From: Nitrospira sp.
Lineage (GTDB): Bacteria > Nitrospirota > Nitrospiria > Nitrospirales > Nitrospiraceae
Reading direction: 5' to 3'
NCBI GenBank assembly: GCA_016873435.1
Contig: VGXF01000001.1
Coordinates: 124,001-188,000, forward strand
DNA: 64,000 bases
Shown here: positions 1 to 64,000 of the stretch, in pieces
Position numbering within the stretch: position 1 is the stretch's first letter
Layout of the letters: every line of letters starts with the position of its first letter
Position numbers and translations under genes: made by a program
Notes under the pieces: generated by a model
What the model was told of the DNA's origin: nothing
What the model saw: the letters and a program-made list of their open reading frames with translations, nothing else
Database searches by the model: none

Positions 1-610
1 CGAGAAACTCCACGTCGGAACCCAGCTCCTCCTCCTTCACACCCTCGCTCACCGTCCGCACGATGAACCCGTGGCCCGGCTTGCGCAGGCGCTTGACGAT
101 CTCCTTGAGGCGGGCCCGCTCCTCGTCGCGGGGAATCCGGCGGGACACACCCACGTGCTCGACGCCCGGCATGAACACCAGATACCGCCCCGGCAGCGAG
201 ACGTAGGTCGTCACGCGGGGACCTTTTGTCCCGATCGGCCCCTTAGAAATCTGGACCATCAGCTCCTGCCCCTCTTTAATCAATTGTTCGATGGGCTGGC
301 TCGACTGGCGGCGCTTCGGGACTTCCCCACCCTTGTCGCCATCTTCCTCGTCGCTATCGATCAGCGTGTCGCCCGCCTCCGCGTCAACCGAGAGATCTGA
401 TACGTGCATGAAAGCTGCCTTGTCCATCCCGATATCGATGAACGCGGCCTGCATGCCGGGCAGCACCTTGACCACCCGGCCCACGTAGATGTTTCCGACA
501 AAATCCTTCTGTTTGGCGCGATCGATGTACAAATCCGTCATCACGCCGTTATCTAAGACCGCCACGCGGGTTTCCTCCCGCGAGACATTAATCGCAATTT
601 CTTGTCCCAT
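1..610 (-). CDS. rng: Ribonuclease G/E family protein, N-terminal part (cut by window edge)
   Basis: The first ~203 residues of a protein that begins with ATG at 608-610, preceded by an AAGGTGAG ribosome-binding site. The protein starts MGQEIAINVSREETRVAVLD and continues through NIYVGRV and AAFIDIG, the typical opening of RNase G/RNase E/CafA, with an S1 RNA-binding domain at about residues 35-130. An acidic insertion (DEEDGDKGGE) interrupts the S1 domain, as in many non-enterobacterial homologues. The YLVFMPG and VGVSRRI segments follow. Family members are endonucleases that mature rRNA and turn over mRNA. The catalytic DNase I-like domain lies outside the window, so RNase G and RNase E cannot be told apart. 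It is the last visible gene downstream of the mre-rodA cluster. Confidence 0.88.
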   Translation of the reverse strand, partial: MGQEIAINVSREETRVAVLDNGVMTDLYIDRAKQKDFVGNIYVGRVVKVLPGMQAAFIDIGMDKAAFMHVSDLSVDAEAGDTLIDSDEEDGDKGGEVPKRRQSSQPIEQLIKEGQELMVQISKGPIGTKGPRVTTYVSLPGRYLVFMPGVEHVGVSRRIPRDEERARLKEIVKRLRKPGHGFIVRTVSEGVKEEELGSDVEFL

Positions 611-643
611 ACTCACCTTCTGCGCCGATCGCCGACGCGCTGA

Positions 644-768
644 TTAATAGAGCAGCGTCAGTCGACGCTGTGTAATGTTGAGCACCCGTCCCAGCGCAGC
701 CATTATGGCCACGGTCGAACTGCCCTTAATTCATGATGGAAGCGGGATTGCTCCATGCCTTCCTGAAT
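644..768 (-). pseudogene. Decayed duplicate of the rodA 3' end
   Basis: The gap between rodA and the ribonuclease gene matches the last ~110 bases of rodA. In the leftward reading it encodes STVAIMAALGRVLN followed by ITQRRLTLLY and a stop, against STVATMAALGLLLN and IKRRRLTLFY in the intact gene. Just upstream, an in-frame stop and a one-base shift replace the MSYGGSS motif. It is therefore a non-coding remnant of a tandem duplication or of a lost second rodA/ftsW-like gene. Confidence 0.75.
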
Positions 769-774
769 TTCATT

Positions 775-1896
775 TTAGTAAAAGAGAGTCAGACGCCTCC
801 GTTTGATGTTCAGCAGCAGGCCTAATGCCGCCATGGTGGCCACGGTGGAACTTCCGCCGTAACTCATCAGGGGAAGCGGGATGCCCACGATAGGGAAAAC
901 TCCCGCCGTCATACCGACGTTGATGATCAGGCAGAACGACAGCATCGCGATCAGGCCGGCGGCCAGCAGCGTGCCAAGCATATCCTTGGCTTTGACCGCA
1001 ATTTCTAGCGACAACCAGATCAAGCCCGTGAACAGTCCCAGCAGCACCAGCACCCCTAGAAATCCCCATTCTTCCGCATAGACGGAAAACACGAAATCGG
1101 TGTGCCCCTCCGGCAAAAACTTCAACTGGCTCTGCGTCCCGCCGTAGAGGCCTTTCCCCAACACCTCGCCCGACCCGATCGCGATGCGCGACTGCAAGCC
1201 ATGATAGCCCCTCCCACTCGTGTCGTAGGCGGGATTCACGAAGGTCATGATCCGTTCGCGCTGATAATCATGCAGCGATTCCCAGACCGCCTCCCAGGCA
1301 AACGGAAACAGCATCACCGCAAATAGCAATAGCAGCCCCATCGCCTTGGACCGCATGCCGACCACCAGCAACATCGAGAGGTAGACCGAGAAATAACTCA
1401 ACCCGCTGCCCAAATCGGGTTGCTTGACGATCAGCAGCAACCCGGGGAGCATGATCAGCCCCGGCAGCACCACCCGCTGCGTCCAGCCCTGGCGTGGACT
1501 CTTCGCATAATAGGTCGCCAGCGTCAGCACCAGCACCAGTTTGGCAAACTCTGACGGCTGGAACACCAACGGGCCGATGGGAATCCAGCGCTGCGCGCCG
1601 TGGCTGGTCTTGCCAGCCACCAACACGACGGCCAGCAGCACGAGCAACAGCGCATAGAGCACATAGGACATTCGGGCGATCTTGTGGTAGTCCACCATCA
1701 GTGCGACGACAAAGGCCACGCACCCAATCCCGATCCACCCCAATTGTTTGAGATACATCGGCGTCCCCAGCTGCGCGTAGGTCACGCTGTAGATGGACAG
1801 GACACCGAGCGACAGGATCGCCGCGATCAGGCCGAGGAACCGCCAGTCGAACTTGTCGAACGCCAGCGAGTGGTTGTCCAGCATACGGTCAATCAT
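775..1896 (-). CDS. rodA: RodA peptidoglycan glycosyltransferase (SEDS family)
   Basis: A 373-residue polytopic membrane protein of the SEDS (FtsW/RodA/SpoVE) family. Known members polymerise lipid II into glycan strands in the elongasome, working with PBP2. Roughly ten hydrophobic segments are visible. The conserved C-terminal motif IPLPLMSYGGSS lies near residues 339-350, and a PSEFAK motif typical of the family sits in the first half. It follows the PBP2 gene with an 8-base overlap, so the two are translationally coupled. RodA is preferred over FtsW because of its mreBCD-mrdA context. Confidence 0.95.
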   Translation of the reverse strand: MIDRMLDNHSLAFDKFDWRFLGLIAAILSLGVLSIYSVTYAQLGTPMYLKQLGWIGIGCVAFVVALMVDYHKIARMSYVLYALLLVLLAVVLVAGKTSHGAQRWIPIGPLVFQPSEFAKLVLVLTLATYYAKSPRQGWTQRVVLPGLIMLPGLLLIVKQPDLGSGLSYFSVYLSMLLVVGMRSKAMGLLLLFAVMLFPFAWEAVWESLHDYQRERIMTFVNPAYDTSGRGYHGLQSRIAIGSGEVLGKGLYGGTQSQLKFLPEGHTDFVFSVYAEEWGFLGVLVLLGLFTGLIWLSLEIAVKAKDMLGTLLAAGLIAMLSFCLIINVGMTAGVFPIVGIPLPLMSYGGSSTVATMAALGLLLNIKRRRLTLFY

Positions 1897-3763
1897 GATG
1901 GCTCCGCATCGCGACTGCCACGCGCGGCGCGTCTCTCGTCACCGACTCCATCGGCTTTGATTTGATATAGGCTTCGATCACCTGCCGGGCCAGCGGTGCC
2001 GCCGCCGTGCCACCGTGCCCCATGTTTTCCACGAGCACCGCCACGGCGATGTGCGGATCGTCGGCCGGTGCATAGGAGACGAACCAGGCATGGTCACGCA
2101 ATTTCTTGGCGACATCCCTATTTTTCTTTCGGTCGTTTTTCTGGGATACCGTCTGCGCTGTCCCAGTCTTACCCGCAATCCTGACCAGCGGCGTGCGTGC
2201 CCGGGCGGCTGTGCCACGCGTGACCACCCCTTCGAGCGACTCGTGGAGCAGTTCGTAGGTTTCCGGCTTGAGCGCGAGCCGGGGACGTGGCACGGACGGC
2301 AATTCCAGCACCTGCGTCGTCGCCCGATCCTTAATGGCCCGCACGACGCGCGGGCGAAACGACTCGCCGTTGCTAGCCACCGTCACCATGACCATCGCCA
2401 TCTGCATCGGCGTCACGGTCGTGTAGCCCTGCCCGATAGCGACCGAGATCGTCTCGCCCGGCAGCCAAATTTCGTTTTTCACTCGCGTCTTCCAGGCCGT
2501 AGATGGCACGATCCCGACCCGTTCGGACGGCAGCTCCACGCCGGTCTTTTGTCCCAGCCCGAACCGATCGGCATACTCCGCGATCGCATCGATGCCCAAC
2601 CGATGACCGATCGTATAGAAAAACACGTCGCAGGAGTTCACGATCCCGTCCACGACATCCATCATGCCGTGGCCCTGTTCCTTCCAATCGTGATACACGC
2701 GCCTGCCGAACGGAAACCCGCCCGTACAGCGGACCTGCGTGCTCGTGTTCACCGTACCGGTCTCGAGCCCGGCCGCCGCCACGATGATCTTGAACGTCGA
2801 GCCCGGTGGATACTGCCCCTGCAAGGCGCGGTTGGTCAGCGGATGGCTCTCGTCCGTGACGATCTTATCCCACTGCTTGGGCGTCAGTGCGTGCGACAAG
2901 ATGTTCGGATCGAAGACCGGCCGGCTTGCCATGGCTAATACATCGCCCGTCCGTGTCTCGATTGCTACGATGGCGCCGGCCTCCTCGCCCAACAACTGCT
3001 CGGCCAGCGTCTGCAAGTGGACATCGATCGTCAGATAGAGATCGTCGCCGGCCTGTGGCTTCTCAACCTCGACCGTCCGCTTTTCATGGCCCAGCGCATC
3101 CACCTCGACCAGCTTCTGCCCGACACGCCCGCGCAAAAACCGGTCGTAGGTTTTTTCAACCCCGTACTGGCCGATGATGCTGCCCAGGTGCAGCTCGGCA
3201 TAGTCTGGCTTCTCCAGCTGATCCGACGACACTTCGCCCACGTAGCCCAGCAAATGCGCGGCCGTGGAGCCACCGGGATAATTCCGCTGGGACTCCGCGC
3301 GCACCGTCACACCTGGCAGATCCAGCCGGTGAGATTCGATCAGAGCCGCTTCGCGAAGCGTCAGCCCATCCTTGACCTTCCGCGCAAGCAGTTTACTACC
3401 GCGTTCGGCCAGTTTTTTACGGACTGTCGTCTCATCGAGGCCGACGAGCTTCACCAGCGCCTCCTCGAGCGCCTTGCGGTCCTTCACATCCTCCAGTGTC
3501 ACGTAGAGACCGAAATTGAGCACGTTGTTGGCCAAGAGCACGCCCTGCCGGTCGTAGATCAGGCCGCGCACCGGTTCCAGCACAACCGCCCGCCTCCGAT
3601 TGTTCTCTGCGAGATCGCTGTAGTAGCTCCCCTCACCCACCTGGAGATACCAGAGCCGGCCCGTGAGCACCCCCACCACTAGGAGCAGACTGATCTTGAA
3701 CAGCGATAGCCGCTGATGAAGGTCCCTCAGTTCCTCTCGCCGTATCCCGTGATCTGTGCTCAT
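1889..3763 (-). CDS. mrdA: Penicillin-binding protein 2 (elongation transpeptidase)
   Basis: A 624-residue class B penicillin-binding protein that cross-links peptidoglycan during side-wall growth. There is one N-terminal membrane anchor at about residues 22-42. A dimerisation domain follows, with the RGLIYDRQG box. The transpeptidase domain has the three active-site motifs: STFK (around residue 325), SCD in the SxN position (around 380) and KTGTAQ (around 535). It lies between mreD (12 bases upstream) and rodA (overlapping), the standard elongasome order. Length and motif order are normal for PBP2. Confidence 0.95.
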   Translation of the reverse strand: MSTDHGIRREELRDLHQRLSLFKISLLLVVGVLTGRLWYLQVGEGSYYSDLAENNRRRAVVLEPVRGLIYDRQGVLLANNVLNFGLYVTLEDVKDRKALEEALVKLVGLDETTVRKKLAERGSKLLARKVKDGLTLREAALIESHRLDLPGVTVRAESQRNYPGGSTAAHLLGYVGEVSSDQLEKPDYAELHLGSIIGQYGVEKTYDRFLRGRVGQKLVEVDALGHEKRTVEVEKPQAGDDLYLTIDVHLQTLAEQLLGEEAGAIVAIETRTGDVLAMASRPVFDPNILSHALTPKQWDKIVTDESHPLTNRALQGQYPPGSTFKIIVAAAGLETGTVNTSTQVRCTGGFPFGRRVYHDWKEQGHGMMDVVDGIVNSCDVFFYTIGHRLGIDAIAEYADRFGLGQKTGVELPSERVGIVPSTAWKTRVKNEIWLPGETISVAIGQGYTTVTPMQMAMVMVTVASNGESFRPRVVRAIKDRATTQVLELPSVPRPRLALKPETYELLHESLEGVVTRGTAARARTPLVRIAGKTGTAQTVSQKNDRKKNRDVAKKLRDHAWFVSYAPADDPHIAVAVLVENMGHGGTAAAPLARQVIEAYIKSKPMESVTRDAPRVAVAMRSHHD

Positions 3764-3775
3764 ACGGTATGGCCG

Positions 3776-4264
3776 TTACACCAGCGCGTCGTCTTGCTTG
3801 AGCAGTTTTTTAGCCAGCACCCAGTACAGCGTGATGCCCAGCACAGTGTCGAGTGCCGCCTCCGGCAGGAGCACTGATTGGGCTACCGCCAGGGCCTCTT
3901 CGTGCTGACCCGCGCCGGTGATGAGAAACACGACGCCCGATGCAAGCGATAGCCCCGCCAGCACCGCCCCCGCGGAGACGAGTGTGGCACGGGTCAGATA
4001 GTGCCCTGCGACGCCAGCGATAAGGCCGACCGCCCCCTTCGCCAGCGCATTGGTCCATCCATCGCCGGCTGAAAACAAATCCTGCTGCAACCCCAGCAAC
4101 AGCCCCATCCCCACGCCGTCCGTCATGCGGCCAAAGAGACCGATCAGACTGATGGCCACCACGCACAGATCGGGCCGGATCCCGCCGACGCTGGCATGCT
4201 CGAGCACCGTCACCTGAACCGGCACAAGACCCATCGCCAAAGTCAGATAGAGCAGCGACTTCAT
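3776..4264 (-). CDS. mreD: Rod shape-determining protein MreD
   Basis: A 162-residue hydrophobic protein with about five predicted membrane segments. Its position between mreC and mrdA is diagnostic for MreD, a fast-evolving membrane scaffold of the elongasome. The start codon overlaps the mreC stop by four bases, which indicates translational coupling. The sequence has few fixed motifs in this family, so the call rests on size, topology and position. Confidence 0.88.
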   Translation of the reverse strand: MKSLLYLTLAMGLVPVQVTVLEHASVGGIRPDLCVVAISLIGLFGRMTDGVGMGLLLGLQQDLFSAGDGWTNALAKGAVGLIAGVAGHYLTRATLVSAGAVLAGLSLASGVVFLITGAGQHEEALAVAQSVLLPEAALDTVLGITLYWVLAKKLLKQDDALV

Positions 4265-5124
4265 GACGGCTTTGCCCCTTTCGCAGCAGCTGGAGCAGCA
4301 GGCTCCTCGGCGCGCGGCGTCGTCACCACCAGCACTTCCTCCAGTTTCGTAAAGTCCACCTCCGGCTCCACGTCAGCCGCCTGAAAAAGCACCCCCTCCT
4401 CCTTCTCGATCCTTGTGATGGTGCCAATCGGCACGCCTTTGGGAAATTTGCCCGTGAGTCCGGACGTTACCACTGGATCACCCACGCGCACCGTCGAGAG
4501 CAGCGGAATGTATTTCAGGCGGGCTTTGCCGGCGCGCGTGCCCTCGATAAGGCCCTCGTCGCGTGTCCGTTGCACGAGCGCCGGCACGGCATTGTTCGGA
4601 TCGGTAATCAATAATACGACAGCAGTGGTGGCGGTGGTCTTGACGACGCGCCCGACCGCTCCGGTGGGCGTGATCACACTCATTTCGACTTCGATTCCGT
4701 CGCGGGCGCCCTTGTCGAGAATGACACCCTGGTACCAGTTGGTGGCATCGCGGCCAAGGACCTGTGCCGCGACCGTGCGAGACGGCGTCCTCCCCTGGAA
4801 CTTCAGGAGTTCGCCCAGACGGTGGTTGGCCGACGCCAGTTCACGCAGGTCGGCCACCTGCCCGTGCAGGAACTCAATTTCCCGTTTTAATTGCTGATTT
4901 TCTTCATGGATGTTGCGAAGAGCGACGTAGTGGTCCCAGGCGCCCCCGGCACGGCGGTCCGCCTCGGAGAACAATTCAAGCGGCAGCGAGACGATGTCGG
5001 CGAGAGGCACTCCGATGGCCTGGAGCAGCCCCCGGCTGTGTCTGGGCAAAACGAGCACAAACAATAGCAGGCTTGCGCAGAGCGCGAGCAGCACTCGCCT
5101 AATTACAGATGTCGTTCGAAACAT
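4261..5124 (-). CDS. mreC: Rod shape-determining protein MreC
   Basis: A 287-residue periplasmic scaffold protein with one N-terminal membrane segment (about residues 10-30). A coiled coil follows at roughly 65-100 (NIHEENQQLKREIEFL and on). The beta-rich MreC domain comes next, containing VLGRDATNWYQGVILDKGA and DPVVTSGLTGKFPKG. Known MreC links MreB filaments to PBP2. The C-terminus ends in an Ala/Pro-rich tail. It lies 27 bases downstream of mreB and overlaps mreD. Confidence 0.94.
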   Translation of the reverse strand: MFRTTSVIRRVLLALCASLLLFVLVLPRHSRGLLQAIGVPLADIVSLPLELFSEADRRAGGAWDHYVALRNIHEENQQLKREIEFLHGQVADLRELASANHRLGELLKFQGRTPSRTVAAQVLGRDATNWYQGVILDKGARDGIEVEMSVITPTGAVGRVVKTTATTAVVLLITDPNNAVPALVQRTRDEGLIEGTRAGKARLKYIPLLSTVRVGDPVVTSGLTGKFPKGVPIGTITRIEKEEGVLFQAADVEPEVDFTKLEEVLVVTTPRAEEPAAPAAAKGAKPS

Positions 5125-5151
5125 GAACCATCCCTGGGCGGGATGGGGCCC

Positions 5152-6222
<1,071 letters not shown>

Positions 6223-6681
6223 TTACTCGTGTAATTCCAATTGACCACTATCCAGGACCTGCGTCCGCGCGATTTCGTCACCAAGCCGGGCGCCCTGGTC
6301 GTTTCCAATCAGCAGCAGCGCTTCAAATAGCACGATGCCACCCGCCAGCAGCCAGCCGACATAGGGCACCAGAACTAACAGATACGCAAATACCAGCGGC
6401 AGATTGCGAATGATGGATTCCCTGAACCCCGAAAATTCCTTCGTCCGTGGCACCACCGTCTGCAACCCGATCAGCCGCTTCCCCAGACTCTGCCCGCCGG
6501 GAAATCCGTCGGCAATCAGCGCGTATGCCAAACCGGCGAGCCAACCGATTGGTGATAGTACCTGGCTGGACGCCGCCACCAGCAATCCATCAATCGCCTT
6601 GGCGAGGAACCGGTTGAGGACGTGCGCTTTGGGATAGACCCCGGTGTACAACGGGCTCGTTTCCCACGTATCCTCCGCCAA
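6223..6681 (-). CDS. RDD-family membrane protein
   Basis: About 152 residues with the RDD domain layout. An arginine and aspartates occur in the first membrane segment (NRFLAKAIDGLLVAA), then GQSLGKRLIGLQTV, then two further hydrophobic helices. RDD proteins are small inner-membrane proteins of mostly unknown function, some acting as Na+/H+ antiporters. I prefer the TTG at 6679-6681 because GAGGAGG sits four bases upstream; another TTG five codons earlier lacks a ribosome-binding site. It lies 21 bases upstream of mreB in the same direction and may share its transcript. Confidence 0.75.
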   Translation of the reverse strand: MAEDTWETSPLYTGVYPKAHVLNRFLAKAIDGLLVAASSQVLSPIGWLAGLAYALIADGFPGGQSLGKRLIGLQTVVPRTKEFSGFRESIIRNLPLVFAYLLVLVPYVGWLLAGGIVLFEALLLIGNDQGARLGDEIARTQVLDSGQLELHE

Positions 6682-6810
6682 GCGACCTCCTCGCAACGGG
6701 CCGCAAAGTATAACAAAACTCCCCCGAGATCACAAATTTAGCCCCGCGAAGGTCGAATAGGATTCCTGCCCTTGCGTTTCACTGGAACGACCAGTAAAAT
6801 CGCCCTCGCT

Positions 6811-7512
6811 ATGATTAAACTACTGCGTGAAGGCAATTATCGGTATCCGTGGCTGCTCAAGGGCGCCATGGCGGCGATCGCTATCACGTTTATCGTCGGC
6901 ATGGGCTGGTGGGGCTACGGCGAGGCACAGTCCGACGCGGTTGCCACCGTCGGCCCGCTCAAGGTCTCGCGCGACGAGTTCACGCGCCGTCACAAAAACA
7001 TTTACGAATTCAGCAAAAAGCAGAAGCTACCCGACACGTTCAAGGAAGAAGTCCTCAAGGAGATTGCCGTCGAGCAGATTGTCGAGGAAAAACTCTGGCG
7101 GCTCGCGGCCGAGGAGATGAATCTGGCTGTCTCTGCTGCGGACCTGCGCGACGCCATCATGCAAATCAGGGATTTTCAGACCAACGGACAGTTCGATCCC
7201 GAGTTGTACAAGCGCCTTCTGGCCTTTAATAAGCTGACCCCGGCCCAGTTCGAAGCGGAATACTCCAGCCGTTTGCTCGGCGACAAGGCCATGACCGTCA
7301 TTCTGGACGCCGTGGCACTGACACCGGCCGAACTGGCCGAAGCCAAGGCCCTCATGGCCCGCCCGTCTTCATCCGAACCAGTTGCCGGCCTGTCTGCCAA
7401 CGACCGCATTCTCCAGGACATGCTGGTTCAGAAGCAACAGCGCGCGCTGGTCGCCTTTAAAGACGCCATGCGCACGAAGGTGCAGGTGACGATCAGAAAA
7501 GAAATACTCTAG
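6811..7512 (+). CDS. Membrane-anchored SurA N-terminal domain protein (periplasmic chaperone-like)
   Basis: About 233 residues. The protein begins MIKLLREGNYRYPWLLKGAM, then a single transmembrane helix (AAIAITFIVGMGWWGYGE), then a SurA/PpiD-type N-terminal chaperone domain with KVSRDEFTRRH and EIAVEQIVEEKLW. No rotamase domain follows, so it resembles a PpiD or SurA cut down to its chaperone part. The ATG at 6811 is chosen because its product matches the usual start of this family. A TTG 13 codons upstream is the alternative; neither has a strong ribosome-binding site. It is transcribed divergently from the RDD gene. Confidence 0.68.
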   Translation: MIKLLREGNYRYPWLLKGAMAAIAITFIVGMGWWGYGEAQSDAVATVGPLKVSRDEFTRRHKNIYEFSKKQKLPDTFKEEVLKEIAVEQIVEEKLWRLAAEEMNLAVSAADLRDAIMQIRDFQTNGQFDPELYKRLLAFNKLTPAQFEAEYSSRLLGDKAMTVILDAVALTPAELAEAKALMARPSSSEPVAGLSANDRILQDMLVQKQQRALVAFKDAMRTKVQVTIRKEIL

Positions 7513-7536
7513 AATCGCCCCGCATTCACTCTCGCC

Positions 7537-8547
7537 CTACTGCACCAACATCGCATCCCCGTAACTGTAGAACCGATACTTCTCCCTGACCGCCTCGGCA
7601 TAGGCCCTGCGAAGCGGTTCTATGCCAGCGAAGGCTGAAACGAGCATGAGCAAGGTCGTTTTCGGCAGGTGGAAGTTAGTCATCAACACGTCCACAACCT
7701 TGAAGCGGTAGCCCGGGGTGATGAAGAGACCAACGTCGCCCTGCCTAGGTTGTACGGTGCCATTTGAAGATGCGACTGACTCAAGTGTGCGCACAACCGT
7801 GGTGCCCACCGCCACAATCCGACCACATGATTTTTTGGTTTCGTTGATCGCATCCGCCGTGGCCTTGGAAATCTCTGCCCATTCTGTGCCCATTCGGTGT
7901 TCTTCGATTTTTTTCGCTGTCACAGGACGGAACGTAGCCGGCCCGATGTGGAGCGTTACCGTGGCAGTCCGCACACCCTTGGTGTTGAGCGCCGCCAGCA
8001 GCCGCTCCGTGAAATGCAGCCCCGCCGTCGGTGCGGCAATCGCACCGGCCTTGCGCGCAAAGCGCGTCTGGTACCAGATTTTATCCAGTTCGGTGGGCTC
8101 ACGTTTGATGTAGGGGGGCAGGGGCATCCGCCCGACCATCTCAAGCAGCGCAGGCACAGAGGAGGAAAACTGCATGATGATCCCGCCCGCTCCCTGCTCC
8201 ATCACCGTCGCGGTCGCACCGCCGTCCAGTTCGATCACCTGCCCCTGTTTCGTACCCTTGCAGAGCACTTCCCAGCAATCTGTTGCGACCGGCCTGACCA
8301 GCACCAGCTCCACTTGCCCGCCGCCCGGTTGTTTGCGTCCGCTCAGGCGTGCCGCGAGGACTTTCGTATCATTGACGACGAGGAGGTCACCGGAGTTCAG
8401 CAGCTCCGACAGGTCCGCAACACGACGATGACCACAGGCCTCACCGTTCTTCGGTACAACGAGGAGGCGCGCTTGATCGCGCGGTTCAACTGGATGATCC
8501 GCAACCAACGAAGGATCGAATGGAAAATCGAATTCGGAGAGGAGCAT
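7537..8547 (-). CDS. queA: S-adenosylmethionine:tRNA ribosyltransferase-isomerase
   Basis: A 336-residue QueA, which transfers and isomerises the ribosyl group of S-adenosylmethionine onto preQ1-tRNA to make epoxyqueuosine. Family signatures include FDFPFDPSLVADHPVEPRDQ at the start, VNDTKVLAARL, and PTAGLHFTERLL near residue 175, then HIGPATFRPV and TNFHLPKTTLLMLVSAFAG. Length is typical. It begins at the stop codon of the SpoIID-like gene (TAATG overlap), so the two are coupled. Confidence 0.96.
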   Translation of the reverse strand: MLLSEFDFPFDPSLVADHPVEPRDQARLLVVPKNGEACGHRRVADLSELLNSGDLLVVNDTKVLAARLSGRKQPGGGQVELVLVRPVATDCWEVLCKGTKQGQVIELDGGATATVMEQGAGGIIMQFSSSVPALLEMVGRMPLPPYIKREPTELDKIWYQTRFARKAGAIAAPTAGLHFTERLLAALNTKGVRTATVTLHIGPATFRPVTAKKIEEHRMGTEWAEISKATADAINETKKSCGRIVAVGTTVVRTLESVASSNGTVQPRQGDVGLFITPGYRFKVVDVLMTNFHLPKTTLLMLVSAFAGIEPLRRAYAEAVREKYRFYSYGDAMLVQ

Positions 8548-9683
8548 TACTGTGCGAGCGCTGATGCGCGACGGATTTCAGTACCCGGAAAGTAGTAGGA
8601 GAGAATGGTGGTGTACGGATAGCCGCGCTCTGCCATTTCCTTAGCGCCCCACTGGCAAAGCCCCACAGCGTGGCCAGAGCCGCGTCCCGACAGAACCACC
8701 TCCATCCCCATGGACTCCACGTTGAACTGCGTGCTGAGGATAACCGAGTAGCCGATCAGACGGCGAAAATCCTCCCCTCGCAGAATCAATTCGCCGCGGG
8801 AATGAAGAATCCTGAGCTTGGTCACCCGGCCGGCCCTGCTGTAGGCAAAGGGCGTGAGGCTCGCAATCGCGCCCACGTCCACGCCCTGCTTTCGGAACGT
8901 CGCTTCCAAGTCAGCGAGTTTTAATACCGCACGCCACTGGTAGCGCGGCGCGTTTACGTCAAAGGGGCAGTCCACGCCTTTTAAGTACGGCAAGTCCTTG
9001 GACCAAACATTCATCGCATCTTCAGTCGGGCCGGCCGCCGTGGACGAAAAAGCCGCATAGATCGGCGCGTTTTGATAGGCCACGGCCAGCCCGCGCGTGG
9101 ATTCTACCGCCTTCTGCACACGCTGATCCACGCCCTGCCGCCCCTGATAGACCTGGTCCTGAACGGTTGAAACGAGATCGTACTCGCGTGCCTTGTTCAG
9201 CATCCGCTGATAGAGGGCATAGGTCCGCGCGACAACGGCCTGGGCCTTGAGCGCCTCCAGATGCCAGCCCGGCGACATTTCGGCTGGCACGACACCCTTG
9301 ATGTATTCCTCCAAATCCACATCGTTGACGAGGGCCAGCCCGCTCCCGCGCGTCAGCACTTTCAACCCCCCGCCGACCGCCAGCGGCTTCGCATCACCAT
9401 TCCCGCTCGTCACTACCAGATCGCCACCGCGGCTGCGGATCGTCACGACATCGGCTGACACCCTCACGCCGTTGAGTGCAATTCCGCCCGCCGCGGGGCT
9501 GACCACGACCGAACTGGAAAAGGCGCGGGTGTCCCTATTCGGCACATGGACCATCACGCCTCGCTGGGCAAAGATTTCGACCCGCTGCACGTCCTGCTGC
9601 ATCAGCACGCGCACCGTGTCATCAGCAAAACTGATTCCGGGGAGTAGGAGGACGCACGCTGCGAACAACGCCGCAACCGGCAT
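8547..9683 (-). CDS. SpoIID/LytB-domain secreted protein
   Basis: A 378-residue exported protein. A signal peptide is clear (VAALFAACVLLLPGISFA). The SpoIID/LytB domain runs from about residue 125, with YIKGVVPAEMSPGWHLEALKAQAVVARTYA split over two conserved blocks. STAAGPTEDAMNVW and GSGHAVGLCQWGAKEMAERG occur near the C-terminus. SpoIID-type proteins are lytic transglycosylases or amidase enhancers that remodel peptidoglycan. It lies between a DUF2905 gene and queA. Confidence 0.88.
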   Translation of the reverse strand: MPVAALFAACVLLLPGISFADDTVRVLMQQDVQRVEIFAQRGVMVHVPNRDTRAFSSSVVVSPAAGGIALNGVRVSADVVTIRSRGGDLVVTSGNGDAKPLAVGGGLKVLTRGSGLALVNDVDLEEYIKGVVPAEMSPGWHLEALKAQAVVARTYALYQRMLNKAREYDLVSTVQDQVYQGRQGVDQRVQKAVESTRGLAVAYQNAPIYAAFSSTAAGPTEDAMNVWSKDLPYLKGVDCPFDVNAPRYQWRAVLKLADLEATFRKQGVDVGAIASLTPFAYSRAGRVTKLRILHSRGELILRGEDFRRLIGYSVILSTQFNVESMGMEVVLSGRGSGHAVGLCQWGAKEMAERGYPYTTILSYYFPGTEIRRASALAQ

Positions 9684-9685
9684 GG

Positions 9686-9955
9686 TTACCGTTTCGAGAA
9701 CAGATAGATGAGCAGGCTTAACACGACACTGATCACAATGCTCGTCGTCAGCGGAAAGTAAAAACTGACCCCCTCTCGCTTGATGGAAATATCACCCGGG
9801 AGTTTCCCAACCCAGCCGAACCACTCGCTTAACGGCCCACTTTCAGCGTGCCCCTTGGCCAGCAACAGGACGACTATGCCAGCGAGCATCAGCAGCCCGC
9901 CCGCCACCAGCAGCATCTTTCCCAAGCCGTCGAGTTCCGGCATGGTCCGGCTCAC
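9686..9955 (-). CDS. DUF2905 small membrane protein
   Basis: An 89-residue protein with two hydrophobic helices (KMLLVAGGLLMLAGIVVLLL and TTSIVISVVLSLLIYLF). A conserved loop, WVGKLPGDISIKREGVSFYFP, lies between them and is the hallmark of DUF2905. Function is unknown in the family. It overlaps the end of asd by four bases and is followed after two bases by the SpoIID-like gene, so it lies in one operon with both. Confidence 0.88.
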   Translation of the reverse strand: MSRTMPELDGLGKMLLVAGGLLMLAGIVVLLLAKGHAESGPLSEWFGWVGKLPGDISIKREGVSFYFPLTTSIVISVVLSLLIYLFSKR

Positions 9956-10971
9956 TTGATCAGATGTTCCGCAATCTGAATGGCGTTTAGCGCCGCCCCC
10001 TTGCGTAGATTGTCGGACACGACCCAGAGATTCAGTCCATTCGTGATCGAGAGGTCTTCGCGGATCCGGCCGACGTAGACCGCGTCTTTGCCGGACGCAT
10101 CGATCGGCATGGGATAGAGCTTCTTCAAAGGATCGTCGTAGACCAGCACACCCGGCATGGCCGCCAGCGCCGCGCGCGCGTCGTTGGGTGAGAGCGCGCG
10201 CTCCAGCTCAACGTTGATTGCCTCTGAATGACAGCGCAGCACCGGCACACGCACGGTGGTCGCGGTGATCCGCATTGTTGGCGCTCCCAGAATCTTCTGC
10301 GTTTCACGGACGATCTTCGTCTCCTCCGAGCAGTCACCATCCTTGCCGAATGACCCGATGTGCGGGAGTAAATTAAACGCGATCTGGTAGGGATAGACCT
10401 TGGCTTCCACGTCGCGGAAAGACAGGAGCGCTTTAGCCTGGTCGACCAGCTCGTCCATGGCGGCCAAACCGGTCCCCGACACCGATTGGAACGTCGTCAC
10501 CACCACCCGCTTGATGCCCGCCGCCTCCTGAAGCGGCTTGAGCGCCATGACCAGCGGCGTGGTTGTACAATTTGGGATCGCTACAATGCCGCGTGGCATT
10601 TGTGTCAGCGCCTGCCCGTTGACTTCCGGCACGACCAGCGGCACATCAGCGTCCATGCGGAAGACCGAACTGTCGTCGATCACAACCACACCGGCAGCAC
10701 CCAGCTTTCTGCCGTATTCCTTGCTAATCTCGTCAGTCGCGGAGATCAGCGCAAAATCCACGCCGGCGAAGGACGCCGACGGTGTCAGTTCTTCGATCTT
10801 CCACTCACAGCCCTGGCAGGGCATCGCATTCCCGGCTGACCGCTTAGATGCAAACAGACGTAGGGATTCAATGGGAAATTTTCGTTCCTCAAGAATCTCA
10901 AGGGTTTCCTTCCCCACGGCGCCCGTGGCGCCAAGGATCGCAATGGTATAAGCTGGTTTCTTCTTTAACAT
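9952..10971 (-). CDS. asd: Aspartate-semialdehyde dehydrogenase
   Basis: A 339-residue enzyme that reduces aspartyl phosphate to aspartate semialdehyde, a branch point to lysine, diaminopimelate, threonine and methionine. The NADP-binding start IAILGATGAVGKETLEIL, the catalytic-cysteine segment AIPNCTTTPLVMALKPL (around residue 130) and the RVPVLRCHSEAINVE block (around 245) are all present. Length is normal. Confidence 0.96.
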   Translation of the reverse strand: MLKKKPAYTIAILGATGAVGKETLEILEERKFPIESLRLFASKRSAGNAMPCQGCEWKIEELTPSASFAGVDFALISATDEISKEYGRKLGAAGVVVIDDSSVFRMDADVPLVVPEVNGQALTQMPRGIVAIPNCTTTPLVMALKPLQEAAGIKRVVVTTFQSVSGTGLAAMDELVDQAKALLSFRDVEAKVYPYQIAFNLLPHIGSFGKDGDCSEETKIVRETQKILGAPTMRITATTVRVPVLRCHSEAINVELERALSPNDARAALAAMPGVLVYDDPLKKLYPMPIDASGKDAVYVGRIREDLSITNGLNLWVVSDNLRKGAALNAIQIAEHLIK

Positions 10972-10975
10972 GACT

Positions 10976-12178
10976 CTAGGCTGCGATCATCCGGATCCGG
11001 TGATTGAATGTGTCCGCAATATACACGTTCCCGGCGCCGTCCACCACCACCCCGAAAGGGTAATTGAGGCTGCCGGCCAGCGGATTGCCCCCGTCTCCTC
11101 CAAACTGCGCTTGGCCGCTGCCTGCGAGGCGGGCGATGATCTTTTTCTTTTTGTACCAGCGCCGGAGCAAATGGCTGTCGGAATCCGTGATCAGTAGATT
11201 ATCCTCTGCATCCAGCGCGATGCCATAGGGACGGGACAGGCTCGTTGAAAACTCGTTGGCCATGCCAGAAAATCGATATTCGCTCCCGTCACCCACCACC
11301 GTGCTTATGATGCCTGACGCATCGATCTTTCTGATCCGCCCGGCAAAAGTATCCGCAATATAGAGCGTGTCATCGGGACCGAGCGTGAGTCCGCTGGGGC
11401 CCGACAGACCAGCCTCCACCGCCGGCACGCCGTCACCCGTGTAGCCCGAGTCGCCCGTCCCCGCCACCGTTGTGATGATGCCGGTGGTCAGATCGACTTT
11501 GCGCACGCGATTGTTACTCTGGTCGGCGATATAAAGTTGATTCTTGCCGTCCACTGCTAGCGCCGCCGGCTCGTTCAGAGCTGCGGCCGTTGCCAGGCCC
11601 CCGTCTCCCGAATAGCGATGCTGTCCCGTGCCGGCAATTGTCGTGATCACACCGGTCTTCGCATCGACTCGGCGCACGCGATGGTTCATCGTATCGGCAA
11701 TATAGAGGTGCCCGTGGCGATCCACCGCTACCGCGCCAGGAAAATTCAGCGTGGCCTTCGTGGCCGGACCGCCGTCACCGCCAAACCGCCCAGCCTTACC
11801 CTGACCAACGATATATCGAACTGTTCCGCTCAAATCGGTTGTCTGCACAAACTTCTGCGCCGTTGAGGGAGACGGATCGGCAAAAGGATCCTCGTCCTCT
11901 TTCGGCATAACCGCCAGCGCTGGACCGCTTGAGCCGTTCCCCTTCTCGGGATAGCCTGCGACGGTTGTAATAATGCCAGTAGCCAGGTCGACGCGGCGGA
12001 TCACATGATTTTCCGCATCGGCGATATAGAGAGCGCCCGCCCCCAAGGCAAGCCCCTTTGGCTCATTGAGACAGGCCTCGACCGCGGGCTTGCTGTCGCC
12101 GGAGTGACCGAGCTCGCCGTTGCCGGCAAGGGTGCCGATGCAACCGGATGGGATTGAAACTGAGTGGGGTCCGGGCAC
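10976..12178 (-). CDS. NHL-repeat beta-propeller protein
   Basis: A 400-residue protein made of at least six NHL-type repeats. Each carries a variant of GDGG..A..A.L..P.G.A.D..G..LYIADT.NHR.RRVD...G.I.T.AG. The strong regularity predicts a six-bladed beta-propeller. No signal peptide or membrane segment is obvious. Translation probably starts at the GTG at 12178, three bases after leuB. NHL propellers usually bind proteins or ligands, and no catalytic residues are recognisable. Its role in a leu/asd operon is not evident. Confidence 0.78.
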   Translation of the reverse strand: MPGPHSVSIPSGCIGTLAGNGELGHSGDSKPAVEACLNEPKGLALGAGALYIADAENHVIRRVDLATGIITTVAGYPEKGNGSSGPALAVMPKEDEDPFADPSPSTAQKFVQTTDLSGTVRYIVGQGKAGRFGGDGGPATKATLNFPGAVAVDRHGHLYIADTMNHRVRRVDAKTGVITTIAGTGQHRYSGDGGLATAAALNEPAALAVDGKNQLYIADQSNNRVRKVDLTTGIITTVAGTGDSGYTGDGVPAVEAGLSGPSGLTLGPDDTLYIADTFAGRIRKIDASGIISTVVGDGSEYRFSGMANEFSTSLSRPYGIALDAEDNLLITDSDSHLLRRWYKKKKIIARLAGSGQAQFGGDGGNPLAGSLNYPFGVVVDGAGNVYIADTFNHRIRMIAA

Positions 12179-12180
12179 GG

Positions 12181-13254
12181 TCAGTCCTTGAGATTCTTCA
12201 GAATCGCCGCACCCATTTCCTTCGTCCCTACGAGTGTCATGCCAGGCGTGTGGATTTCCTTGGTCCGGCAGCCCTGCGCAAGCGTCTTGACGATCGCCCG
12301 CTCGACCGTCTCCGCTTCCCTATCGAGCTTAAAGGCATAGGACAGCATCATGGCCACCGAGGCGATGGTCGCGATGGGATTGGCGAGATTCTTCCCGGCA
12401 ATGTCGGGCGCGCTGCCGTGGATCGGCTCGTACATGCCGGTCTTGGTACCCACGCTGGCTGAGGGCAACATGCCGATTGAGCCGGTCAGCATTGCCGCCT
12501 CGTCGCTCAGAATGTCGCCGAACATGTTGGTCGTCACGATCACGTCAAACTGTTTTGGGTTGCGGACAAGCTGCATCGCGCAGTTGTCCACGTACATATG
12601 GCTCAGCTCGACGTCCGGATACTTCTTGTGCACGTCAATGACCACGCGGCGCCAGAGTTCGGACGACTCCAGCACGTTGGCTTTGTCGATGGACATGACT
12701 TTCTTCCGACGTCGGCGGGCCGCTTCGAAGGCCACAACGGCAATGCGCCGGATCTCCTGAGTGGTATAGACCTCGGTGTTAATCCCCTTTTCACCACCTG
12801 GGATTTTCCGAATCCCCTTTGGCTTACCGAAATAGATACCACCCGTCAGCTCGCGCACGACGAGAATATCGATTCCCTCAACCACCTCGCGCTTAAGCGT
12901 CGAGGCATCGGCCAGCATCGGATAGAGTTTGGCCGGGCGCAGATTGGCGTAGAGACCCAGTTGCTCCCGCAGGCCGAGCAATGCGCGCTCAGGCCTGATG
13001 GAATAATCCAGCCCTTCCCACTTGGGACCGCCGACTGCGCCGAGCATCACGGCGTCGCTGCTTTTGGCCAACGCCAGCGTCTTGAGCGGCAGCGGCTTGC
13101 CGGTCAGGTCGATAGCTTGACCGCCGACCGGCGCCTCGATAAACGTGAACCTGTGGCCAAACTGCTCACCGATGGCCTTAAGCACCTTGACGGCCTCGGG
13201 CACGATCTCCTGCCCGACCCCGTCGCCCGCCAGTACAGCAATCGTCGCTTTCAT
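12181..13254 (-). CDS. leuB: 3-isopropylmalate dehydrogenase
   Basis: A 357-residue NAD-dependent beta-decarboxylating dehydrogenase, the third step specific to leucine synthesis. It starts [18 protein letters not shown], has [15 protein letters not shown] in the substrate loop and [17 protein letters not shown] with the metal-binding aspartates. The C-terminal region contains [19 protein letters not shown]. The ELTGG loop distinguishes leuB from isocitrate dehydrogenase. It is downstream of leuA and a cupin gene in the same direction. Confidence 0.96.
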
Positions 13255-13273
13255 ACTACCGTCCCTGCTCCTT

Positions 13274-13636
13274 TCACTCCGTCACGGTTTCGTCTTCCGG
13301 CTTCCACGCCGGATCTACCAGGCACAGAAATTCCAGATTCGCCGTCCCCGTATTCTCCACCCACTGTTGGCCCTTCGGCGGGACATAGACCACCGAACCA
13401 GCTTCGATGTCGGCCGACTCCTGATCGATCCGGAACCGCCCCTTGCCGGCCAGAAAATAATAGACCTCCGAAGAGGCCAGCCGGTGGCGTTTCGACTTCG
13501 CGCCAGGCTTGATGAGGCCATGCGCGAGGCTAAAGCCCAGCGCCACCGTCGCTTTGCCCGGATGCAACAATTCGCGAAGAAGGGTATGGTCGCCCGCTAG
13601 AAATTCCGGACAATCCTTGAGCTTAACGACGTGCAC
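13274..13636 (-). CDS. Cupin-domain protein
   Basis: About 120 residues with a single cupin barrel. Motif 1 is [20 protein letters not shown] and motif 2 is [21 protein letters not shown]. The metal-binding histidine pattern is only partly kept, so catalytic activity is doubtful. An open frame continues upstream to 13687, but those residues come from a repeat element. I therefore place the start near the GTG at 13634-13636 (product beginning [16 protein letters not shown]); a GGGGGA run is very close upstream. It lies between leuA and leuB; substrate unknown. Confidence 0.72.
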
Positions 13637-13645
13637 ACTCCCCCC

Positions 13646-13765
13646 AAGATGCGCAACAAGCTCTTCAGCAAGACTGCAGCGAGTCAAAAGAGACGGCGCA
13701 CACCTCTCAATACGTTAAGCCTTTGAGCGATGCAAGGACGCCGCTGGCGCTTTTTTCAACATGCC
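13646..13765 (+). repeat. ~120-bp palindromic intergenic repeat, copy A
   Basis: A diverged member of a repeat family also seen at 21652-21772 and 25459-25583. Shared blocks are GATGC-CAA-AAGC near the left end, AGCAAG-C-GCAGCGAG, a central TACGTTAAG, GAGCGATGCAAGGACG, and CGCTGGCGCTTTTTTCAACAT at the right end. The two ends are imperfect inverted repeats. It fills the space between the cupin gene and leuA. Confidence 0.7.
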
Positions 13766-13766
13766 G

Positions 13767-15317
13767 CTAGACGAGCCCGATCTTTTGATCGGGGCTACTG
13801 CTCTTGGATGCCCAGAACGACAGTTTGTTGAGCGCATTTAGGTACGCCTTGGTCGATGCGACAATGATATCGGTGTCGGCTCCGTTGCCGATGGCAGCGT
13901 TGCGGCCCTCCTCCAGTTTGACCGCCACTTCGCCCTGCGCGTCCGTCCCGCCCGTAATAGCCTTCACTACATAGCTCAACAGCCGGCTCTTGGTGCCGAG
14001 CATCGCCGCAATCGTGCGATAGGCCGCGTCCACTGGGCCATCACCCGTGCCGGTTTGCTTGACAGCCTGCCCATCGATCAGCAGTTCCACCGTCGCCGTT
14101 GGCACCTCTCCCGTGCCGCTCTTGACGTAGAGCGATTTCAACGCATACCGCTCGGGAATCCGCCGCGTCTCCTCCGAGACAATTGTTTCAAGATCCTCTT
14201 CGAAAATTTCTTTCTTCTGATCAGCGAGCCGCTTGAAACGCTCGAATGCCTGGTTGACCTCCTGATCGGACAACTTGTAGCCCAACTCCTCCAGCCGCTG
14301 CCGAAACGCATGCCGGCCCGAGAGCTTGCCCATGACCAATTGCATCTTGCCCAGTCCGACGGACTCGGGCCGCATGATCTCGTAGGTACTCTTCTCCTTG
14401 AGCAGCCCGTCCTGGTGGATGCCGGACGTGTGCGCAAAGGCATTGGCGCCCACGATCGCCTTGTTCGGTTGTACAACCATGCCGGTGATCTTACTGACGA
14501 GCCGACTGGTCTTGGCAATCTCCTGGGTGCGGACCTTCGTGTCGGCCTCGTAGAAATCCTTGCGGGTCCGCAATCCCATGACAATTTCTTCCAGTGAGGC
14601 ATTACCGGCCCGCTCGCCAATCCCGTTGATCGTACACTCCACCTGCCCCGCGCCCGCCGCAATGGCCGCCAGCGAATTGGCGACAGCCAAACCGAGATCG
14701 TTGTGGCAGTGGACCGAGATGACGGCCTTCCTGCTGTTCTTGACTTTCTTCCTGATCATGGCAATCAACTGTCCGAACTCGTCTGGCGTGGCATAGCCGA
14801 CGGTGTCCGGAATGTTAACCGTTGCGGCGCCGGCCGCGATGACCGCCTCGATGACTTCGCAGAGATAAGTGACGTTCGAGCGGCTGGCGTCCATCGGAGA
14901 AAACTCGACGTCCTTTACGTAGCCGCGCGCCCGCTCGACCATCTCCACCGCCCGCTTGAGCGCTTCCTTGCGCGTCATGCGGAACTGGTGTTTCAAATGA
15001 ATATCTGACGTGGACAGAAACGTATGGATGCGTGCCTTAGATGCGCCCTTGAGGGCTTCCCACGCACGGTCGATATCCTCAGGCCGCGCGCGCGCGAGGC
15101 TACAAATTGTCGGTCCTTCGACCTCCTGCGCCACCTGCCGCACCGCCTCGAAATCGCCGGGCGAGCTGTAAGCGAACCCCGCCTCGATGATGTCGACGCC
15201 CAAGCGGGCCAGTTGCTTGGCGATCATGACCTTTTCCTCAAGGTTCATGCTCGCCCCCGGTGACTGTTCCCCGTCCCGTAAGGTCGTATCAAAGATGCGG
15301 ATATTACGCGTGGTCAT
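13767..15317 (-). CDS. leuA: 2-isopropylmalate synthase
   Basis: A 516-residue enzyme condensing acetyl-CoA with 2-ketoisovalerate, the committed step to leucine. The HMGL-like TIM barrel opens with [16 protein letters not shown] and has the metal-ligand segment [14 protein letters not shown] and [14 protein letters not shown]. The regulatory (LeuA dimer) domain follows from about residue 385, containing [20 protein letters not shown]. Length and the regulatory domain fit a leucine-inhibited LeuA rather than homocitrate synthase. A T-box leader directly upstream predicts control by uncharged tRNA-Leu. Confidence 0.95.
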
Positions 15318-15344
15318 AACTCACCTCTTCTCAAGCTGGCACAC

Positions 15345-15600
15345 AGCACAAACAAAAAAGCCTCCGCCCTGGGGCTTTATGCCAGGGACGAAGGCGTTCC
15401 GCCCTCCGTGGTACCACCCTGATTCAGCGCCGGGCTCCTTGGTTGCAGTCCCGTCGCCCTCTGTTTGACCCGTGTCGTGGGTCATGCGGGATTCCCTACT
15501 CCTAATTCAGGAACCAGGCTCCGAGGCCAGTTCAGCGACGTGCAACACCGGCTCGCACCACCCGCCGGCTCTCTGCAGACTGCGCGATCGCCTACTATTC
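15345..15600 (-). promoter_or_regulatory. T-box riboswitch leader (probably tRNA-Leu specific)
   Basis: The leftward strand carries the T-box signature AGGGTGGTACCACGG at about 15406-15420, followed by an intrinsic terminator just before leuA. Upstream are the GGTGGTGCGAGCCGGTG-like apical region and the segment GAACTGGCCTCGGAG that resembles the specifier side of stem I. It contains two leucine codons, CTG (15528-15530) and CTC (15523-15525); I cannot decide by eye which is displayed. T-box leaders sense uncharged tRNA and let transcription continue when the amino acid is scarce. The upstream boundary is approximate. Confidence 0.88.
15354..15395 (-). terminator. T-box-controlled intrinsic terminator before leuA
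   Basis: In the leftward direction GCCTTCGTCCCTGG pairs with CCAGGGCGGAGGC, allowing one G-T pair and a mismatch. A run of six T follows. The T-box sequence lies just upstream and can form the competing antiterminator. Confidence 0.85.
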
Positions 15601-15612
15601 CTCTTCGTCGCC

Positions 15613-16395
15613 CTACTCTTTCGTCTCCAGCACTGGCTGCGATTCCACCGGGCGCTTCCCGGTCAGTTTGAGCACCAGTTGCACGCCTTTCTCAATTGGA
15701 CCGGACACAGCATAACACGCGAACACGATGAATAGCATCGCCTGCGGCCAGGCAATCACCAGCATGATCATCAGGATCGCCAACACCAGATTGTCGAAAT
15801 GCGCCCGCCCACTAAACTTCAGATCCTTAAAACTCCGGTACTTGATCGTGCTGACCATCAAAAAGGACAGCGCCATCGTCAGTACCAGCACCGCCACGGG
15901 CTTACTGGATAGGCCGAGCTGAGCCACCTCGCGGTCGAAGATCACCAGCGTGGCCACCACACTCGCAGCCGCTGGGATCGGCAGGCCCATGAAATATTTA
16001 CTCTCGCTCGCGGCAGTCATCACGTTGAACCGCGCCAGCCGCAGCGCCCCGCAGGCCACGAAGGCGAACATCACGGACGGCCCGAGCATGTCGTAGACGC
16101 TGAGCGCCCAGCCGTAGATCAGCAGCCCTGGCGCTACCCCGAACGCCACGAGATCGGCCAGCGAATCGTACTCCACGCCAAACTGGCTTGTGCTATTCGT
16201 CCACCGGGCCGACTTGCCGTCCAGCATGTCAAAAATCAGCGCGATCATGATCGCCACAGCCGCCGCGAAGTAGTTGCCGTGGAACACCGCCAGCACGGCG
16301 TACAGCCCACTGAACAAGTTTCCCGTCGTCAGCAGATTCGGAATTAGGTAGACGGCCCGGCGCCGTTTCGGTTCTTTTAAAAAAGCCGTCCTCAT
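15613..16395 (-). CDS. pssA: CDP-diacylglycerol-serine O-phosphatidyltransferase
   Basis: A 260-residue integral membrane enzyme making phosphatidylserine from CDP-diacylglycerol and serine. The CDP-alcohol phosphatidyltransferase motif D(x)2DG(x)2AR(x)8G(x)3D(x)3D appears as DMLDGKSARWTNSTSQFGVE continuing to YDSLADL, around residues 56-82. About seven hydrophobic segments follow. It begins one base after the psd stop, so phosphatidylethanolamine synthesis is encoded as a unit here. Confidence 0.94.
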   Translation of the reverse strand: MRTAFLKEPKRRRAVYLIPNLLTTGNLFSGLYAVLAVFHGNYFAAAVAIMIALIFDMLDGKSARWTNSTSQFGVEYDSLADLVAFGVAPGLLIYGWALSVYDMLGPSVMFAFVACGALRLARFNVMTAASESKYFMGLPIPAAASVVATLVIFDREVAQLGLSSKPVAVLVLTMALSFLMVSTIKYRSFKDLKFSGRAHFDNLVLAILMIMLVIAWPQAMLFIVFACYAVSGPIEKGVQLVLKLTGKRPVESQPVLETKE

Positions 16396-16396
16396 C

Positions 16397-17044
16397 TTAC
16401 AGTTCCCCGAAGAGGGTTTCCCCGCCCTTCACGTGATCGCCTACTTTGACCTTCAACTTCGTCCCCACCGGCAGAAACACATCCATCCGAGAACCGAACC
16501 GGATCAGCCCGAACCGCTCGCCGCAAACTACGCTCTCGCCGGGCTGCACCCAGCAGACGATCCGACGCGCGATCAGACCGGCGATTTGCACACAGAGCAC
16601 CTTCGTTCCTTGCGCCGCCCGGATCAGCAGGGCGTTCTGCTCGTTTTGCAACGTGGCTTCCGGCCGACTGGCCACCAAGAATTGGCCTGGTTGATAGGTC
16701 ACCTGCTCCACCGTTCCCTTGCAGGGAATCCGGTTTACATGCACATCGAAAATATTCAGGAAGATACTGATCCGTACGCACTTGCCTTTGAGAAAGCGTG
16801 ACTCAGTCTCTTCACTGATCTCGACAATCTTCCCGTCCGCTGGTGCCACCACGATCCGGTCGGCTTGCGGTGCCGACCGTTGGGGGTTTCGGAAGAACCA
16901 GGCCGTGAACAGCGCCACGGCACCAAAGGCGGCTGCGATGCCCGTCCACCCCAGCATCCCTGCGGCCACGGCTGGCGTGCCGACAGCAGCCACAAACGGA
17001 AGCCCTTCCTTGACAATCGGTATGCCGACCGCGCGATCAGACAT
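16397..17044 (-). CDS. psd: Phosphatidylserine decarboxylase proenzyme
   Basis: A 215-residue short-type phosphatidylserine decarboxylase that makes phosphatidylethanolamine. The self-cleavage site that yields the pyruvoyl group is the Gly-Ser in IRFGSRMDVFLP (around residue 183). The HVNRIPCKGTVE and VVAPADGKIVEI blocks are typical. Two hydrophobic helices lie near the N-terminus. It is adjacent to pssA. Confidence 0.94.
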   Translation of the reverse strand: MSDRAVGIPIVKEGLPFVAAVGTPAVAAGMLGWTGIAAAFGAVALFTAWFFRNPQRSAPQADRIVVAPADGKIVEISEETESRFLKGKCVRISIFLNIFDVHVNRIPCKGTVEQVTYQPGQFLVASRPEATLQNEQNALLIRAAQGTKVLCVQIAGLIARRIVCWVQPGESVVCGERFGLIRFGSRMDVFLPVGTKLKVKVGDHVKGGETLFGEL

Positions 17045-17132
17045 AAATTCAGTTACCAGTGGTCAGGTTTCAGTTTTCAGTACGCCCTGATCCCGAACTG
17101 CAAACTGAAAACTGCCTGCAGGGAACGCCTGT

Positions 17133-18718
<1,586 letters not shown>

Positions 18719-18806
18719 GTTCCCTTCAACAGTGATGAGTTTTCAGTTGTACGTTCCCGGTTCACCGAACACTAACAACTTAAAACTGACCACCCCGTTC
18801 TCACCG

Positions 18807-20588
18807 CTATGCGGTGAGAACGGTGTCCTTGTCCTCGCCTGCGACCGGAGTCGGCGCGCCGGCTTTTTGCTTCTGTTTCAACTCCGGCGGATCGGCCAGA
18901 ATCATCTCGTGATTGCAGCCGCCAGCTGGAATCATTGGATAGACGTTCTCGTATGGATAGGTCGGCACGTCGAGAAACACCGGCTTGTCGATCGAGATCG
19001 CTTCCTTGATCGCGCCGTCCAGCTCCGACACGGTCTTCGCGCGCAGACCGACCGCCCCGTAGGCCTCGGCCAGCTTCACGAAATCCGGGTAGACATCCAA
19101 AAAGCTGGACGCGTACCGGCCCTCGTAGAACAAATCCTGCCATTGCCGGACCATGCCGTGGAAACCGTTGTTGAGCACGACAACCTTTACCGGCAGCTTG
19201 TTCACCACCGCGGTCGCCAACTCCTGCGTATTCATCTGCACACTACCGTCGCCGGCGATGCAGAGGACCAGCCGTCCGGGGAAGGCCGCCTGCGCGCCCA
19301 TGGCCGCTGGGAAGCCGAAGCCCATCGTGCCCAGCCCGCCGGAGGTCAGCCACCGGTTTGGCTTGGCCAGCTTGAAGTACTGCGCCGCCCACATCTGGTG
19401 CTGCCCCACATCGGTCGAGACAATCGGATCGCGGTCCTTTGTGAGTTCGTAGAGCCGCTTCACGACATGCTGCGGCTTGATCGGCCCATGGGCATCCTGC
19501 TGATAGGCCAGCGGATGCGCCTGCTTCCAGTCGTTGATCTGGTCCCACCAGGGCTTCCGCAGTTCCTTCTGATCGCCGTTTACCGTGGCCTTAAGAACAT
19601 CGACGAGCTCGCGGAGCACGGTCTTGCAGTCGCCCACGATCGGAACGTCCACGTGAACGTTCTTGCGGATCGATGTCGGGTCGATGTCGACATGAATAAC
19701 CTTCGCATGCGGGCAGAATTCCGAGACCTTGCCCGTCACCCGATCGTCGAACCGCGCCCCCACTGCAATCACGAGGTCAGAGTAGTGGATCGCCATGTTG
19801 GCCCAGTAGGTGCCGTGCATGCCCAGCATACCCATGGAGAGCGCATGCTCACCCGGAAACCCGCCCAGCCCCATCAACGTCATGTCCACCGGTAACTGGC
19901 ACATCTCCGCCAACTCGAGAATTTCCTGCGAGGCTTCGGAGAAGATCACGCCGCCGCCAATATAGAGCACCGGCTTCCTCGCCTTGGCGATCAGCTCGGC
20001 CGCCTGCTTGATCTGCCACTTGTTGCCATCGTAGGTCGGGTTGTAGCCGCGCATCGAGACGGAGGCCGGATACTTGAACTCCGCCTTGTTCATGGATACG
20101 TCCTTGGGAATGTCCACCAGCACGGGGCCGGGGCGCCCGGTCGTCGCGACGTAGAAGGCTTCCTTGATCGTCGTCGCGAGATCATTGACATCCTTTACGA
20201 GGAAATTGTATTTCGTGCAGGGGCGGCTCAGGCCGATGTTGTCGGCCTCCTGGAACGCGTCGTTGCCAATGAGGCTCGTGGGCACCTGGCCGGAGAAACA
20301 CACCAGGGGCACGGAATCCATGTAGGCGTCGGCCAGCGCGGTGATCACGTTTGTCATGCCGGGGCCAGACGTCACCAGCGCCACGCCGGCCTTGCCAGTG
20401 GCCTTGGCGTAACCCTCGGCCATATGGCCGGCGCCCTGCTCATGGCGGGTCAACACAACCTGAATGTCCTTCTGTTGATGCAACACGTCGAAGATTTTCA
20501 GGACGACGCCGCCCGGAAGGGCAAAAATCGTCTTAACGCCTTCTTTTTTAAGGCATTCCAGAAATATCTCCGCGCCGGTGAGCTTCAT
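18807..20588 (-). CDS. ilvB: Acetolactate synthase large (catalytic) subunit
   Basis: A 593-residue thiamine-diphosphate enzyme forming acetolactate from pyruvate, the first common step of branched-chain synthesis. Signatures are the catalytic glutamate region LTRHEQGAGHMAEGYA (around residue 50) and the ThDP/Mg motif CIAGDGSVQMNTQELATAV (around 450). A central FAD-domain contains GARFDDRVTGK. It is divergent from the glutaredoxin-like gene. A short 3' extension (KQKQKAGAPTP and on) is unusual but harmless. Confidence 0.96.
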   Translation of the reverse strand: MKLTGAEIFLECLKKEGVKTIFALPGGVVLKIFDVLHQQKDIQVVLTRHEQGAGHMAEGYAKATGKAGVALVTSGPGMTNVITALADAYMDSVPLVCFSGQVPTSLIGNDAFQEADNIGLSRPCTKYNFLVKDVNDLATTIKEAFYVATTGRPGPVLVDIPKDVSMNKAEFKYPASVSMRGYNPTYDGNKWQIKQAAELIAKARKPVLYIGGGVIFSEASQEILELAEMCQLPVDMTLMGLGGFPGEHALSMGMLGMHGTYWANMAIHYSDLVIAVGARFDDRVTGKVSEFCPHAKVIHVDIDPTSIRKNVHVDVPIVGDCKTVLRELVDVLKATVNGDQKELRKPWWDQINDWKQAHPLAYQQDAHGPIKPQHVVKRLYELTKDRDPIVSTDVGQHQMWAAQYFKLAKPNRWLTSGGLGTMGFGFPAAMGAQAAFPGRLVLCIAGDGSVQMNTQELATAVVNKLPVKVVVLNNGFHGMVRQWQDLFYEGRYASSFLDVYPDFVKLAEAYGAVGLRAKTVSELDGAIKEAISIDKPVFLDVPTYPYENVYPMIPAGGCNHEMILADPPELKQKQKAGAPTPVAGEDKDTVLTA

Positions 20589-20709
20589 CGGTTCACCCTT
20601 TCCTCAAACGGAAAATTCTGTTCAAAAAACAATAGGATAGAGCATACGATACTAGCATCGCCTTTGACGGCAAGTCAACCTTTTCACTCTCTGGCGCAGA
20701 GGATCCGCC

Positions 20710-21015
20710 GTGCCTGAGGTCATTATTTATTCCCGGCCGGACTGCCACCTTTGCAACGTGGTCGAACGCATCGCCAAAACAGTCCAGGCCGAGCATCCTT
20801 TCATCCTCACCCGAATCAATGTAGACGAGACATCCGACCTCGCCATCCGCTACGGCGAACGTGTGCCGGTGGTGCTGATTGACCAGGTAGAAGCCTTCTC
20901 GGGCACGGTCACGGAGGGAGAGTTTCGTCGAGCGATTGAGAGAGCAAACAGGCAAGGACTGCGGGGTGTGATACGGTCTTTCTTCAGGATATTCAAAAAG
21001 CCCGTCAAGTCGTAA
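20710..21015 (+). CDS. Glutaredoxin-like (DUF836-type) thioredoxin-fold protein
   Basis: A 101-residue protein beginning at GTG 20710. It carries a CxxC redox motif (SRPDCHLCNVV, cysteines near 13 and 16) and the cis-proline segment GERVPVVLIDQV. This is the thioredoxin fold of the glutaredoxin-like/DUF836 family, whose partners are mostly unknown. The C-terminus is basic. It is read divergently from ilvB and stands alone. Confidence 0.78.
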   Translation: MPEVIIYSRPDCHLCNVVERIAKTVQAEHPFILTRINVDETSDLAIRYGERVPVVLIDQVEAFSGTVTEGEFRRAIERANRQGLRGVIRSFFRIFKKPVKS

Positions 21016-21084
21016 GCTGCAGGGGGCCACGCCGCCAGGGATAATGAGCGTCACCAGTGAGACATATTTTTTAACATGTCGTAA

Positions 21085-21133
21085 GAACACGGGCCACCGC
21101 GAAGACGGCGGGCGGGCTTTTTCAACATCCTGC
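21085..21133 (+). repeat. Degenerate right end of the ~120-bp repeat, copy B
   Basis: The sequence GAAGACGGCGGGCGGGC followed by TTTTTCAACATCCTGC matches only the right-hand end of the repeat family found at 13646, 21652 and 25459. The left part is too diverged to claim. It sits just beyond the 3' end of the RNase P RNA. Confidence 0.4.
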
Positions 21134-21140
21134 TTAAAGG

Positions 21141-21558
21141 GCGCGAGGGAGAGGGCCTATAAGCCGGATTCTGTCCCGTTTGTGACGGGGATGATCATTT
21201 CTCTGGGGCCCGGATTACTTCGGGCCTCATGCGACCTACCCGGGGGCCTGACTGAGCCAGCCGTTCCGAGACTCCCATATGGTTGAGCCTCGGAGTGCCC
21301 CCCTATTTGGTCTTGCTCCGGGCGACGCTTGCCGTGCCGTTCATGTCACCATGAACGCGGTGGGCTCTTACCCCACCGTTTCACCCTTACCTGAGCCTCG
21401 CCAGATTCATTCCTGAGCCTGGGGGGCCATCGGCGGTCTGTTCTCTGTTGCGCTTGTGTCGGATCGCTCCGCCTGGGTGTTACCCAGCGCCCTGCCCTTG
21501 GAGTCCGGACTTTCCTCCAGCCTTGCGGCCAGCGATCATCCGGCCCTCTCCCTCGCGC
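21141..21558 (-). ncRNA. rnpB: RNase P RNA (type A)
   Basis: The catalytic RNA that trims tRNA 5' ends. Read leftward, it contains GGAGGAAAGTCCGGACTCC (conserved CR I/P4 region), GTAAGGGTGAAACGGTGGGG near the middle, and the 3' conserved GACAGAATCCGGCTTATAGG. The two ends form a perfect 17-bp P1 helix (GCGCGAGGGAGAGGGCC at 5', its complement at 21141-21157), which fixes the boundaries. Length of ~418 nt is normal for type A. Confidence 0.95.
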
Positions 21559-21564
21559 AGCCTC

Positions 21565-21593
21565 ACTATAACAACCGTCCAGCACTCGGGCAA
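21565..21593 (-). promoter_or_regulatory. Promoter of rnpB
   Basis: Read leftward, TTGCCC (21588-21593) and TATAGT (21565-21570) are separated by 17 bases and lie about seven bases before the inferred RNA 5' end, as expected for a sigma-70 promoter. Confidence 0.6.
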
Positions 21594-21651
21594 GCAAATT
21601 GACCGTCTGTACAACGTCTGTTACAGTCCTCACCGATTCACGCTCCCTCCG

Positions 21652-21772
21652 GGATGTTCATAAAGACCTTTCAGAAAGGACGCCGCGAGCAAAAGGCCGA
21701 AGCGTACGCTTGTCAGCACGTTGAGGATTTATGCGATGCGAGAACGCTGCTGGCAGCTTTTTTCAACATCCA
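21652..21772 (+). repeat. ~120-bp palindromic intergenic repeat, copy C
   Basis: It begins GGATGTTCATAAAGACC and ends GCTTTTTTCAACATCC, imperfect inverted ends. Internal blocks are GACGCCGCGAGCAAAAGGCC, AAGCGTACGCTTGTCAGCAC, GTTGAGGATT and ATGCGATGCGAGAACGCTGC. It is the same family and orientation as copy A. It ends seven bases before the start of the RNase HIII gene. Confidence 0.75.
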
Positions 21773-21778
21773 AGCAGT

Positions 21779-22444
21779 ATGGCTGCAACCGGCATGACGA
21801 CCTCGGGAAATCGGATTGGCATTGATGAGTCCGGCAAGGGCGATTACTTCGGCCCCTTGGTCATTGCTGCCGCCCACGTGACGGGCGAGCTCGAGCCGGA
21901 GCTGCGCCTCATGGAGGTACGGGACAGCAAAAAGATCTCCGACGGGCGCGTGCTGGAGATCGCCGGGGACCTGCGCCAAGCCTGCAAATACAGCATCGTC
22001 GTCATCGGCCCACAAAAATACAACGAACTCTATCCCAAGTTCCGTAATCTCAATCGCCTACTGGCCTGGGGACACGCGCGGGCGCTGGAAAATTTACTGG
22101 AGCAGGTGGACTGCCCGCTGGCCATTGCTGACCAATTCGGCAATGAACGGCTCATCCTCAGCGCTCTGAAAGAAAAAGGGAAGAAGATCCAGTTGATCCA
22201 GCGGACAAAAGCCGAGTCCGATCTGGCCGTTGCAGCTGCTTCGATTTTGGCCCGCGCGGAATTTCTCTTTCGCCTCCAACGCCTCTCAGAGGAAGTAGGT
22301 ACGATGCTGCCAAAAGGGGCCACCCATGTCGAACTAGCTGCCAAAATGATCGTCAAAAAGCACGGAGAAGAGCGGCTCGGCATGGTTGCCAAGCTGCACT
22401 TCAAGACTACGAAAGCTGTGTTGGGACAGACTGAGGAGAGCTAA
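21779..22444 (+). CDS. rnhC: Ribonuclease HIII-type protein lacking the N-terminal domain
   Basis: About 221 residues. The catalytic signature IGIDESGKGDYFGPLVIAA with VRDSKKISD and AIADQFGNE matches RNase HIII (DEGKGD type) rather than HII. RNase HIII usually has an additional ~80-residue TBP-like substrate-binding domain, and here the catalytic domain starts almost at once. An upstream in-frame ATG at 21731 lies inside a repeat and is rejected; 21779 or 21794 are both possible starts. The enzyme cleaves RNA in RNA-DNA hybrids. Its end overlaps the converging zinc-ribbon gene by four bases. Confidence 0.8.
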   Translation: MAATGMTTSGNRIGIDESGKGDYFGPLVIAAAHVTGELEPELRLMEVRDSKKISDGRVLEIAGDLRQACKYSIVVIGPQKYNELYPKFRNLNRLLAWGHARALENLLEQVDCPLAIADQFGNERLILSALKEKGKKIQLIQRTKAESDLAVAAASILARAEFLFRLQRLSEEVGTMLPKGATHVELAAKMIVKKHGEERLGMVAKLHFKTTKAVLGQTEES

Positions 22445-23220
22445 ACCGACTCACCCGCTTCGTCCTGCTGCTTTTTTACCGTGGCAGCGGCCGCAGGGAC
22501 TACTTCCTCCGCCGCCGCCCCCTCCCAGTAGAGCATGCGGTGGCAATAGTTGCAATTGAGCAGCAGATCCCCGCGCCGGACCTGGGCGACAAGCTGAGGC
22601 GGCAATTGCAGCTTGCAGCCAAAGCAGATGCCGTTGCGGACCGGCGCCAGAGCCTGATCCTTACGCGAGGCCTTCAGCTTCGTGTAGCGCGCCAGTAGAT
22701 TTTTCTCGACGTGGGCCGAGGCGTCCCTGTGCTTCTGCTCCAATTCGACCAGCTCAGCCGTCAGTGACGCCTGCTGCGCGTCGAGTTTTGATTTTTCTTC
22801 CGCGAACAGCTTTTCGGCCTCGGCTTTTTTGGCTTGGGCCTCCTTGGCCGCCTTCTGCTGCTGCTCGAGCCGCTCCATACACATCAGAATACGCTCTTCG
22901 ATCTCACCTTTTTTCTTGTTGGCCATTTCGATTTCGAAAAGATGTGCCTGATACTCCTTGTTGGTCTTGAGCTCGCTCAGTCGCGTGCGCATCTTTTCCG
23001 TCTGGGATTCGTGCGCCTCCAGATCCTTTTCAAGCGACCGTTTTTCTTTGTTCGCGGTGTCGAGCGAAGCGGTCAGATCGTCCAGTTGCTTTGTCGCGTC
23101 ATTGAGCGGGGCCTGAGCGGTTTCGAGAAGGACAGGAAGCTTGCGCTGGGAGTCTTTGATCTCCGACATACGGAGATCGAGGGTCTGCAAATCAATAAGC
23201 GGACGCAGTTGCGGATTCAA
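22441..23220 (-). CDS. Coiled-coil protein with C-terminal zinc ribbon
   Basis: A 259-residue protein. Residues ~15-180 are charged and helical (long coiled coil rich in E, K, Q). Then comes a C4 zinc ribbon with CFGCKLQLPP and CNYCHRMLYW, four cysteines in two CxxC knuckles, and a short Ala/Val-rich tail. This is the layout of the C4-type zinc-ribbon family widespread in bacteria (related to HP0958/CdsZ-like proteins), thought to bind nucleic acid or RpoN. The exact role is unknown. It is convergent with the RNase HIII gene. Confidence 0.82.
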   Translation of the reverse strand: MNPQLRPLIDLQTLDLRMSEIKDSQRKLPVLLETAQAPLNDATKQLDDLTASLDTANKEKRSLEKDLEAHESQTEKMRTRLSELKTNKEYQAHLFEIEMANKKKGEIEERILMCMERLEQQQKAAKEAQAKKAEAEKLFAEEKSKLDAQQASLTAELVELEQKHRDASAHVEKNLLARYTKLKASRKDQALAPVRNGICFGCKLQLPPQLVAQVRRGDLLLNCNYCHRMLYWEGAAAEEVVPAAAATVKKQQDEAGESV

Positions 23221-23432
23221 AGAGGCCTCTGAGTGGATACGCCGTCACGATGGTCACAGTAACACAGCGCCAAAGACATCTACAACGACACATTTAACTG
23301 CCCTCTGAGAAATATCACTGGCAGGGCTTGCGACCGCGTCCGCAAATTTAAGGACCTGCCACCTCGCCAGTGCGATCTTGAAACCACCCCCCGCCTGAAG
23401 GGGGTATCCACCAGCTCAAGCGAAGCGTGGTA

Positions 23433-23509
23433 TGGTGGGCCCACCAGGATTCGAACCTGGGACCAAGAGATTATGAGTCTCCCGCTCTGACCACCTGAGC
23501 TATGGGCCC
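23433..23509 (-). tRNA. tRNA with CAU anticodon, probably tRNA-Ile2 (lysidine-modified)
   Basis: A 77-base cloverleaf on the leftward strand, with acceptor GGGCCCA/TGGGCCC, D-arm AGCTCAGGTGGTCAGAGC, anticodon loop CTCATAA, T-arm GGTTCGAATCC and an encoded CCA. The GACTCATAATC-CTTGGTC pattern closely resembles E. coli ileX, favouring the AUA-reading tRNA-Ile2. Elongator tRNA-Met has the same anticodon and is not excluded. Confidence 0.9.
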
Positions 23510-23619
23510 TGTCCTTAGCTCATTCCATGGCGCTGGCACTCGGACGACCCATATTCGCTGCCCCATCAACCCTACCGCGGTCATCCCACGCCGGGAAAAG
23601 ATTCAAGTCCTCTATTTCT

Positions 23620-25446
23620 CTACAGGCTCTCGACGAAGCTGCGGAGCTTCTTGCTCCGGCTCGGATGCCGCAGTTTGCGCAACGCCTTGGCTTCGATCTG
23701 GCGGATGCGCTCGCGGGTGACTTCGAAGTCCTGGCCAACTTCCTCCAACGTATGGTCCGTGCTCTCGCCGATGCCGAACCGCTTCCGCAGCACCTTTTCT
23801 TCGCGTGGCGTCAGCGTCTCCAGCGCAGTGCTGATCTGGCGCTGCAGATCGTAGCGGATGGCTGCGTCTAGCGGGGAGACCGCCTTCTTGTCCTCGATGA
23901 AATCCCCCAGATGGCTGTCTTCCTCCTCGCCAATGGGCGTTTCCAGTGAGATCGGCTCACGCGCGATCTTGAGGATCTTCCGCACCTTGTCCAGCGGCAG
24001 ATCCATCCGCTCGGCAATTTCCTCCGGGGTGGGTTCGCGGCCGAGCTTCTGCACCAGATGCCGCGACGTGCGGATCAGCTTATTGATCGTCTCAATCATG
24101 TGCACCGGAATGCGGATGGTGCGCGCCTGGTCAGCGATGGCGCGGGTAATCGCCTGCCGGATCCACCACGTCGCGTAGGTGCTAAACTTGTACCCGCGCC
24201 TGTACTCGAACTTGTCCACCGCTTTCATCAGACCGATGTTGCCCTCCTGGATCAGGTCTAAGAATTGGAGGCCCCGATTCGTGTACTTTTTGGCAATGCT
24301 GACAACCAGTCGAAGATTGGCCTCAACCAGCTCCGCCTTGCCGCGCTTCATCTTGTCGTCGGCCAGGTCGAGGTGTTTGACGGACTCCTTGAGATCCTCG
24401 GAGGTCATCTTCGCCTCTTCGGACTCGATCCGCCTGATCTTTGCCCGCGCCTCAGCCACGATCTTCTTGATAGACAGGAGCGACTCCTCAGGCAAGCCGC
24501 ATTTCCGCTTTACGGCGAGCAAGCCGCGGCGATCGCGTGACAGCTTGCGCAGCAGTTCGGCCCCCGCCTCACCTGACGCGCCCAGCCGGCGATAACAGTT
24601 GCTGATCTCGCGCTCAGCCGACCGAATTTCCTGTGCCACCTGGCGCACGCGCTGCACCAGCTTGTCCTTAAACAACGGGTGAAAATTGATTGCCTCGATC
24701 CGCTCCACCACCGGCACGCGCACGTCTTTAATCTGCGCCTTGATCCGCTTTTGCTTGACCGGATTGCCCCGCGCCGCCCACAGCTTCTTGTAGAGTGCCA
24801 CCACAGGCGTACTGGGCCGACGCACCTTGGTGAGCGCCTCGAGCGTTTTCTTGCGAAGCTCGGTGTCGTCCTGCTCCATTTCCTCGCGCTCTTCCTGGTC
24901 CATCTCCTCATCGTAGGCCGTCTGCGCGACTTCGCGTACGCTGAGCTTCTCCTTCTTAATCTGCTCTGAAATCTCCAGCACAGTCTTTATGGTCATCGGC
25001 AGGCCGAAGACGGCCATGGACATGTCCTTCTTGCCCTCTTCGATTCGCTTGGCGATTTCGATTTCGCCCTCACGGCTCAGCAGCGCGACGCTGCCCATTT
25101 CCTTAAGATAGAGCCGGACCGGGTCGTCGGTTCGGCTCAGCACGCCGGGCGTGAGATCAATCCGCTTCTTGTTGCCCTCAGACCCCTCCTTCTCCTCATC
25201 CTCGTCGTCGGACTCCGCATCACGCGCCTTTGACGGCTTCTTGGCGCTGCGCGCCTGTTCGCCTTCCGGCGCATCCACGATCTCGATGTCCATCTCGCCG
25301 AAGATCGTCATGAGGTGGGTCATCCGCTCAGACGACACCAGCTCGGCCGGCAAGGAACTGCTCAGCTCGTCGTAGGTGATAAAGCCCTTATCCTTGCCGA
25401 TGGCGATGAGCTTTTTGACTTCTACCAGCATTTCGTCTTTAGCCAT
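23620..25446 (-). CDS. rpoD: RNA polymerase primary sigma factor (sigma-70/RpoD)
   Basis: About 608 residues. Region 1.1 lies near the N-terminus, then an acidic/basic linker. Region 1.2 starts at [13 protein letters not shown] and a long non-conserved region follows. Regions 2.1-2.4 include [20 protein letters not shown] and [20 protein letters not shown]. Region 3 follows, then region 4 with the helix-turn-helix [23 protein letters not shown] at 25444-25446 is chosen (GAGGAG upstream); the longer frame to 25497 runs into a repeat element. It follows dnaG in the classic dnaG-rpoD order. Confidence 0.96.
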
Positions 25447-25458
25447 ACCCGTCTCCTC

Positions 25459-25583
25459 ACACGCTGTTAAAAAAGACCACCAGCTTTGTTCTCGCATCGC
25501 TCGGGACGTTGACGTACCGACAAACGTACGCCTCGGTCCCTCACTCGCTGCGGCCGTGCTGGACGGCCTTTTTGAACAACCTG
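25459..25583 (-). repeat. ~120-bp palindromic intergenic repeat, copy D
   Basis: Read leftward, it starts CAGGTTGTTCAAAAAGGCCG and contains TCCAGCACGGCCGCAGCGAG, GAGGCGTACG and GAGCGATGCGAGAAC. It ends GGTCTTTTTTAACAGCGTGTG. It is the best-preserved copy and lies between dnaG and rpoD in the reverse orientation to copies A and C. Confidence 0.78.
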
Positions 25584-25587
25584 ACCT

Positions 25588-27432
25588 CTATGAAACTCCT
25601 GGCGCAGCAGAAACCGCTGTCCGCTCCGATTTCTTCAACCGCAACGCATTGACCGCATCGTTCAACTGTCGGGCTTCGTCAGCCCGCCCCGCCTGCTCTG
25701 CTTCGCGAAGTTGCACGATCAGGCGACTCATCGTGCCTTCGAGGTGTTTGCGCTCCAGCCGGTCCAAGCAATCCGCCACGTGCTGCCGCACGTCGTCATA
25801 GGGCTGCTCCGACAGCGAGAGTTCCGTCGCCACCGTGGCGCAGGCCACATCAGCCAGGGCCTCATCCAGCGTGGCCCGCACAGACACGCGTCCTTCATCT
25901 AGCGACCGCAGCGCGATCTCCACAATCCGCTTGCAGGCCGGCATCGAAAAAAGTTCGACCTCCAGCCGCTGCACGTCCGTCGGTAGCAACTGCCCTTGCA
26001 GCAGCAGATGGATCAGATCGCGTTCCTCCGGGGCACCTTTGAACCTAGCGCCAGTCGGCGCCGCGGCCGCGGCAGGCGCCGCTCGGCGCGCCAAGCGCCC
26101 CTCGCGCGGACGCAGTTCCGGATAGCGCTCGATCAGCCGCTGCTGGTTCACGCCCAGCCGCTCGGCCACCTGCTTTGTGTATTCCTCCTTCTCCAACCGG
26201 TTGTTCGTCTTCTGAAGGATGCGCAACACCTCGTCCACGCTGCGAATGCGGTCCTCGATGGACGTCGAGCCCACCTTGGTCAAGCTGTGTGCGACGGAAA
26301 AATGCAGCAGGCTCGGCGCGGCAGATTGCAATTGCGCAAAGGCCTCCGTGCCCTGATTGCGGATGAACGTATCCGGATCGTCTTCGCCCGGCAGCGAAAC
26401 CACCTTCACGCCGAGGCCGCTGTCCACGAAGAGGTCTAGCGTCCGCAGCGCCGCGCGCACGCCCGCCTCATCCGGATCAAACAGCAGCACGACCTTGTTG
26501 ACGTAACGGCGGATCGTTCGAATGTGATCGGGCGTCAGCGCCGTGCCGAGCGTGGCCACGGTATTTGTGATCCCCGCCTGGTGCAGCGCGATCGCGTCGA
26601 AATACCCTTCCACAATAATCAGTGTATCCGCCGTCTTGCCGGCCGCCCCCCGCGCCTTCTCCAGCAGATAGAGCGCGCGCCCCTTGTTGAAGAGCGGCGT
26701 CTCCGGCGAATTGAGATATTTCGGCGAGCCCTCGCCCAGGATGCGCCCGCCAAAGCCGAGCACCTGCTTGCGCAGGTCGCAGATCGGCAGCATCACGCGC
26801 GAGCGGAACCGGTCGTAGTAGCCGGAGGGGTCTTTCAGGTTTCGGCCCCCCCCGTCTTTCTGCACAATCAGTCCGGACGCCAACAACTCTGGAATCGTGT
26901 AGCCGGACTTCAATAAATGTTTGAGCAGGCCGTCCCACGTCTGCGGCGCCCAGCCGAAGCCGAAACTCTCGACCGTGTCCTCGAATATGCCCCGGTCTGC
27001 GAGATAGAGCCGCGCCTCCCGGCCCACCTCGGCCTGGGCGAGATTGCTCCGGAACCAGGCTTGCGCCGCCGCATTGATCTGCTCAAGTTTCTCACGCTGG
27101 CCCGCCTCCTGCGAGGGCCGCACGCCGCGGACTGTCGGCACCTCGATACCGGCCTTGCGGCCCAGCTCGCGGACGGTTTCGGGAAACGACGTGCCCTCCA
27201 TTTTCATGACGAAGGAAAAGGCATTGCCGCCCGCGCCGCAGCCGAAGCAATGGAAAATCTGCCGCGAGGGGCTAACCATGAACGACGGCGTTTTTTCGTT
27301 GTGGAAGGGACAGAGGCCTTTGAAGTTCTGGCCGGCCTTGGTCAGACTCACGTAGCCAGAGACCACATCAAGGATATCGGTACGCTCTTTGACCTGCTCG
27401 ATGATCTCTTGGGGAATCAAACCGCTGCTCAC
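25588..27432 (-). CDS. dnaG: DNA primase
   Basis: A 614-residue primase that lays RNA primers for replication. The N-terminal CHC2 zinc finger is visible as CPFHNEKTPSFMVS and HCFGCGAGG (residues ~40-65). The TOPRIM core has IIVEGYFDAIALHQAG, with the acidic LLFDPDEAG (around residue 310). A helicase-binding C-terminal region follows after about 440. The start is a GTG at 27430-27432 with AGGAG about ten bases upstream. Confidence 0.95.
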   Translation of the reverse strand: MSSGLIPQEIIEQVKERTDILDVVSGYVSLTKAGQNFKGLCPFHNEKTPSFMVSPSRQIFHCFGCGAGGNAFSFVMKMEGTSFPETVRELGRKAGIEVPTVRGVRPSQEAGQREKLEQINAAAQAWFRSNLAQAEVGREARLYLADRGIFEDTVESFGFGWAPQTWDGLLKHLLKSGYTIPELLASGLIVQKDGGGRNLKDPSGYYDRFRSRVMLPICDLRKQVLGFGGRILGEGSPKYLNSPETPLFNKGRALYLLEKARGAAGKTADTLIIVEGYFDAIALHQAGITNTVATLGTALTPDHIRTIRRYVNKVVLLFDPDEAGVRAALRTLDLFVDSGLGVKVVSLPGEDDPDTFIRNQGTEAFAQLQSAAPSLLHFSVAHSLTKVGSTSIEDRIRSVDEVLRILQKTNNRLEKEEYTKQVAERLGVNQQRLIERYPELRPREGRLARRAAPAAAAAPTGARFKGAPEERDLIHLLLQGQLLPTDVQRLEVELFSMPACKRIVEIALRSLDEGRVSVRATLDEALADVACATVATELSLSEQPYDDVRQHVADCLDRLERKHLEGTMSRLIVQLREAEQAGRADEARQLNDAVNALRLKKSERTAVSAAPGVS

Positions 27433-27695
27433 GCCGGTGCCGCTCCTTTGCCTGTGATACCGCGCACCGAATCTGCCGAGATGGACCTGGAAAGGCTTGA
27501 AAAATCAGCACAGTCAGCCCCGAACTGTATCAGACGGGAAAATGTGAAGTCAACGGCGACCGCGGCGAAAAAATCCGGCTGAACTCCCCCAGCAGCCCGC
27601 CTTGAACATGCGCCGACGAGCCACTACGATGGGTGCCCGTGCTGCTGGCCCCCCGCCGGCGATGACCCACTGGGGAGAGACCGTGCACACTGCCC

Positions 27696-28574
27696 TCAAC
27701 ACCCAATTGTCTCGATCATTTTCACTTCGTCATCGGTGAGCGTGAATTGCTCGCAGAGAACATTGTCCGCCATGTGCTGCGGGCTTGTCGTACCGGTCAG
27801 TGGCTGCATGCCGATCTGCAGGGCGAAGCGGAAGATCACCTGCGCCACGCCGGTTTTATACCGCTGCGCGATGGTCCGCATCGCTGGCTCAAGGAAAAGA
27901 CCCTGGTTGGCCGTCAGCAGTGAGAAGCCCTGATAGATGAGCCCCTGTCTGTAGCAGATAGCCCGTACGTCACGATCCCAGCCGAAGGCTGCATAGCAGC
28001 GGTTCTGCACCACCATCGGTTTGACCTGCGCCTTCTCGCATAGAAGCGTCAGTTGCTCCGCAGACACGTTACTTACGCCAATCATTTTTGTTTTGCCGGC
28101 CTTGCAGAGCGACTCGATCGCCGCCCAGACCTCCCAGTCCATCTCACTCAGCCCGCGCCGGACGTAAGGCCCGTGCAGCACATACGAATCCAGATAGTCC
28201 GTGTGCAGATGAACCAGTGAGCTGTCGAAGGATTGCCGCACCTGGGTCGTGAGGTCGGCATGGGGGTCGTAGGGTGTACGGTGGTCCTGGCCGTTGGTCG
28301 GAGTGAATTTTGTCTGCAGAAAGAGCTGCTCGCGCCCGATGCCCTGCTTCGCCAGCGCCAGCAACGCCTCGCCCACCCTCGCCTCGTCATAATGGATGAG
28401 CTGATTGGCCGTATCAATAGCTCTAAAGCCCGCCGACACGGCCTGCAGTACGAGGCCGGTCGTCGCCTCCTTCTTCCATGCTGTCCCGTACATGAACGAG
28501 GGCATGGCAACCTGATTGTAGGCGGTAATCGTCATGGAATGGGTGAAACCAGAATAGCGTATCTCATGAAGCAT
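27696..28574 (-). CDS. Aldo/keto reductase
   Basis: A 292-residue AKR-fold NADPH-dependent oxidoreductase. The catalytic tetrad is readable: Asp in FRAIDTANQ, Tyr in IHYDEARVG, Lys in LQTKFTP and His in YVLHGPYV. GVSNVSAEQL follows, typical of the barrel. AGGAG lies seven bases before the ATG at 28574. The physiological substrate cannot be inferred. It is divergent from an alcohol dehydrogenase gene, so both may serve aldehyde reduction. Confidence 0.88.
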   Translation of the reverse strand: MLHEIRYSGFTHSMTITAYNQVAMPSFMYGTAWKKEATTGLVLQAVSAGFRAIDTANQLIHYDEARVGEALLALAKQGIGREQLFLQTKFTPTNGQDHRTPYDPHADLTTQVRQSFDSSLVHLHTDYLDSYVLHGPYVRRGLSEMDWEVWAAIESLCKAGKTKMIGVSNVSAEQLTLLCEKAQVKPMVVQNRCYAAFGWDRDVRAICYRQGLIYQGFSLLTANQGLFLEPAMRTIAQRYKTGVAQVIFRFALQIGMQPLTGTTSPQHMADNVLCEQFTLTDDEVKMIETIGC

Positions 28575-28701
28575 ATCCAGTCTCCTACCGGCTCAATTCC
28601 TGAAATACGCGCCCCGTTTTACACGCGACGAGATACGCGGTGGGTCTTGCATCAACGGGGTGCTCGACCGCACAATGCCGCACCATTTTGAGGAGACTCC
28701 C

Positions 28702-29748
28702 ATGCGCCCCACAAACGCCTATGCCGCCACAACCGCCAAGACGCCGCTCGCCCCCTTCTCCATTCAACGGCGCGAACCGGGCCCGAACGACGTGGTAATC
28801 GACATCCGCTATTGCGGCATCTGCCATTCCGACCTGCATCAGGCACGAGATGAATGGGGCGGCGCGATCTTTCCGATGGTACCCGGGCACGAAATCATGG
28901 GCACCGTGGTCCAGGCGGGTGCGCAGGTGCAGCGGTTCAAGGCCGGAGACCGCGCCGGCGTGGGCTGCCTCGTGGATTCCTGCCGTGTCTGCCCTTCCTG
29001 CAAGAAGGGCCAAGAACAATATTGCGAAACGCACGTGGCCTGGACCTACAACGGTCTTGAGATGGATCTAAAAACGCCGACCTACGGCGGCTATTCCACA
29101 CAGATTGTCGTGGACCAGCGCTTCGTACTGCGCGTGCCCAAGACACTCCCGCTCGATGCGGCCGCCCCCCTGCTCTGCGCCGGCATTACCACCTACTCTC
29201 CCCTGCGCCACTGGAAGGTGGGAAAGAAGGACAAACTCGCCGTGGTTGGACTTGGCGGTCTGGGTCATATGGCCGTGAAAATCGGCGCGGCGCTGGGCGC
29301 GGAGGTGACGGTCCTGAGTCATTCGAACAAGAAACGGAAGGACGCCGCCCGGTTCGGTGCGGATGACTTCGTCGTCGTTTCCGATCCGTCGGTACTCGCC
29401 AAACTCACCCGCCGGTTCGATTTCATCCTCGACACAGTTTCGGCGCCCCACGATCTAAACGCCTACCTCGAATGCTTGAAGACCGATGGCACGATGATTC
29501 TCGTCGGCGCGCCCGAGGCGCCGACACCACTCGGCGCCTTTCCGCTCATCATGCGGCGGAGACGGCTTGTTGGCTCGCTCATCGGCGGCATCGAGGAAAC
29601 GCAGGACATGCTCGACTTCTGTGCCAAACACAAGATTCCCGCCGATATCGAGACAATCCCGATTCAGCAGGTCAACGAGGCCTACGAGCGCATGCTGCGC
29701 GGGGACGTGCGTTACCGGTTTGTGATTGATCTGGCATCGCTGAAGTGA
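28702..29748 (+). CDS. Zinc-dependent NAD(P) alcohol dehydrogenase (YahK/cinnamyl type)
   Basis: A 348-residue medium-chain dehydrogenase reducing aldehydes. The catalytic-zinc ligand segment is CGICHSDLHQARDEWG, with PMVPGHEIMGTVVQ. The structural-zinc loop follows with CRVCPSCKKGQEQYC. The cofactor-binding motif VVGLGGLGHMAVK is at about residue 182. ATG 28702 follows a GAGGAG site; an earlier in-frame ATG has none. It is similar to YahK/AdhC-type aldehyde reductases. Confidence 0.92.
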   Translation: MRPTNAYAATTAKTPLAPFSIQRREPGPNDVVIDIRYCGICHSDLHQARDEWGGAIFPMVPGHEIMGTVVQAGAQVQRFKAGDRAGVGCLVDSCRVCPSCKKGQEQYCETHVAWTYNGLEMDLKTPTYGGYSTQIVVDQRFVLRVPKTLPLDAAAPLLCAGITTYSPLRHWKVGKKDKLAVVGLGGLGHMAVKIGAALGAEVTVLSHSNKKRKDAARFGADDFVVVSDPSVLAKLTRRFDFILDTVSAPHDLNAYLECLKTDGTMILVGAPEAPTPLGAFPLIMRRRRLVGSLIGGIEETQDMLDFCAKHKIPADIETIPIQQVNEAYERMLRGDVRYRFVIDLASLK

Positions 29749-29762
29749 GGCAGGAACGGAAA

Positions 29763-29963
29763 CTAGCTACTTGAATAATCCGATTCTATCGGCGCGATGT
29801 TGTACTGAAGCTCCAGGTCGAATTCGTCAATCAGCTCGTTGACCGCGCGAGCGCCCTGGTCTGAACGGACTTCGTTGATGACCAGTTCGATGGCCATGCC
29901 GGCATGTTCCCCATACTGCGCCATTGCTGACTCAATGCGTTTGCGGGCTTCATCAAGATTCAT
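29763..29963 (-). CDS. Small hypothetical protein, 66 residues
   Basis: I do not recognise a family. The protein is acidic and mostly helical (DEARKRIESAMAQYGEHAGM) with ELIDEFDLELQYNI in the second half. It has no cysteine pair, membrane segment or signal peptide. It is convergent with the alcohol dehydrogenase gene and upstream in the leftward direction of nothing closely spaced. Regular GC-rich codon use makes a real gene likely. Confidence 0.55.
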   Translation of the reverse strand: MNLDEARKRIESAMAQYGEHAGMAIELVINEVRSDQGARAVNELIDEFDLELQYNIAPIESDYSSS

Positions 29964-30060
29964 GACAGCTATCTTCCTCGTGCAGCGGGCAGTCGAACAG
30001 AACCGGGTGCGCTGGGTCTTCTACGGCAGACACGCAACGGGAGCATGCCAGGTGGACCGC

Positions 30061-30378
30061 TCACCCCAGGGCCTGCAGCAACGCGCGCATTTCGGGAACC
30101 AGATCAACTCCGCCATTCGAACGGCCCGATACGGCTGCGCTGATGCCGGCCTGAAGCACGGCTCTCGCCTCCTCCTGCCGACCCAATTTGACTAACGCAC
30201 GTCCGAGCGCCAGATGCGAAGCCACGTGGACGGGATCGAGCTCGACAGCCACGCTTAGATGCTCGACGGCCTCGTTCATATCCCCGCCCTCCTGGAGGAT
30301 CTTGTTCCCAAGGCCATACCGCCCAAGAAACCCCTTTGGATTTCTGGATACCATGAGACGAAATGCTTCAATATCCAT
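30061..30378 (-). CDS. TPR-repeat small protein
   Basis: A 105-residue protein with about two tetratricopeptide repeats. Consensus positions are visible in GDMNEAVEHLSVAVELDPVH followed by VASHLALGRALVKLGRQEEA. This predicts a protein-protein interaction adaptor, cytoplasmic as no signal is present. The partner is unknown. It is isolated between a small hypothetical gene and a YaaH-type membrane protein. Confidence 0.72.
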   Translation of the reverse strand: MDIEAFRLMVSRNPKGFLGRYGLGNKILQEGGDMNEAVEHLSVAVELDPVHVASHLALGRALVKLGRQEEARAVLQAGISAAVSGRSNGGVDLVPEMRALLQALG

Positions 30379-30668
30379 ACCGCCTTTATATCATACCTGC
30401 GAACGGAGGAAGAGCGGCTTTTCTCTTACTTAATCCCGAAAGTACTCGTCCCATATAGCTTGCGCGCTGGCCGCAATGGCGTCGTGATAGCGATTTGATC
30501 GGGACGGGATTTCGCTGTTCGTCTCTCTACAGCACCGGCGATAGACCTTCCCCGGCCGCTACGCGTGGCGCAACTTGGCGCACTCGCCAGGGAAAGTCGG
30601 TGTGCGGATGGCCTGCGAGAAATGCATCCGTCATGCCCGTGGCCGCGTTGCGCCCCGCTGTTTTGGCT

Positions 30669-31262
30669 CTATCGGCCGCTCTTATGCCGCAGCAACGGAG
30701 GGCCCAGCGGAAGCAGTTCCCGGTTGGTAAAAGAGGCCGTCAGACTGCCAACCGCGTGGTAGAAGGCCAGGAAGCCGACGAGGATATGCAAGATACCGGG
30801 AATGGTTTCGGTCAGAATGTCCAAGCGCGCGAGAAATGTGGTGAAGAACGTGACGGTGATCACCGCATGCAGAATACAGAGCGCGGTGTTTCGAAAGGCT
30901 GTGAGATAGACCATGACGGCCGAAAATATGAAATAGACAAAGTTGATCGGCGCATAGAGCACCATGCTCAACTGAAACGTCGTGCTGGCGCTGACCAGCT
31001 TGGCCGTGCAGACGGTCGTCCAGAAAAATCCGTACATCGTCAGCGCGGTGCCGCCAAGTTGCTCATGGTAGCGGATGTCGGTGATACCGGCCAGAATCTG
31101 CACGATGCCGCCAAAGAGCAGCGCGATGACCAGCGTCCCGATGCGGTCTTTTTCGGGAATGTACCCCAGTTGTGCGACGCCCAATGTCAAGGCGCCAACC
31201 GCCAGTCCGAACAGCCCGATGGCCAGCACATCAATCCGGCGATGATACGTGTCGTCAGCCAT
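30669..31262 (-). CDS. GPR1/FUN34/YaaH-family membrane protein
   Basis: About 197 residues with six hydrophobic helices and the layout of the acetate/succinate transporter family (GLFGLAVGALTLGVAQLGYI, FGGIVQILAGITDI, GGTALTMYGFFW). The usual NPAPLGL signature is replaced by an unrelated start, so substrate transfer is uncertain. ATG 31260-31262 has a GGGGGGAT site just before it. It may move small carboxylates. Confidence 0.78.
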   Translation of the reverse strand: MADDTYHRRIDVLAIGLFGLAVGALTLGVAQLGYIPEKDRIGTLVIALLFGGIVQILAGITDIRYHEQLGGTALTMYGFFWTTVCTAKLVSASTTFQLSMVLYAPINFVYFIFSAVMVYLTAFRNTALCILHAVITVTFFTTFLARLDILTETIPGILHILVGFLAFYHAVGSLTASFTNRELLPLGPPLLRHKSGR

Positions 31263-31313
31263 ATCCCCCCCTACCGACGATAGGAGCGGCACGAACTTGA
31301 CTGTGTCGCGTGC

Positions 31314-31658
31314 CTATCCTGGCGGCCAGTGCATGGGGCGTCCGCCCAGCACATGCAGATGCAGATGGAAGACCGTTTGGCCGCCGAATTTCCCTGTGTT
31401 GATCACAAACCGGTAGCCGTCGTCAGCGATGTTCTTCTGCCTTGCCACCGTACCGCCGGTCAGCATCAGATGCCCGAGCAGACCGGCATCGGCCGCCCCC
31501 AGCTCGGCCACGGACGCCGCGTGCCGTTTGGGAATGACGAGAAAGTGGATCGGCGCCTGCGGGCTGATGTCGTCGAAGGCCACACACTGATCGTCCTCAT
31601 AAACGATCTTGGCGGGCACCTTCTTCCCGACGATCTTGCAGAAGAGGCAGTCGTTCAC
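31314..31658 (-). CDS. HIT-family nucleotide hydrolase
   Basis: A 114-residue histidine-triad protein (HinT-like). The C-terminal HLHLHVLGG provides the HxHxHxx triad, and CLFCKIVGKKVPAKIVYEDD opens the domain with a CxxC. Family members hydrolyse nucleoside phosphoramidates. It overlaps the end of hisIE by four bases and so rides on the his operon. Confidence 0.9.
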   Translation of the reverse strand: MNDCLFCKIVGKKVPAKIVYEDDQCVAFDDISPQAPIHFLVIPKRHAASVAELGAADAGLLGHLMLTGGTVARQKNIADDGYRFVINTGKFGGQTVFHLHLHVLGGRPMHWPPG

Positions 31659-32347
31659 TTCGTTGCACCTTTTTCCAGTGCCGAGTTCACCTTTGCTTTG
31701 AGACCGGAGACGCCATAACGATTTGCCAGCTCACGGTAGATCTCATCCGGATTAACATCGTGATAGCCCAGCGCGACGAGCGTATGAAACAGGAGGTCGG
31801 CCACTTCATAGACGATCTCATTCTTTTTGCCACCCTTCGCTGCCAGCGCGACTTCACCCGCTTCCTCGACGACTTTTTTGAGTACCTTATCCACACCGCC
31901 TGTGAGCAGTGTCGACGTATAGGACTCCGCTGATGGATGCGCCTTGCGATCCTGAATAGTCCGGTAGAGCGTGTCGAGGATGCCGGCGCCGAACCCGTCC
32001 GTGGTTTTTTCCAGCTGCCCCGACCCGTCTCCGCGCATGCGCAGGAAGAAACAGGTCCACGCGTTGGTGTGACAGGTCGGGCCCATCGGCTCCGCCTTGA
32101 CCAGAAGCGTGTCACCGTCGCAGTCAACGAAAATGTCTTTCAGAAGGAGCCTGTTGCCGGAAGTTTCGCCCTTCTCCCAGATCCGCTTACGCTCACGGCT
32201 CCAGAAGTGAATAGTCTTCTTTTCCAGTGACAATTGGAGGGACTCCGGATTCATGTAGCCCAGCATGAGAATGGTTCCGCTCCGCCAGTCTTGGATGACG
32301 GCTGGAATCAGACCCTGCTTGTCCCATTTCAGGTGGTTGAGATCCAT
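31655..32347 (-). CDS. hisI: Bifunctional phosphoribosyl-AMP cyclohydrolase / phosphoribosyl-ATP pyrophosphatase
   Basis: About 230 residues combining HisI (residues ~1-115; FVDCDGDTLLVKAEPMGPTC and CHTNAWTCFF hold the metal ligands) and HisE (residues ~130-215; KKVVEEAGEVALAAKGGKKN and EVADLLFHTLVALG). These are steps two and three of histidine synthesis. ATG 32345-32347 (product MDLNHLKWDKQG) is chosen over an upstream frame start. hisF precedes it by 116 bases. Confidence 0.94.
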   Translation of the reverse strand: MDLNHLKWDKQGLIPAVIQDWRSGTILMLGYMNPESLQLSLEKKTIHFWSRERKRIWEKGETSGNRLLLKDIFVDCDGDTLLVKAEPMGPTCHTNAWTCFFLRMRGDGSGQLEKTTDGFGAGILDTLYRTIQDRKAHPSAESYTSTLLTGGVDKVLKKVVEEAGEVALAAKGGKKNEIVYEVADLLFHTLVALGYHDVNPDEIYRELANRYGVSGLKAKVNSALEKGATK

Positions 32348-32463
32348 GGCTTCCAACTTTACGCGATGCGCTAGACCTGCTGAACCGAACGTTCCTTCAC
32401 TTCCCAATTCCTACTGCGCACTTTATCCTTTCCCCGCAACCTCATCATTCATACTGCACACGC

Positions 32464-33222
32464 CTAACTGCGCACCGCGATCCCGCGCCCCCGCAAATAC
32501 GCCTTCGCCTCCGGAATCGTGTGCGTGCCGTAGTGCAAAATGGAGGCGGCCAGCACCGCGTCCGCTTTTCCTTTAGTGAAGCCGTCATACAGATGTTCCA
32601 GCGTGCCAACGCCACCCGACGCGATCACCGGGATGGACACGGCGCCGGAGACCGCCGCCGTCAATTCCAAGTCATATCCGCTTTGCCGGCCGTCCTGATC
32701 CATGCTGGTGAGCAGGATCTCTCCCGCACCGTGGTTTTCCATTTTCTTTACCCACTCGACGACATCAATGCCTGTTGCCGTGCGCCCGCCATGGGTAAAC
32801 ACTTGCCATCCTCCTGTTGCACGCCTTTTCGCATCAATTGCCACAACGATGCACTGCGTGCCGAACCGGGCGGACGCCTCGCGCACGAATTCTGGCCGCT
32901 CGACCGCCGCAGTATTGATACTGACTTTGTCCGATCCGGCTGTCAACAGATTGCGTATGTCCTCAAGCGTACGGACCCCGCCGCCGACCGTGAGCGGCAT
33001 GAAGACCTGCTCGGCCGTGCGGGCCACAACGTCCAGAATGGTTTTGCGGTTTTCGTAGGTGGCGGCGATGTCGAGAAAGCAGAGCTCGTCAGCGCCGTCC
33101 GTATCGTAGGCCTTGGCGATTTCGATCGGATCGCCGGCGTCTCGCAGGTTGACGAAGGAGATCCCCTTGACCACCCTGCCGTCTTTGACATCTAAACACG
33201 GAATGATGCGCTTGGTGAGCAT
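32464..33222 (-). CDS. hisF: Imidazole glycerol phosphate synthase cyclase subunit
   Basis: A 252-residue (beta/alpha)8 barrel that, with HisH, makes imidazole glycerol phosphate and AICAR. It opens [20 protein letters not shown], and the catalytic aspartates are in CLDVKDG and LTSMDQDG. The start is the ATG at 33220-33222; one four codons earlier has no better support. It lies downstream of hisA. Confidence 0.95.
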
Positions 33223-33300
33223 GGGAGCCAACAATGAACCAAGAACTATGAATGACGAACGGACAATTTACATTCAACTTCGGCGTTCATGCGTCATTGT

Positions 33301-34023
33301 TCACGAAGCGGCCACGGCGTTAGCTTTCGCCAGATCGATTTTACCTTCGTAGAGCGCCTTGCCGAGAATCGCGCCCTCGACATTCAATCCCATTGCCTTG
33401 ATGGCTGTAATGTCCTTGAGGCTCGATACGCCGCCGGAGGCGATGACTGGCACCGGCGATTCGTCCACGATAATCTTGAGCGAGATGAGGTTGGGGCCCG
33501 CCATCATACCGTCCTTGGCGATATCGGTGTACAGGATCGCGGCCAGCGCTAGACCCGAGAGGGACTGGATGGCAGCACGAGCGGTGATATTGGTGATGGT
33601 CTTCCAGCCGTCGGTTGCGACGAGACCGTTCCTGGCGTCCACCGCGACGACCACACGCTGAGGAAATATTTCCAGGATCTCCTCCAGCAAGGAGCGCTCC
33701 CGCAACGCCGTCGTACCCATGACGACGCGCTGGGCGCCGACACCGAGATAGGATCGCACCGTGTCGAGCGAACGGATGCCGCCTCCCACCTGGATCGGGA
33801 CGGACACGGCGCTGACGATCGCTTCGACGTGCGCAAGATTTTTCGGCTCGCCTTCGAAAGCCCCGTTCAAGTCCACAACGTGCAGCATCTGCGCGCCCTG
33901 ATCCTGCCATTTGCGCGCCATGTCGACTGGATCCTTCGAATAGACCGTGGCCTGGTGCAAATTGCCCTGCGTGAGGCGAACGACCTGCCCGTCCTTCAAA
34001 TCGATTGCTGGAATGACAATCAT
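33301..34023 (-). CDS. hisA: Phosphoribosylformimino-AICAR-P isomerase
   Basis: A 240-residue barrel isomerase. The N-terminal VIPAIDLKDGQVVRLTQGN carries the catalytic aspartate, and the second is in AILYTDIAKDGM. It is homologous to HisF but shorter, with the ASGGVSSLKDI phosphate-binding segment near the C-terminus. It lies three bases downstream of the lipoprotein gene inside the his run. Confidence 0.95.
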   Translation of the reverse strand: MIVIPAIDLKDGQVVRLTQGNLHQATVYSKDPVDMARKWQDQGAQMLHVVDLNGAFEGEPKNLAHVEAIVSAVSVPIQVGGGIRSLDTVRSYLGVGAQRVVMGTTALRERSLLEEILEIFPQRVVVAVDARNGLVATDGWKTITNITARAAIQSLSGLALAAILYTDIAKDGMMAGPNLISLKIIVDESPVPVIASGGVSSLKDITAIKAMGLNVEGAILGKALYEGKIDLAKANAVAAS

Positions 34024-34026
34024 GAC

Positions 34027-34764
34027 TTACCGCTTTGCTTTCGCACCAAAGGGAAACTTCTCGACCAAGTAGAAGGTCCCGTAGTCGACCAACTCATCCG
34101 CCGTGACAAACACGAAGCCGCGTTCGAGGGCGCCCTTGGCGTCTTCTGTCAGCGGTTTTTGCTTTTCGTAATAGTTGCCGACCCAGAGCGTCGTCCCGTC
34201 GGCTGCTACTAGTTTGACCTCGAAACCGACCGCCGCCGTTTCGCCGCCCAGCTTGCTCCCCTTCCGTTCCTGATAGACGAGTACGCGGCCGATGATCGCC
34301 GCGTCGAGCGACATCTTCACCGCCACCTTGGCCGCGCGCTGTTCGTGATTGATCTCACCCTTCAGCGCCTTGAGCGCCGCCGCCGCATCGTCAGGCGAAA
34401 AGACCCGAAGCCCCTCCCAGTTCTTCAGCTTGCCGTAGAAGGACCGCGTGACCCGCTCGGCTGCCGTGGCCGATACGCCCAGCGGAACCGGCTGAACCCG
34501 CTCGCCGGACGGGGGGACGGAGACGGAGATATCCGACCGCTTGGCGCCCTGCGGGACGGTGATTTCGTCGAACCGGTTGACATCCGTCGTCTGCGACGTC
34601 ATCAGTGCCTCGAAGGGCAGCACCACGACCGTTTTGACGCGATACTGACCGATCTTCGGCGAGACGTCTGAGGTGACTTTGGGCGTGAAGGCGCAGGCCC
34701 CGAGCATGAAGACCGTGAGTACGTACGCCGTGAGGCACGCAGCCTTTGCGAGATCGTTCCTCAT
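34027..34764 (-). CDS. Putative lipoprotein of unknown function inside the his operon
   Basis: About 245 residues. The N-terminus carries a lipoprotein signal (CLTAYVLTVFMLGACAF, lipobox LGAC). The mature part has VKTVVVLPFEAL and ATAAERVTRSFYGKLKNWEG, then DAAIIGRVLVYQERKGSKLG. These features resemble periplasmic or outer-membrane lipoproteins that share the flavour of the GNA1162/DUF799 and CsgG-like groups; I do not claim membership. ATG 34762-34764 starts the signal peptide. It separates hisH from hisA and likely shares the transcript. Confidence 0.68.
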   Translation of the reverse strand: MRNDLAKAACLTAYVLTVFMLGACAFTPKVTSDVSPKIGQYRVKTVVVLPFEALMTSQTTDVNRFDEITVPQGAKRSDISVSVPPSGERVQPVPLGVSATAAERVTRSFYGKLKNWEGLRVFSPDDAAAALKALKGEINHEQRAAKVAVKMSLDAAIIGRVLVYQERKGSKLGGETAAVGFEVKLVAADGTTLWVGNYYEKQKPLTEDAKGALERGFVFVTADELVDYGTFYLVEKFPFGAKAKR

Positions 34765-34798
34765 CCGGTTTTCACTCCTTACGCCTTCCCTCCCACGG

Positions 34799-35425
34799 CT
34801 ATGTGCGCCAGGCTCCAAAGTTTTTGATGAGTCGCAGCCCCGCCGCCTGGCTCTTTTCCGGGTGGAATTGACAAGCGAAAATATTGTCTTTCCAGACGCT
34901 CGACACAAACGGCGCGCCATAGTCCGTCATCGTCGCCACCACCGCGCGGTCGCGCGGTTCCACGCAATAGGAATGTACGAAGTAAAACGGCTCCCCGGAC
35001 GCGATGCCCGTCAGCGGCGGTGCCTCGCGTTGGACGACCACGCCATTCCAGCCCATGTGCGGCACCTTGAGTTTCTCCGCGTTGCTCGCAGACGAAAACC
35101 GCACGACTTTTCCTGGCAGCACGTCCAAGCCCTTGTGCACGCCGAATTCCTCGCTCTCCGTAAAGAGCAGTTGTAGCCCCAGGCAAATACCCAAGAACGG
35201 CTTGCCCGCGGCAATCGTACTGCGGATGGGCTCCACCAGGCCATATTTTTCAAGATTGGCCATGCAGTCGGCAAAGGCTCCGACTCCGGGGAGCACGACG
35301 CGATCCGCATCCTTGATCGTGCGCGGATCGCGTGTCACGACTGCCGCATGCCCGACCGTCTCGAAGGCCTTCTGCACGCTGCGCAGATTGCCCATGCCGT
35401 AGTCAATGATGGCGACTATCGTCAT
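34799..35425 (-). CDS. hisH: Imidazole glycerol phosphate synthase glutaminase subunit
   Basis: A 208-residue class I glutamine amidotransferase feeding ammonia to HisF. The nucleophile cysteine is in FLGICLGLQLLF (around residue 80), and the His and Glu of the triad are in FACQFHPEKSQ near the C-terminus. Length is normal. Confidence 0.95.
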   Translation of the reverse strand: MTIVAIIDYGMGNLRSVQKAFETVGHAAVVTRDPRTIKDADRVVLPGVGAFADCMANLEKYGLVEPIRSTIAAGKPFLGICLGLQLLFTESEEFGVHKGLDVLPGKVVRFSSASNAEKLKVPHMGWNGVVVQREAPPLTGIASGEPFYFVHSYCVEPRDRAVVATMTDYGAPFVSSVWKDNIFACQFHPEKSQAAGLRLIKNFGAWRT

Positions 35426-35497
35426 CCGTTACTCGTCACTCGCCATTCGTAGAGCACTCGCCCTTCTCCGGCGAATGACGGATGACGACTAACGTCC

Positions 35498-36133
35498 TTA
35501 CAGGCTCCCCTTAGTGGACAACACGCCTTTGACGCGTGGGTCCAGCGAGGTCGCCTGGTCCAGCGCCCGCGCGAAGGCCTTGAACGTCGCCTCAATAATG
35601 TGATGCGGGTTGCGCCCATACAGCACGTTGATGTGCAAATTAAACGCACCCCGCGCCACGAAGGCTTCGAAAAAATCCTGGAACAGATACAGATCAAAGT
35701 CCTTGATGCGTCGGTTCGGCAGTTGCGCGTTGTAGACGAGGTACGGACGCCCGCTGAGGTCCACCGTCACCTGCGCCAGCGTCTCGTCCAGCGGCACCGA
35801 GGCGAATCCGAACCGCCGGATACTCTTCTTATCGCCCAGGGCCTGCTTAAGCGCGTCGCCCAGCACGATACCGATGTCCTCAACCGTGTGGTGATCGTCG
35901 ATGTGCGTGTCGCCCACAGCCTTGATGGTCAGGTCGAAAAACCCATGCCGGCCCAGCAGGTCGAGCATGTGGTCGAGGAACGGGATCGGCGTCTTGATAT
36001 GGGTCCGCCCCGTCCCGTCCAGCGTCCAGTCCACGCAGATATTCGTTTCCTTCGTCGTCCGCTTGAGGACTGCCCGTCGCGCAGAGTCGGCGCCGCGGGC
36101 GCGCCGCGGCTTGGCTGTTCGTGTCGGTGCCAT
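35498..36133 (-). CDS. hisB: Imidazoleglycerol-phosphate dehydratase
   Basis: A 211-residue single-domain HisB (no phosphatase part). The Mn-binding motifs are [13 protein letters not shown] (around residue 58), [18 protein letters not shown] (around 80) and [18 protein letters not shown] (around 180). A basic N-terminal extension of ~25 residues ([20 protein letters not shown]) is not typical. The start shares a base with the hisD stop. Confidence 0.94.
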
Positions 36134-37416
36134 TAGAATCGAATCTCCAGTGAATTGGCGTGGGCGTCGAACCCCTCCATGTTGGCGATACGACGCAGAT
36201 GATCCTTGACCCGCATCAGCTCGTCCTTGCTGTACGCAATGATGTTACTCTTCTTCGCGTAGTCGTCGAGCGACAGCGGCGAGAAAAACCGCGCCGTCCC
36301 GCCCGTGGGCAGGACGTGATTCGGCCCGGCGATGTAGTCGGCCACGGCGGGCGGGGTATAGCGCCCCAAGAAAAGCGCACCCGCATGCCGGACCTTTTCG
36401 AGATAGTCGAACGGTCGCTCCGCCGTGAGCGTTAGGTGCTCCGGCGCGATCTCGTTGGCCACCTCGATCGCCTCGTCCATGTTGTTGACCACCATGAGAA
36501 CGGCATGGCGCGCGAGCGCCTTGGCGACGATAGGACCGCGCTTGAGCTTCTTCACCTGCTCAGACAACTGCCGGCCCACCTCGCGCGCGAGTCGCTCCGA
36601 CACGGTCACCAGCCACACCTGCGCATCCTCGTCGTGCTCGGCCTCGCACAACAGATCGGCCGCCACGTGCGCCGCCTTTGCATGTTCGTCCGCGACCACG
36701 AGCAACTCACTTGGGCCCGCGACCATGTCGAGCGCCACCTGCCCGTAGAGCATCCGCTTAGCTGTCGCCACAAAAATGTTGCCGGGCCCGACGATCTTGT
36801 CCACCCTGGGAATCGTCTTCGTACCATAGGCCATAGCGCCGACCGCCTGCACGCCGCCGATCCGGTAGACCTCGTCCACACCGGCAATATCGGCCGCCAC
36901 CAGCAGATAGGGGCTGATGACGCCCTTAGGCGCGGGCGTGCACATGACGACGCGTTTGACGCCCGCTACTTTGGCCGGCACCGCGCACATGAGCACCGTG
37001 GACGGGTATATCGCCTTACCGCCCGGCACGTAGAGACCAACGGAATCCATCGGCACGACCATCTGACCCAGCGTCGCGCCATTGTCCTGATACATCCAGG
37101 TCTTGCCGCGCTGCCGTTCGTGGAAAGCCATGATGCGCTGCGCAGCAAAACGGAGCGCGTCCCCTTCTTCCTTACGGATGTGGTAATAGGCCTCCTTGAT
37201 CTGCTGCGGACTCACGCGGAACTGCAGCGGCTTCAGCGAAGCCCGGTCGAACTTTTTAGTGTAGCGAATGATGGCGTTGTCGCCGCCCCGCTTTACTGCG
37301 GCGAGAATCGTCCTAACGCTCGAGTCCACCTTGCCATTCGCCGCGCCGGCGCGGCCGGCAATTTTCCTCAGGACCGCCTTGAAGGCCTTGTCCGAACTTG
37401 AGAGCACCTTGATCAT
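36133..37416 (-). CDS. hisD: Histidinol dehydrogenase
   Basis: A 427-residue zinc and NAD enzyme that makes histidine from histidinol in two oxidations. Recognisable segments are [34 protein letters not shown] and [10 protein letters not shown], and the catalytic IAPEHLTL and [16 protein letters not shown]. It overlaps hisG by four bases. Confidence 0.96.
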
Positions 37417-38084
37417 CGCATCCCCCGCTTCTTATTTACCCGCGGCGACTGCTGGGGCCTGGCCCGGCGGCGACGCAGGCGCGCCATGAGTTCGGCAATC
37501 TCCTCGTGCTTCATCTTCAGGCTAGCGCGATTCACGATCAGCCTCGCCGTGGATTCCGCAATCACCTCGACCTCTTCTAATCCATGCGCCTTGAGCGTAC
37601 GGCCGGTGGACACGAGATCCACGATGCGATCAGCCAGATCCACCACCGGCGCGAGCTCAATGGATCCGTAGAGCTTGATGATTTCAACTGGAATCCCCTT
37701 CTGATTGTAGTACCGCTCCGTGACGTTCGGATATTTTGTCGCCACGCGCAACTTCGCCGAGAGACGCTCGCGCACCGCGTGCCCCTGCTTTGCGGCGACC
37801 GACAGGCGGCAGCCGCCGAATTGCAGATCCAGCGGCTCGTAGACGTCGAGGCTCTGCTCCAGCAGCATGTCCTTCCCGACCACACCAACATCCGCCGCGC
37901 CGTACTCGACGTAGGTCGGCACATCGCTCGGCCGAATGATCATGAACGTGAGGTCTTTTTCGGGGCACTCGATGATCAGCCGCCGGCTTTCCGCCGACAC
38001 GCTCTTACCCGCATAGCCTGCCTTCTTGAACAAGGCAATAGCCGGCTCCAGCAATTTCCCTTTCGACAACGCTACTGTGATCAT
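37413..38084 (-). CDS. hisG: ATP phosphoribosyltransferase, short form
   Basis: A 223-residue HisG, the committed enzyme of histidine synthesis. It begins [20 protein letters not shown] and has ADVGVVGKDMLLEQ and DLVSTGRTLKAHGLEEVEVI. It lacks the C-terminal regulatory domain, so it is the short type that in known systems needs HisZ for activity and feedback. No hisZ is visible here. It overlaps murA by four bases. Confidence 0.94.
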   Translation of the reverse strand: MITVALSKGKLLEPAIALFKKAGYAGKSVSAESRRLIIECPEKDLTFMIIRPSDVPTYVEYGAADVGVVGKDMLLEQSLDVYEPLDLQFGGCRLSVAAKQGHAVRERLSAKLRVATKYPNVTERYYNQKGIPVEIIKLYGSIELAPVVDLADRIVDLVSTGRTLKAHGLEEVEVIAESTARLIVNRASLKMKHEEIAELMARLRRRRARPQQSPRVNKKRGMR

Positions 38085-39361
38085 GCCTGCCCCTTTGCCA
38101 TCTGGCCGGCCCCCGGCACTCGTCTGATCGCCGCACCCAGCCCGTTAAGTTTCTCCTCGATCCGCTCGTAGCCGCGGTCCAGATGGTACACCCGCGCGAT
38201 CTCCGTTTCACCCTCAGCCGCCAGCCCCGCCACGATCAGTCCCGCGCTCGCCCGTAGATCGGACGCCATGACCGGCGCCCCGCTGAGCTTCGCCTTGCCC
38301 GTCACGACCGCGTGGCTGCCGTCCACCTTGATCTCCGCCCCCATGCGCCGTAGCTCCGGCACATGAATAAAGCGGCTTTCGAACACCGTCTCGTTGATCA
38401 CGCTCGTGCCGTCGGCCACGCACATGGCCGCCATCACCTGCGCCTGCATGTCGGTCGCGAACCCGGGGAACGGATAGGTCTTCACGTCCACGCTCTTCAG
38501 CCGCCTGGCTGCTTTAACGCGCACCGACTCCTTGTCCTCGGTAATTTCCGCGCCCATTTCCCGCAGCTTCGCGGTGACCGCCTCCAGATGCTGCGGCCGG
38601 CAGGCCTGCACGCAGACGTCGCCATTCGTGATTGCACCCGCCGCCAGAAAGGTGCCGGCCTCGATCCGGTCCGGAATGACTTCGTGATCAGCCCCGCGCA
38701 AGTCCTTGACCCCTTCCACCATAATCAGATCCGTTCCCGCTCCCGTAATGCGCGCGCCGCGCTTGACGAGAAATGCCGCCAGATCCACGATTTCCGGCTC
38801 TTTCGCTGCGTTCTCAAGCACTGTCGTGCCATCGGCCAGACAGGCCGCCATCATCAAATTTTCCGTCCCCGTCACCGTTGGATAATCCAGGCAGATCCGC
38901 GCACCCTTGAGACGGGAGGCCGTTGCCTTGATATACCCATGCTCGACGGTGACCCGTGCCCCCATCTTTTCCAACCCCGCCAGGTGCAGGTTCACCGGCC
39001 GGGAACCGATCGCGCAGCCGCCGGGCAGCGACACCGTGGCCTCGCCCCACCGCGCCAGCAGCGGGCCCAATACAACAACCGACGCGCGCATCGTGCGTAC
39101 CAGATCGTAGGGCGCTTCGGAGGAGCGCACTGCATCCATCTTCATCGTTACACGGTCGCCCTCGGCTTTCACCGACGCCCCCAGCATGCCGAGGAGCTTG
39201 CCCATCGTGACCACATCCACTACGCGGGGAACGTTCGTCACCGTGCATTCGCCACCACCCAGGATGATCGACACGAGAATCGGGAGCGCGGCGTTTTTCG
39301 CCCCGCTGACTTTCACCTCGCCCTGCAACCGCTTTCTACCCGCGATGATGATCTTATCCAT
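38081..39361 (-). CDS. murA: UDP-N-acetylglucosamine 1-carboxyvinyltransferase
   Basis: A 426-residue enol-pyruvyl transferase for the first step of peptidoglycan precursor synthesis. It starts [20 protein letters not shown] with KNAALPIL. The catalytic-loop position that is Cys115 in E. coli falls in [18 protein letters not shown], keeping the cysteine; this predicts fosfomycin sensitivity at the target level. The order prfA-prmC-murA-hisG is common in deep-branching bacteria. Confidence 0.95.
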
Positions 39362-39441
39362 GGTCTTTTAACTATGAATGATCAATGATGAAGTAGGCAC
39401 ACGCACCGAAAAAGTTGGTTCTGCCCATCGTTCATCATACT

Positions 39442-40329
39442 TCATCGTTTCTGCGCAATGACCACCCGTTCAATGCCAGCTGCGTCTGTCCGAGTCTTCA
39501 TGGCACCGTAGCGGCCCGTTGCCTCAATGAGCGCACGTACTGCTCCTGCCTGCCCCCGTCCGACTTCGAGAATTATCCAGCCAGCGGCGCAAAGCATCTG
39601 CGCCGCCTCCGGCACCAGGCGCCGATAAACTGCCAGGCCGTCTTCGCCGGCCGCCAGTGCGAGACGCGGTTCATAGAGCCGCACTTCCGGCTGCACCATA
39701 TCCCAATCGCGCTCGGCAATATAGGGTGGATTGGAGACGATCACGTCCACCCGACCGGCCATACCCTGCTCGCGCAACGGCACCAGTAAATCACCTTCCA
39801 GAAACGTCACCTGCGCTAGCACGCCATGACGCGCTGCATTCCGCTGCGCGATCCGTAACGCGTCGGCAGAACGGTCAACGGCATACAGTGCTGCTTGCGG
39901 AACCCGGCACGCCAGCGGCACTGCGATACAGCCTGAGCCTGTCCCGACGTCGGCAATGACCGGATGCGCCTGCGCCGTCACGCGGAGAATTGTTTCGTCG
40001 ACCAGCAATTCCGTTTCGGGCCGCGGGATCAGGACGCCGGGCGCGACGGAGAATTCCAGCCCGCAAAACTCCTGCGTACCAAGCAGATATTGCAGCGGCT
40101 CGCGGCTTGCGCGGCGCGCAAGCAGCGCTTCTGTGCGGCGCAGCGCACTCCCCTCAACCGGCTGGGCCCCTTTCACGCGCACTTCAAGTGCTGTCATTCC
40201 CAAGGCATGCTCAAGCAGCCACGCGGTTTCGCGCGCAGCGTCCTCGATGCCGGCCTGCGCAAGCTGCACCCTGCCCCAGCGCAGTAGGTCGCCGACGGTC
40301 ACGATCCGCGCATCCGTCAGTGTGCCCAT
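39442..40329 (-). CDS. prmC: Release factor glutamine methyltransferase
   Basis: A 295-residue SAM-dependent enzyme that methylates the GGQ glutamine of release factors. The N-terminal helical domain binds the factor. The methyltransferase domain has VIADVGTGSGCIAVPLA and the catalytic NPPY in VDVIVSNPPYIAERDW (around residue 187). It overlaps the stop of its substrate gene prfA. Confidence 0.95.
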   Translation of the reverse strand: MGTLTDARIVTVGDLLRWGRVQLAQAGIEDAARETAWLLEHALGMTALEVRVKGAQPVEGSALRRTEALLARRASREPLQYLLGTQEFCGLEFSVAPGVLIPRPETELLVDETILRVTAQAHPVIADVGTGSGCIAVPLACRVPQAALYAVDRSADALRIAQRNAARHGVLAQVTFLEGDLLVPLREQGMAGRVDVIVSNPPYIAERDWDMVQPEVRLYEPRLALAAGEDGLAVYRRLVPEAAQMLCAAGWIILEVGRGQAGAVRALIEATGRYGAMKTRTDAAGIERVVIAQKR

Positions 40330-41435
40330 CAGGAGGCCTCCACCATCTGTTTCGTCTGCGCAGCCTTCAGGGCTTCAATCATCTCGTCCAGAGTGCCCTC
40401 CATGACCTGGTCGAGCTTGTGCAGCGTCAGACCGATGCGGTGATCCGTCACGCGGTTCTGCGGAAAATTGTACGTCCGAATCTTCTCGCTCCGATCGCCC
40501 GTCCCAACCTGCGACTTGCGCTGCTGCGCGATCACGGCCTCCTGCTTGTCCTTCTCCGCCTCGACGATCCGCGTGCGCAGGGTCCGCATGGCCTTAGCGC
40601 GGTTCTTCAACTGCGACCGCTCGTCCTGACACGTAACGACCACGCCGGTCGGAATGTGCGTGATCCGTACGGCTGACTTAGTCGTATTGACGCTTTGCCC
40701 GCCGGCACCTGAGGAGCAGAAGGTATCGATACGCAGATCATTCGGATTGACCTGCACTTCGACTTCCTCCACTTCCGGCATCACCGCCACCGTCACCGTC
40801 GAGGTGTGGATGCGTCCGGCGGCTTCCGTAGCCGGCACCCGCTGGACGCGGTGCACGCCGCTCTCGTGCCTGAGCTGACCATAGGCCCCCTTACCTTCGA
40901 CCAGCAGGACGACATTCTTGTAGCCACCGATGCCGGTCTCGTCTGCCTCCATCAACTCCGTTTTCAACCGTTTCCGTTCCGCGTAGCGCATGTACATACG
41001 CAGCAGATCGCCAGCAAACAGCGCGGCCTCCTCGCCACCGGCGCCCGCCCGGATTTCCACAAAGATGTTCTTCTCGTTGCGTGGGTCCTTTGGCACTAGT
41101 AGCTCCATTGCCCGCTCTTCCATCTGGCTGCGCCGTCCCTGAAGCGTACGAACTTCCTCTGTTGCGAGCGCCTTCAGACCGGCGTCGACGCCGGCATCTC
41201 TGAGCATCTGCTCTGCATCAGCGAGCTGTCTTGTCAGTGCCTGGAATTCGGCAAAGAGGTGCGCGATTTCCTCCAGATCGCTACGCTCCTTGTTGAGCTT
41301 GCGCAGCTGCTCAGGCTGGCTGAGGACGGACGGCTCCGTGAGCTGGCGCGTCAGCTCGTCGAAGCGCCTGGCCGTGGTTTCCCACTTAGCCAGCAGCAAC
41401 GCTTCCTTAGATTCTGCCGTGTTCGTGTCAGCCAT
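40329..41435 (-). CDS. prfA: Peptide chain release factor 1
   Basis: A 368-residue factor that ends translation at UAA and UAG. The GGQ peptide-release motif is in [18 protein letters not shown] (around residue 245). The stop-codon recognition tripeptide appears as PATEAAG rather than the usual PxT followed by E, that is P-A-T intact. A long coiled-coil N-terminal domain precedes. It lies between rpmE and prmC. Confidence 0.95.
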
Positions 41436-41529
41436 AACTGCGCTTACAAAAGACAGCGGGCACCTGCCCGATCAAGAATTATGTCTCGCGTTACTCCGCC
41501 CCGCACCGCATTTCAGTCCGAAATCCGTC

Positions 41530-41575
41530 AAAAAAACAGAGGGACCCTGCCCCTCAACGAAGCAGGGTCCCTCTG
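41530..41575 (-). terminator. Intrinsic terminator after rpmE
   Basis: Read leftward, CAGAGGGACCCTGC (41562-41575) pairs perfectly over 14 bp with GCAGGGTCCCTCTG (41537-41550), with an 11-base loop. Seven T follow (41530-41536). It lies between the L31 gene and prfA and can separate the rho-rpmE unit from the prfA-his run. Confidence 0.9.
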
Positions 41576-41616
41576 GTGACTCGCGCTAATGAATCAGGCT
41601 TGCGATCGCGCCACCC

Positions 41617-41823
41617 TTACTTCGTTTTCTTGGCGTACTTCTTGTTGAACCGCTCCACACGCCCTTCCGTATCCAAGATCTTCTGCGTACCCGTGAAGAA
41701 GGGATGGCAATTGGAGCAAATGTCCACCTTGAGGTCGCCGACCGTCGTGCGCGTCTTGAACTTGGCTCCGCAGGCGCAACTGACGTTGGCTTCCCGATAC
41801 ACCGGATGAATACTTTTTTTCAT
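41617..41823 (-). CDS. rpmE: 50S ribosomal protein L31, zinc-binding (C+) form
   Basis: A 68-residue L31. It begins [20 protein letters not shown] and holds CAC and CSNCH cysteines, four zinc ligands in all, followed by [23 protein letters not shown] 41821-41823 is used; the longer frame upstream has no family support. A second L31 without cysteines lies at 56388, so this is the zinc-replete copy. It follows rho. Confidence 0.95.
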
Positions 41824-41896
41824 TTCTCTCTCCTCAGCGAAAAGCAAATAGCCAGCAGCCGGCATGCTCGAAGCTATTCGCTCCGAGCTCTTAGCG

Positions 41897-43147
41897 TTAT
41901 CTATTCATCGACTGCAGAAATTCCTGATTGTTCTTGGTGCCACCGATTTTGTCGATGAGAAACTCCATGGCCTCCATGGTCCCGAGCGGGCTGAGCACCT
42001 TGCGGAGAATCCACATCTTGTTGAGCCGGTCCTTGTCCACCAGCAGCTCCTCCTTGCGGGTGCCGGACTGTGCAATGTCGATCGCGGGGAAGATCCGTTT
42101 ATCAGCCAGTCGGCGGTCAAGATGCACTTCCATGTTACCCGTGCCCTTGAACTCTTCAAAGATCACGTCGTCCATACGGCTGCCGGTGTCCACCAGGGCC
42201 GTAGCCATGATAGTGAGGCTTCCGCCGTTCTCGATGTTGCGAGCAGCCCCGAAGAACCGCTTCGGCCGCTGCAGCGCGTTGGAGTCCAAACCACCGGAGA
42301 GCACCTTGCCGCTGGGCGGCGCGATCGTGTTGTAGGCGCGCGCCAGACGGGTGATGCTGTCTAGCAGGATAACGACATCCCGTTTATGCTCGACGAGGCG
42401 CTTGGCCTTCTCCAGCACCATCTCGGCCACCTGTGCGTGACGCTGGGCCGGCTCGTCAAACGTGGAGCTGATCACCTCCGCTGCCTTGACCTGTCGCTGC
42501 CAGTCCGTGACTTCCTCCGGACGCTCGTCGATCAGCAACACGATGAGCGCAACCTCGGGATGATTCTTGATGATCGCGCGTGCGATGGCCTGGAGCAGCA
42601 TCGTTTTGCCGGTGCGGGGTGCCGCGACGATCAAGCCGCGCTGCCCCTTGCCAATCGGGGTGGTCAACTCCATGATCCGCGTGCAGTATTCTTCCCGATC
42701 GTACTCCAGCTTGATCCGCTCCTCGGGGTAGAGCGGCGTCAGGTTGTCGAACAGGATTTTGTCCCGCGCAACTTCTGGCTCTTCGAAATTGACCTTTTCG
42801 ACTTTCAGCAGGGCGAAGTAGCGTTCGCTTTCCTTGGGAGGGCGAATCTGGCCAGAGACGGTATCCCCGGTGCGGAGGTTGAAGCGGCGGATCTGTGACG
42901 GCGAAATGTAGATGTCGTCGGGACCCGGCAGATAGTTGGAGTCGGGCGCCCGCAGGAATCCGAACCCGTCCGGCAGGGTCTCCAGCACACCCTCTCCGTA
43001 GATCGAGCCGTTTTTCTCAGTCTGCGCCTGCAGGATGGCGAAAATTAACTCCTGCTTGCGCAGATTTGCCGCCCCTTCAATTTTGAGATCGCGTGCCACC
43101 TCGTTCAGATCCGCGATGCTCTTCTGCTTCAACTCAGCCAGATGCAT
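41897..43147 (-). CDS. rho: Transcription termination factor Rho
   Basis: A 416-residue hexameric RNA helicase. The N-terminal Rho_N and RNA-binding cold-shock domains ([37 protein letters not shown]) precede the ATPase core, with Walker A in [14 protein letters not shown] (around 183), Walker B in [16 protein letters not shown] and the Q/R-loops. ATG 43145-43147 with GGAAGAGAAG upstream is preferred over two earlier starts. Confidence 0.96.
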
Positions 43148-43577
43148 GGTCTTCTCTTCCAACATGTTGCCTATCCACCTCCCTGCAATCGGGGCCGCAC
43201 CCCGGTTCACTCTCGTTTCTACCCGCTGTCCTTCTGGATGTCCCTTGAGGCCGTACGACGATGATTGTGTGATCCGGAGAGGATACTGCGCAGCGCTGAG
43301 GCTGGGCCCCGAGTCTCCTTAATCGCCTAACGGGCATCGCCTAGGCCCGCATGTGTGTTCCCGCTCCACTGAACCGGTGTACGAATGAATGGTTGCGAGA
43401 TTCGTTCCGGAACGTATGACTGGGAGTTGGAAGTCTGTTTACAAATCAGGAAAGTACTGTCGCCCCATACTATTCGGCTGGGACCGTTTTGTCAACAGAT
43501 TTTCTGTCGCGCGCGCGTTCATTGCGCGGGCTTCGCAGTTTGTGCTAAAACCTGAATTCAGAGTTGGAATCATTGTC
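43148..43577. other. Intergenic stretch between rho and the DUF2203 gene (~430 bp)
   Basis: This divergent gap holds the leaders of rho and the DUF2203 gene. Short open frames occur on both strands but none has a ribosome-binding site plus family resemblance. I see no convincing promoter, repeat or RNA motif in it. A long rho leader would fit autoregulated attenuation known in other bacteria; there is no direct evidence here. Confidence 0.5.
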
Positions 43578-43991
43578 ATGTCAAAACACGACGACGAATA
43601 TCCCGATCGCTTGTTCAGTCTCTCGGAGGCAAACCGGCTCATCCCCACATTGGAAGAGCATCTGACCGCCGTCAAGCGCGGTAAGTCCGTGTTGATTGAA
43701 ACCAAAGACGAGATAAAAAAAGCCAGTAAAAACGCTCAGTTCGGCGGTGGTAGCTTTGTCGCTCCGCATTACATCTTGGCTTTGGAACAGATCAATGACC
43801 ATCTCCGGGAAATTCAGGAAATGGGCGTGCTGGTGAAGGATGTCGAAATGGGCCTCTGCGATTTTCCGCACCTCTACAAAGGGCGCGTCGTCTATCTGTG
43901 CTGGAAACTCGGCGAATCGAAAGTTGGCTGGTGGCACGAAGTCCACAGCGGCTATGCCGGACGCCAGCCGCTCGACAGCGATCATTGCTAA
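43578..43991 (+). CDS. DUF2203 family protein
   Basis: A 137-residue protein beginning MSKHDDEYPDRLFSLSEANR. It continues IPTLEEHLTAVKRGK, with GVLVKDVEMGLCDFPHLYKG and VYLCWKLGESKVGWWHEVH, the conserved DUF2203 core. The family is widespread and uncharacterised; many members have the same LCWK..E..I..WHE. pattern. ATG 43578 is chosen because upstream sequence is non-conserved and GC-poor. A YciI-like gene follows 37 bases on. Confidence 0.82.
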   Translation: MSKHDDEYPDRLFSLSEANRLIPTLEEHLTAVKRGKSVLIETKDEIKKASKNAQFGGGSFVAPHYILALEQINDHLREIQEMGVLVKDVEMGLCDFPHLYKGRVVYLCWKLGESKVGWWHEVHSGYAGRQPLDSDHC

Positions 43992-44028
43992 CCCCTCGCG
44001 CACGTCCGCTCTCATTTCTCATTCACCC

Positions 44029-44316
44029 ATGAAATTCGTCATCCTTGGATTCGATGGCCCTGATGGACAGGAAAAGCGCAAGCTCCACCGCCCGGCCCAC
44101 CTAGCCAATTTGGAGCCGCTGGATAGGCAGGGACGCGTTGTGATTGCGGGTCCCCTCACTGACAAGACCGGCAGCCTGATCATTATCGAAGCCGATTCAC
44201 AGGCTGAAGCCGAAGCCTTTGCTCAAAACGATCCCTATACAACTGGTGGAGTCTTTACCCGCGTCGAAGTCCATCCCTTTATGCAGGTCCTGCCCAAACC
44301 AAAAGAGTCCCGCTAA
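44029..44316 (+). CDS. YciI-family protein
   Basis: A 95-residue ferredoxin-like dimeric alpha/beta barrel protein of the YciI/DGPF type. Features are MKFVILGFDGPDGQEKRKLH, RPAHLANLEPLDRQGRVVIA and then AEAFAQNDPYTTGGVFTRVE. The His/Asp pair typical of YciI (R.AHL and ..NDPY) is kept. Enzymatic role is unknown in most members. It probably forms an operon with DUF2203. Confidence 0.85.
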   Translation: MKFVILGFDGPDGQEKRKLHRPAHLANLEPLDRQGRVVIAGPLTDKTGSLIIIEADSQAEAEAFAQNDPYTTGGVFTRVEVHPFMQVLPKPKESR

Positions 44317-44591
44317 CCATCACTCGACCGAGCTAGATGTTTCACAACTGGCAGGACTATTTTCTGTATTGACCCGACTAACCGCTTAATCCTCTCTTGC
44401 TGTTCACAACACTCTCTGCCCGCTTCCAGAAGGGTCAACTGACCAAAGATGCTCGTGACTGCACCGGCTCCCTCGATTCCAACAAGACCCGCGTTAAAGT
44501 CGCTGGCTTTTCGAGCATCCCTGATCCATAGCCATTTAATATTTTTTGCGATCCCCTCTAAGCATACGAATTTATTGGACAAGATTCCCAT
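44313..44591 (-). CDS. Hypothetical protein, 92 residues, lower GC
   Basis: An open frame beginning MGILSNKFVCLEGIAKNIKW and then RDARKASDFNAGLVGIEGAG and CCEQQERIKRLV. I do not recognise a family. Base composition is visibly lower in GC than the neighbours, which could mean recent arrival or a non-coding stretch. It converges on the YciI gene with a four-base overlap. No ribosome-binding site is clear. Confidence 0.38.
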   Translation of the reverse strand: MGILSNKFVCLEGIAKNIKWLWIRDARKASDFNAGLVGIEGAGAVTSIFGQLTLLEAGRECCEQQERIKRLVGSIQKIVLPVVKHLARSSDG

Positions 44592-44598
44592 ATCGTCG

Positions 44599-44628
44599 TT
44601 GACAGTTCCGTTGCATCATCGTTATACT
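44599..44628 (+). promoter_or_regulatory. Sigma-70-type promoter upstream of the oxidoreductase operon
   Basis: A perfect TTGACA (44599-44604) and TATACT (44623-44628) are spaced by 18 bases. It lies about 230 bases before the epsilon-subunit gene, leaving a long untranslated leader that may carry regulation or a short unrecognised frame. Confidence 0.6.
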
Positions 44629-44856
44629 CCGACGACTTGATTGCGCGTGCCATGTCCGTTAAGTCAGGCATCGGCCCGAAAGGCCTAGCACCCTCTACCT
44701 GGGTAGCTCTTAATTCCGTTGGGGTGGGCCTTCTGTGGGCTTGCAGAAACGACCGAAAAAAGCATAAAGTACGCGCACATTTGCGGTTGTTTAAGGATTG
44801 TTCTTTATCCTGCGAGGACTGAGACCTTGCAGCATACTACCAAGGGGTTTACGGGA

Positions 44857-45489
44857 ATGACCCAGTACCGCGTCCTGCCTGGCCCTGAACACTTTCTGCC
44901 GCCCGCCGCGGCCTCCATGGGCATCCGGTTGCCCAACCCTGGTGAGGCGCACATCAACGGCGTAATTGTCCAGGAAGAGAAAGCTTTCGAGGAAGCGGCA
45001 CGCCAGTTCCTGCTGGCCAAAGTCCCGACAATCTTTCCGGGGCCGTTGGTACTCTGGGCCTGGAACGAAAAGGCGGCCAAGAAAGCGGCGGCCATTCGAC
45101 ACCTATACAACACGATCAAAGAATGCGTGACGCCCCAGCAGCATGCCATGCTGATTCCCATGCCGGACTACCGGCCGAAGTATCCGAAGATCAACCCCGA
45201 AGTCGAGATCAACCCAAACCACCCGAACCTGACCATCTGGCACAACAAGATCGACGCCTGCATGTTCGTCGGCGTCCATTGTCACCAGGCGAACCTATCC
45301 CTGAAGATCATCCGCGGCGGCACGTCCTGTTACACGGTCGCGATGTGCGCCCAGGCGGGCCACGAGGACGCCATGCTGTCCTTCCGCGATGCCACCGCCG
45401 ACAAGATCATGAAACTGGCCGAGACCGTCAAGCGACTCAAGGGCAGCGTCAAGTTCGATCCCAACGCCACGCGCAAAGCCGTCAGCTAA
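44857..45489 (+). CDS. forE: 2-oxoacid:ferredoxin oxidoreductase epsilon subunit
   Basis: A 210-residue protein found with five-subunit 2-oxoacid:ferredoxin oxidoreductases of the reductive TCA cycle in Hydrogenobacter and Nitrospira. Visible features are GPEHFLPPAAASMGIRLPNP at the N-terminus, PMPDYRPKYPKINPEVEINP, and a His/Cys-rich block FVGVHCHQANLSLKIIRGG with CAQAGHEDAML (H141, C142, H143). That block could bind a metal, but this is not established. ATG 44857 starts the unit and a near-identical orphan copy lies at 57969. The substrate, pyruvate or 2-oxoglutarate, cannot be told from sequence. Confidence 0.8.
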   Translation: MTQYRVLPGPEHFLPPAAASMGIRLPNPGEAHINGVIVQEEKAFEEAARQFLLAKVPTIFPGPLVLWAWNEKAAKKAAAIRHLYNTIKECVTPQQHAMLIPMPDYRPKYPKINPEVEINPNHPNLTIWHNKIDACMFVGVHCHQANLSLKIIRGGTSCYTVAMCAQAGHEDAMLSFRDATADKIMKLAETVKRLKGSVKFDPNATRKAVS

Positions 45490-45509
45490 GCACACAAGGA
45501 GGCCGGACC

Positions 45510-46721
45510 ATGGCGGAGAATAAATCCTTCATCGGCACCCAGAACAAGAAAAACCAGACCTACACAGACGCCTGGAAATTGCTCCACGAGGCGCCTCGTA
45601 CCCCGTCGTTCTTCACGGGCAGCGAGGTCATCAAGGAAGCCATCCGGCGGGCCAGCTGCGACGTGATGATCGCCTACCCCATCACCCCGCAGAGCGAAGC
45701 GGCCGCGCTGATCGGTGAGCTGTTCGCGGAAGGCTACATCGGCGACTACTTCCGAGGGGAGAGCGAATTTGCGGTCATGAGCCAGTGCGCCGGCGCAGCC
45801 TTTGGCGGCGCGCGGGTGTTCACGACAACGGCCGGCCCAGGCACGATGCGGGCCATGGAAAACTTCCCGATGTGGGCGGGTGCGCGGCTGCCGATCCAGA
45901 TGATTGTCACCTGCCGCGGCATCAACTCGCCGCTGTCGATCCAACCAGACACGCTGGAAATCGCCTACCTGCTGAATACCGGCATGCTGGTGTGGCACGC
46001 AGAGACCGCGCAGGACTTCTTCGACTGGATTCTTAAGGGCTACATAGTTTCCGAGGAACCGGACGTGCACCTGCCACTGGCGCTCTGCTGCGACGGCTTC
46101 TTTGTGACGCACACGAAGGACGTCGTCAACCTGACGCCGGCGGACATGTGCCTGCCTCCCTACGACCCCTATCGCTCGCCGGTCCCGTGCATGGACATGG
46201 AATGTCCCCCGGTCCGGATGATGCGCGATCCCTTCGTTATGAAGAGTAACTACATCAGCTATGCCACGCATGCCAGCTGGCAGCAGGAAGTTTGGGCAGC
46301 GATCGAGCGGTCGCGCAAGCACTCGATTAAGTGGCTGGATGGCCTGATCGATACTGAGAACATCGACGCGGACATCATGATCGTGGCCTCCGGCACCGCC
46401 GTGTCACAGGGCCGCGAAGCGATCCGCTTGCTGGAGGACGAGGGGGTCCGTTGCGGGCTCGTGAAAGTCAAAACCTTGCGGCCCTGGCCGGGCGACGAAA
46501 TCCGCGAGGCGACGAAGAACGCCAAGCACATCTTCGTGCCGGAGTTCAACGTCACCGGCTGGCTAGCCAAGGAAATCCGGGCCACGATCCCGAACAGCGA
46601 CCGCGTGCATGCCGGCCCGCACGTGTGCGGGGGCATGACAATGCCGCCGGAGATCATCGTCTCCGAGATCAAGACCACGCTGGGGATGCAAACTGTTTCC
46701 CTGGCCGGCCGCGGCAGCTGA
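45510..46721 (+). CDS. forA: 2-oxoacid:ferredoxin oxidoreductase alpha subunit
   Basis: A 403-residue alpha chain (PorA/KorA type). The pyrimidine-binding part has CDVMIAYPITPQSEAAALIG and GESEFAVMSQCAGAAFGGAR with TTAGPGTMRAMENFPM. The transketolase-like domain II starts at about residue 285 (DIMIVASGTAVSQGREAI). It forms the thiamine-diphosphate reaction centre with the beta chain, reductively carboxylating acetyl-CoA or succinyl-CoA or the reverse. AAGGAGG precedes the ATG at 45510. Confidence 0.92.
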   Translation: MAENKSFIGTQNKKNQTYTDAWKLLHEAPRTPSFFTGSEVIKEAIRRASCDVMIAYPITPQSEAAALIGELFAEGYIGDYFRGESEFAVMSQCAGAAFGGARVFTTTAGPGTMRAMENFPMWAGARLPIQMIVTCRGINSPLSIQPDTLEIAYLLNTGMLVWHAETAQDFFDWILKGYIVSEEPDVHLPLALCCDGFFVTHTKDVVNLTPADMCLPPYDPYRSPVPCMDMECPPVRMMRDPFVMKSNYISYATHASWQQEVWAAIERSRKHSIKWLDGLIDTENIDADIMIVASGTAVSQGREAIRLLEDEGVRCGLVKVKTLRPWPGDEIREATKNAKHIFVPEFNVTGWLAKEIRATIPNSDRVHAGPHVCGGMTMPPEIIVSEIKTTLGMQTVSLAGRGS

Positions 46722-46769
46722 CCGGTTGTTCGCAAATACGAATTCGAGCGCCCCAAACGAGGAGGCAAC

Positions 46770-47681
46770 ATGAGCAAGGAACGCATCAAGATTTCTCCGG
46801 ACCTGTTCGACATCATGCCCCAGGATTATCAGGATCTGGTTAAGCGGGCCACCTACGGTAAGGAGGACCGCGGCTGGAAGGACATCGGCCAGGCCAAGGA
46901 ATTGATCGAGGAGCATTCGCTCTGCGCCGGCTGCCCCGAATCCATGGCGTTCCGCTACATTCTGGCCTCGCTGCCGGCCCCGGAAGACACGGTCATGGTC
47001 GGCTCCACCGGCTGCACCAGCTTAGTGTTTCCGATGGTGGCGGTGCACAACATCCACTCGTTATTCGGTAACCAGAACGCCATCGCCTCTGGCCTCAAGC
47101 GGGCACTGACGGTCCGGTTCCCCGGCAAGGTCAAGGACGTCGTGGTGCTCGCCGGCGACGGCGCGACGGTGGACATCGGACTGGACATGACGCTTCAGGC
47201 CTGGTTTCGCCAGGAGAAGTTCACCACAATCTGCTTTGACAACGAGCTCTATGCCAACACAGGCGGTCAGGAAAGCGGTTTGATGCAAAAAGGCTTCGTG
47301 GCCAAGATGGCGCCAGTTGGCAAACTATTCGACAAGGTGCGCCTCCCCGAGATCGCCCGTGAGTCCGGCTGCCACTACGTCGTGAATTGTACGGTGAGCA
47401 AGCCGTCGCTCGTCGAGAAGGTGATCCGGAACGCGGTGCTGATCGCTCGCGAGATCGGTCCAACCTATCTGCAGCTCTACACGCCCTGCATCCTGGAGAT
47501 CGGCAAGAACAGCATGGAGGGCCTCCAGGAAATGCGCGATTCGGAGAAACCGACCGAGCGGTTCGCCTACAAGGAATACGTCAGCGAGCCGGCCAAGCAG
47601 TTCCTGGCCGAACTGGCTGCAAAGGACAAGGAACGGAAGGCTGCGGCCAAGCAACTGGCCGGCGCTACGCAGGAAGCCTAG
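46770..47681 (+). CDS. forB: 2-oxoacid:ferredoxin oxidoreductase beta subunit
   Basis: A 303-residue beta chain binding thiamine diphosphate and a [4Fe-4S] cluster. Cysteines in SLCAGCPESMAFR, STGCTSL and later CxxC-free positions match the cluster set. The ThDP/Mg motif is VVLAGDGATVDIGLDMTLQA and then NELYANTGGQESGL. It lies 48 bases after the alpha gene with GGAGG before the start. Confidence 0.93.
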   Translation: MSKERIKISPDLFDIMPQDYQDLVKRATYGKEDRGWKDIGQAKELIEEHSLCAGCPESMAFRYILASLPAPEDTVMVGSTGCTSLVFPMVAVHNIHSLFGNQNAIASGLKRALTVRFPGKVKDVVVLAGDGATVDIGLDMTLQAWFRQEKFTTICFDNELYANTGGQESGLMQKGFVAKMAPVGKLFDKVRLPEIARESGCHYVVNCTVSKPSLVEKVIRNAVLIAREIGPTYLQLYTPCILEIGKNSMEGLQEMRDSEKPTERFAYKEYVSEPAKQFLAELAAKDKERKAAAKQLAGATQEA

Positions 47682-47703
47682 ACCGGAGTAAAAGGAGCGC
47701 GCG

Positions 47704-48411
47704 ATGATCAAGAAACGGCTCAATATCCGGATGTCGGGCCTCGGCGGACAGGGCGCCGTCACAGCAGCCCACGTCATGGCCATGGCCGCCAACAAGGACG
47801 GCAAGTTCTCGATCTCCAACCCGTTCTTCGGCGCTGAAAAGCGCATGGCTCCGGCAGAAAGTTACTGCCGAATCGGCATCGAGCGAATCTACGACCGTGG
47901 CGAGCTGGTCTTCCCGGATGTGATCGAGGTGTTCCACCCGCAGGTGATTACGATGGGCAAGAGCTATACCATGCCCTTTTACTCGGGCATCAAAGAGGGC
48001 GGCGTCGTCATCATCAACTCGGGACTGCCCCTGTTGTCCGACGAGGACGTCCAGCGGTTGAAGGATTTGCACGTGGCCCTGTTTTACATCCCCGGCACCG
48101 AGATCGCGTTGGAAGTAGCCGGCACGGAGCTGTCCACGAACATGACGATGATCGGCTCGGTGGCCGGCATCACCAAGTGCGTGTCCATGGAAGCCTTGGA
48201 TGCGGCACTCCAAGAACGATTTGGCAAGAAGTTCGTCGCCTCCGGCGGTACGGCGTCGCTGGACGAAGCAATCAAGAAGAAGTTTGCCAAGAAGGAAATG
48301 CTGCTCCAGAAAAATCTGGCAACCGTCAAGCGGGCCTACGAAATCGCCTCGGAATGGGCGGAAAAGAACAAGATTGAGCTGCGCGTCGGCAATCCTGCCG
48401 TCGCCGCGTAA
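47704..48411 (+). CDS. forG: 2-oxoacid:ferredoxin oxidoreductase gamma subunit
   Basis: A 235-residue gamma chain. It opens with the family motif IRMSGLGGQGAVTAAHVMAM. NPFFGAEKRMAPAESYCRIG follows. Gamma chains interface with coenzyme A. A helical tail (KKKFAKKEMLLQKNLATVK) extends past the usual ~190 residues. Confidence 0.92.
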   Translation: MIKKRLNIRMSGLGGQGAVTAAHVMAMAANKDGKFSISNPFFGAEKRMAPAESYCRIGIERIYDRGELVFPDVIEVFHPQVITMGKSYTMPFYSGIKEGGVVIINSGLPLLSDEDVQRLKDLHVALFYIPGTEIALEVAGTELSTNMTMIGSVAGITKCVSMEALDAALQERFGKKFVASGGTASLDEAIKKKFAKKEMLLQKNLATVKRAYEIASEWAEKNKIELRVGNPAVAA

Positions 48412-48429
48412 GGAAGGATTCGCGCTCTC

Positions 48430-48708
48430 ATGTACAATGTCGCGCAAGTCATTGATGAAAAGTGTGTGGCTAAGAAGGGCTGCCGGCTCTGCATCATGTA
48501 CTGTCCGGAAGCCAATTGCCTGGACCTCAACGCCCCCAAAATGGTGGCGGAGGTCACCATCAGCCGCTGCAAGGGCTGCGAGTTGTGCGTCGTCGTCTGC
48601 AACGCCGCCAAGCACAATGCCATCGAAATGCAGGCAGTCGGCGCCACGGGGAAATTGATGTCCCACAAGGGTGAATCGGCGGCGCTGGGTCAAGCCTACC
48701 AGGGCTGA
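48430..48708 (+). CDS. forD: 2-oxoacid:ferredoxin oxidoreductase delta subunit (2[4Fe-4S] ferredoxin)
   Basis: A 92-residue ferredoxin-like chain. The first cluster is KCVAKKGCRLCIMYCPEANC and the second is CKGCELCVVVCNAAKHNAIE, giving two CxxCxxCxxxC-type sets, the first with a slightly longer spacing. It passes electrons between the reaction centre and soluble ferredoxin. It is the last gene of the operon, followed by a strong terminator. Confidence 0.93.
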   Translation: MYNVAQVIDEKCVAKKGCRLCIMYCPEANCLDLNAPKMVAEVTISRCKGCELCVVVCNAAKHNAIEMQAVGATGKLMSHKGESAALGQAYQG

Positions 48709-48734
48709 CCGGCCTCCCCGACCCCAGCACAGAC

Positions 48735-48765
48735 AACCCCATGGCTTCGGCCATGGGGTTTTTTT
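48735..48765 (+). terminator. Intrinsic terminator of the oxidoreductase operon
   Basis: AACCCCATGGC (48735-48745) pairs perfectly with GCCATGGGGTT (48750-48760) around a stable TTCG tetraloop, followed by a run of T. It ends the forE-A-B-G-D unit. Confidence 0.92.
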
Positions 48766-48779
48766 CTGGTACGAAAACC

Positions 48780-49052
48780 ATGGAATCTGAAGACAACGTC
48801 CTGTCCGGCCTGTTCGAGGAAATCAAGGACCTGATGGTCCGGTTTCCCAAGGCGCTGCAACAGCGATCGGCCGAGATCGCCGCCACGGGGAAGGACCCCG
48901 AGGTGGCGACCAAGCTGCGGGGTGGGGCCGAGGCCATGAAGGACAGCGGGAACATCTATCTGTCCTGGGCCAAGCATTACGTGTCTCTGGCGGAGGGAAA
49001 CACCGACGCGACCGACGAGGATGAAGACGAGACGGAAGATTTCGATGTGTGA
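48780..49052 (+). CDS. Small acidic hypothetical protein, 90 residues
   Basis: It begins MESEDNVLSGLFEEIKDLMV and ends in a strongly acidic tail (TDATDEDEDETEDFDV). The middle is helical, with RFPKALQQRSAEIA. No known domain is recognised. The start lies about 15 bases after the terminator, so expression needs read-through or a promoter within the hairpin region. In-frame upstream codons overlap the terminator and are rejected. Confidence 0.6.
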   Translation: MESEDNVLSGLFEEIKDLMVRFPKALQQRSAEIAATGKDPEVATKLRGGAEAMKDSGNIYLSWAKHYVSLAEGNTDATDEDEDETEDFDV

Positions 49053-49113
49053 GTTGTTTCGAACCAGCCAGCAATTTGTGCTAGTATAACCTACACCATC
49101 TGCCAAATACCGT

Positions 49114-49189
49114 TCCCCGGTAGCTCAGTTGGTAGAGCAGCCGGCTGTTAACCGGCTGGTCGCAGGTTCGAGTCCTGCCCGGGGAGCCA
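49114..49189 (+). tRNA. tRNA-Asn (GTT)
   Basis: A 76-base cloverleaf with acceptor TCCCCGG/CCGGGGA, D-arm AGCTCAGTTGGTAGAGC, anticodon loop CTGTTAA (anticodon GTT), T-arm AGGTTCGAGTCCT and an encoded GCCA end. Confidence 0.97.
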
Positions 49190-49194
49190 GTAAC

Positions 49195-49229
49195 AAGGCC
49201 CGTTGGTGCGTTGCACCAACGGGCCTTTA
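49195..49229 (+). terminator. Terminator hairpin after tRNA-Asn
   Basis: A perfect 15-bp hairpin (AAGGCCCGTTGGTGC and its complement, loop GTT) lies six bases after the tRNA and ends in CTTTAG. The T-run is short (three T). Confidence 0.8.
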
Positions 49230-49245
49230 GATTGCCTGCAGTCGC

Positions 49246-49668
49246 CTACTCCCCAATTACTTGGACAATGACCTCGCGTGACCTTGCTCGGGTATCGAAA
49301 TCTACGACTGCAAGCTGCTGCCACGTCCCCAGCTCCAATTGTCCGCCGTTAAATGGAACTGTGACAGATTGCCCCTGCAGCTGCCCGCGCAGATGACTGT
49401 GGCCATTGTCCTCACCGGGATTCCTGGTATTGTGCTGCCACTTTGGATCGGCCGGTACCAGCCGATCCCACAGGGCCTTCGTGTCAGTCCTGATCCCCGG
49501 TTCATCTTCAATGATCAACACGGACGCCGTCGTGTGCTTGATGAACACCGTCACAATGCCAGCCTTAAGAGCAGCGCCATCGAGAGCCTGCTGTACCCGC
49601 GAGGTGATATTCTCGACCTGCGTATCGCCCGACATCGAAATTTTGAGCGGAAGACTATAAACCGGCAT
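49246..49668 (-). CDS. YjbQ/UPF0047 family protein
   Basis: A 140-residue protein of the YjbQ (UPF0047) family. The conserved active-site-like histidines and acidic residues appear in FIKHTTASVLIIEDEPGIRT and NGHSHLRGQLQGQSVTVP. Family members are reported to have thiamine-phosphate synthase side activity; physiological role unclear. It shares a TAATG junction with the HD-domain gene. Confidence 0.88.
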   Translation of the reverse strand: MPVYSLPLKISMSGDTQVENITSRVQQALDGAALKAGIVTVFIKHTTASVLIIEDEPGIRTDTKALWDRLVPADPKWQHNTRNPGEDNGHSHLRGQLQGQSVTVPFNGGQLELGTWQQLAVVDFDTRARSREVIVQVIGE

Positions 49669-50567
49669 TATCCCCCCTCGTTCATCGAATGCACATAGGC
49701 CATCTCTTTTCGTGAAAGCGCCTGCCCGCGGGCCTCGCTGAGAATTCGATCAAATGCCCCTTCGGCCGCTAAGCCCTTGATCGCACTAACAACGGCATCG
49801 GAGAGAATGCCGTCCCCCCGCAGTTTCTCCAAATACGCGAACGCTTCCTGCGCCCGCTCTTGCGTCCGCGTATAATAATCCTGGCCACGCTCCCGATTGT
49901 TGTAGGCTTCAAACTGCTCACAGGCAACCAGAGTTTCTGCCAGCTGCCGCACCCAAGCCGGTGACTGTTGAAGTTTTTCCGGATAGTAATAGTAGAGCAT
50001 AACCCGTTGCATCCAGGGAGACCATCGCACGCGCAATTTATTCAAGGCGGGCTTGGTTCGCCGTAGTACTCGTGCTAGTCGCCGCGCATAACCCAACCGC
50101 ATCTCCACCTGCTCGACAGCCCAAGAGTCCATTAGGATCCCGGCCATACCTAACTCATCACGATAGCGGGCCAAAAAAGCCTCTGTTTCCCTGCCGTATG
50201 GAGTCCTTGGATGCACGGCCCGCCACTCGCGTGGCCGCGTGGGAATGCCATGTTGTTTGGCCCAAGACCAGATGCGGCCAAACAGTTTCCGATCAAGCCC
50301 CGCCCGTCCCAGATCATGCAGCAAGCAGGCAATCTGATACTGGACCAGCCGTTTCGGATCATGGCCCAGGCGAAACGCAACCGCCGCACACATGCGTGCG
50401 GTTCGAAGCGCATGCGCGCGATCGTATCCGCGAATTACTTGGCCCGGTTTGCGGGGGTTGGGATAGTCGTAGAGACGGAGGAGCTTGGTGGCAAGGGAGC
50501 GGGGAATTAAGAGCGGAGCCGCCTTCATAATGCTGCGGATGATAGCAGAGGAGCGAAGATAATTCAC
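49668..50567 (-). CDS. HD-domain phosphohydrolase-like protein
   Basis: About 299 residues (or 286 if the second ATG at 50528 is used). The metal-binding HD motif is visible as YDRAHALRTARMCAAVAFRL and CLLHDLGRAGLD (His, His-Asp). VKMRLGYARR-like and KLRVRWSPWMQRVMLYYYYP segments follow. Such proteins hydrolyse nucleotides or cyclic dinucleotides. The partner and substrate are unknown. Confidence 0.76.
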   Translation of the reverse strand: MNYLRSSAIIRSIMKAAPLLIPRSLATKLLRLYDYPNPRKPGQVIRGYDRAHALRTARMCAAVAFRLGHDPKRLVQYQIACLLHDLGRAGLDRKLFGRIWSWAKQHGIPTRPREWRAVHPRTPYGRETEAFLARYRDELGMAGILMDSWAVEQVEMRLGYARRLARVLRRTKPALNKLRVRWSPWMQRVMLYYYYPEKLQQSPAWVRQLAETLVACEQFEAYNNRERGQDYYTRTQERAQEAFAYLEKLRGDGILSDAVVSAIKGLAAEGAFDRILSEARGQALSRKEMAYVHSMNEGG

Positions 50568-50688
50568 GATGTCGCGTTGCGCGACGCCCTATTAGTGTAT
50601 AAACGGCTGCGGTAACGCCAAAGCCGGATAGGCGCGGCGCGCGCCGATGTGGCGGCTGCGATGAAGGTGAGGATGTGGCACAAACGTC

Positions 50689-50847
50689 TTACCGTTTTTC
50701 CTTATGCGCCGCGTGTTTGCGGCAATACGAGCAATACTTCTTCAGTTCGATCCGGTCCGGATCGTTCTTCTTGTTCTTCGTCGTCCAATAGACCGATTTG
50801 CCCGGCGATTCGCAGCCGATACAGGCCACGGCAATGACTTCACGCAT
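50689..50847 (-). CDS. rpmG: 50S ribosomal protein L33, cysteine-containing form
   Basis: A 52-residue L33. It begins MREVIAVACIGCESPGKSVY and holds CIGC and, near the end, CSYC, so both CxxC pairs of the zinc-binding type are intact. ATG is at 50845-50847. It is the last gene of the leftward island, 21 bases after rpmB. In such islands L33 usually lacks cysteines, so this copy is an exception; a second L33 elsewhere is expected. Confidence 0.9.
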   Translation of the reverse strand: MREVIAVACIGCESPGKSVYWTTKNKKNDPDRIELKKYCSYCRKHAAHKEKR

Positions 50848-50868
50848 GATGCATCCCCTCTTTCCTTG

Positions 50869-51105
50869 CTAAATCTTTTCTCCGGCCGCCCGCATTTCTG
50901 AAACCACCGGAGCCAGGCCTCGTTTGTTGATGATCTTCATCCCGTGCGCTGAGACCGACAAGGTGATCCAGCGATTCTCTTCTGTCAAAAAGTAGCGTTT
51001 GCGCTGTAGGTTCGGCACAAATCGCCGTCTCGTCTTGTTGTTGGCATGACTCACGTTGTTTCCCGACACCGGCTTCTTCCCGGTCACCTGACAATAGCGT
51101 CCCAT
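50869..51105 (-). CDS. rpmB: 50S ribosomal protein L28
   Basis: A 78-residue L28 beginning [20 protein letters not shown] and then [20 protein letters not shown]. It has one cysteine only, like the E. coli protein, so it lacks the CxxC/CxxC zinc site seen in some actinobacterial L28. AAGGAGG lies just before tandem ATGs; the second (51105) has better spacing. It is grouped with rpmG as in zinc-regulated sets. Confidence 0.92.
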
Positions 51106-51144
51106 CATTCCTCCTTTTCGTTGATTCGCTGGCCTGGCTGTCCG

Positions 51145-51366
51145 TCATGCGCTCGGGAGATCAGCCACACCACCGCTGTCCCAGAGCGTCACGGCAATCT
51201 GACAGCATCGACAGAGTTGCCATATCTCTCCCGTCGCCGCGCGCCGTTCTAAATCGTCCACAACTCGAATGCGGGTGACGACATCACGGCCTTCACTGTG
51301 TTCGCGCAGATTGCAGAGCTCACAACCCCGTTTGTCCACTGCTTGAATCTCTTCGAGATCAAACAT
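51145..51366 (-). CDS. Small CxxC/CxxC protein in the zinc island
   Basis: About 73 residues. Two cysteine knuckles are visible: RGCELCNLREH and WQLCRCCQIAV. This pattern predicts a small zinc- or other metal-binding ribbon. It starts MFDLEEIQAVDKRGC at 51364-51366, five bases after the stop of the GTPase gene, with GAAGAGG upstream. I do not recognise a family. Its placement between a COG0523 GTPase and ribosomal-protein genes suggests a metal client or sensor. Confidence 0.62.
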   Translation of the reverse strand: MFDLEEIQAVDKRGCELCNLREHSEGRDVVTRIRVVDDLERRAATGEIWQLCRCCQIAVTLWDSGGVADLPSA

Positions 51367-51370
51367 CAGC

Positions 51371-52606
51371 TCAGCCCTCTTCCTCCGGTAACAAGTCGTG
51401 CCGTTCAGCGCGCATGTGCCGCTTTTCCCATGTCGGTTTCTTGAAGGGATCACGAAAGGCACGCCACAGCTCTTCGTCCAGGGCAAGCTCCGCTCTGGTC
51501 AACAGGCACGCATCTAGCCGCCGTTTCAAGTAGACGCGATCAATCTCCTCGCCCATGAAGGCCAGTTCAATCCGGCGATCCCCAAATTCGAGATCCCACA
51601 CCTTGCGCAGTTCGTCGAGTGCCTCCTCTTCATTCGGCCAGTGCCGATCCGGAATCGCCACCCACCAGCGGCCTAGCCGCTCGTAGAGGCAGTTGGCGCC
51701 AGCCTGCGACCACATATAACAAGTCTTCGGTTGTGAGGCGATCCAGAAATATCCTTTGGACCGCAGCACACCCAGCCACTCCTCTTGCATTAACAGCCAA
51801 AATCGGAACGGATGGAACGGCCGTTTCGCTCGATAGACGAACGTCCCTGTTGCACGATCGCCTTTTGGCAGCGACGTCCCGCTCAACGCATGCATCCAGC
51901 CGGGTGTGATTTCTAGCGCCGCCCCCTCATGAGAGCGCGTAGTCTCTAGCAACAAGGGATCGCGGTCTCCCTGAGACACCGCCATGCACCCTGCATCAGG
52001 GTTGACCTGCCAAAGAAACCGCTCAAGACGCTCCCGCTCGACCGGTGTCACACGATCGCACTTGCTCAGCACGAGCGTCGTGCTGAATTCCAGTTGATCC
52101 GCCAGTAATTCAGCGAGGGTTCGCGCATCATCCGGTCCCGTGCCGAGCCCCCGCTCACGGAGCGTGGTCCCGGACTCATAGTCTTCCCAAAAACGCTCCG
52201 CATCAACGACCGTCACCAAGTGGTCCAAACGCGCGACAGCGGAAACGGTGACCCCCTCGGTCTCATCGGCATCGAAGAGATTGGCGATCAGGAGCGGATC
52301 CGTGCTACTTGAACTTTCAATGAGAATGGTGTCGTATTTGCCCAAGCTCGTCAGCCGAATGATTGCTTCAGCGACATGCTGACGCAAGGAACACTGAGTA
52401 CATGCAGCCGTCAACTCGACAAGAGCTTCACCACGAAGGTAGTGCTCTCCGCCAAAAATCTCGATCTCGCCAGTTAATCCGCTCAGGTCGTTCGTGATGA
52501 CCGCCGTCCGCGTTGGATTCAGTTCACGCACCAGACGCCGAAGCACTGTCGTCTTCCCGACACCGAGAAAACCTGATACCACGATAACGCTTACCTTGTT
52601 ACTCAT
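51371..52606 (-). CDS. COG0523 (CobW/ZNG1-like) GTPase, degenerate subtype, copy 1
   Basis: A 411-residue G3E-family P-loop protein. Walker A is VSGFLGVGKTTVLRRL (residues ~10-24). The usual CxCC metal motif is replaced by ACTQCSLRQ (C69, C72), and the NKxD guanine motif by VLSKCDRV. The C-terminal CobW_C domain is kept (RPFHPFRFWLL and MWSQAGANCLYERL). COG0523 proteins are GTP-driven metal chaperones. ATG 52604-52606 with AGGAAG upstream is used. It is the downstream-most of four tandem copies. Confidence 0.88.
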   Translation of the reverse strand: MSNKVSVIVVSGFLGVGKTTVLRRLVRELNPTRTAVITNDLSGLTGEIEIFGGEHYLRGEALVELTAACTQCSLRQHVAEAIIRLTSLGKYDTILIESSSSTDPLLIANLFDADETEGVTVSAVARLDHLVTVVDAERFWEDYESGTTLRERGLGTGPDDARTLAELLADQLEFSTTLVLSKCDRVTPVERERLERFLWQVNPDAGCMAVSQGDRDPLLLETTRSHEGAALEITPGWMHALSGTSLPKGDRATGTFVYRAKRPFHPFRFWLLMQEEWLGVLRSKGYFWIASQPKTCYMWSQAGANCLYERLGRWWVAIPDRHWPNEEEALDELRKVWDLEFGDRRIELAFMGEEIDRVYLKRRLDACLLTRAELALDEELWRAFRDPFKKPTWEKRHMRAERHDLLPEEEG

Positions 52607-52647
52607 ACCGCTTCCTCTCAACGCCTGGGTTCTCAACCCACTCCGAC

Positions 52648-53847
52648 TCAGCTCCAACGCGGAAACGGATCCGGATATTTCTGCCAAGCGGGTTTGCCCT
52701 CGGCTAGCTCCGTATCGGTCAGCAGGCATGCGTCAAGGTCTGCACGGAGCGCCGCCTCATCCATCCGCTGACCGATGATGACGATCTGTTGGCGCCGGTC
52801 GCCGAAATTGGGATGCCACATCGCCTTGAGCTGCGCCTTCACCTCAGCGGAGTCGGGCCACTGCTCTTCCGGTATCATGGCCCGCCACCACCCCATCGGG
52901 CCGAGTTGCCACACAGTCCCAGCCAGCGACAACAGCCCGATAAACTCCAGCCGGCCAGCCAAATACACCAACCCTTTGGCGCGCAACACGCCGGGCCAAG
53001 GTCGGCTCAACTGGTCCGCCAACCGCTGCGCATGAAATGGGCGACGACTCCGATAGACAAAACTTGCAATGTCGTATTCTTGGGATTCCGAACGCGTGCC
53101 TTCGCGCAGCGTTTTCATCCACCCAGCCGCCTGCGAGGCTCTGGCGAATTCGAATCGTCTCGTATTGAGGATCTCTGCTGGTGATACGTGCCCATATTGC
53201 ACTGAGCGGATCACCGCGTCTGGATTCAACGTTGCGAGAATCGTTGTCAGTTCCTGCAGAGCCTGCGGTTCCATCAAGTCGGTCTTGTTCACAACGAGCA
53301 CGTTCGCAAATTCCACCTGATCGATCAGCAGATCGGTGATGGTCCGCTCATCCTGCTCGCTCACCGCCAGGCCACGCTCTTTCAACTCCACGCCTTCTCG
53401 ATAGTCGTGGAGAAACCGCGGGCCGTCCACTACCGTGACCATGGTATCGAGCCGCGACAGGTCGGCCAACGCCTGCCCCTGCGCGTTTTCAAACGTAAAG
53501 GTCTCCGCTACCGGCATCGGCTCTGAGATGCCAGTTGACTCGATGAGCAGATACTCAAACCGCCCCTCTTCCGCTAGCCGGGCGACTTCGTTCAGCAGGT
53601 CTTCCCGTAACGTGCAACAGATGCAGCCGTTGCTCATTTCCACTAGCTTCTCTTCCGTGCGACTTAGCGCCGCACCGCCGTCAGCCACCAGCAGCGCATC
53701 AATGTTTACCTCGCTCATGTCGTTCACAATCACCGCTACGCGTAACCCTTCCCGATTGTGCAGTACGTGGTTAAGTACCGTGGTTTTTCCTGCTCCAAGA
53801 AATCCCGACAAGACCGTCACCGGCAACCGCGCCGTGTCCGTGCGCAT
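52648..53847 (-). CDS. COG0523 (CobW/ZNG1-like) GTPase, canonical subtype, copy 2
   Basis: A 399-residue canonical member. Walker A is [18 protein letters not shown] (~13-30), the metal-binding CxCC is [13 protein letters not shown] (C75, C77, C78), the switch region is [15 protein letters not shown] and the guanine motif is VVNKTDLM. The CobW_C domain follows from about residue 245. It starts immediately after the stop of copy 3. Known relatives deliver zinc to client enzymes under starvation. Confidence 0.93.
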
Positions 53848-55128
53848 CTACCGCTCCTCCGACGTCGTCGACAGACCATCCGATTCCACCACTGTTTCCG
53901 TTGGCGGAAAGCGGTCCGGCTTCCCTTCCCACGACGACCGCCCGGAGGCCCATTCCGCTTCCGTCACCAGACAAGCGTCCAGCTTCGCCGTCAGCGCTGC
54001 ATGATCCATTCGTCGACCAATCAGCACCAGTTCTTGACTGCGATCGCCGTACTCCGGATCCCACACTCCCTGGAGGCGCTGATATTCTTCTTCCTCTTCC
54101 GGCCAATCATCCTTAGGCATCGCGGCATACCAGCGCCCGGCCCACCGTACGTTGCCGGTCCCGCCCGCCTGCGACCACAGCCCGATGAGATCCGAGCGCG
54201 TGGCGATCCAGAACAGCCCCTTCGACCGGAGGACGCCAGGCCATGACTCCTGGAAGCAGTACCAGAGCCGCTCTGGATGAAACGGACGCCTAGCCCGGTA
54301 CACCATAGTGGTAATCCCGTATTCGTCGGCCTCGGACCGTTCGTGCCCGCGCAAGGTTTTCATCCAGCCTGCAGCCTGGCTGGCCCGCTCAAAATCGAAG
54401 GCCCTGGTGTTCAAGATGACGTTGAGATTAATTTGCCCGTGCCGAATCGAGACACACCGCGCTTCAGGGTTCAACGCGGCAAGGATGGCCGTCAGTTCGC
54501 ACAGCTCGCTCTCGGACACCAGGTCCGCCTTGTTGATCAGCAGCACATCGGCAAACTCGACTTGATCGATGAGCAGATCTGTGATGGTGCGCTCATCCTC
54601 GCCGCCGACGCCGAGCCCTCTGGCTTGGAGATCCTCCGCTTCGTGATAGTCTTTGAGGAAGTTGACCGCATCGATGACAGTAACCATCGTATCCAGTCGC
54701 GCGACGCCAGTCAGACCGCCTCCCGATTCGTTCTCAAATTGAAACGTCTCAGCGACCGGCATCGGTTCCGAGATTCCCGTCGACTCGATTAGCAGATAGT
54801 CGAACCGCCGCGCCTCTGCCAGCCGTGCCACTTCCTTCAGAAGATCTTCTCGCAAGGTGCAGCAGATGCAGCCGTTGCTCATCTTGACCAGCTGCTCGTC
54901 GGTGCGGCTCAATTCGGCCCCTCCTTGCTCGATCAGCTTCGCATCGATATTCACCTCGCTCATGTCGTTGACGATGACCGCCACACGCAACCCTTCTCGA
55001 TTGTGTAGCACGTGGTTGAGCACGGTGGTCTTCCCTGCGCCAAGAAACCCCGACAGAACTGTCACTGGCAAGCGCTGATCAACTCTCCCAGTCTCAGGAA
55101 CGGGCTTTGTCGTCACATGAGTTGCCAT
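53848..55128 (-). CDS. COG0523 (CobW/ZNG1-like) GTPase, canonical subtype, copy 3
   Basis: A 426-residue paralogue of copy 2 with a longer N-terminal tail. Walker A is [17 protein letters not shown] (~24-40), CxCC is [13 protein letters not shown] (C87, C89, C90), the switch is [11 protein letters not shown] and the guanine motif is LINKADLVS. CobW_C contains [21 protein letters not shown] 55126-55128 with AAGGAGGAG upstream is used. Its start overlaps copy 4 by 35 bases. Copies 2 and 3 share long identical stretches, pointing to a fairly recent duplication. Confidence 0.93.
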
Positions 55129-56407
55129 CAGTCTCCTCCTTGTCCGAATCTCCGTCGTCGTGGGCATCGGTCTGGGCGAGCGCGCGGGCGAAGGGATCGT
55201 CAAATCGTCGCCAGCTGGATTCACCCTCCAGCACCTCCGCCGGTGTCAACAGGCAGCGCTCAAGTTGTCGTCGCCAGTCCACGGCATCCAAGTGATAGCC
55301 GATCCAGCCGAACGTCTGCCTCCGGTCGCCGAACTCGACGGACCACTGCCGCTTGAGCTCTGCCTCAAACGCGGGATCGGCGGGCCATTGGTCCCGCGGC
55401 GTGGCCGCCCACCAATCTCCGATACACTCAAAATGTCTCGATCCGGCCGTCTGCTCCCAGGAAAAACACCGCTCCGGTTGAGATGCGACCCAGAAATGCC
55501 CTTTGCACCGAAGCAATCCCACCCAATCGGATTCGATCAGATCCCACAAACGCTCTGGATGGAAGGGGCGCGTGGCCCGAAATACCCCCATCGCCCAGTG
55601 AACCGATGAAATCGTCGGCAGTGGCGCACCTTGGATGAGCTTGGCCCAGCCGGGCTGAAAACTGATCGGCATCGAGGCCGGCATCCGTGCTCCAAGGATT
55701 TGTCCTGCCAGATTCGATTCATCCGCCATCAACAAAATCATGGCTTCCGGGTTCAACGCTTCAAGCAGGTGCCGTAACCGCCGCAGCTTTCCGCTCGGTA
55801 GCCCCTCCGTCTTGGACAGCACCAGCACCGTCGCATACTCCACCTGGTCCACGACCAGTTCAGAAATCGTCCGCCCGTCATCCGTTCCGCAACTCACACC
55901 GCGAGCCTGCAAGTCGTCCACGGTGTGCAGATCGCCCCAAAAGGTCTGGCTGTCAACCACCGTAACCAGGTGATCGAGTCGTGCCTTTGATGCCAGCGGC
56001 TCTTGGTTCTCCCAGGCATCGTTGAAGACTTCGGCAACGAAGACCGGCTCGACCAATCCGGAACACTCCACCAGCAGTCGATCAAACCGTTCCATGGCGG
56101 CGATCGCCATAACGGCGCTCGTCAAGCTGTCGCGCAAGGAACAGCCGACGCACCGCTCAACCAACTCGGCCAGGACTTCACCAAGGCTGAATATGGTCAC
56201 TCCTTGCGATCGACAGAAGTCTGCATCCAATCCGGCATCGCTGCGGTCATGGACTAGTAGGGCCACACGCCCGGAGGCTCGCTCGGTGAGGAGTTTCCAC
56301 ACCATCGTGCTCTTCCCGGCTCCGACAAACCCGCAAACGACAGTGACCGGAAGCCGGCTACCATCCGACTCGGTTTGTGCGGGGGGCTCAGACAGCGGGA
56401 TCGCCAC
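55094..56407 (-). CDS. COG0523 (CobW/ZNG1-like) GTPase, degenerate subtype, copy 4
   Basis: A 437-residue protein starting at a GTG (56405-56407) with GGGAGG upstream. Walker A is [18 protein letters not shown] (~23-40). The metal motif reads [12 protein letters not shown] (C86, C89, no CxCC) and the guanine motif reads VLSKTEGL. The switch is [15 protein letters not shown]. CobW_C contains [18 protein letters not shown]. The tail is acidic. Like copy 1 it is a diverged partner of the canonical pair. It overlaps the L31 gene by 20 bases. Confidence 0.88.
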
Positions 56408-56672
56408 GACGACCTCCCGCTGCACCACGGCCTCGATATTTCTTATTAAATTTCTCGACTCGCCCTTCGGTATCGATGATGCGCTGCGTTCCCGTATACA
56501 ACGGATGCGAGTACATCGATGTGTCGACTTTGTAAATTGGATAGGTTCGTCCGTCTTCCCAAACCGTCGTCTGATCGGTCTGCACCGTCGACATCATTAC
56601 CCAACGCTTGCCGATCGCGACATCGTGAAAGACAACCGGACGATAGCCCGTCGGATGGATACCAGGTTTCAT
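56388..56672 (-). CDS. rpmE2: 50S ribosomal protein L31 type B, zinc-independent (C-) form
   Basis: A 94-residue L31 of the RpmE2/YkgM type, with no cysteine at all. It begins [20 protein letters not shown] and has the L31 end [20 protein letters not shown] plus a basic tail. In other bacteria this paralogue replaces the zinc form when zinc is scarce and is repressed by Zur. ATG 56670-56672 follows AAGGAG. The zinc form lies at 41617. Confidence 0.95.
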
Positions 56673-56704
56673 CACGTCTCCTTGCGCTCAGCCACGAACG
56701 CCGG

Positions 56705-57010
56705 CTACCAGCTTGATTTCCGCACGCCGGGAATCTCACCCTTCAGCGCGTGCAGGCGAAAGTCGATCCGCGACATGTCGAATCGGCCCACATATCCCCG
56801 CACGCGCCCCGAGATCGCACAGCGATTGCGCACCCGGACGGGCGACGAATTCCTCGGCAATTTCTGTAGCGACTGCTGTGCCTCCTGCTTCTGCTCCTCG
56901 GTACTCGCCTGCCCCTTGATCACCGCTTTCAACGCCTTGCGCCGCTCAGCATACTGCGCGACCAATCGCTTGCGTTTCTCGTTTCTTAATCGACTGCTCA
57001 ACTTTGCCAT
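56705..57010 (-). CDS. rpsN: 30S ribosomal protein S14, zinc-independent (C-) form
   Basis: A 101-residue S14 of the long type without CxxC zinc ligands (a single cysteine in [16 protein letters not shown]). It starts [20 protein letters not shown]. The short zinc type would be ~61 residues with four cysteines. It lies between S18 and L31 copies. Confidence 0.93.
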
Positions 57011-57059
57011 ACGCTCTCCCTTCCGACTTCAACACAATGGATTCGTCGTCCTAGCTTAC

Positions 57060-57275
57060 TCAGTAGTCTGATCGCCCACCGAACGGCAACATTGCCATAT
57101 GCCGCGCACGTTTGATCGCACGGGCAATTTCTCGCTGCCGCTGCTGACTATTCCCCGTCATGCGACGAGGGAGGATCCGTCCATTCTCTGTGATGAATCT
57201 CCGCAACCATTCGACATTTTTCCAATCCACGGGCGTGATCACATCGATCACGCGACGTCGTCGTTCTTCAGGCAT
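57060..57275 (-). CDS. rpsR: 30S ribosomal protein S18, cysteine-free form
   Basis: A 71-residue S18 with no cysteine. It begins MPEERRRRVIDVITPVDWKN and continues with FITENGRILPRRMTGNSQQR and QREIARAIKRARHMAMLPF. ATG 57273-57275 follows TAAGGAG; earlier in-frame codons lack family support. S18 and S14 open the ribosomal part of the island, matching the order in known Zur-controlled sets. Confidence 0.93.
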   Translation of the reverse strand: MPEERRRRVIDVITPVDWKNVEWLRRFITENGRILPRRMTGNSQQRQREIARAIKRARHMAMLPFGGRSDY

Positions 57276-57416
57276 GCATCGCTCCTTAGTTGACTGGACT
57301 GAGATTGGCTCCGCCGGTCCCTCACCGACTCTTTGCCTAAACGTCACGCGTAACACGTGAGGACGTCAGACACGGACAAGTCCGCGCACTGACGGAATCA
57401 ACACGATGCGAAGAGA

Positions 57417-57767
57417 TCAACCGAGAACGGGTGGACCGCGAGACTGAAGGGTGAGGGCCAGCAGAATCGAGAAAATCTGCGGCATTGAGATCGTGACAGG
57501 ATGTGACGGAACCAGCACGGACGGCAGGACGGGGACCGCTCCGGACAGCCCCGAACTGGCAGCCCATTCCAACCATGCGTGGATATCGATGTCGGAGTGA
57601 CTGGCATCTCCCGCCTGCATAGCCGAGTAGTGGTCGACGAGGAGATAAGGCAAGGGCAGCGCAACCAGTACATAGAGCACTGCCACGGCAGCGACGAGTA
57701 CTCGTCGAGGCAATGCTATCTGCACCGATCTCAGCACGGGATTACACCAATCCATAGCGCGCTTCAC
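57417..57767 (-). CDS. Small membrane protein (DUF2946-like layout), unknown
   Basis: About 116 residues (GTG at 57767) or 112 (ATG at 57755). A hydrophobic helix, RVLVAAVAVLYVLVALPLPY, follows a short N-terminus. A loop with DASHSDIDIHAWLEWAA comes next, then a second helix ending LTLQSRGPPVLG. The C-terminal SRGPP ending resembles DUF2946 proteins linked to metal-related clusters; the match is weak. The loop holds histidines and aspartates that could bind metal. It overlaps the upstream gene by 26 bases. Confidence 0.55.
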   Translation of the reverse strand: MKRAMDWCNPVLRSVQIALPRRVLVAAVAVLYVLVALPLPYLLVDHYSAMQAGDASHSDIDIHAWLEWAASSGLSGAVPVLPSVLVPSHPVTISMPQIFSILLALTLQSRGPPVLG

Positions 57768-57960
57768 ATTTCAGCGCACTTTCGTCGAATTCTTGTGCGC
57801 CTACACCGACCCACTGTCCCTGCTGGACTGTAAAACATTGCGCGCAGGTCTGGTCATAAAAGGGCGATAGGCCGATGATCCACTCACGGGAAAACTCTCG
57901 TTGGTATTCCTTGGGGAGGAAGGCCATGAACCCGGACGGTGGTGGTGAAAACTCGGACAT
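57742..57960 (-). CDS. Small CxxC-containing hypothetical protein, 72 residues
   Basis: It begins MSEFSPPPSGFMAFLPKEYQ and has a CAQC pair in YDQTCAQCFTVQQGQWVGVG and one more cysteine near the end (ALKCEARYGLV). No family recognised. It is eight bases downstream of the orphan epsilon-subunit gene and overlaps the next gene, so all three are likely co-transcribed. Confidence 0.6.
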   Translation of the reverse strand: MSEFSPPPSGFMAFLPKEYQREFSREWIIGLSPFYDQTCAQCFTVQQGQWVGVGAQEFDESALKCEARYGLV

Positions 57961-57968
57961 CTCAACTC

Positions 57969-58583
57969 CTACTGCACCGCGACGGGCCCCGGGACAGTCC
58001 CCTTCAGTTCACGCACTTTGTCGGCCAGACGGATAATATGCTCCGGCGTGATGTCGCGAAACGATAACATGGCATCCTCGTGCCCAGCCTGCGCGCACAT
58101 TGCCATGGTGTAGCAATTCGTCCCGCCCCGCACAATTTTCAAGGTCAGATTCGCTTGATGGCAATGGACCCCGATAAACAAACACGCATCGATCCGGTTG
58201 TGCCAAATCGTCAAGTTTGGATGGTTCGGGTTGATCTCAACCTCTGGATTGATCTTCGGATACTTGGGTCGATAGTCCGGCATTGGAATCAACATCGGCT
58301 TCTGATTGGGCCCCACACTCTCCTTCAATACAGTAAAGAGGTGACGAATCGCCTTCGCCTTCTTCTCGGCCGTGGGCGTCCAAGCCCACAACACCAGTGG
58401 TCCCGGGAAGATCGTTGGCACCTTGGCGCTCAGGAAGCGCCGCGCCGCCTCCTCCATCGCCTGCTCCTCACGCACGATATACCCGTGCACGATCGCTTCG
58501 CCTGGATTGGGCAATCGCACACCCATGCTGGCCGCAGCCGGTGGTAAAAAATGCTCGGGCCCAGGTCGAACCTCGTAACGCAC
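57969..58583 (-). CDS. Orphan paralogue of the 2-oxoacid:ferredoxin oxidoreductase epsilon subunit
   Basis: About 204 residues, highly similar along its whole length to the epsilon subunit at 44857. Shared blocks are GPEHFLPPAAASMGVRLPNP, MLIPMPDYRPKYPKINPEVE and the HCHQ block GVHCHQANLTLKIVRGG with CAQAGHEDAML. No alpha, beta, gamma or delta genes accompany it. Start: GTG at 58583, matching the paralogue's N-terminus with GAGGA upstream; a GTG at 58598 would add five residues. A Fur-family-like dyad lies about 22 bases upstream. It heads the zinc-island transcript. Confidence 0.85.
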   Translation of the reverse strand: MRYEVRPGPEHFLPPAAASMGVRLPNPGEAIVHGYIVREEQAMEEAARRFLSAKVPTIFPGPLVLWAWTPTAEKKAKAIRHLFTVLKESVGPNQKPMLIPMPDYRPKYPKINPEVEINPNHPNLTIWHNRIDACLFIGVHCHQANLTLKIVRGGTNCYTMAMCAQAGHEDAMLSFRDITPEHIIRLADKVRELKGTVPGPVAVQ

Positions 58584-58604
58584 CGCAGGAGTCCTCACAT
58601 TATT

Positions 58605-58619
58605 AAATGCAATTCATTT
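58605..58619. promoter_or_regulatory. Candidate Fur/Zur-family operator
   Basis: A 15-bp dyad, AAATGCAATTCATTT, with six of seven matched positions around a single central base (7-1-7 layout). It is in an AT-rich patch just upstream of the orphan epsilon gene and overlaps the probable -10 region. Fur-family boxes typically have this shape. The binding regulator is inferred only; no zur or fur gene is in the window. Confidence 0.45.
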
Positions 58620-58786
58620 GCAATACTGGCGGCATCATACACGGATAGAATCTCCGATGCAAGACACCCCATTGGCTCTATGGATCGGCGTCCTATCCCG
58701 CTCCGAACCCATCGGGACAATCAGCATGGTAGAGTCCGACCTCCGGTTCGAAAAACGGCAACGGGTGTACGTCCTTCATCCCAACC

Positions 58787-59812
58787 TCACCTCGGCGAGT
58801 CGCTGACAGGAAGCCTAGAAGCCAGAAGCCTGCCGGCATCGAGCGCGCCGTACGTCACAATCAGATCGGCGCCAGCGCGGTGCATGGCACTGAGTGATTC
58901 CAACAACGCCTCTTCGTAGCTGAACATGCCAATTGCTGCAGCAGCCTTGAGCATGGCGTACTCCCCACTCACGTGATAGACCGCCACTGGAAGAGTTGAA
59001 TGGCCCCGAACGAGAGACACGATGTCCAGATACGGCAAACCGGGTTTCACCATCAGCCAATCTGCACCCTCGTCTTCATCCAACCGGATTTCCTTCAACG
59101 CCTCGCGGTGATTCGCGGGATCCATCTGATAGGTCCGCTTGTCACCGACCCGCGGGGCGCTCTCCAGGGCTTCACGAAACGGCCCATAGAATGCTGAGGC
59201 ATACTTCACAGCATAACTGCAGATGCCGACCTGTGAGTAGCCTGCCGCATCCAATGCCTCACGGATCACCCCAATCCGTCCATCCATCATGTCTGAGGGA
59301 GCCACAAGATCCGCCCCAGCCTGCGCTTGAACTACGGCCATCTCCGCCAACAACGGAAGGGTCGCATCATTGTCGATCTTTCCATCAATCACCACTCCGT
59401 CATGCCCGTCCGATGAATAGGGATCGAGCGCCACATCACTGAGGATCAGCAGATCTGGCGCCGCGGCCTTCAGGGCGCGGATTGCCCTCGCCATCAACCC
59501 GTCCCGGTTGCGACTTTCCTGTCCTCGCGGGTCCTTGAGGTGATTCGGTACCACCGGAAACAACGCGATGCCGGCGAGGCCAGCACGGGACGCTTCCGCG
59601 ACCTGCTCGATAGCTTGGTCGATCGAGACCCGCGCGCAGCCCGGCATGGAGGCGATCGGCGTGACCTGCCCGACCCCTTCCTGCACAAACAACGGCCAGA
59701 TCAATTGCTGCGGGGCCAGTTGATCCGTCGATCGCCTTGCCCGAAGCGTTGTCCGTGTACGATGGAGCGAGGACGATTCGCAGCGCGTGGGTGGAATCGA
59801 GTGAAGGTTCAT
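58787..59812 (-). CDS. hemB: Delta-aminolevulinic acid dehydratase without the zinc-cysteine site
   Basis: A 341-residue porphobilinogen synthase. The two active-site lysines are in CSYAVKYASAFYGPFREAL and MVKPGLPYLD. The position of the catalytic-zinc cysteines (E. coli C120, C122, C130) reads A128, D130, D138 in DVALDPYSSDGHDG, the aspartate type that does not use catalytic zinc. Start ATG 59810-59812 overlaps the ParA-like stop (ATGA). A zinc-sparing paralogue of HemB is a known companion of COG0523 genes. Confidence 0.93.
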   Translation of the reverse strand: MNLHSIPPTRCESSSLHRTRTTLRARRSTDQLAPQQLIWPLFVQEGVGQVTPIASMPGCARVSIDQAIEQVAEASRAGLAGIALFPVVPNHLKDPRGQESRNRDGLMARAIRALKAAAPDLLILSDVALDPYSSDGHDGVVIDGKIDNDATLPLLAEMAVVQAQAGADLVAPSDMMDGRIGVIREALDAAGYSQVGICSYAVKYASAFYGPFREALESAPRVGDKRTYQMDPANHREALKEIRLDEDEGADWLMVKPGLPYLDIVSLVRGHSTLPVAVYHVSGEYAMLKAAAAIGMFSYEEALLESLSAMHRAGADLIVTYGALDAGRLLASRLPVSDSPR

Positions 59813-60408
59813 TCCCAAGGCTCTTTGACCATTCGCATCAGACAGTCGATTGCCCAAGTCGTGAGCGGTTGCCCTTCCATCACGTTCGACCAGATCGCTT
59901 CCCATCGGATGACCGCTGGAGAAATTCTGAATCCCTTGCTCTCCACGGCGGCCCGCATAGCCGATGTCGGCCACTCCACGACTTGATTCCATAACACCCG
60001 CATGGCCGGATTGATCCCTTCATCCCCAAGCGTCGCACGCAAAGCTGCGACCCCCTCCAACGCCCAGATGTCGGGATAGGACGGGCGAACTGGTACGAAC
60101 ACCTGGTCGGCTGCACGCAGAATGCTCGTTGTCATATCGGACAACATCGGCGGTCCGTCGACGACCATCCACTCAAAGCTCGGCGCAAATCTGGATGCTT
60201 GCTCGTGCACGATCGGCTGAATCTGCGAACGGGCCACGACACGGAATTGTTCTCCCCAGTGGCTCGCCCATTCACTTGCCGTCCCTTGCACATCCGCATC
60301 CAGCAAGAGTACGCGAGCCCCCTGCTCCGCCAATGCCATCGCGGTCGCAATCGCCAGGGTCGTCTTTCCCGTGCCGCCCTTCTGGTGGAGAAACGCGACC
60401 GTGCGCAT
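59809..60408 (-). CDS. Small ParA/MinD-type ATPase coupled to hemB
   Basis: A 199-residue SIMIBI-class ATPase. The deviant Walker A is FLHQKGGTGKTTLAIATAMA (two lysines). Walker A' is VLLLDADVQGTASEWA and the switch-like WMVVDGPPMLSDM follows. It lacks a DNA-binding N-terminus and no parB is adjacent. Standalone members partition plasmids or position proteins; some relatives (CooC, NifH, Mrp) insert metals. It lies nine bases after pyrC and overlaps hemB, so a link to metal or cofactor handling is plausible but unproven. Confidence 0.82.
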   Translation of the reverse strand: MRTVAFLHQKGGTGKTTLAIATAMALAEQGARVLLLDADVQGTASEWASHWGEQFRVVARSQIQPIVHEQASRFAPSFEWMVVDGPPMLSDMTTSILRAADQVFVPVRPSYPDIWALEGVAALRATLGDEGINPAMRVLWNQVVEWPTSAMRAAVESKGFRISPAVIRWEAIWSNVMEGQPLTTWAIDCLMRMVKEPWE

Positions 60409-60417
60409 GGATCCCGC

Positions 60418-61737
60418 TCACGCGGCGCGGGGCTCCCAATGTCGAATCCGCCCCCCGACAACAGTCATTATGACTCGACCCCGCACCGGCCATCCGGCAA
60501 ACGGCGTATTCCGCCCCTTTGAGAGGAACTGCTCTGGATCAACGACCCATTCGCGCGTACGATCCACCACGACAATGTCGGCTGATACTCCGGGCGCCAA
60601 TGTACCACCCGGCAATCCCAACAACCCGGCCGGCTTGCTGGTCAAACACTGCACGGCACGCTCCAGAGGCAAGACACCCTGCTCGACAAGCCGCAGCGTC
60701 AAGGCCAACGCCGTCTCCAGTCCCACGATCCCGAACGGGGCTCGCTCCATACCCCATTGTTTTTCATACTCCGCGTGAGGGGCATGGTCTGTCGAAATCG
60801 CGTCGATGGTTCCGTCTACAAGCCCCTCCAGTAATGCGTCTCGGTCCCGCTCACTCCGTAAAGGTGGATTCATCTTGGCATTGACGCCCTGCTCGCGAAC
60901 CGCTTCGTCGGTCAACGTGAAATGATGCGGACAGACCTCGGCCGTCACCCGCAAACCCTTGACCTTGGCCTGACGCACCAGGTCTACCCCGACCGCCGTG
61001 CTGAGATGTGCGACATGGAGTCGTGCACCCGTCTCTTCGGTTAGCCTGATGTCTCGCGCAATCATTCGAAACTCTGCGCCGGTTGGAATGCCCGGGACCC
61101 CCAACACACGCGACACTGGCCCTTCGTTCATACAGCCACAACCGGATAGGATCAGATCCTCGCAATGGTCAATCACAGGCAGATCGACATCCGATGCCTG
61201 CTTCATTGCCTGTTGCATGACCTCATCATTCATCACCGGCCGCCCATCATCCGACAGCGCGACACAGCCCGCCTCTTTCAAGGCTCGAAAATCGGTCAAC
61301 TCACGGCCGGCTGCCCCCTTGGTAATCGCGCCGATCGGATAGACCTTGGCACGATCGGCTTCGCCGGACTTCCGCTTAATGAACTGCGTCACTGTCGGCT
61401 CATCGTTCACCGGCTTCGTGTTCGGCATACAGCAGATCGACGTGAAGCCCCCTGCCACGGCTGCCGCCGTCCCGGTGGCGATGGTTTCCTTATATTCAAA
61501 GCCTGGCTCACGCAGATGGACATGGAGATCGACGAGGCCCGGCAACACCAGCAACCCTGTGATATCCAGACGCGCTGCCTCCCGGGGAGGAGCCTCATCC
61601 GGCGAGACCACCGCATCAATCACTCCATCTCTGATCCACACATCGGCTTTGCCGTTCCAGCGGCCCGGGTCAAGCACCCAGCCGCCGGCGAGGATCAGGA
61701 AGGAGGGCTGCTCCTCGGTATTGAACCTATTGACCAT
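60418..61737 (-). CDS. pyrC: Dihydroorotase (class I)
   Basis: A 439-residue amidohydrolase of pyrimidine synthesis. All zinc-ligand positions are visible: HVHLREPG (HxH), the aspartate/lysine region SDDGRPVMND, DHCED, HVAHLST and the catalytic STDHAPH. The fold is therefore expected to be active and to need metal. PyrC paralogues recur in COG0523/zinc clusters, where they are thought to be a starvation-time copy. ATG 61735-61737 starts it; the histidine-rich gene is divergent. Confidence 0.92.
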   Translation of the reverse strand: MVNRFNTEEQPSFLILAGGWVLDPGRWNGKADVWIRDGVIDAVVSPDEAPPREAARLDITGLLVLPGLVDLHVHLREPGFEYKETIATGTAAAVAGGFTSICCMPNTKPVNDEPTVTQFIKRKSGEADRAKVYPIGAITKGAAGRELTDFRALKEAGCVALSDDGRPVMNDEVMQQAMKQASDVDLPVIDHCEDLILSGCGCMNEGPVSRVLGVPGIPTGAEFRMIARDIRLTEETGARLHVAHLSTAVGVDLVRQAKVKGLRVTAEVCPHHFTLTDEAVREQGVNAKMNPPLRSERDRDALLEGLVDGTIDAISTDHAPHAEYEKQWGMERAPFGIVGLETALALTLRLVEQGVLPLERAVQCLTSKPAGLLGLPGGTLAPGVSADIVVVDRTREWVVDPEQFLSKGRNTPFAGWPVRGRVIMTVVGGRIRHWEPRAA

Positions 61738-61797
61738 CCACCACCATCAAGCCTAGTATCAACGTGCCTCGGCCCTTCTCACGAAAGGAGTTCTCCG

Positions 61798-62145
61798 ATG
61801 AGCGACCACCCCATCCATGAGCATCACGCCCATCAGCACGGAACGAACTGTGGGCATCTGGCCGTCCTCCATGACGGTCATATCGATTATCTCCATGACG
61901 GACATCTTCATCATCCGCACGGCGACCATGTCGATGAACATCGGCTCGGTATCACCACGCAAAACCCGGCGGGATGCACCCCCACCCATCGCTGCGAAGG
62001 GCATGAGTCCGAACATCGCCATGGCCCGAACTGCGGACATCAAGCGGTGCCGCACGGAGACCATATTGATTATCTGGTCGCCGGCCATTTGCACTTCGCC
62101 CATGGCGCGCATTGTGACGACCATGGGGCCCTACGACTCGCGTAG
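61798..62145 (+). CDS. Histidine-rich metal-binding repeat protein
   Basis: A 115-residue protein with 28 histidines. It has two copies of the module NCGHxAVxHxxHIDYL (at 17-32 and 78-93), each followed by GHLH and HGxHxDxH patterns, plus cysteines at 18, 60, 66, 79 and 106. No signal peptide. Such proteins can store or buffer Zn, Ni or Co. AAAGGAG precedes the ATG. It is divergent from pyrC and its end overlaps the thiol-peroxidase gene by 15 bases. Confidence 0.85.
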   Translation: MSDHPIHEHHAHQHGTNCGHLAVLHDGHIDYLHDGHLHHPHGDHVDEHRLGITTQNPAGCTPTHRCEGHESEHRHGPNCGHQAVPHGDHIDYLVAGHLHFAHGAHCDDHGALRLA

Positions 62146-62718
62146 GAACGATTCGTCACTATCGGTGCGGGACGCCTGACTCAACGACGTCCCGCGCTTT
62201 GCGCTCAGCCGTTCTAGAAACCCGCTTACCTCTGCTGGTCGCATCTGATCGAGCGGTATATCGACTTCTAGAAACACACCATCCCGTAGCGCAAACAGCC
62301 CGTGCGCGATGCGCTGATGATCCTCCACGCCGACTCCAAACGCCGACACAAAGGCCTCTCGACTCGCCGGATCCGCACAGCAGAGGGAATAGCCTGCGGC
62401 GCGAACATTCGGATGAAACCGGTCGACTTCTTGCCAGTGCGCCTCATGATCCGCTGAGACATGGACAATCTTGAGATCCAGCAACTGCCCACGACCACGC
62501 TCTTCCAGATCCACGATCTGTGCAAGGCACGCGTGTTTCTGGATGTTCGGCAATGTGGAAACCACGACCAGCCCACGGCAAAGTTCATCCGCCGTAAGCG
62601 GTGTATCCGCCAACCTTGCAGCCGGAATGGTGAACTCGACGGTCAGGCGCTCTCCAGGAGATGGAGTCCGTCCCTGTAAATTAATGACCCGCTCTCCCAA
62701 CTGTGCTTCCCTGCTCAT
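62131..62718 (-). CDS. Thiol-peroxidase-like (Tpx/peroxiredoxin) protein
   Basis: A 195-residue thioredoxin-fold protein resembling atypical Tpx. The peroxidatic region is VVSTLPNIQKHACLAQIVDL, with the cysteine in the expected place, and a vicinal CC occurs further on (NVRAAGYSLCCADPASREAF) as a possible resolving pair. It starts 17 bases after the ZIP gene stop and is read leftward with it. A role in protecting thiol metal sites is inferred. Confidence 0.72.
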   Translation of the reverse strand: MSREAQLGERVINLQGRTPSPGERLTVEFTIPAARLADTPLTADELCRGLVVVSTLPNIQKHACLAQIVDLEERGRGQLLDLKIVHVSADHEAHWQEVDRFHPNVRAAGYSLCCADPASREAFVSAFGVGVEDHQRIAHGLFALRDGVFLEVDIPLDQMRPAEVSGFLERLSAKRGTSLSQASRTDSDESFLRES

Positions 62719-62735
62719 CCCCCAAACTTCCTTCG

Positions 62736-63542
62736 TTAATGCGCGAGCATCGTCAGCATTGCGATCGTCACCATGCCGGCGATCATCATGGCGAACTGCA
62801 ACACCCCCTTGGCCGCCCCCATGCGCCCGTGCAGACCAGGGACCAAGTCTGCCAGGCCAATGTAGAGAAAACTTGCGGCTGCCACGCTGAGGGCATAGGG
62901 CACGATCGCCTCCGCGTAGCCGAGGCCGCCATAGGCGGCAACGGCCCCGACCAGCGTCCCCAGCCCCGAGAGCGTGTTCCAGAAAAAAGCCTTCCAGCGA
63001 GAAAACCCACTCGACAGGAGGATGGTGAAATCGCTGAATTCTTGCGGGACTTCATGGCCCAACACCGCGAGCGTCGTGACGAGACCGAGTCCCGGTGAGG
63101 CTACGCAGGCCGCACCGATGGCAATGCCGTCAGCGGTGTTGTGGACGGCATCGCCGATCAGCACCAGCATGCCTGTGTGCGTTCCTCCGACCGGCGCATG
63201 ATCATGAGCCTGGCCGGTGCCACGAGGGCCCTCAGCAGGTTCCTCCCCGTGCGCATGTCGCCAGATCACCGTCCACTCCAGCACGAAAAACAGAACAAGC
63301 CCACCCAGAATCGACAGTCCTACTTCGTAGCTAGGAATATGCTCCAAGGCCTCGGGGATCAGCCCAATGATTGCGGTGGCCAACATCGTGCCTGTGGCAT
63401 AACTCAGCAGATACGGCATCGCCCGATGCCGCCAGCCGTCGGGAACGAATAAGATGACGGCAGCAGGCAGCAGCGCCCCCAGGCTCCCAAGCAGCCCCAT
63501 CAGAACGACGAATTCCCAGGACGATTCGGCAGGAAGCGTCAT
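62736..63542 (-). CDS. ZIP-family metal transporter
   Basis: A 268-residue membrane protein with about eight helices. The ZIP signatures are in the transport-site helices: IGDAVHNTADGIAIGAA (TM4, H-N-D) and VLGHEVPQEFSDFTILL (TM5, H-E). A histidine-rich loop (AHGEEPAEGPRGTGQAHDHA) lies between TM3 and TM4 and is typical of zinc ZIPs. Uptake of Zn2+ is likely, though ZIPs can carry Fe, Mn or Cd. It overlaps the upstream gene by four bases (ATGA). Confidence 0.92.
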   Translation of the reverse strand: MTLPAESSWEFVVLMGLLGSLGALLPAAVILFVPDGWRHRAMPYLLSYATGTMLATAIIGLIPEALEHIPSYEVGLSILGGLVLFFVLEWTVIWRHAHGEEPAEGPRGTGQAHDHAPVGGTHTGMLVLIGDAVHNTADGIAIGAACVASPGLGLVTTLAVLGHEVPQEFSDFTILLSSGFSRWKAFFWNTLSGLGTLVGAVAAYGGLGYAEAIVPYALSVAAASFLYIGLADLVPGLHGRMGAAKGVLQFAMMIAGMVTIAMLTMLAH

Positions 63543-63838
63543 GATAGGCGTTTCTTCTCTCGATAATCGGCATATCGCTGTTCACAGGGGGCAATCGACG
63601 AATCTCCCAAGAATCGTGACCACTCACTATGGGTGGAGACATCGACACCCTCGGCCCGAGCTTCCCGCTGGAGGACAACCTGAAGGTCAAGGAGCAGGTC
63701 TGACTCGTCGATATCGGCCTCCGAGTCGGCCCGCAACTGGGCAAACATTGCTCGGTAGATGCGCTTGAGTTCGTCGAGCGAACAATCAAGTACAAAGCGG
63801 TTCTGCTGTTTCGTGATACGTGATTCTAAAGGAGACAT
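63539..63838 (-). CDS. Hypothetical protein translationally coupled to the ZIP transporter
   Basis: A 99-residue soluble protein beginning MSPLESRITKQQNRFVLDCS and then LDELKRIYRAMFAQLRADSE. The middle is acidic (ADIDESDLLLDLQVVLQREA) and there are single cysteines only. I do not recognise a family. The four-base overlap with the ZIP gene means co-expression, so it may act in metal uptake or its control. Confidence 0.62.
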   Translation of the reverse strand: MSPLESRITKQQNRFVLDCSLDELKRIYRAMFAQLRADSEADIDESDLLLDLQVVLQREARAEGVDVSTHSEWSRFLGDSSIAPCEQRYADYREKKRLS

Positions 63839-63873
63839 GGCACTCCTCGATCTCTCTGTCCGTTCGTGCGCGA

Positions 63874-63909
63874 TCCTGACCTGTCAAGCTGGCATCAGAC
63901 AGGTCAGGA
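63874..63909. repeat. Perfect 12-bp inverted repeat upstream of the ZIP operon
   Basis: TCCTGACCTGTC (63874-63885) and its exact complement GACAGGTCAGGA (63898-63909) flank a 12-base loop. No T-run follows in either direction, so it is not a typical intrinsic terminator. Lying ~36-70 bases before the 99-residue gene it could be an operator or an mRNA stem-loop. Confidence 0.7.
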
Positions 63910-64000
63910 GTGTTTGATGACAGGACGCGGGATTGTAATTTCGACCGATCAACACCAGAGCGGGATCCGGTTCCTGCGAAAATCGAACCACGCCGACCCA
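63884..64000 (-). CDS. Probable COG0523 GTPase C-terminal end (cut by window edge)
   Basis: The frame ending TGA at 63884-63886 reads PALVLIGRNYNPASCHQTLL and TCLMPA at its end. The VLIGR...L..CL pattern matches the end of the CobW_C domain of the GTPases at 51371-56407 (compare [20 protein letters not shown]). Only 38 residues are visible, so this is a resemblance, not proof. A fifth GTPase would extend the island past the right edge. Confidence 0.42.
   Translation of the reverse strand, partial: WVGVVRFSQEPDPALVLIGRNYNPASCHQTLLTCLMPA

Follow-up and report, generated by a model that had tools for sequence, protein, structure and literature searches.

We give slightly better than even weight to the reading that the gene at 57969-58583 of the window (the whole 64,000-nucleotide stretch analyzed here, from Nitrospira, nitrite-oxidizing bacteria of wide occurrence) codes for a zinc-starvation isoform of the CODH-epsilon-like subunit, which would replace the standard subunit in the main oxidoreductase. 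The enzyme concerned would be the five-subunit 2-oxoacid:ferredoxin oxidoreductase of the reductive TCA cycle, and the analysis suggests that this CO2-fixing oxidoreductase may be rebuilt when zinc is scarce. As judged from the DNA, the gene has an intact frame under constraint, a conserved predicted operator with a promoter-like element, and the first place in an operon-like run; the cell would presumably benefit from the isoform.

The orphan subunit and its paralogues

The first-pass annotation had described the gene as a near full-length paralogue of the epsilon gene at 44857-45489, and this proved correct. The frame of 204 codons is intact. Its long form spans 58598-57969, and because the start at 58583 (GTG CGT TAC) follows an AGGA and occupies the position of the ATG start in relatives, 57969-58583 are the right coordinates. 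In profile searches, both proteins matched PF02552 (CO_dh) at 1e-39 to 1e-40, the orphan with 136 bits (curated cut-off 21) over residues 29-187, which covers the whole domain. The two are 76% identical, and their HCH and CAQAGHEDAM blocks, which the annotation had reported as kept, are the same.

The genome (1.72 Mb, 98.5% complete) contains three PF02552-type genes: the main copy, the orphan and a third copy (C1:262188-262733; 56% identity). The third copy is flanked by the alpha and gamma genes of a second oxidoreductase operon, which has its own alpha, beta and gamma subunits; a ferredoxin gene is found at the corresponding place in related operons. Each oxidoreductase operon therefore has its own epsilon, so that no operon is without this subunit and the orphan is without operon partners. 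No oxidoreductase partner genes lie beside it in the island, as had been claimed, and it is an orphan in 5/5 genomes. We rejected it as a subunit of the second oxidoreductase, as that operon has its own copy and the orphan is of the main type. The annotation had named a complete second operon using this copy as an observation that would count against a stand-in role; the second operon uses its own epsilon, and the idea was not refuted.

Considering the residues, the orphans keep 50 of the 51 columns that show no variation across three types of operon-borne copy (n = 114), I152V being the exception. At positions diagnostic of the main versus the second type, the orphan agrees with the main type at 11/12, which shows its main-type character at the sequence level. 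All universal cysteines and histidines (H122, C135, H141, C142, H143, C158 and C164) are kept. These results bear on one of the two roles proposed in the first pass, that of a protein freed from the complex to bind metal, and this reading found no support: such retention of family-invariant residues is not expected of a protein freed from its partners, and the free metal-binding protein is the less likely of the two. In a broader form, where the paralogue has left the oxidoreductase to serve in zinc homeostasis, for instance as a binder of metal or, through a Sir2 fold, of nucleotides, we consider the idea clearly unlikely. The island has no partner subunits, metal chaperones adjoin the gene and the predicted fold resembles both Sir2 and CODH epsilon (in a model with a mean pLDDT of only 72.7), all of which speak for it; against it, a protein outside the complex would have been free to drift, and yet both the invariant and the main-type diagnostic residues were kept. 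That model, which is of the main copy and of moderate confidence, matched Sir2 and CODH-epsilon folds in a structure search. Among PDB chains searched by sequence, there was no relevant match, the single hit (E = 0.071) being an unrelated protein.

Three cysteine or histidine positions, H32, C90 and C134, are absent from the five orphans and present in 90/90, 80/90 and 71/90 main copies, respectively. This loss is at chance level, with 3/14 consensus columns changed among 41 changed of 199 columns (P=0.58). C90 and C134 partly covary among the main copies, where neither is universal; the main copy of this genome already lacks C134, and the orphans gain two histidines. Given the P value and the gained histidines, zinc-ligand loss was rejected as direct proof of zinc sparing and kept as a lead.

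Zinc island, operator and regulator

The orphan heads the zinc island, as the first-pass annotation had stated: it is the first gene of a tightly spaced run on one strand, with a palindrome just upstream. It is followed, after a gap of 8 nt, by the gene for a 72-aa protein and then by those for a small membrane protein, S18, S14, L31 and four CobW-type GTPases (Table 1). Upstream of the orphan lie genes for HemB, a ParA-like ATPase, a dihydroorotase paralogue and a ZIP-family transporter. This gene set is a classical zinc-starvation island. The GTPase at 53848-55224 is the zinc metallochaperone ZigA (NF038288, 609 bits, cut-off 600). A zinc-type L31 lies at 41617-41865, as seen by inspection of the sequence, and the other HemB of the genome (C2:168356) reads DVCIDEYTSHGHCG. 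The orphan is likewise clustered with COG0523 GTPases and other zinc-sparing paralogues, and its standard paralogue is elsewhere, in the main operon.

Table 1. Coordinates of the orphan gene, the zinc island and the main oxidoreductase operon in the window.
Feature	Position	Strand	Basis
Main operon, first gene: standard epsilon of the five-subunit oxidoreductase	44857..45489	(+)	PF02552; alpha, beta, gamma and ferredoxin come after
Main oxidoreductase alpha, beta, gamma and 2[4Fe-4S] ferredoxin subunits	45483..48708	(+)	2-oxoacid oxidoreductase families for alpha and beta
Four CobW/COG0523 GTPases	51371..56428	(-)	ZigA model for one; PF02492 and PF07683 for the other three
Ribosomal protein L31 type B (zinc-free)	56388..56675	(-)	NF002462 above cut-off
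Ribosomal protein S14 paralogue without CxxC pairs	56705..57010	(-)	NF006477 above cut-off and sequence
Ribosomal protein S18 paralogue without zinc-ligand cysteines	57060..57356	(-)	PF01084 and sequence
Small membrane protein, 116 aa	57417..57767	(-)	ORF; kept in 5/5 orphan islands
72-aa protein without known family, island marker	57742..57960	(-)	In 16/175 family genomes
Orphan CODH-epsilon-like oxidoreductase subunit, 204 aa	57969..58583	(-)	PF02552 E=1e-39; 76% to main copy
Predicted Zur-type operator, palindrome ATTGCAAATGAATTGCATT	58606..58624	(-)	22 nt upstream of orphan start codon; core matches and conservation
Promoter-like element TTGCAT-17 nt-TATGAT	58634..58662	(-)	Adjoins operator; conservation only; -35 fits consensus at 3/6
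Zinc-independent-type HemB paralogue, DVALDPYSSDGHDG, without zinc cysteines	58787..59992	(-)	PF00490
Dihydroorotase paralogue	60418..61737	(-)	Second copy C2:230911, 60% identity
ZIP-family transporter related to ZupT	62736..63542	(-)	NF003243 E=2e-16, below its cut-off

Two small proteins of the run, the 72-aa protein (no match in Pfam or NCBIfam) and the 116-aa membrane protein (no family match), fall outside known families. The former has a CxxC motif and adjoins zinc-free ribosomal paralogues in 16/16 marker islands. Divergent in the island (61816-62145, plus strand) is a gene for a histidine-rich protein of 109 aa with repeats like HxxNCGHxxxxHxDHxDYLxxGHLH; it has no Pfam family, is 84-92% conserved in the orphan-bearing genomes and is a candidate zinc buffer or chaperone.

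Scanning with the 19-mer palindrome identified a second site at L005:9477-9495, about 5 kb past the window end and just before a Fur-family gene (L005:9049-9465). Across the 1.72-Mb genome, the core TGCAANTNANTTGCA is matched perfectly at exactly two places, namely these two sites, against about 0.1 expected from its 12 fixed bases; since the core was derived after both sites and those of relatives were known, the count is a consistency test rather than a blind one. The 19-bp palindrome stands directly before the orphan in 5/5 genomes, with 0-5 mismatches relative to the window copy, and three of the islands that lack the orphan have the same box ahead of the 72-aa gene. Just upstream of the box, TTGCAW-17-TATGAT/TATTAT is conserved in all five orphan genomes; a promoter scan at a fixed threshold called no promoter beside the operator.

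The Fur-family protein matches PF01475, and from its context we infer that it is Zur. If it were instead Fur or PerR, the operon would answer to iron or to oxidants, which also damage Fe-S enzymes, and the enzyme class indeed carries [4Fe-4S] clusters (PMC10052474). Consistent with this, the NCBIfam Fur and PerR models outscore the Zur model, but all of the scores are below the curated cut-offs and so are not decisive. The operon, moreover, contains classical Zur targets (zinc-free L31, S14 and S18, ZigA and a zinc-independent-type HemB), and we regard iron or peroxide control as very unlikely. Just past the window, the run L005:3885-9465 comprises this fur/zur-family gene followed by more CobW-type GTPases and a WD-repeat protein; it runs in the direction of the island, whose strand it shares, and has the second operator at its head.

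Distribution and descent of the orphan

The orphan was found in 5 of the 175 family genomes, all of them Nitrospira-type metagenome bins, in copies 92-98% identical to the one in the window. Two of the named records matching these carriers (L036-L039) are from M_DeepCast samples (50 m and 65 m), which we take to be from Lake Tanganyika. Common to the five is the gene order HemB, epsilon, 72-aa protein, membrane protein and zinc-free S18, running on to S14, L31 and CobW-type GTPases where the contigs are long enough. The linkage, which the first-pass annotation had allowed might be unique to this genome, thus recurs in four others, but it is restricted: among the 16 family genomes with the 72-aa marker, five have the orphan, one has a relic and ten have the island without it. 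We also rejected a binning artefact, as the window island is on one 316-kb contig together with murA and the main operon and the linkage is seen again on contigs of 316 kb (G062) and 941 kb (G070); the G082 copy, on a contig of 25.6 kb, could in principle be misbinned. For plasmid carriage of the island, no plasmid match was found.

In the ten islands without the orphan, dihydroorotase, where present, directly adjoins the 72-aa gene, and the orphan islands have an extra inserted block with ParA, HemB and the orphan. In G070, this block also has a DHH-like gene and an M23-peptidase gene, which lie between HemB and the orphan (L118:16116-17948); in Vibrio cholerae, a cell-wall hydrolase is reported to be under Zur control (PMC6381278). 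The relic, in G069 (L138:10304-10660), is an internally deleted orphan with both ends still readable, located between HemB and the 72-aa gene, and this genome has also lost the operator and the downstream S18, S14, L31 and GTPases. As only 5/16 marker islands carry the gene and one has lost it, the orphan is useful rather than essential.

The five orphans group as one clade with 100/100 support, nested in the main-operon cluster of the Nitrospirales, with a long stem (0.65) and short branches afterwards; in terms of sequence, the history is one of a single duplication, a long stem and then slow change. Twelve changes are fixed in the orphans at positions that are invariant, or nearly so, in 90 main copies. 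This pattern bears on whether the isoform might be chemically equivalent to the standard subunit, with expression under zinc starvation serving just to increase the supply of this subunit and saving no zinc, for instance if the assembled enzyme became less stable or turned over faster. The retention of all universal cysteines and histidines and of nearly all invariant residues would fit such a dosage or backup role, as would the reported persistence of zinc ligands in several paralogues under Zur control, for which copy number has been suggested as the reason (Haas et al. 2009, PMC2770081). However, the stem and the 12 fixed changes speak for a functional shift, and divergence followed by a freeze is not what a plain extra copy would require, and so we consider dosage alone unlikely, if far from negligible.

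Relative to G082, the genome of the window shows 72% identity for MurA, 87% for the main epsilon, 98% for the orphan and mostly 85-99% for the other island proteins; the dS of the orphan is 0.13, and that of the main copy is saturated. The nearest relative by MurA (G001, 88%) has no match to the 72-aa marker. Because the identity of the orphan and the island is far above that of MurA and G001 is without the marker, the island, with the orphan as part of it, was very probably gained horizontally, as far as sequence comparison can tell. The island as a whole (51371-63838) appears to have been exchanged between Nitrospira-type genera, its proteins being mostly 85-99% identical where MurA reaches only 70-72% identity. 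The alpha and beta subunits are 92-96% identical across the orphan hosts, so that an epsilon subunit moving between these hosts could be compatible with each.

Such exchange between genera, along with the relic in one genome and the ten relatives' islands that do without the gene, would also be expected of a passenger caught in a mobile island and carried without a role. We find this barely credible, as the orphan has a dN/dS of 0.04-0.10 across the five genomes, between which its synonymous divergence reaches 1.25, the operator directly precedes the gene in every carrier, and the genome with the relic lost the operator and the downstream zinc-related genes as well.

Proposed role and comparison with known systems

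In the zinc-starvation reading, the Fur-family protein would act as Zur, and falling zinc would lift repression, so that the orphan would be made along with the zinc-free paralogues and would take the place of the standard subunit as new main-type oxidoreductase is assembled. The likeliest reason would be that the stability or assembly of the standard subunit needs zinc, either directly or via a chaperone, and that the isoform thereby lets CO2 fixation continue; the next most likely would be that it simply adds to the dosage of a scarce subunit. The first-pass proposal of a swap into the complex under metal stress is strengthened, if still conditional, by the operator in all five genomes, the zinc-sparing operon, the retained invariant residues and the main-type diagnostic positions. 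A more specific claim, that the CODH-epsilon-like subunit is zinc-dependent and that these nitrifiers, through Zur, exchange it for a version independent of zinc, we consider less likely than not. The word "zinc" was not found in PMC10052474, where no zinc is reported for the five-subunit enzyme.

Zur-regulated zinc-independent paralogues include C-minus ribosomal proteins, HemB2, PyrC2, FolE2, DksA2 and Cam (Haas et al. 2009, PMC2770081). The orphan resembles these in being a housekeeping paralogue found with COG0523 GTPases and a Fur/Zur-type operator while the standard copy is elsewhere, and its island neighbors HemB, PyrC, L31 and S14 are textbook members of the group. In contrast, the nine enzyme families listed by Haas et al. 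include no oxidoreductase or carbon-fixation subunit; the standard epsilon, moreover, is not known to require zinc, and zinc-ligand loss is at chance level. A literature search of open-licence papers found no description of a zinc-controlled stand-in for an oxidoreductase subunit, in line with the first-pass remark that no such role was known. The Zur-regulated stand-in paralogue is known as a kind, and what appears to be new is its client, a subunit of a CO2-fixing oxidoreductase.

The five-subunit oxidoreductases of Aquifex and Hydrogenobacter have the same CODH-epsilon-like subunit beside alpha, beta, gamma and a ferredoxin-like subunit, and it was found in the purified complex (PMC10052474). 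In Aquifex naming, this chain is "delta" and the ferredoxin-like chain is "epsilon". Both copies there lie inside oxidoreductase operons, whereas the genome of the window has a third copy that is on its own within a metal-response operon. The archaeal CODH/ACS epsilon (PF02552; PDB 3cf4_G, 9c0t_C) shares the Pfam family and, by structure search, the Sir2-like fold, but belongs to a different enzyme complex and gave no PDB sequence match; the Nitrospira hosts use the subunit with the oxidoreductase. As the role of the CODH-epsilon-like subunit in five-subunit oxidoreductases has been called "intriguing" (PMC10052474), a metal-controlled, freestanding isoform offers a handle on it, with two natural, exchangeable versions that can be compared for zinc, stability and activity. 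If confirmed, a central carbon-fixation enzyme would join the processes that bacteria rebuild under zinc scarcity, in this case in Nitrospira. If the zinc-dependence is also true, zinc supply would set the subunit composition of a CO2-fixing enzyme, and the role of the subunit would be tied to a zinc site.

Other multi-copy genomes were considered as sources of further orphans. These candidates were rejected, as the extra PF02552 copies examined either adjoin oxidoreductase genes or form tandem pairs in a distant family; in a short locus of 3.5 kb (L172), a PF02552 copy has no visible partner. In G077, the main oxidoreductase operon occurs twice within 9 kb (L147:8658-17416), with two epsilon genes and a second alpha that matches in part. 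The tandem pairs of epsilon-like genes, at L160 and L163, are from G232 and G191 of a distant family of the phylum.

Follow-up and report, generated by a model that had tools for sequence, protein, structure and literature searches.

The window analysed here is the whole stretch of 64,000 nucleotides on contig 1 of a Nitrospira MAG (1.72 Mb, 33 contigs, 98.5% complete). It contains a minus-strand gene set, referred to as operon 2, that runs from 58598 down to 51371 and encodes a PF02552 protein, two small proteins, copies of the ribosomal proteins S18, S14 and L31 type B, and four COG0523 GTPases. The first gene (57969-58583) encodes a CODH/ACS-epsilon-like paralogue of an oxidoreductase subunit (Pfam 136 bits); its listed reading frame starts at 58598, and the GTG at 58583 was judged to be the start from sister genes. 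Next come a small protein (57742-57960) and a small membrane-like protein with a His/Asp-rich loop (57417-57767), neither of which has a Pfam family. The copies of S18 (57060-57356) and S14 (56705-57010) are without CxxC and L31 type B (56388-56675) has no Cys at all, while the other copies of each protein in the genome have CxxC. The COG0523 (CobW-family) GTPases occupy 51371-56428 (individually 55094-56428, 53848-55224, 52648-53847 and 51371-52729, all on the minus strand) and all four carry the Pfam domains cobW and CobW_C, the one at 53848-55224 scoring above the NCBIfam ZigA cut-off.

The upstream half of the cluster lies on the same strand, and its part within the window (58787-63838) encodes a HemB paralogue, a ParA-like protein, a dihydroorotase, an unnamed protein, a ZIP transporter and a small protein. 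Its head, a Fur-family regulator gene at 69048-69464 with a site of its own at 69478-69492 (both in window numbering), is outside the window; overall this half holds, besides the ZIP, dihydroorotase, ParA-like and HemB genes, three more COG0523 genes, a WD40 gene and a gene for a molybdopterin-binding-domain protein. The ZIP protein is the putative zinc importer here. The metal loop of the HemB paralogue (DVALDPYSSDGHDG) is without Cys; the genome's other HemB has Cys in this loop (DVCIDEYTSHGHCG), which we take to be zinc ligands. This assignment agrees with the accessible part of PMC2770081.

Several further features were observed in and around the cluster. Seven COG0523 GTPases, each with both Pfam CobW domains, are packed into about 18 kb (52648-55224 on the minus strand vs 63884-68729), an unusually large set. 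A WD40 protein, encoded between COG0523 GTPases beyond the window at 66697-67764 (window numbering), is conserved across many relatives as part of the regulator operon. On the plus strand, against the direction of the operon, 61798-62145 encodes a His-rich protein of 115 aa (HEHHAHQHG...HLHHPHGDH) with no Pfam family, which is 86-92% conserved in three sister clusters and is possibly a metal buffer. Between hemB and the operator, 58693-58779 (minus strand) holds a DHHA1-like gene remnant of 28 codons followed by a stop; the locus has a full-length frame in the genomes G144, DeepCast and G141, and a remnant is also present in G162.

The operator candidate was originally predicted as a Fur/Zur-like 7-1-7 dyad at 58605-58619, in a sharp AT-rich patch in front of a gene island. 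The predicted 15-mer AAATGCAATTCATTT is present at these positions, and the patch is real, with 80% A+T at 58600-58624 against a window mean of 40.5%; only four distinct patches in the window reach 80%. There is also an inverted repeat of the 7-1-7 form, but its conserved centre is shifted rightward by 3 bp, to 58608-58622. Both centres pair at 6/7 positions in the window. In the five genomes with the promoter, the 58605-58619 centre keeps 6, 3, 3, 4 and 6 of 7 pairs, as against 6, 6, 6, 7 and 6 of 7 for 58608-58622. Because only the latter pairing is kept in sister genomes, the centre was moved to 58608-58622, and 58605-58619 (no strand), which overlaps the operator, was ruled out as the functional centre. 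The shifted dyad TGCAANTNANTTGCA has 0 mismatches to TGCAA-NTNAN-TTGCA and is its single exact match in the window. The putative Fur-family (Zur-type) operator core is thus TGCAATTCATTTGCA at 58608-58622 (no strand), enclosed by an extended box at 58604-58626, and it has the form of an operator, being a 7-1-7 inverted repeat at a promoter with 6/7 pairs in the window and 6-7/7 across the five genomes. As for its place before the island, the site heads the second half of the cluster and therefore stands mid-cluster, not before the whole zinc gene cluster.

The same first gene stands behind the site in five genomes, those of the window, G141, G162, G144 and the DeepCast MAG (G144 and UBA5698 being counted as one genome). 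Among these, the arm columns of the operator are invariant (12/12) and none of the three spacer columns is. In the flanks, 2/14 columns upstream and 6/10 downstream are invariant, in a count made without gaps and aligned at the site, which understates the upstream columns where the spacing differs by one base. Upstream of the site, a predicted -35 (TTGCAT, 58657-58662, minus strand) and a predicted -10 (TATGAT, 58634-58639, minus strand) are kept with their spacing of 17 bp in 5/5 genomes, and the related genome G044 has TTGCAT-N17-TAAGAT; a simple promoter scan of the window did not list the TATGAT at 58634-58639 among its matches. The site had been thought to overlap the likely -10 region, a placement that does not hold, since the conserved TATGAT lies upstream of it. 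The AT run after the site (TTTAATAAT) was also considered as a -10 and was rejected, being unconserved, whereas the upstream TTGCAT-N17-TATGAT is conserved. In the window, the operator core starts 11 bp downstream of the end of the -10 and therefore should cover the first transcribed bases, so that the operator would lie over the predicted transcription start of operon 2. At the promoters of the regulator genes, TTGACA is found in 8/8 of those listed, and there the site adjoins the -10 region.

In the whole of its own genome, the exact pattern TGCAA-NTNAN-TTGCA occurs at two places, against 0 for the reversed control. The second copy (contig 1, 193478-193492, equal to 69478-69492 in window numbering) sits 13 bp upstream of the FUR-family gene, about 10.9 kb from the window site. 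With two mismatches allowed, 23 places are found vs 15 in the reversed control, and the weak sites of this genome are for this reason mostly noise. Four sites have one mismatch, three inside long ORFs and one just upstream of a thioredoxin-like ORF (contig 20, 8012-8026); the latter is probably due to chance because its matrix score is 8.3, and none of the four is claimed as a target. In this scoring, a symmetric matrix of 23 columns (27 regulator-orthologue sites with 23 distinct cores, own genome left out; consensus TAATTGCAAGTCACTTGCAATTA) gave 28.8 bits to 58608-58622, rank 1 in the window with a runner-up of 7.4, and 32.5 to the regulator's own site at 69478-69492, while the best score across 12 simulated windows was 12.0; these scores are partly circular, since the pattern that chose the training sites was derived from the window site, and shuffles and a reversed-pattern control served as guards.

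The motif was expected to recur before znu/zur-type genes. It does so before the cluster's Fur-family gene, and not before znuA: a single ZnuA gene was found, on contig 4, and it has no site nearby (best matrix score -2.5). A box before the znu importer genes is not needed in every Zur regulon, and here the cluster has a ZIP gene in its place. The motif is not scattered at random positions with no link to metal genes, as both exact copies head zinc-type genes.

Among 99 genomes, the exact pattern was found at 22 places in 18 genomes (reversed control, 4), and 32 of the 99 have a cluster-regulator orthologue at E below 1e-40; the relatives retrieved by a cluster-protein query are Nitrospira MAGs. 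The exact motif is present in 15/32 genomes with the regulator vs 3/67 without it (Fisher p 1.1e-6, relatedness not corrected), and in these three the matches are all inside ORFs. Upstream DNA was read for 28 of the 30 fetched orthologues, own genome included (the loci of G086 and G092 are outside the 30), and every one of the 28 has the motif with 10-12 of 12 letters, at 13 to 81 bp upstream of the matched gene. That it stands in front of both the cluster's own Fur-family gene and every orthologue read supports, as independent data, the assignment of the site to the Fur family.

The link to metal genes was also seen in a wider set of genomes. The extended pattern TAAWTGCAANNNANTTGCA occurs at 44 places in 37/269 genomes of the class, with 0 in the reversed control, and 40 of these sites precede the regulator or an operon-2 head gene. 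The nearest downstream gene is the regulator at 24 sites, a small His-containing membrane protein (the operon-2 head in relatives) at 12, and the PF02552 first gene at four. The membrane-protein class (12/44) carries less weight than the regulator class (24/44), because its queries were partly taken from loci found by the motif. At the other four sites neither the regulator nor an operon-2 head gene lies downstream; three are inside one reading frame common to three genomes, and the fourth lies between unrelated frames on a contig with masked stretches.

The first gene of operon 2 shares 76% identity with the PF02552 chain that starts an oxidoreductase-type gene set at 44719-48411, which was named a five-subunit 2-oxoacid:ferredoxin oxidoreductase from a reading of its frames. 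The view of the first gene as a 'Cys-minus' copy found no support, as the island copies (three, compared with 28 canonical copies) keep nearly all of the conserved Cys/His. They have lost one His (position 36) that is otherwise invariant, and they carry Ser where 22/28 canonical copies have Cys and 6/28 have Ser. The AlphaFold model of the first gene (mean pLDDT 51) is too poor for use. In G044 the first gene is absent, and the retained site therefore stands before the next gene, the small protein (57742-57960 in the window). In G040, the closest genome by regulator (89%), a decayed first-gene fragment is found at about 9805-9894; the operon-2 operator is gone there and the regulator's own site is kept. 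Because G044 has the site and not the gene, and G040 a decayed fragment and not the site, the first gene would appear either to have entered behind an existing operator or to have been lost in G044.

Which metal the regulator senses is a separate question. The cluster regulator passes Pfam FUR. Its NCBIfam matches are to Fur, PerR and Irr models only, all below the cut-off, and its best PDB sequence matches are Fur and PerR, with Zur (2o03, 3mwm) and Nur (3eyy) almost equal in score. The conserved Cys/His comprise two CxxC pairs and an HHHH run (13/30 fetched orthologues), which leave its metal unsettled. The minus strand of the window site reads TTGCAA-ATGAA-TTGCAT and fits the Nur box tTGCaa-N5-ttGCAA of Streptomyces coelicolor, where, according to the accessible part of PMC3919588, the box controls sodF by nickel. 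The arms agree letter for letter, so a nickel-responsive Nur or a Fur-family regulator of some other metal could be the protein that reads this operator, with the zinc-type genes under that signal, and the near tie of the Zur and Nur structures would suit it. The genes behind the box speak for another metal: zinc-free ribosomal paralogues, a ZigA-type GTPase and a ZIP transporter point to zinc, and neither of the two exact sites in this genome has a nickel gene, whether for transport or SOD, beside it. This gene content strongly favours zinc over other metals, and control by nickel or another metal is accordingly improbable. It is the controlled genes that favour Zur over other Fur-family regulators; the motif does not, being identical to the Nur box.

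The genome also has a second FUR-family gene (contig 1, 111256-111609), whose product could bind the site as an iron or peroxide operator. This is very unlikely, as the surroundings of that gene lack the motif (the best matrix score there is 3.4) and motif presence among genomes tracks the cluster regulator. Still less credible is a chance palindrome in an AT-rich promoter with no regulatory role. It is true that the pattern at 58605-58619 is found about as often as expected by chance (AAATG-N5-CATTT, one mismatch allowed, has 1 match in the window vs 1.25 expected) and that the reversed control yields almost as many two-mismatch matches; against chance stand the two exact copies in the genome vs none in the control, the link to the regulator, and conservation of the arms but not the spacer in five genomes, a pattern that contradicts it.

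The window site is thus most likely a Zur operator of the Fur family. More fully, 58608-58622 is very probably the operator through which a zinc-responsive repressor (Zur) would control operon 2. This repressor is encoded some 10.9 kb off, at the opposite end of the cluster, and its own promoter has the same operator. With plentiful zinc, a zinc-loaded Zur dimer would sit on the 7-1-7 repeat, cover the predicted transcription start of operon 2 and thereby block transcription. When zinc is scarce, Zur would be released from the operator, and the PFOR-subunit paralogue, the zinc-free S18, S14 and L31, and the COG0523 GTPases, as putative zinc-allocation proteins, would be made. Some findings run counter to Zur: the box corresponds to the Streptomyces Nur box, not to a Zur box from the literature, the regulator is assigned by none of the NCBIfam models, the ZnuA gene is without a site, 4/44 extended sites are without the expected gene, three genomes have the exact motif but not the regulator, and the operon-2 site is lost in G040.

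The accessible parts of PMC2770081 and PMC6103462 describe Zur regulons that include zinc-free paralogues as well as COG0523 GTPases. The present cluster is like them in having a Fur-family repressor gene, a 7-1-7 operator at both the regulator's own and the target promoters, zinc-free ribosomal paralogues, COG0523 GTPases, and HemB and dihydroorotase paralogues. Unlike them, its box differs in letters from the E. coli Zur motif as quoted in the available part of PMC6103462, there is no znuABC under the box, and a PF02552 oxidoreductase-subunit paralogue comes first. The Nur box stands before sodF in Streptomyces coelicolor (nickel), and the same box here stands before zinc-type genes. In the five-subunit PFOR/OGOR of Aquificaceae, the CODH/ACS-epsilon-like chain is the delta subunit, whose role is given as unclear in the part of PMC10052474 at hand; it belongs to the same family as the first gene here, but in contrast to that enzyme, the extra copy lies outside the enzyme operon and behind a zinc-type operator. 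A literature search on a Nitrospira zinc (Zur) regulon returned no paper on this subject, its one match being on quorum sensing in acidophiles, none of the matches listed for Zur regulons with COG0523 names Nitrospira, and the literal box strings matched only the Nur paper (PMC3919588).

The points of interest are the Nur-like box and the carbon-enzyme subunit paralogue as first target. We tentatively suggest, as a possibility that is rather doubtful as a whole, that in one Nitrospira branch a duplicated CODH/ACS-epsilon-like subunit of the CO2-fixing 2-oxoacid:ferredoxin oxidoreductase was set between a zinc-repressor operator and the remainder of a zinc-starvation operon, so that zinc shortage might swap a subunit of a central carbon enzyme in the way it would swap ribosomal proteins, under a repressor that reads a nickel-type (Nur) box. 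That a zinc-type operator should match the Nur box cautions against reading the metal from box letters alone. For Nitrospira, a box close to TAAWTGCAANTNANTTGCAWTTA defines a zinc regulon at the sequence level in a form that can be tested, and in this regulon the paralogue of a carbon-fixing enzyme subunit is placed under likely zinc control.
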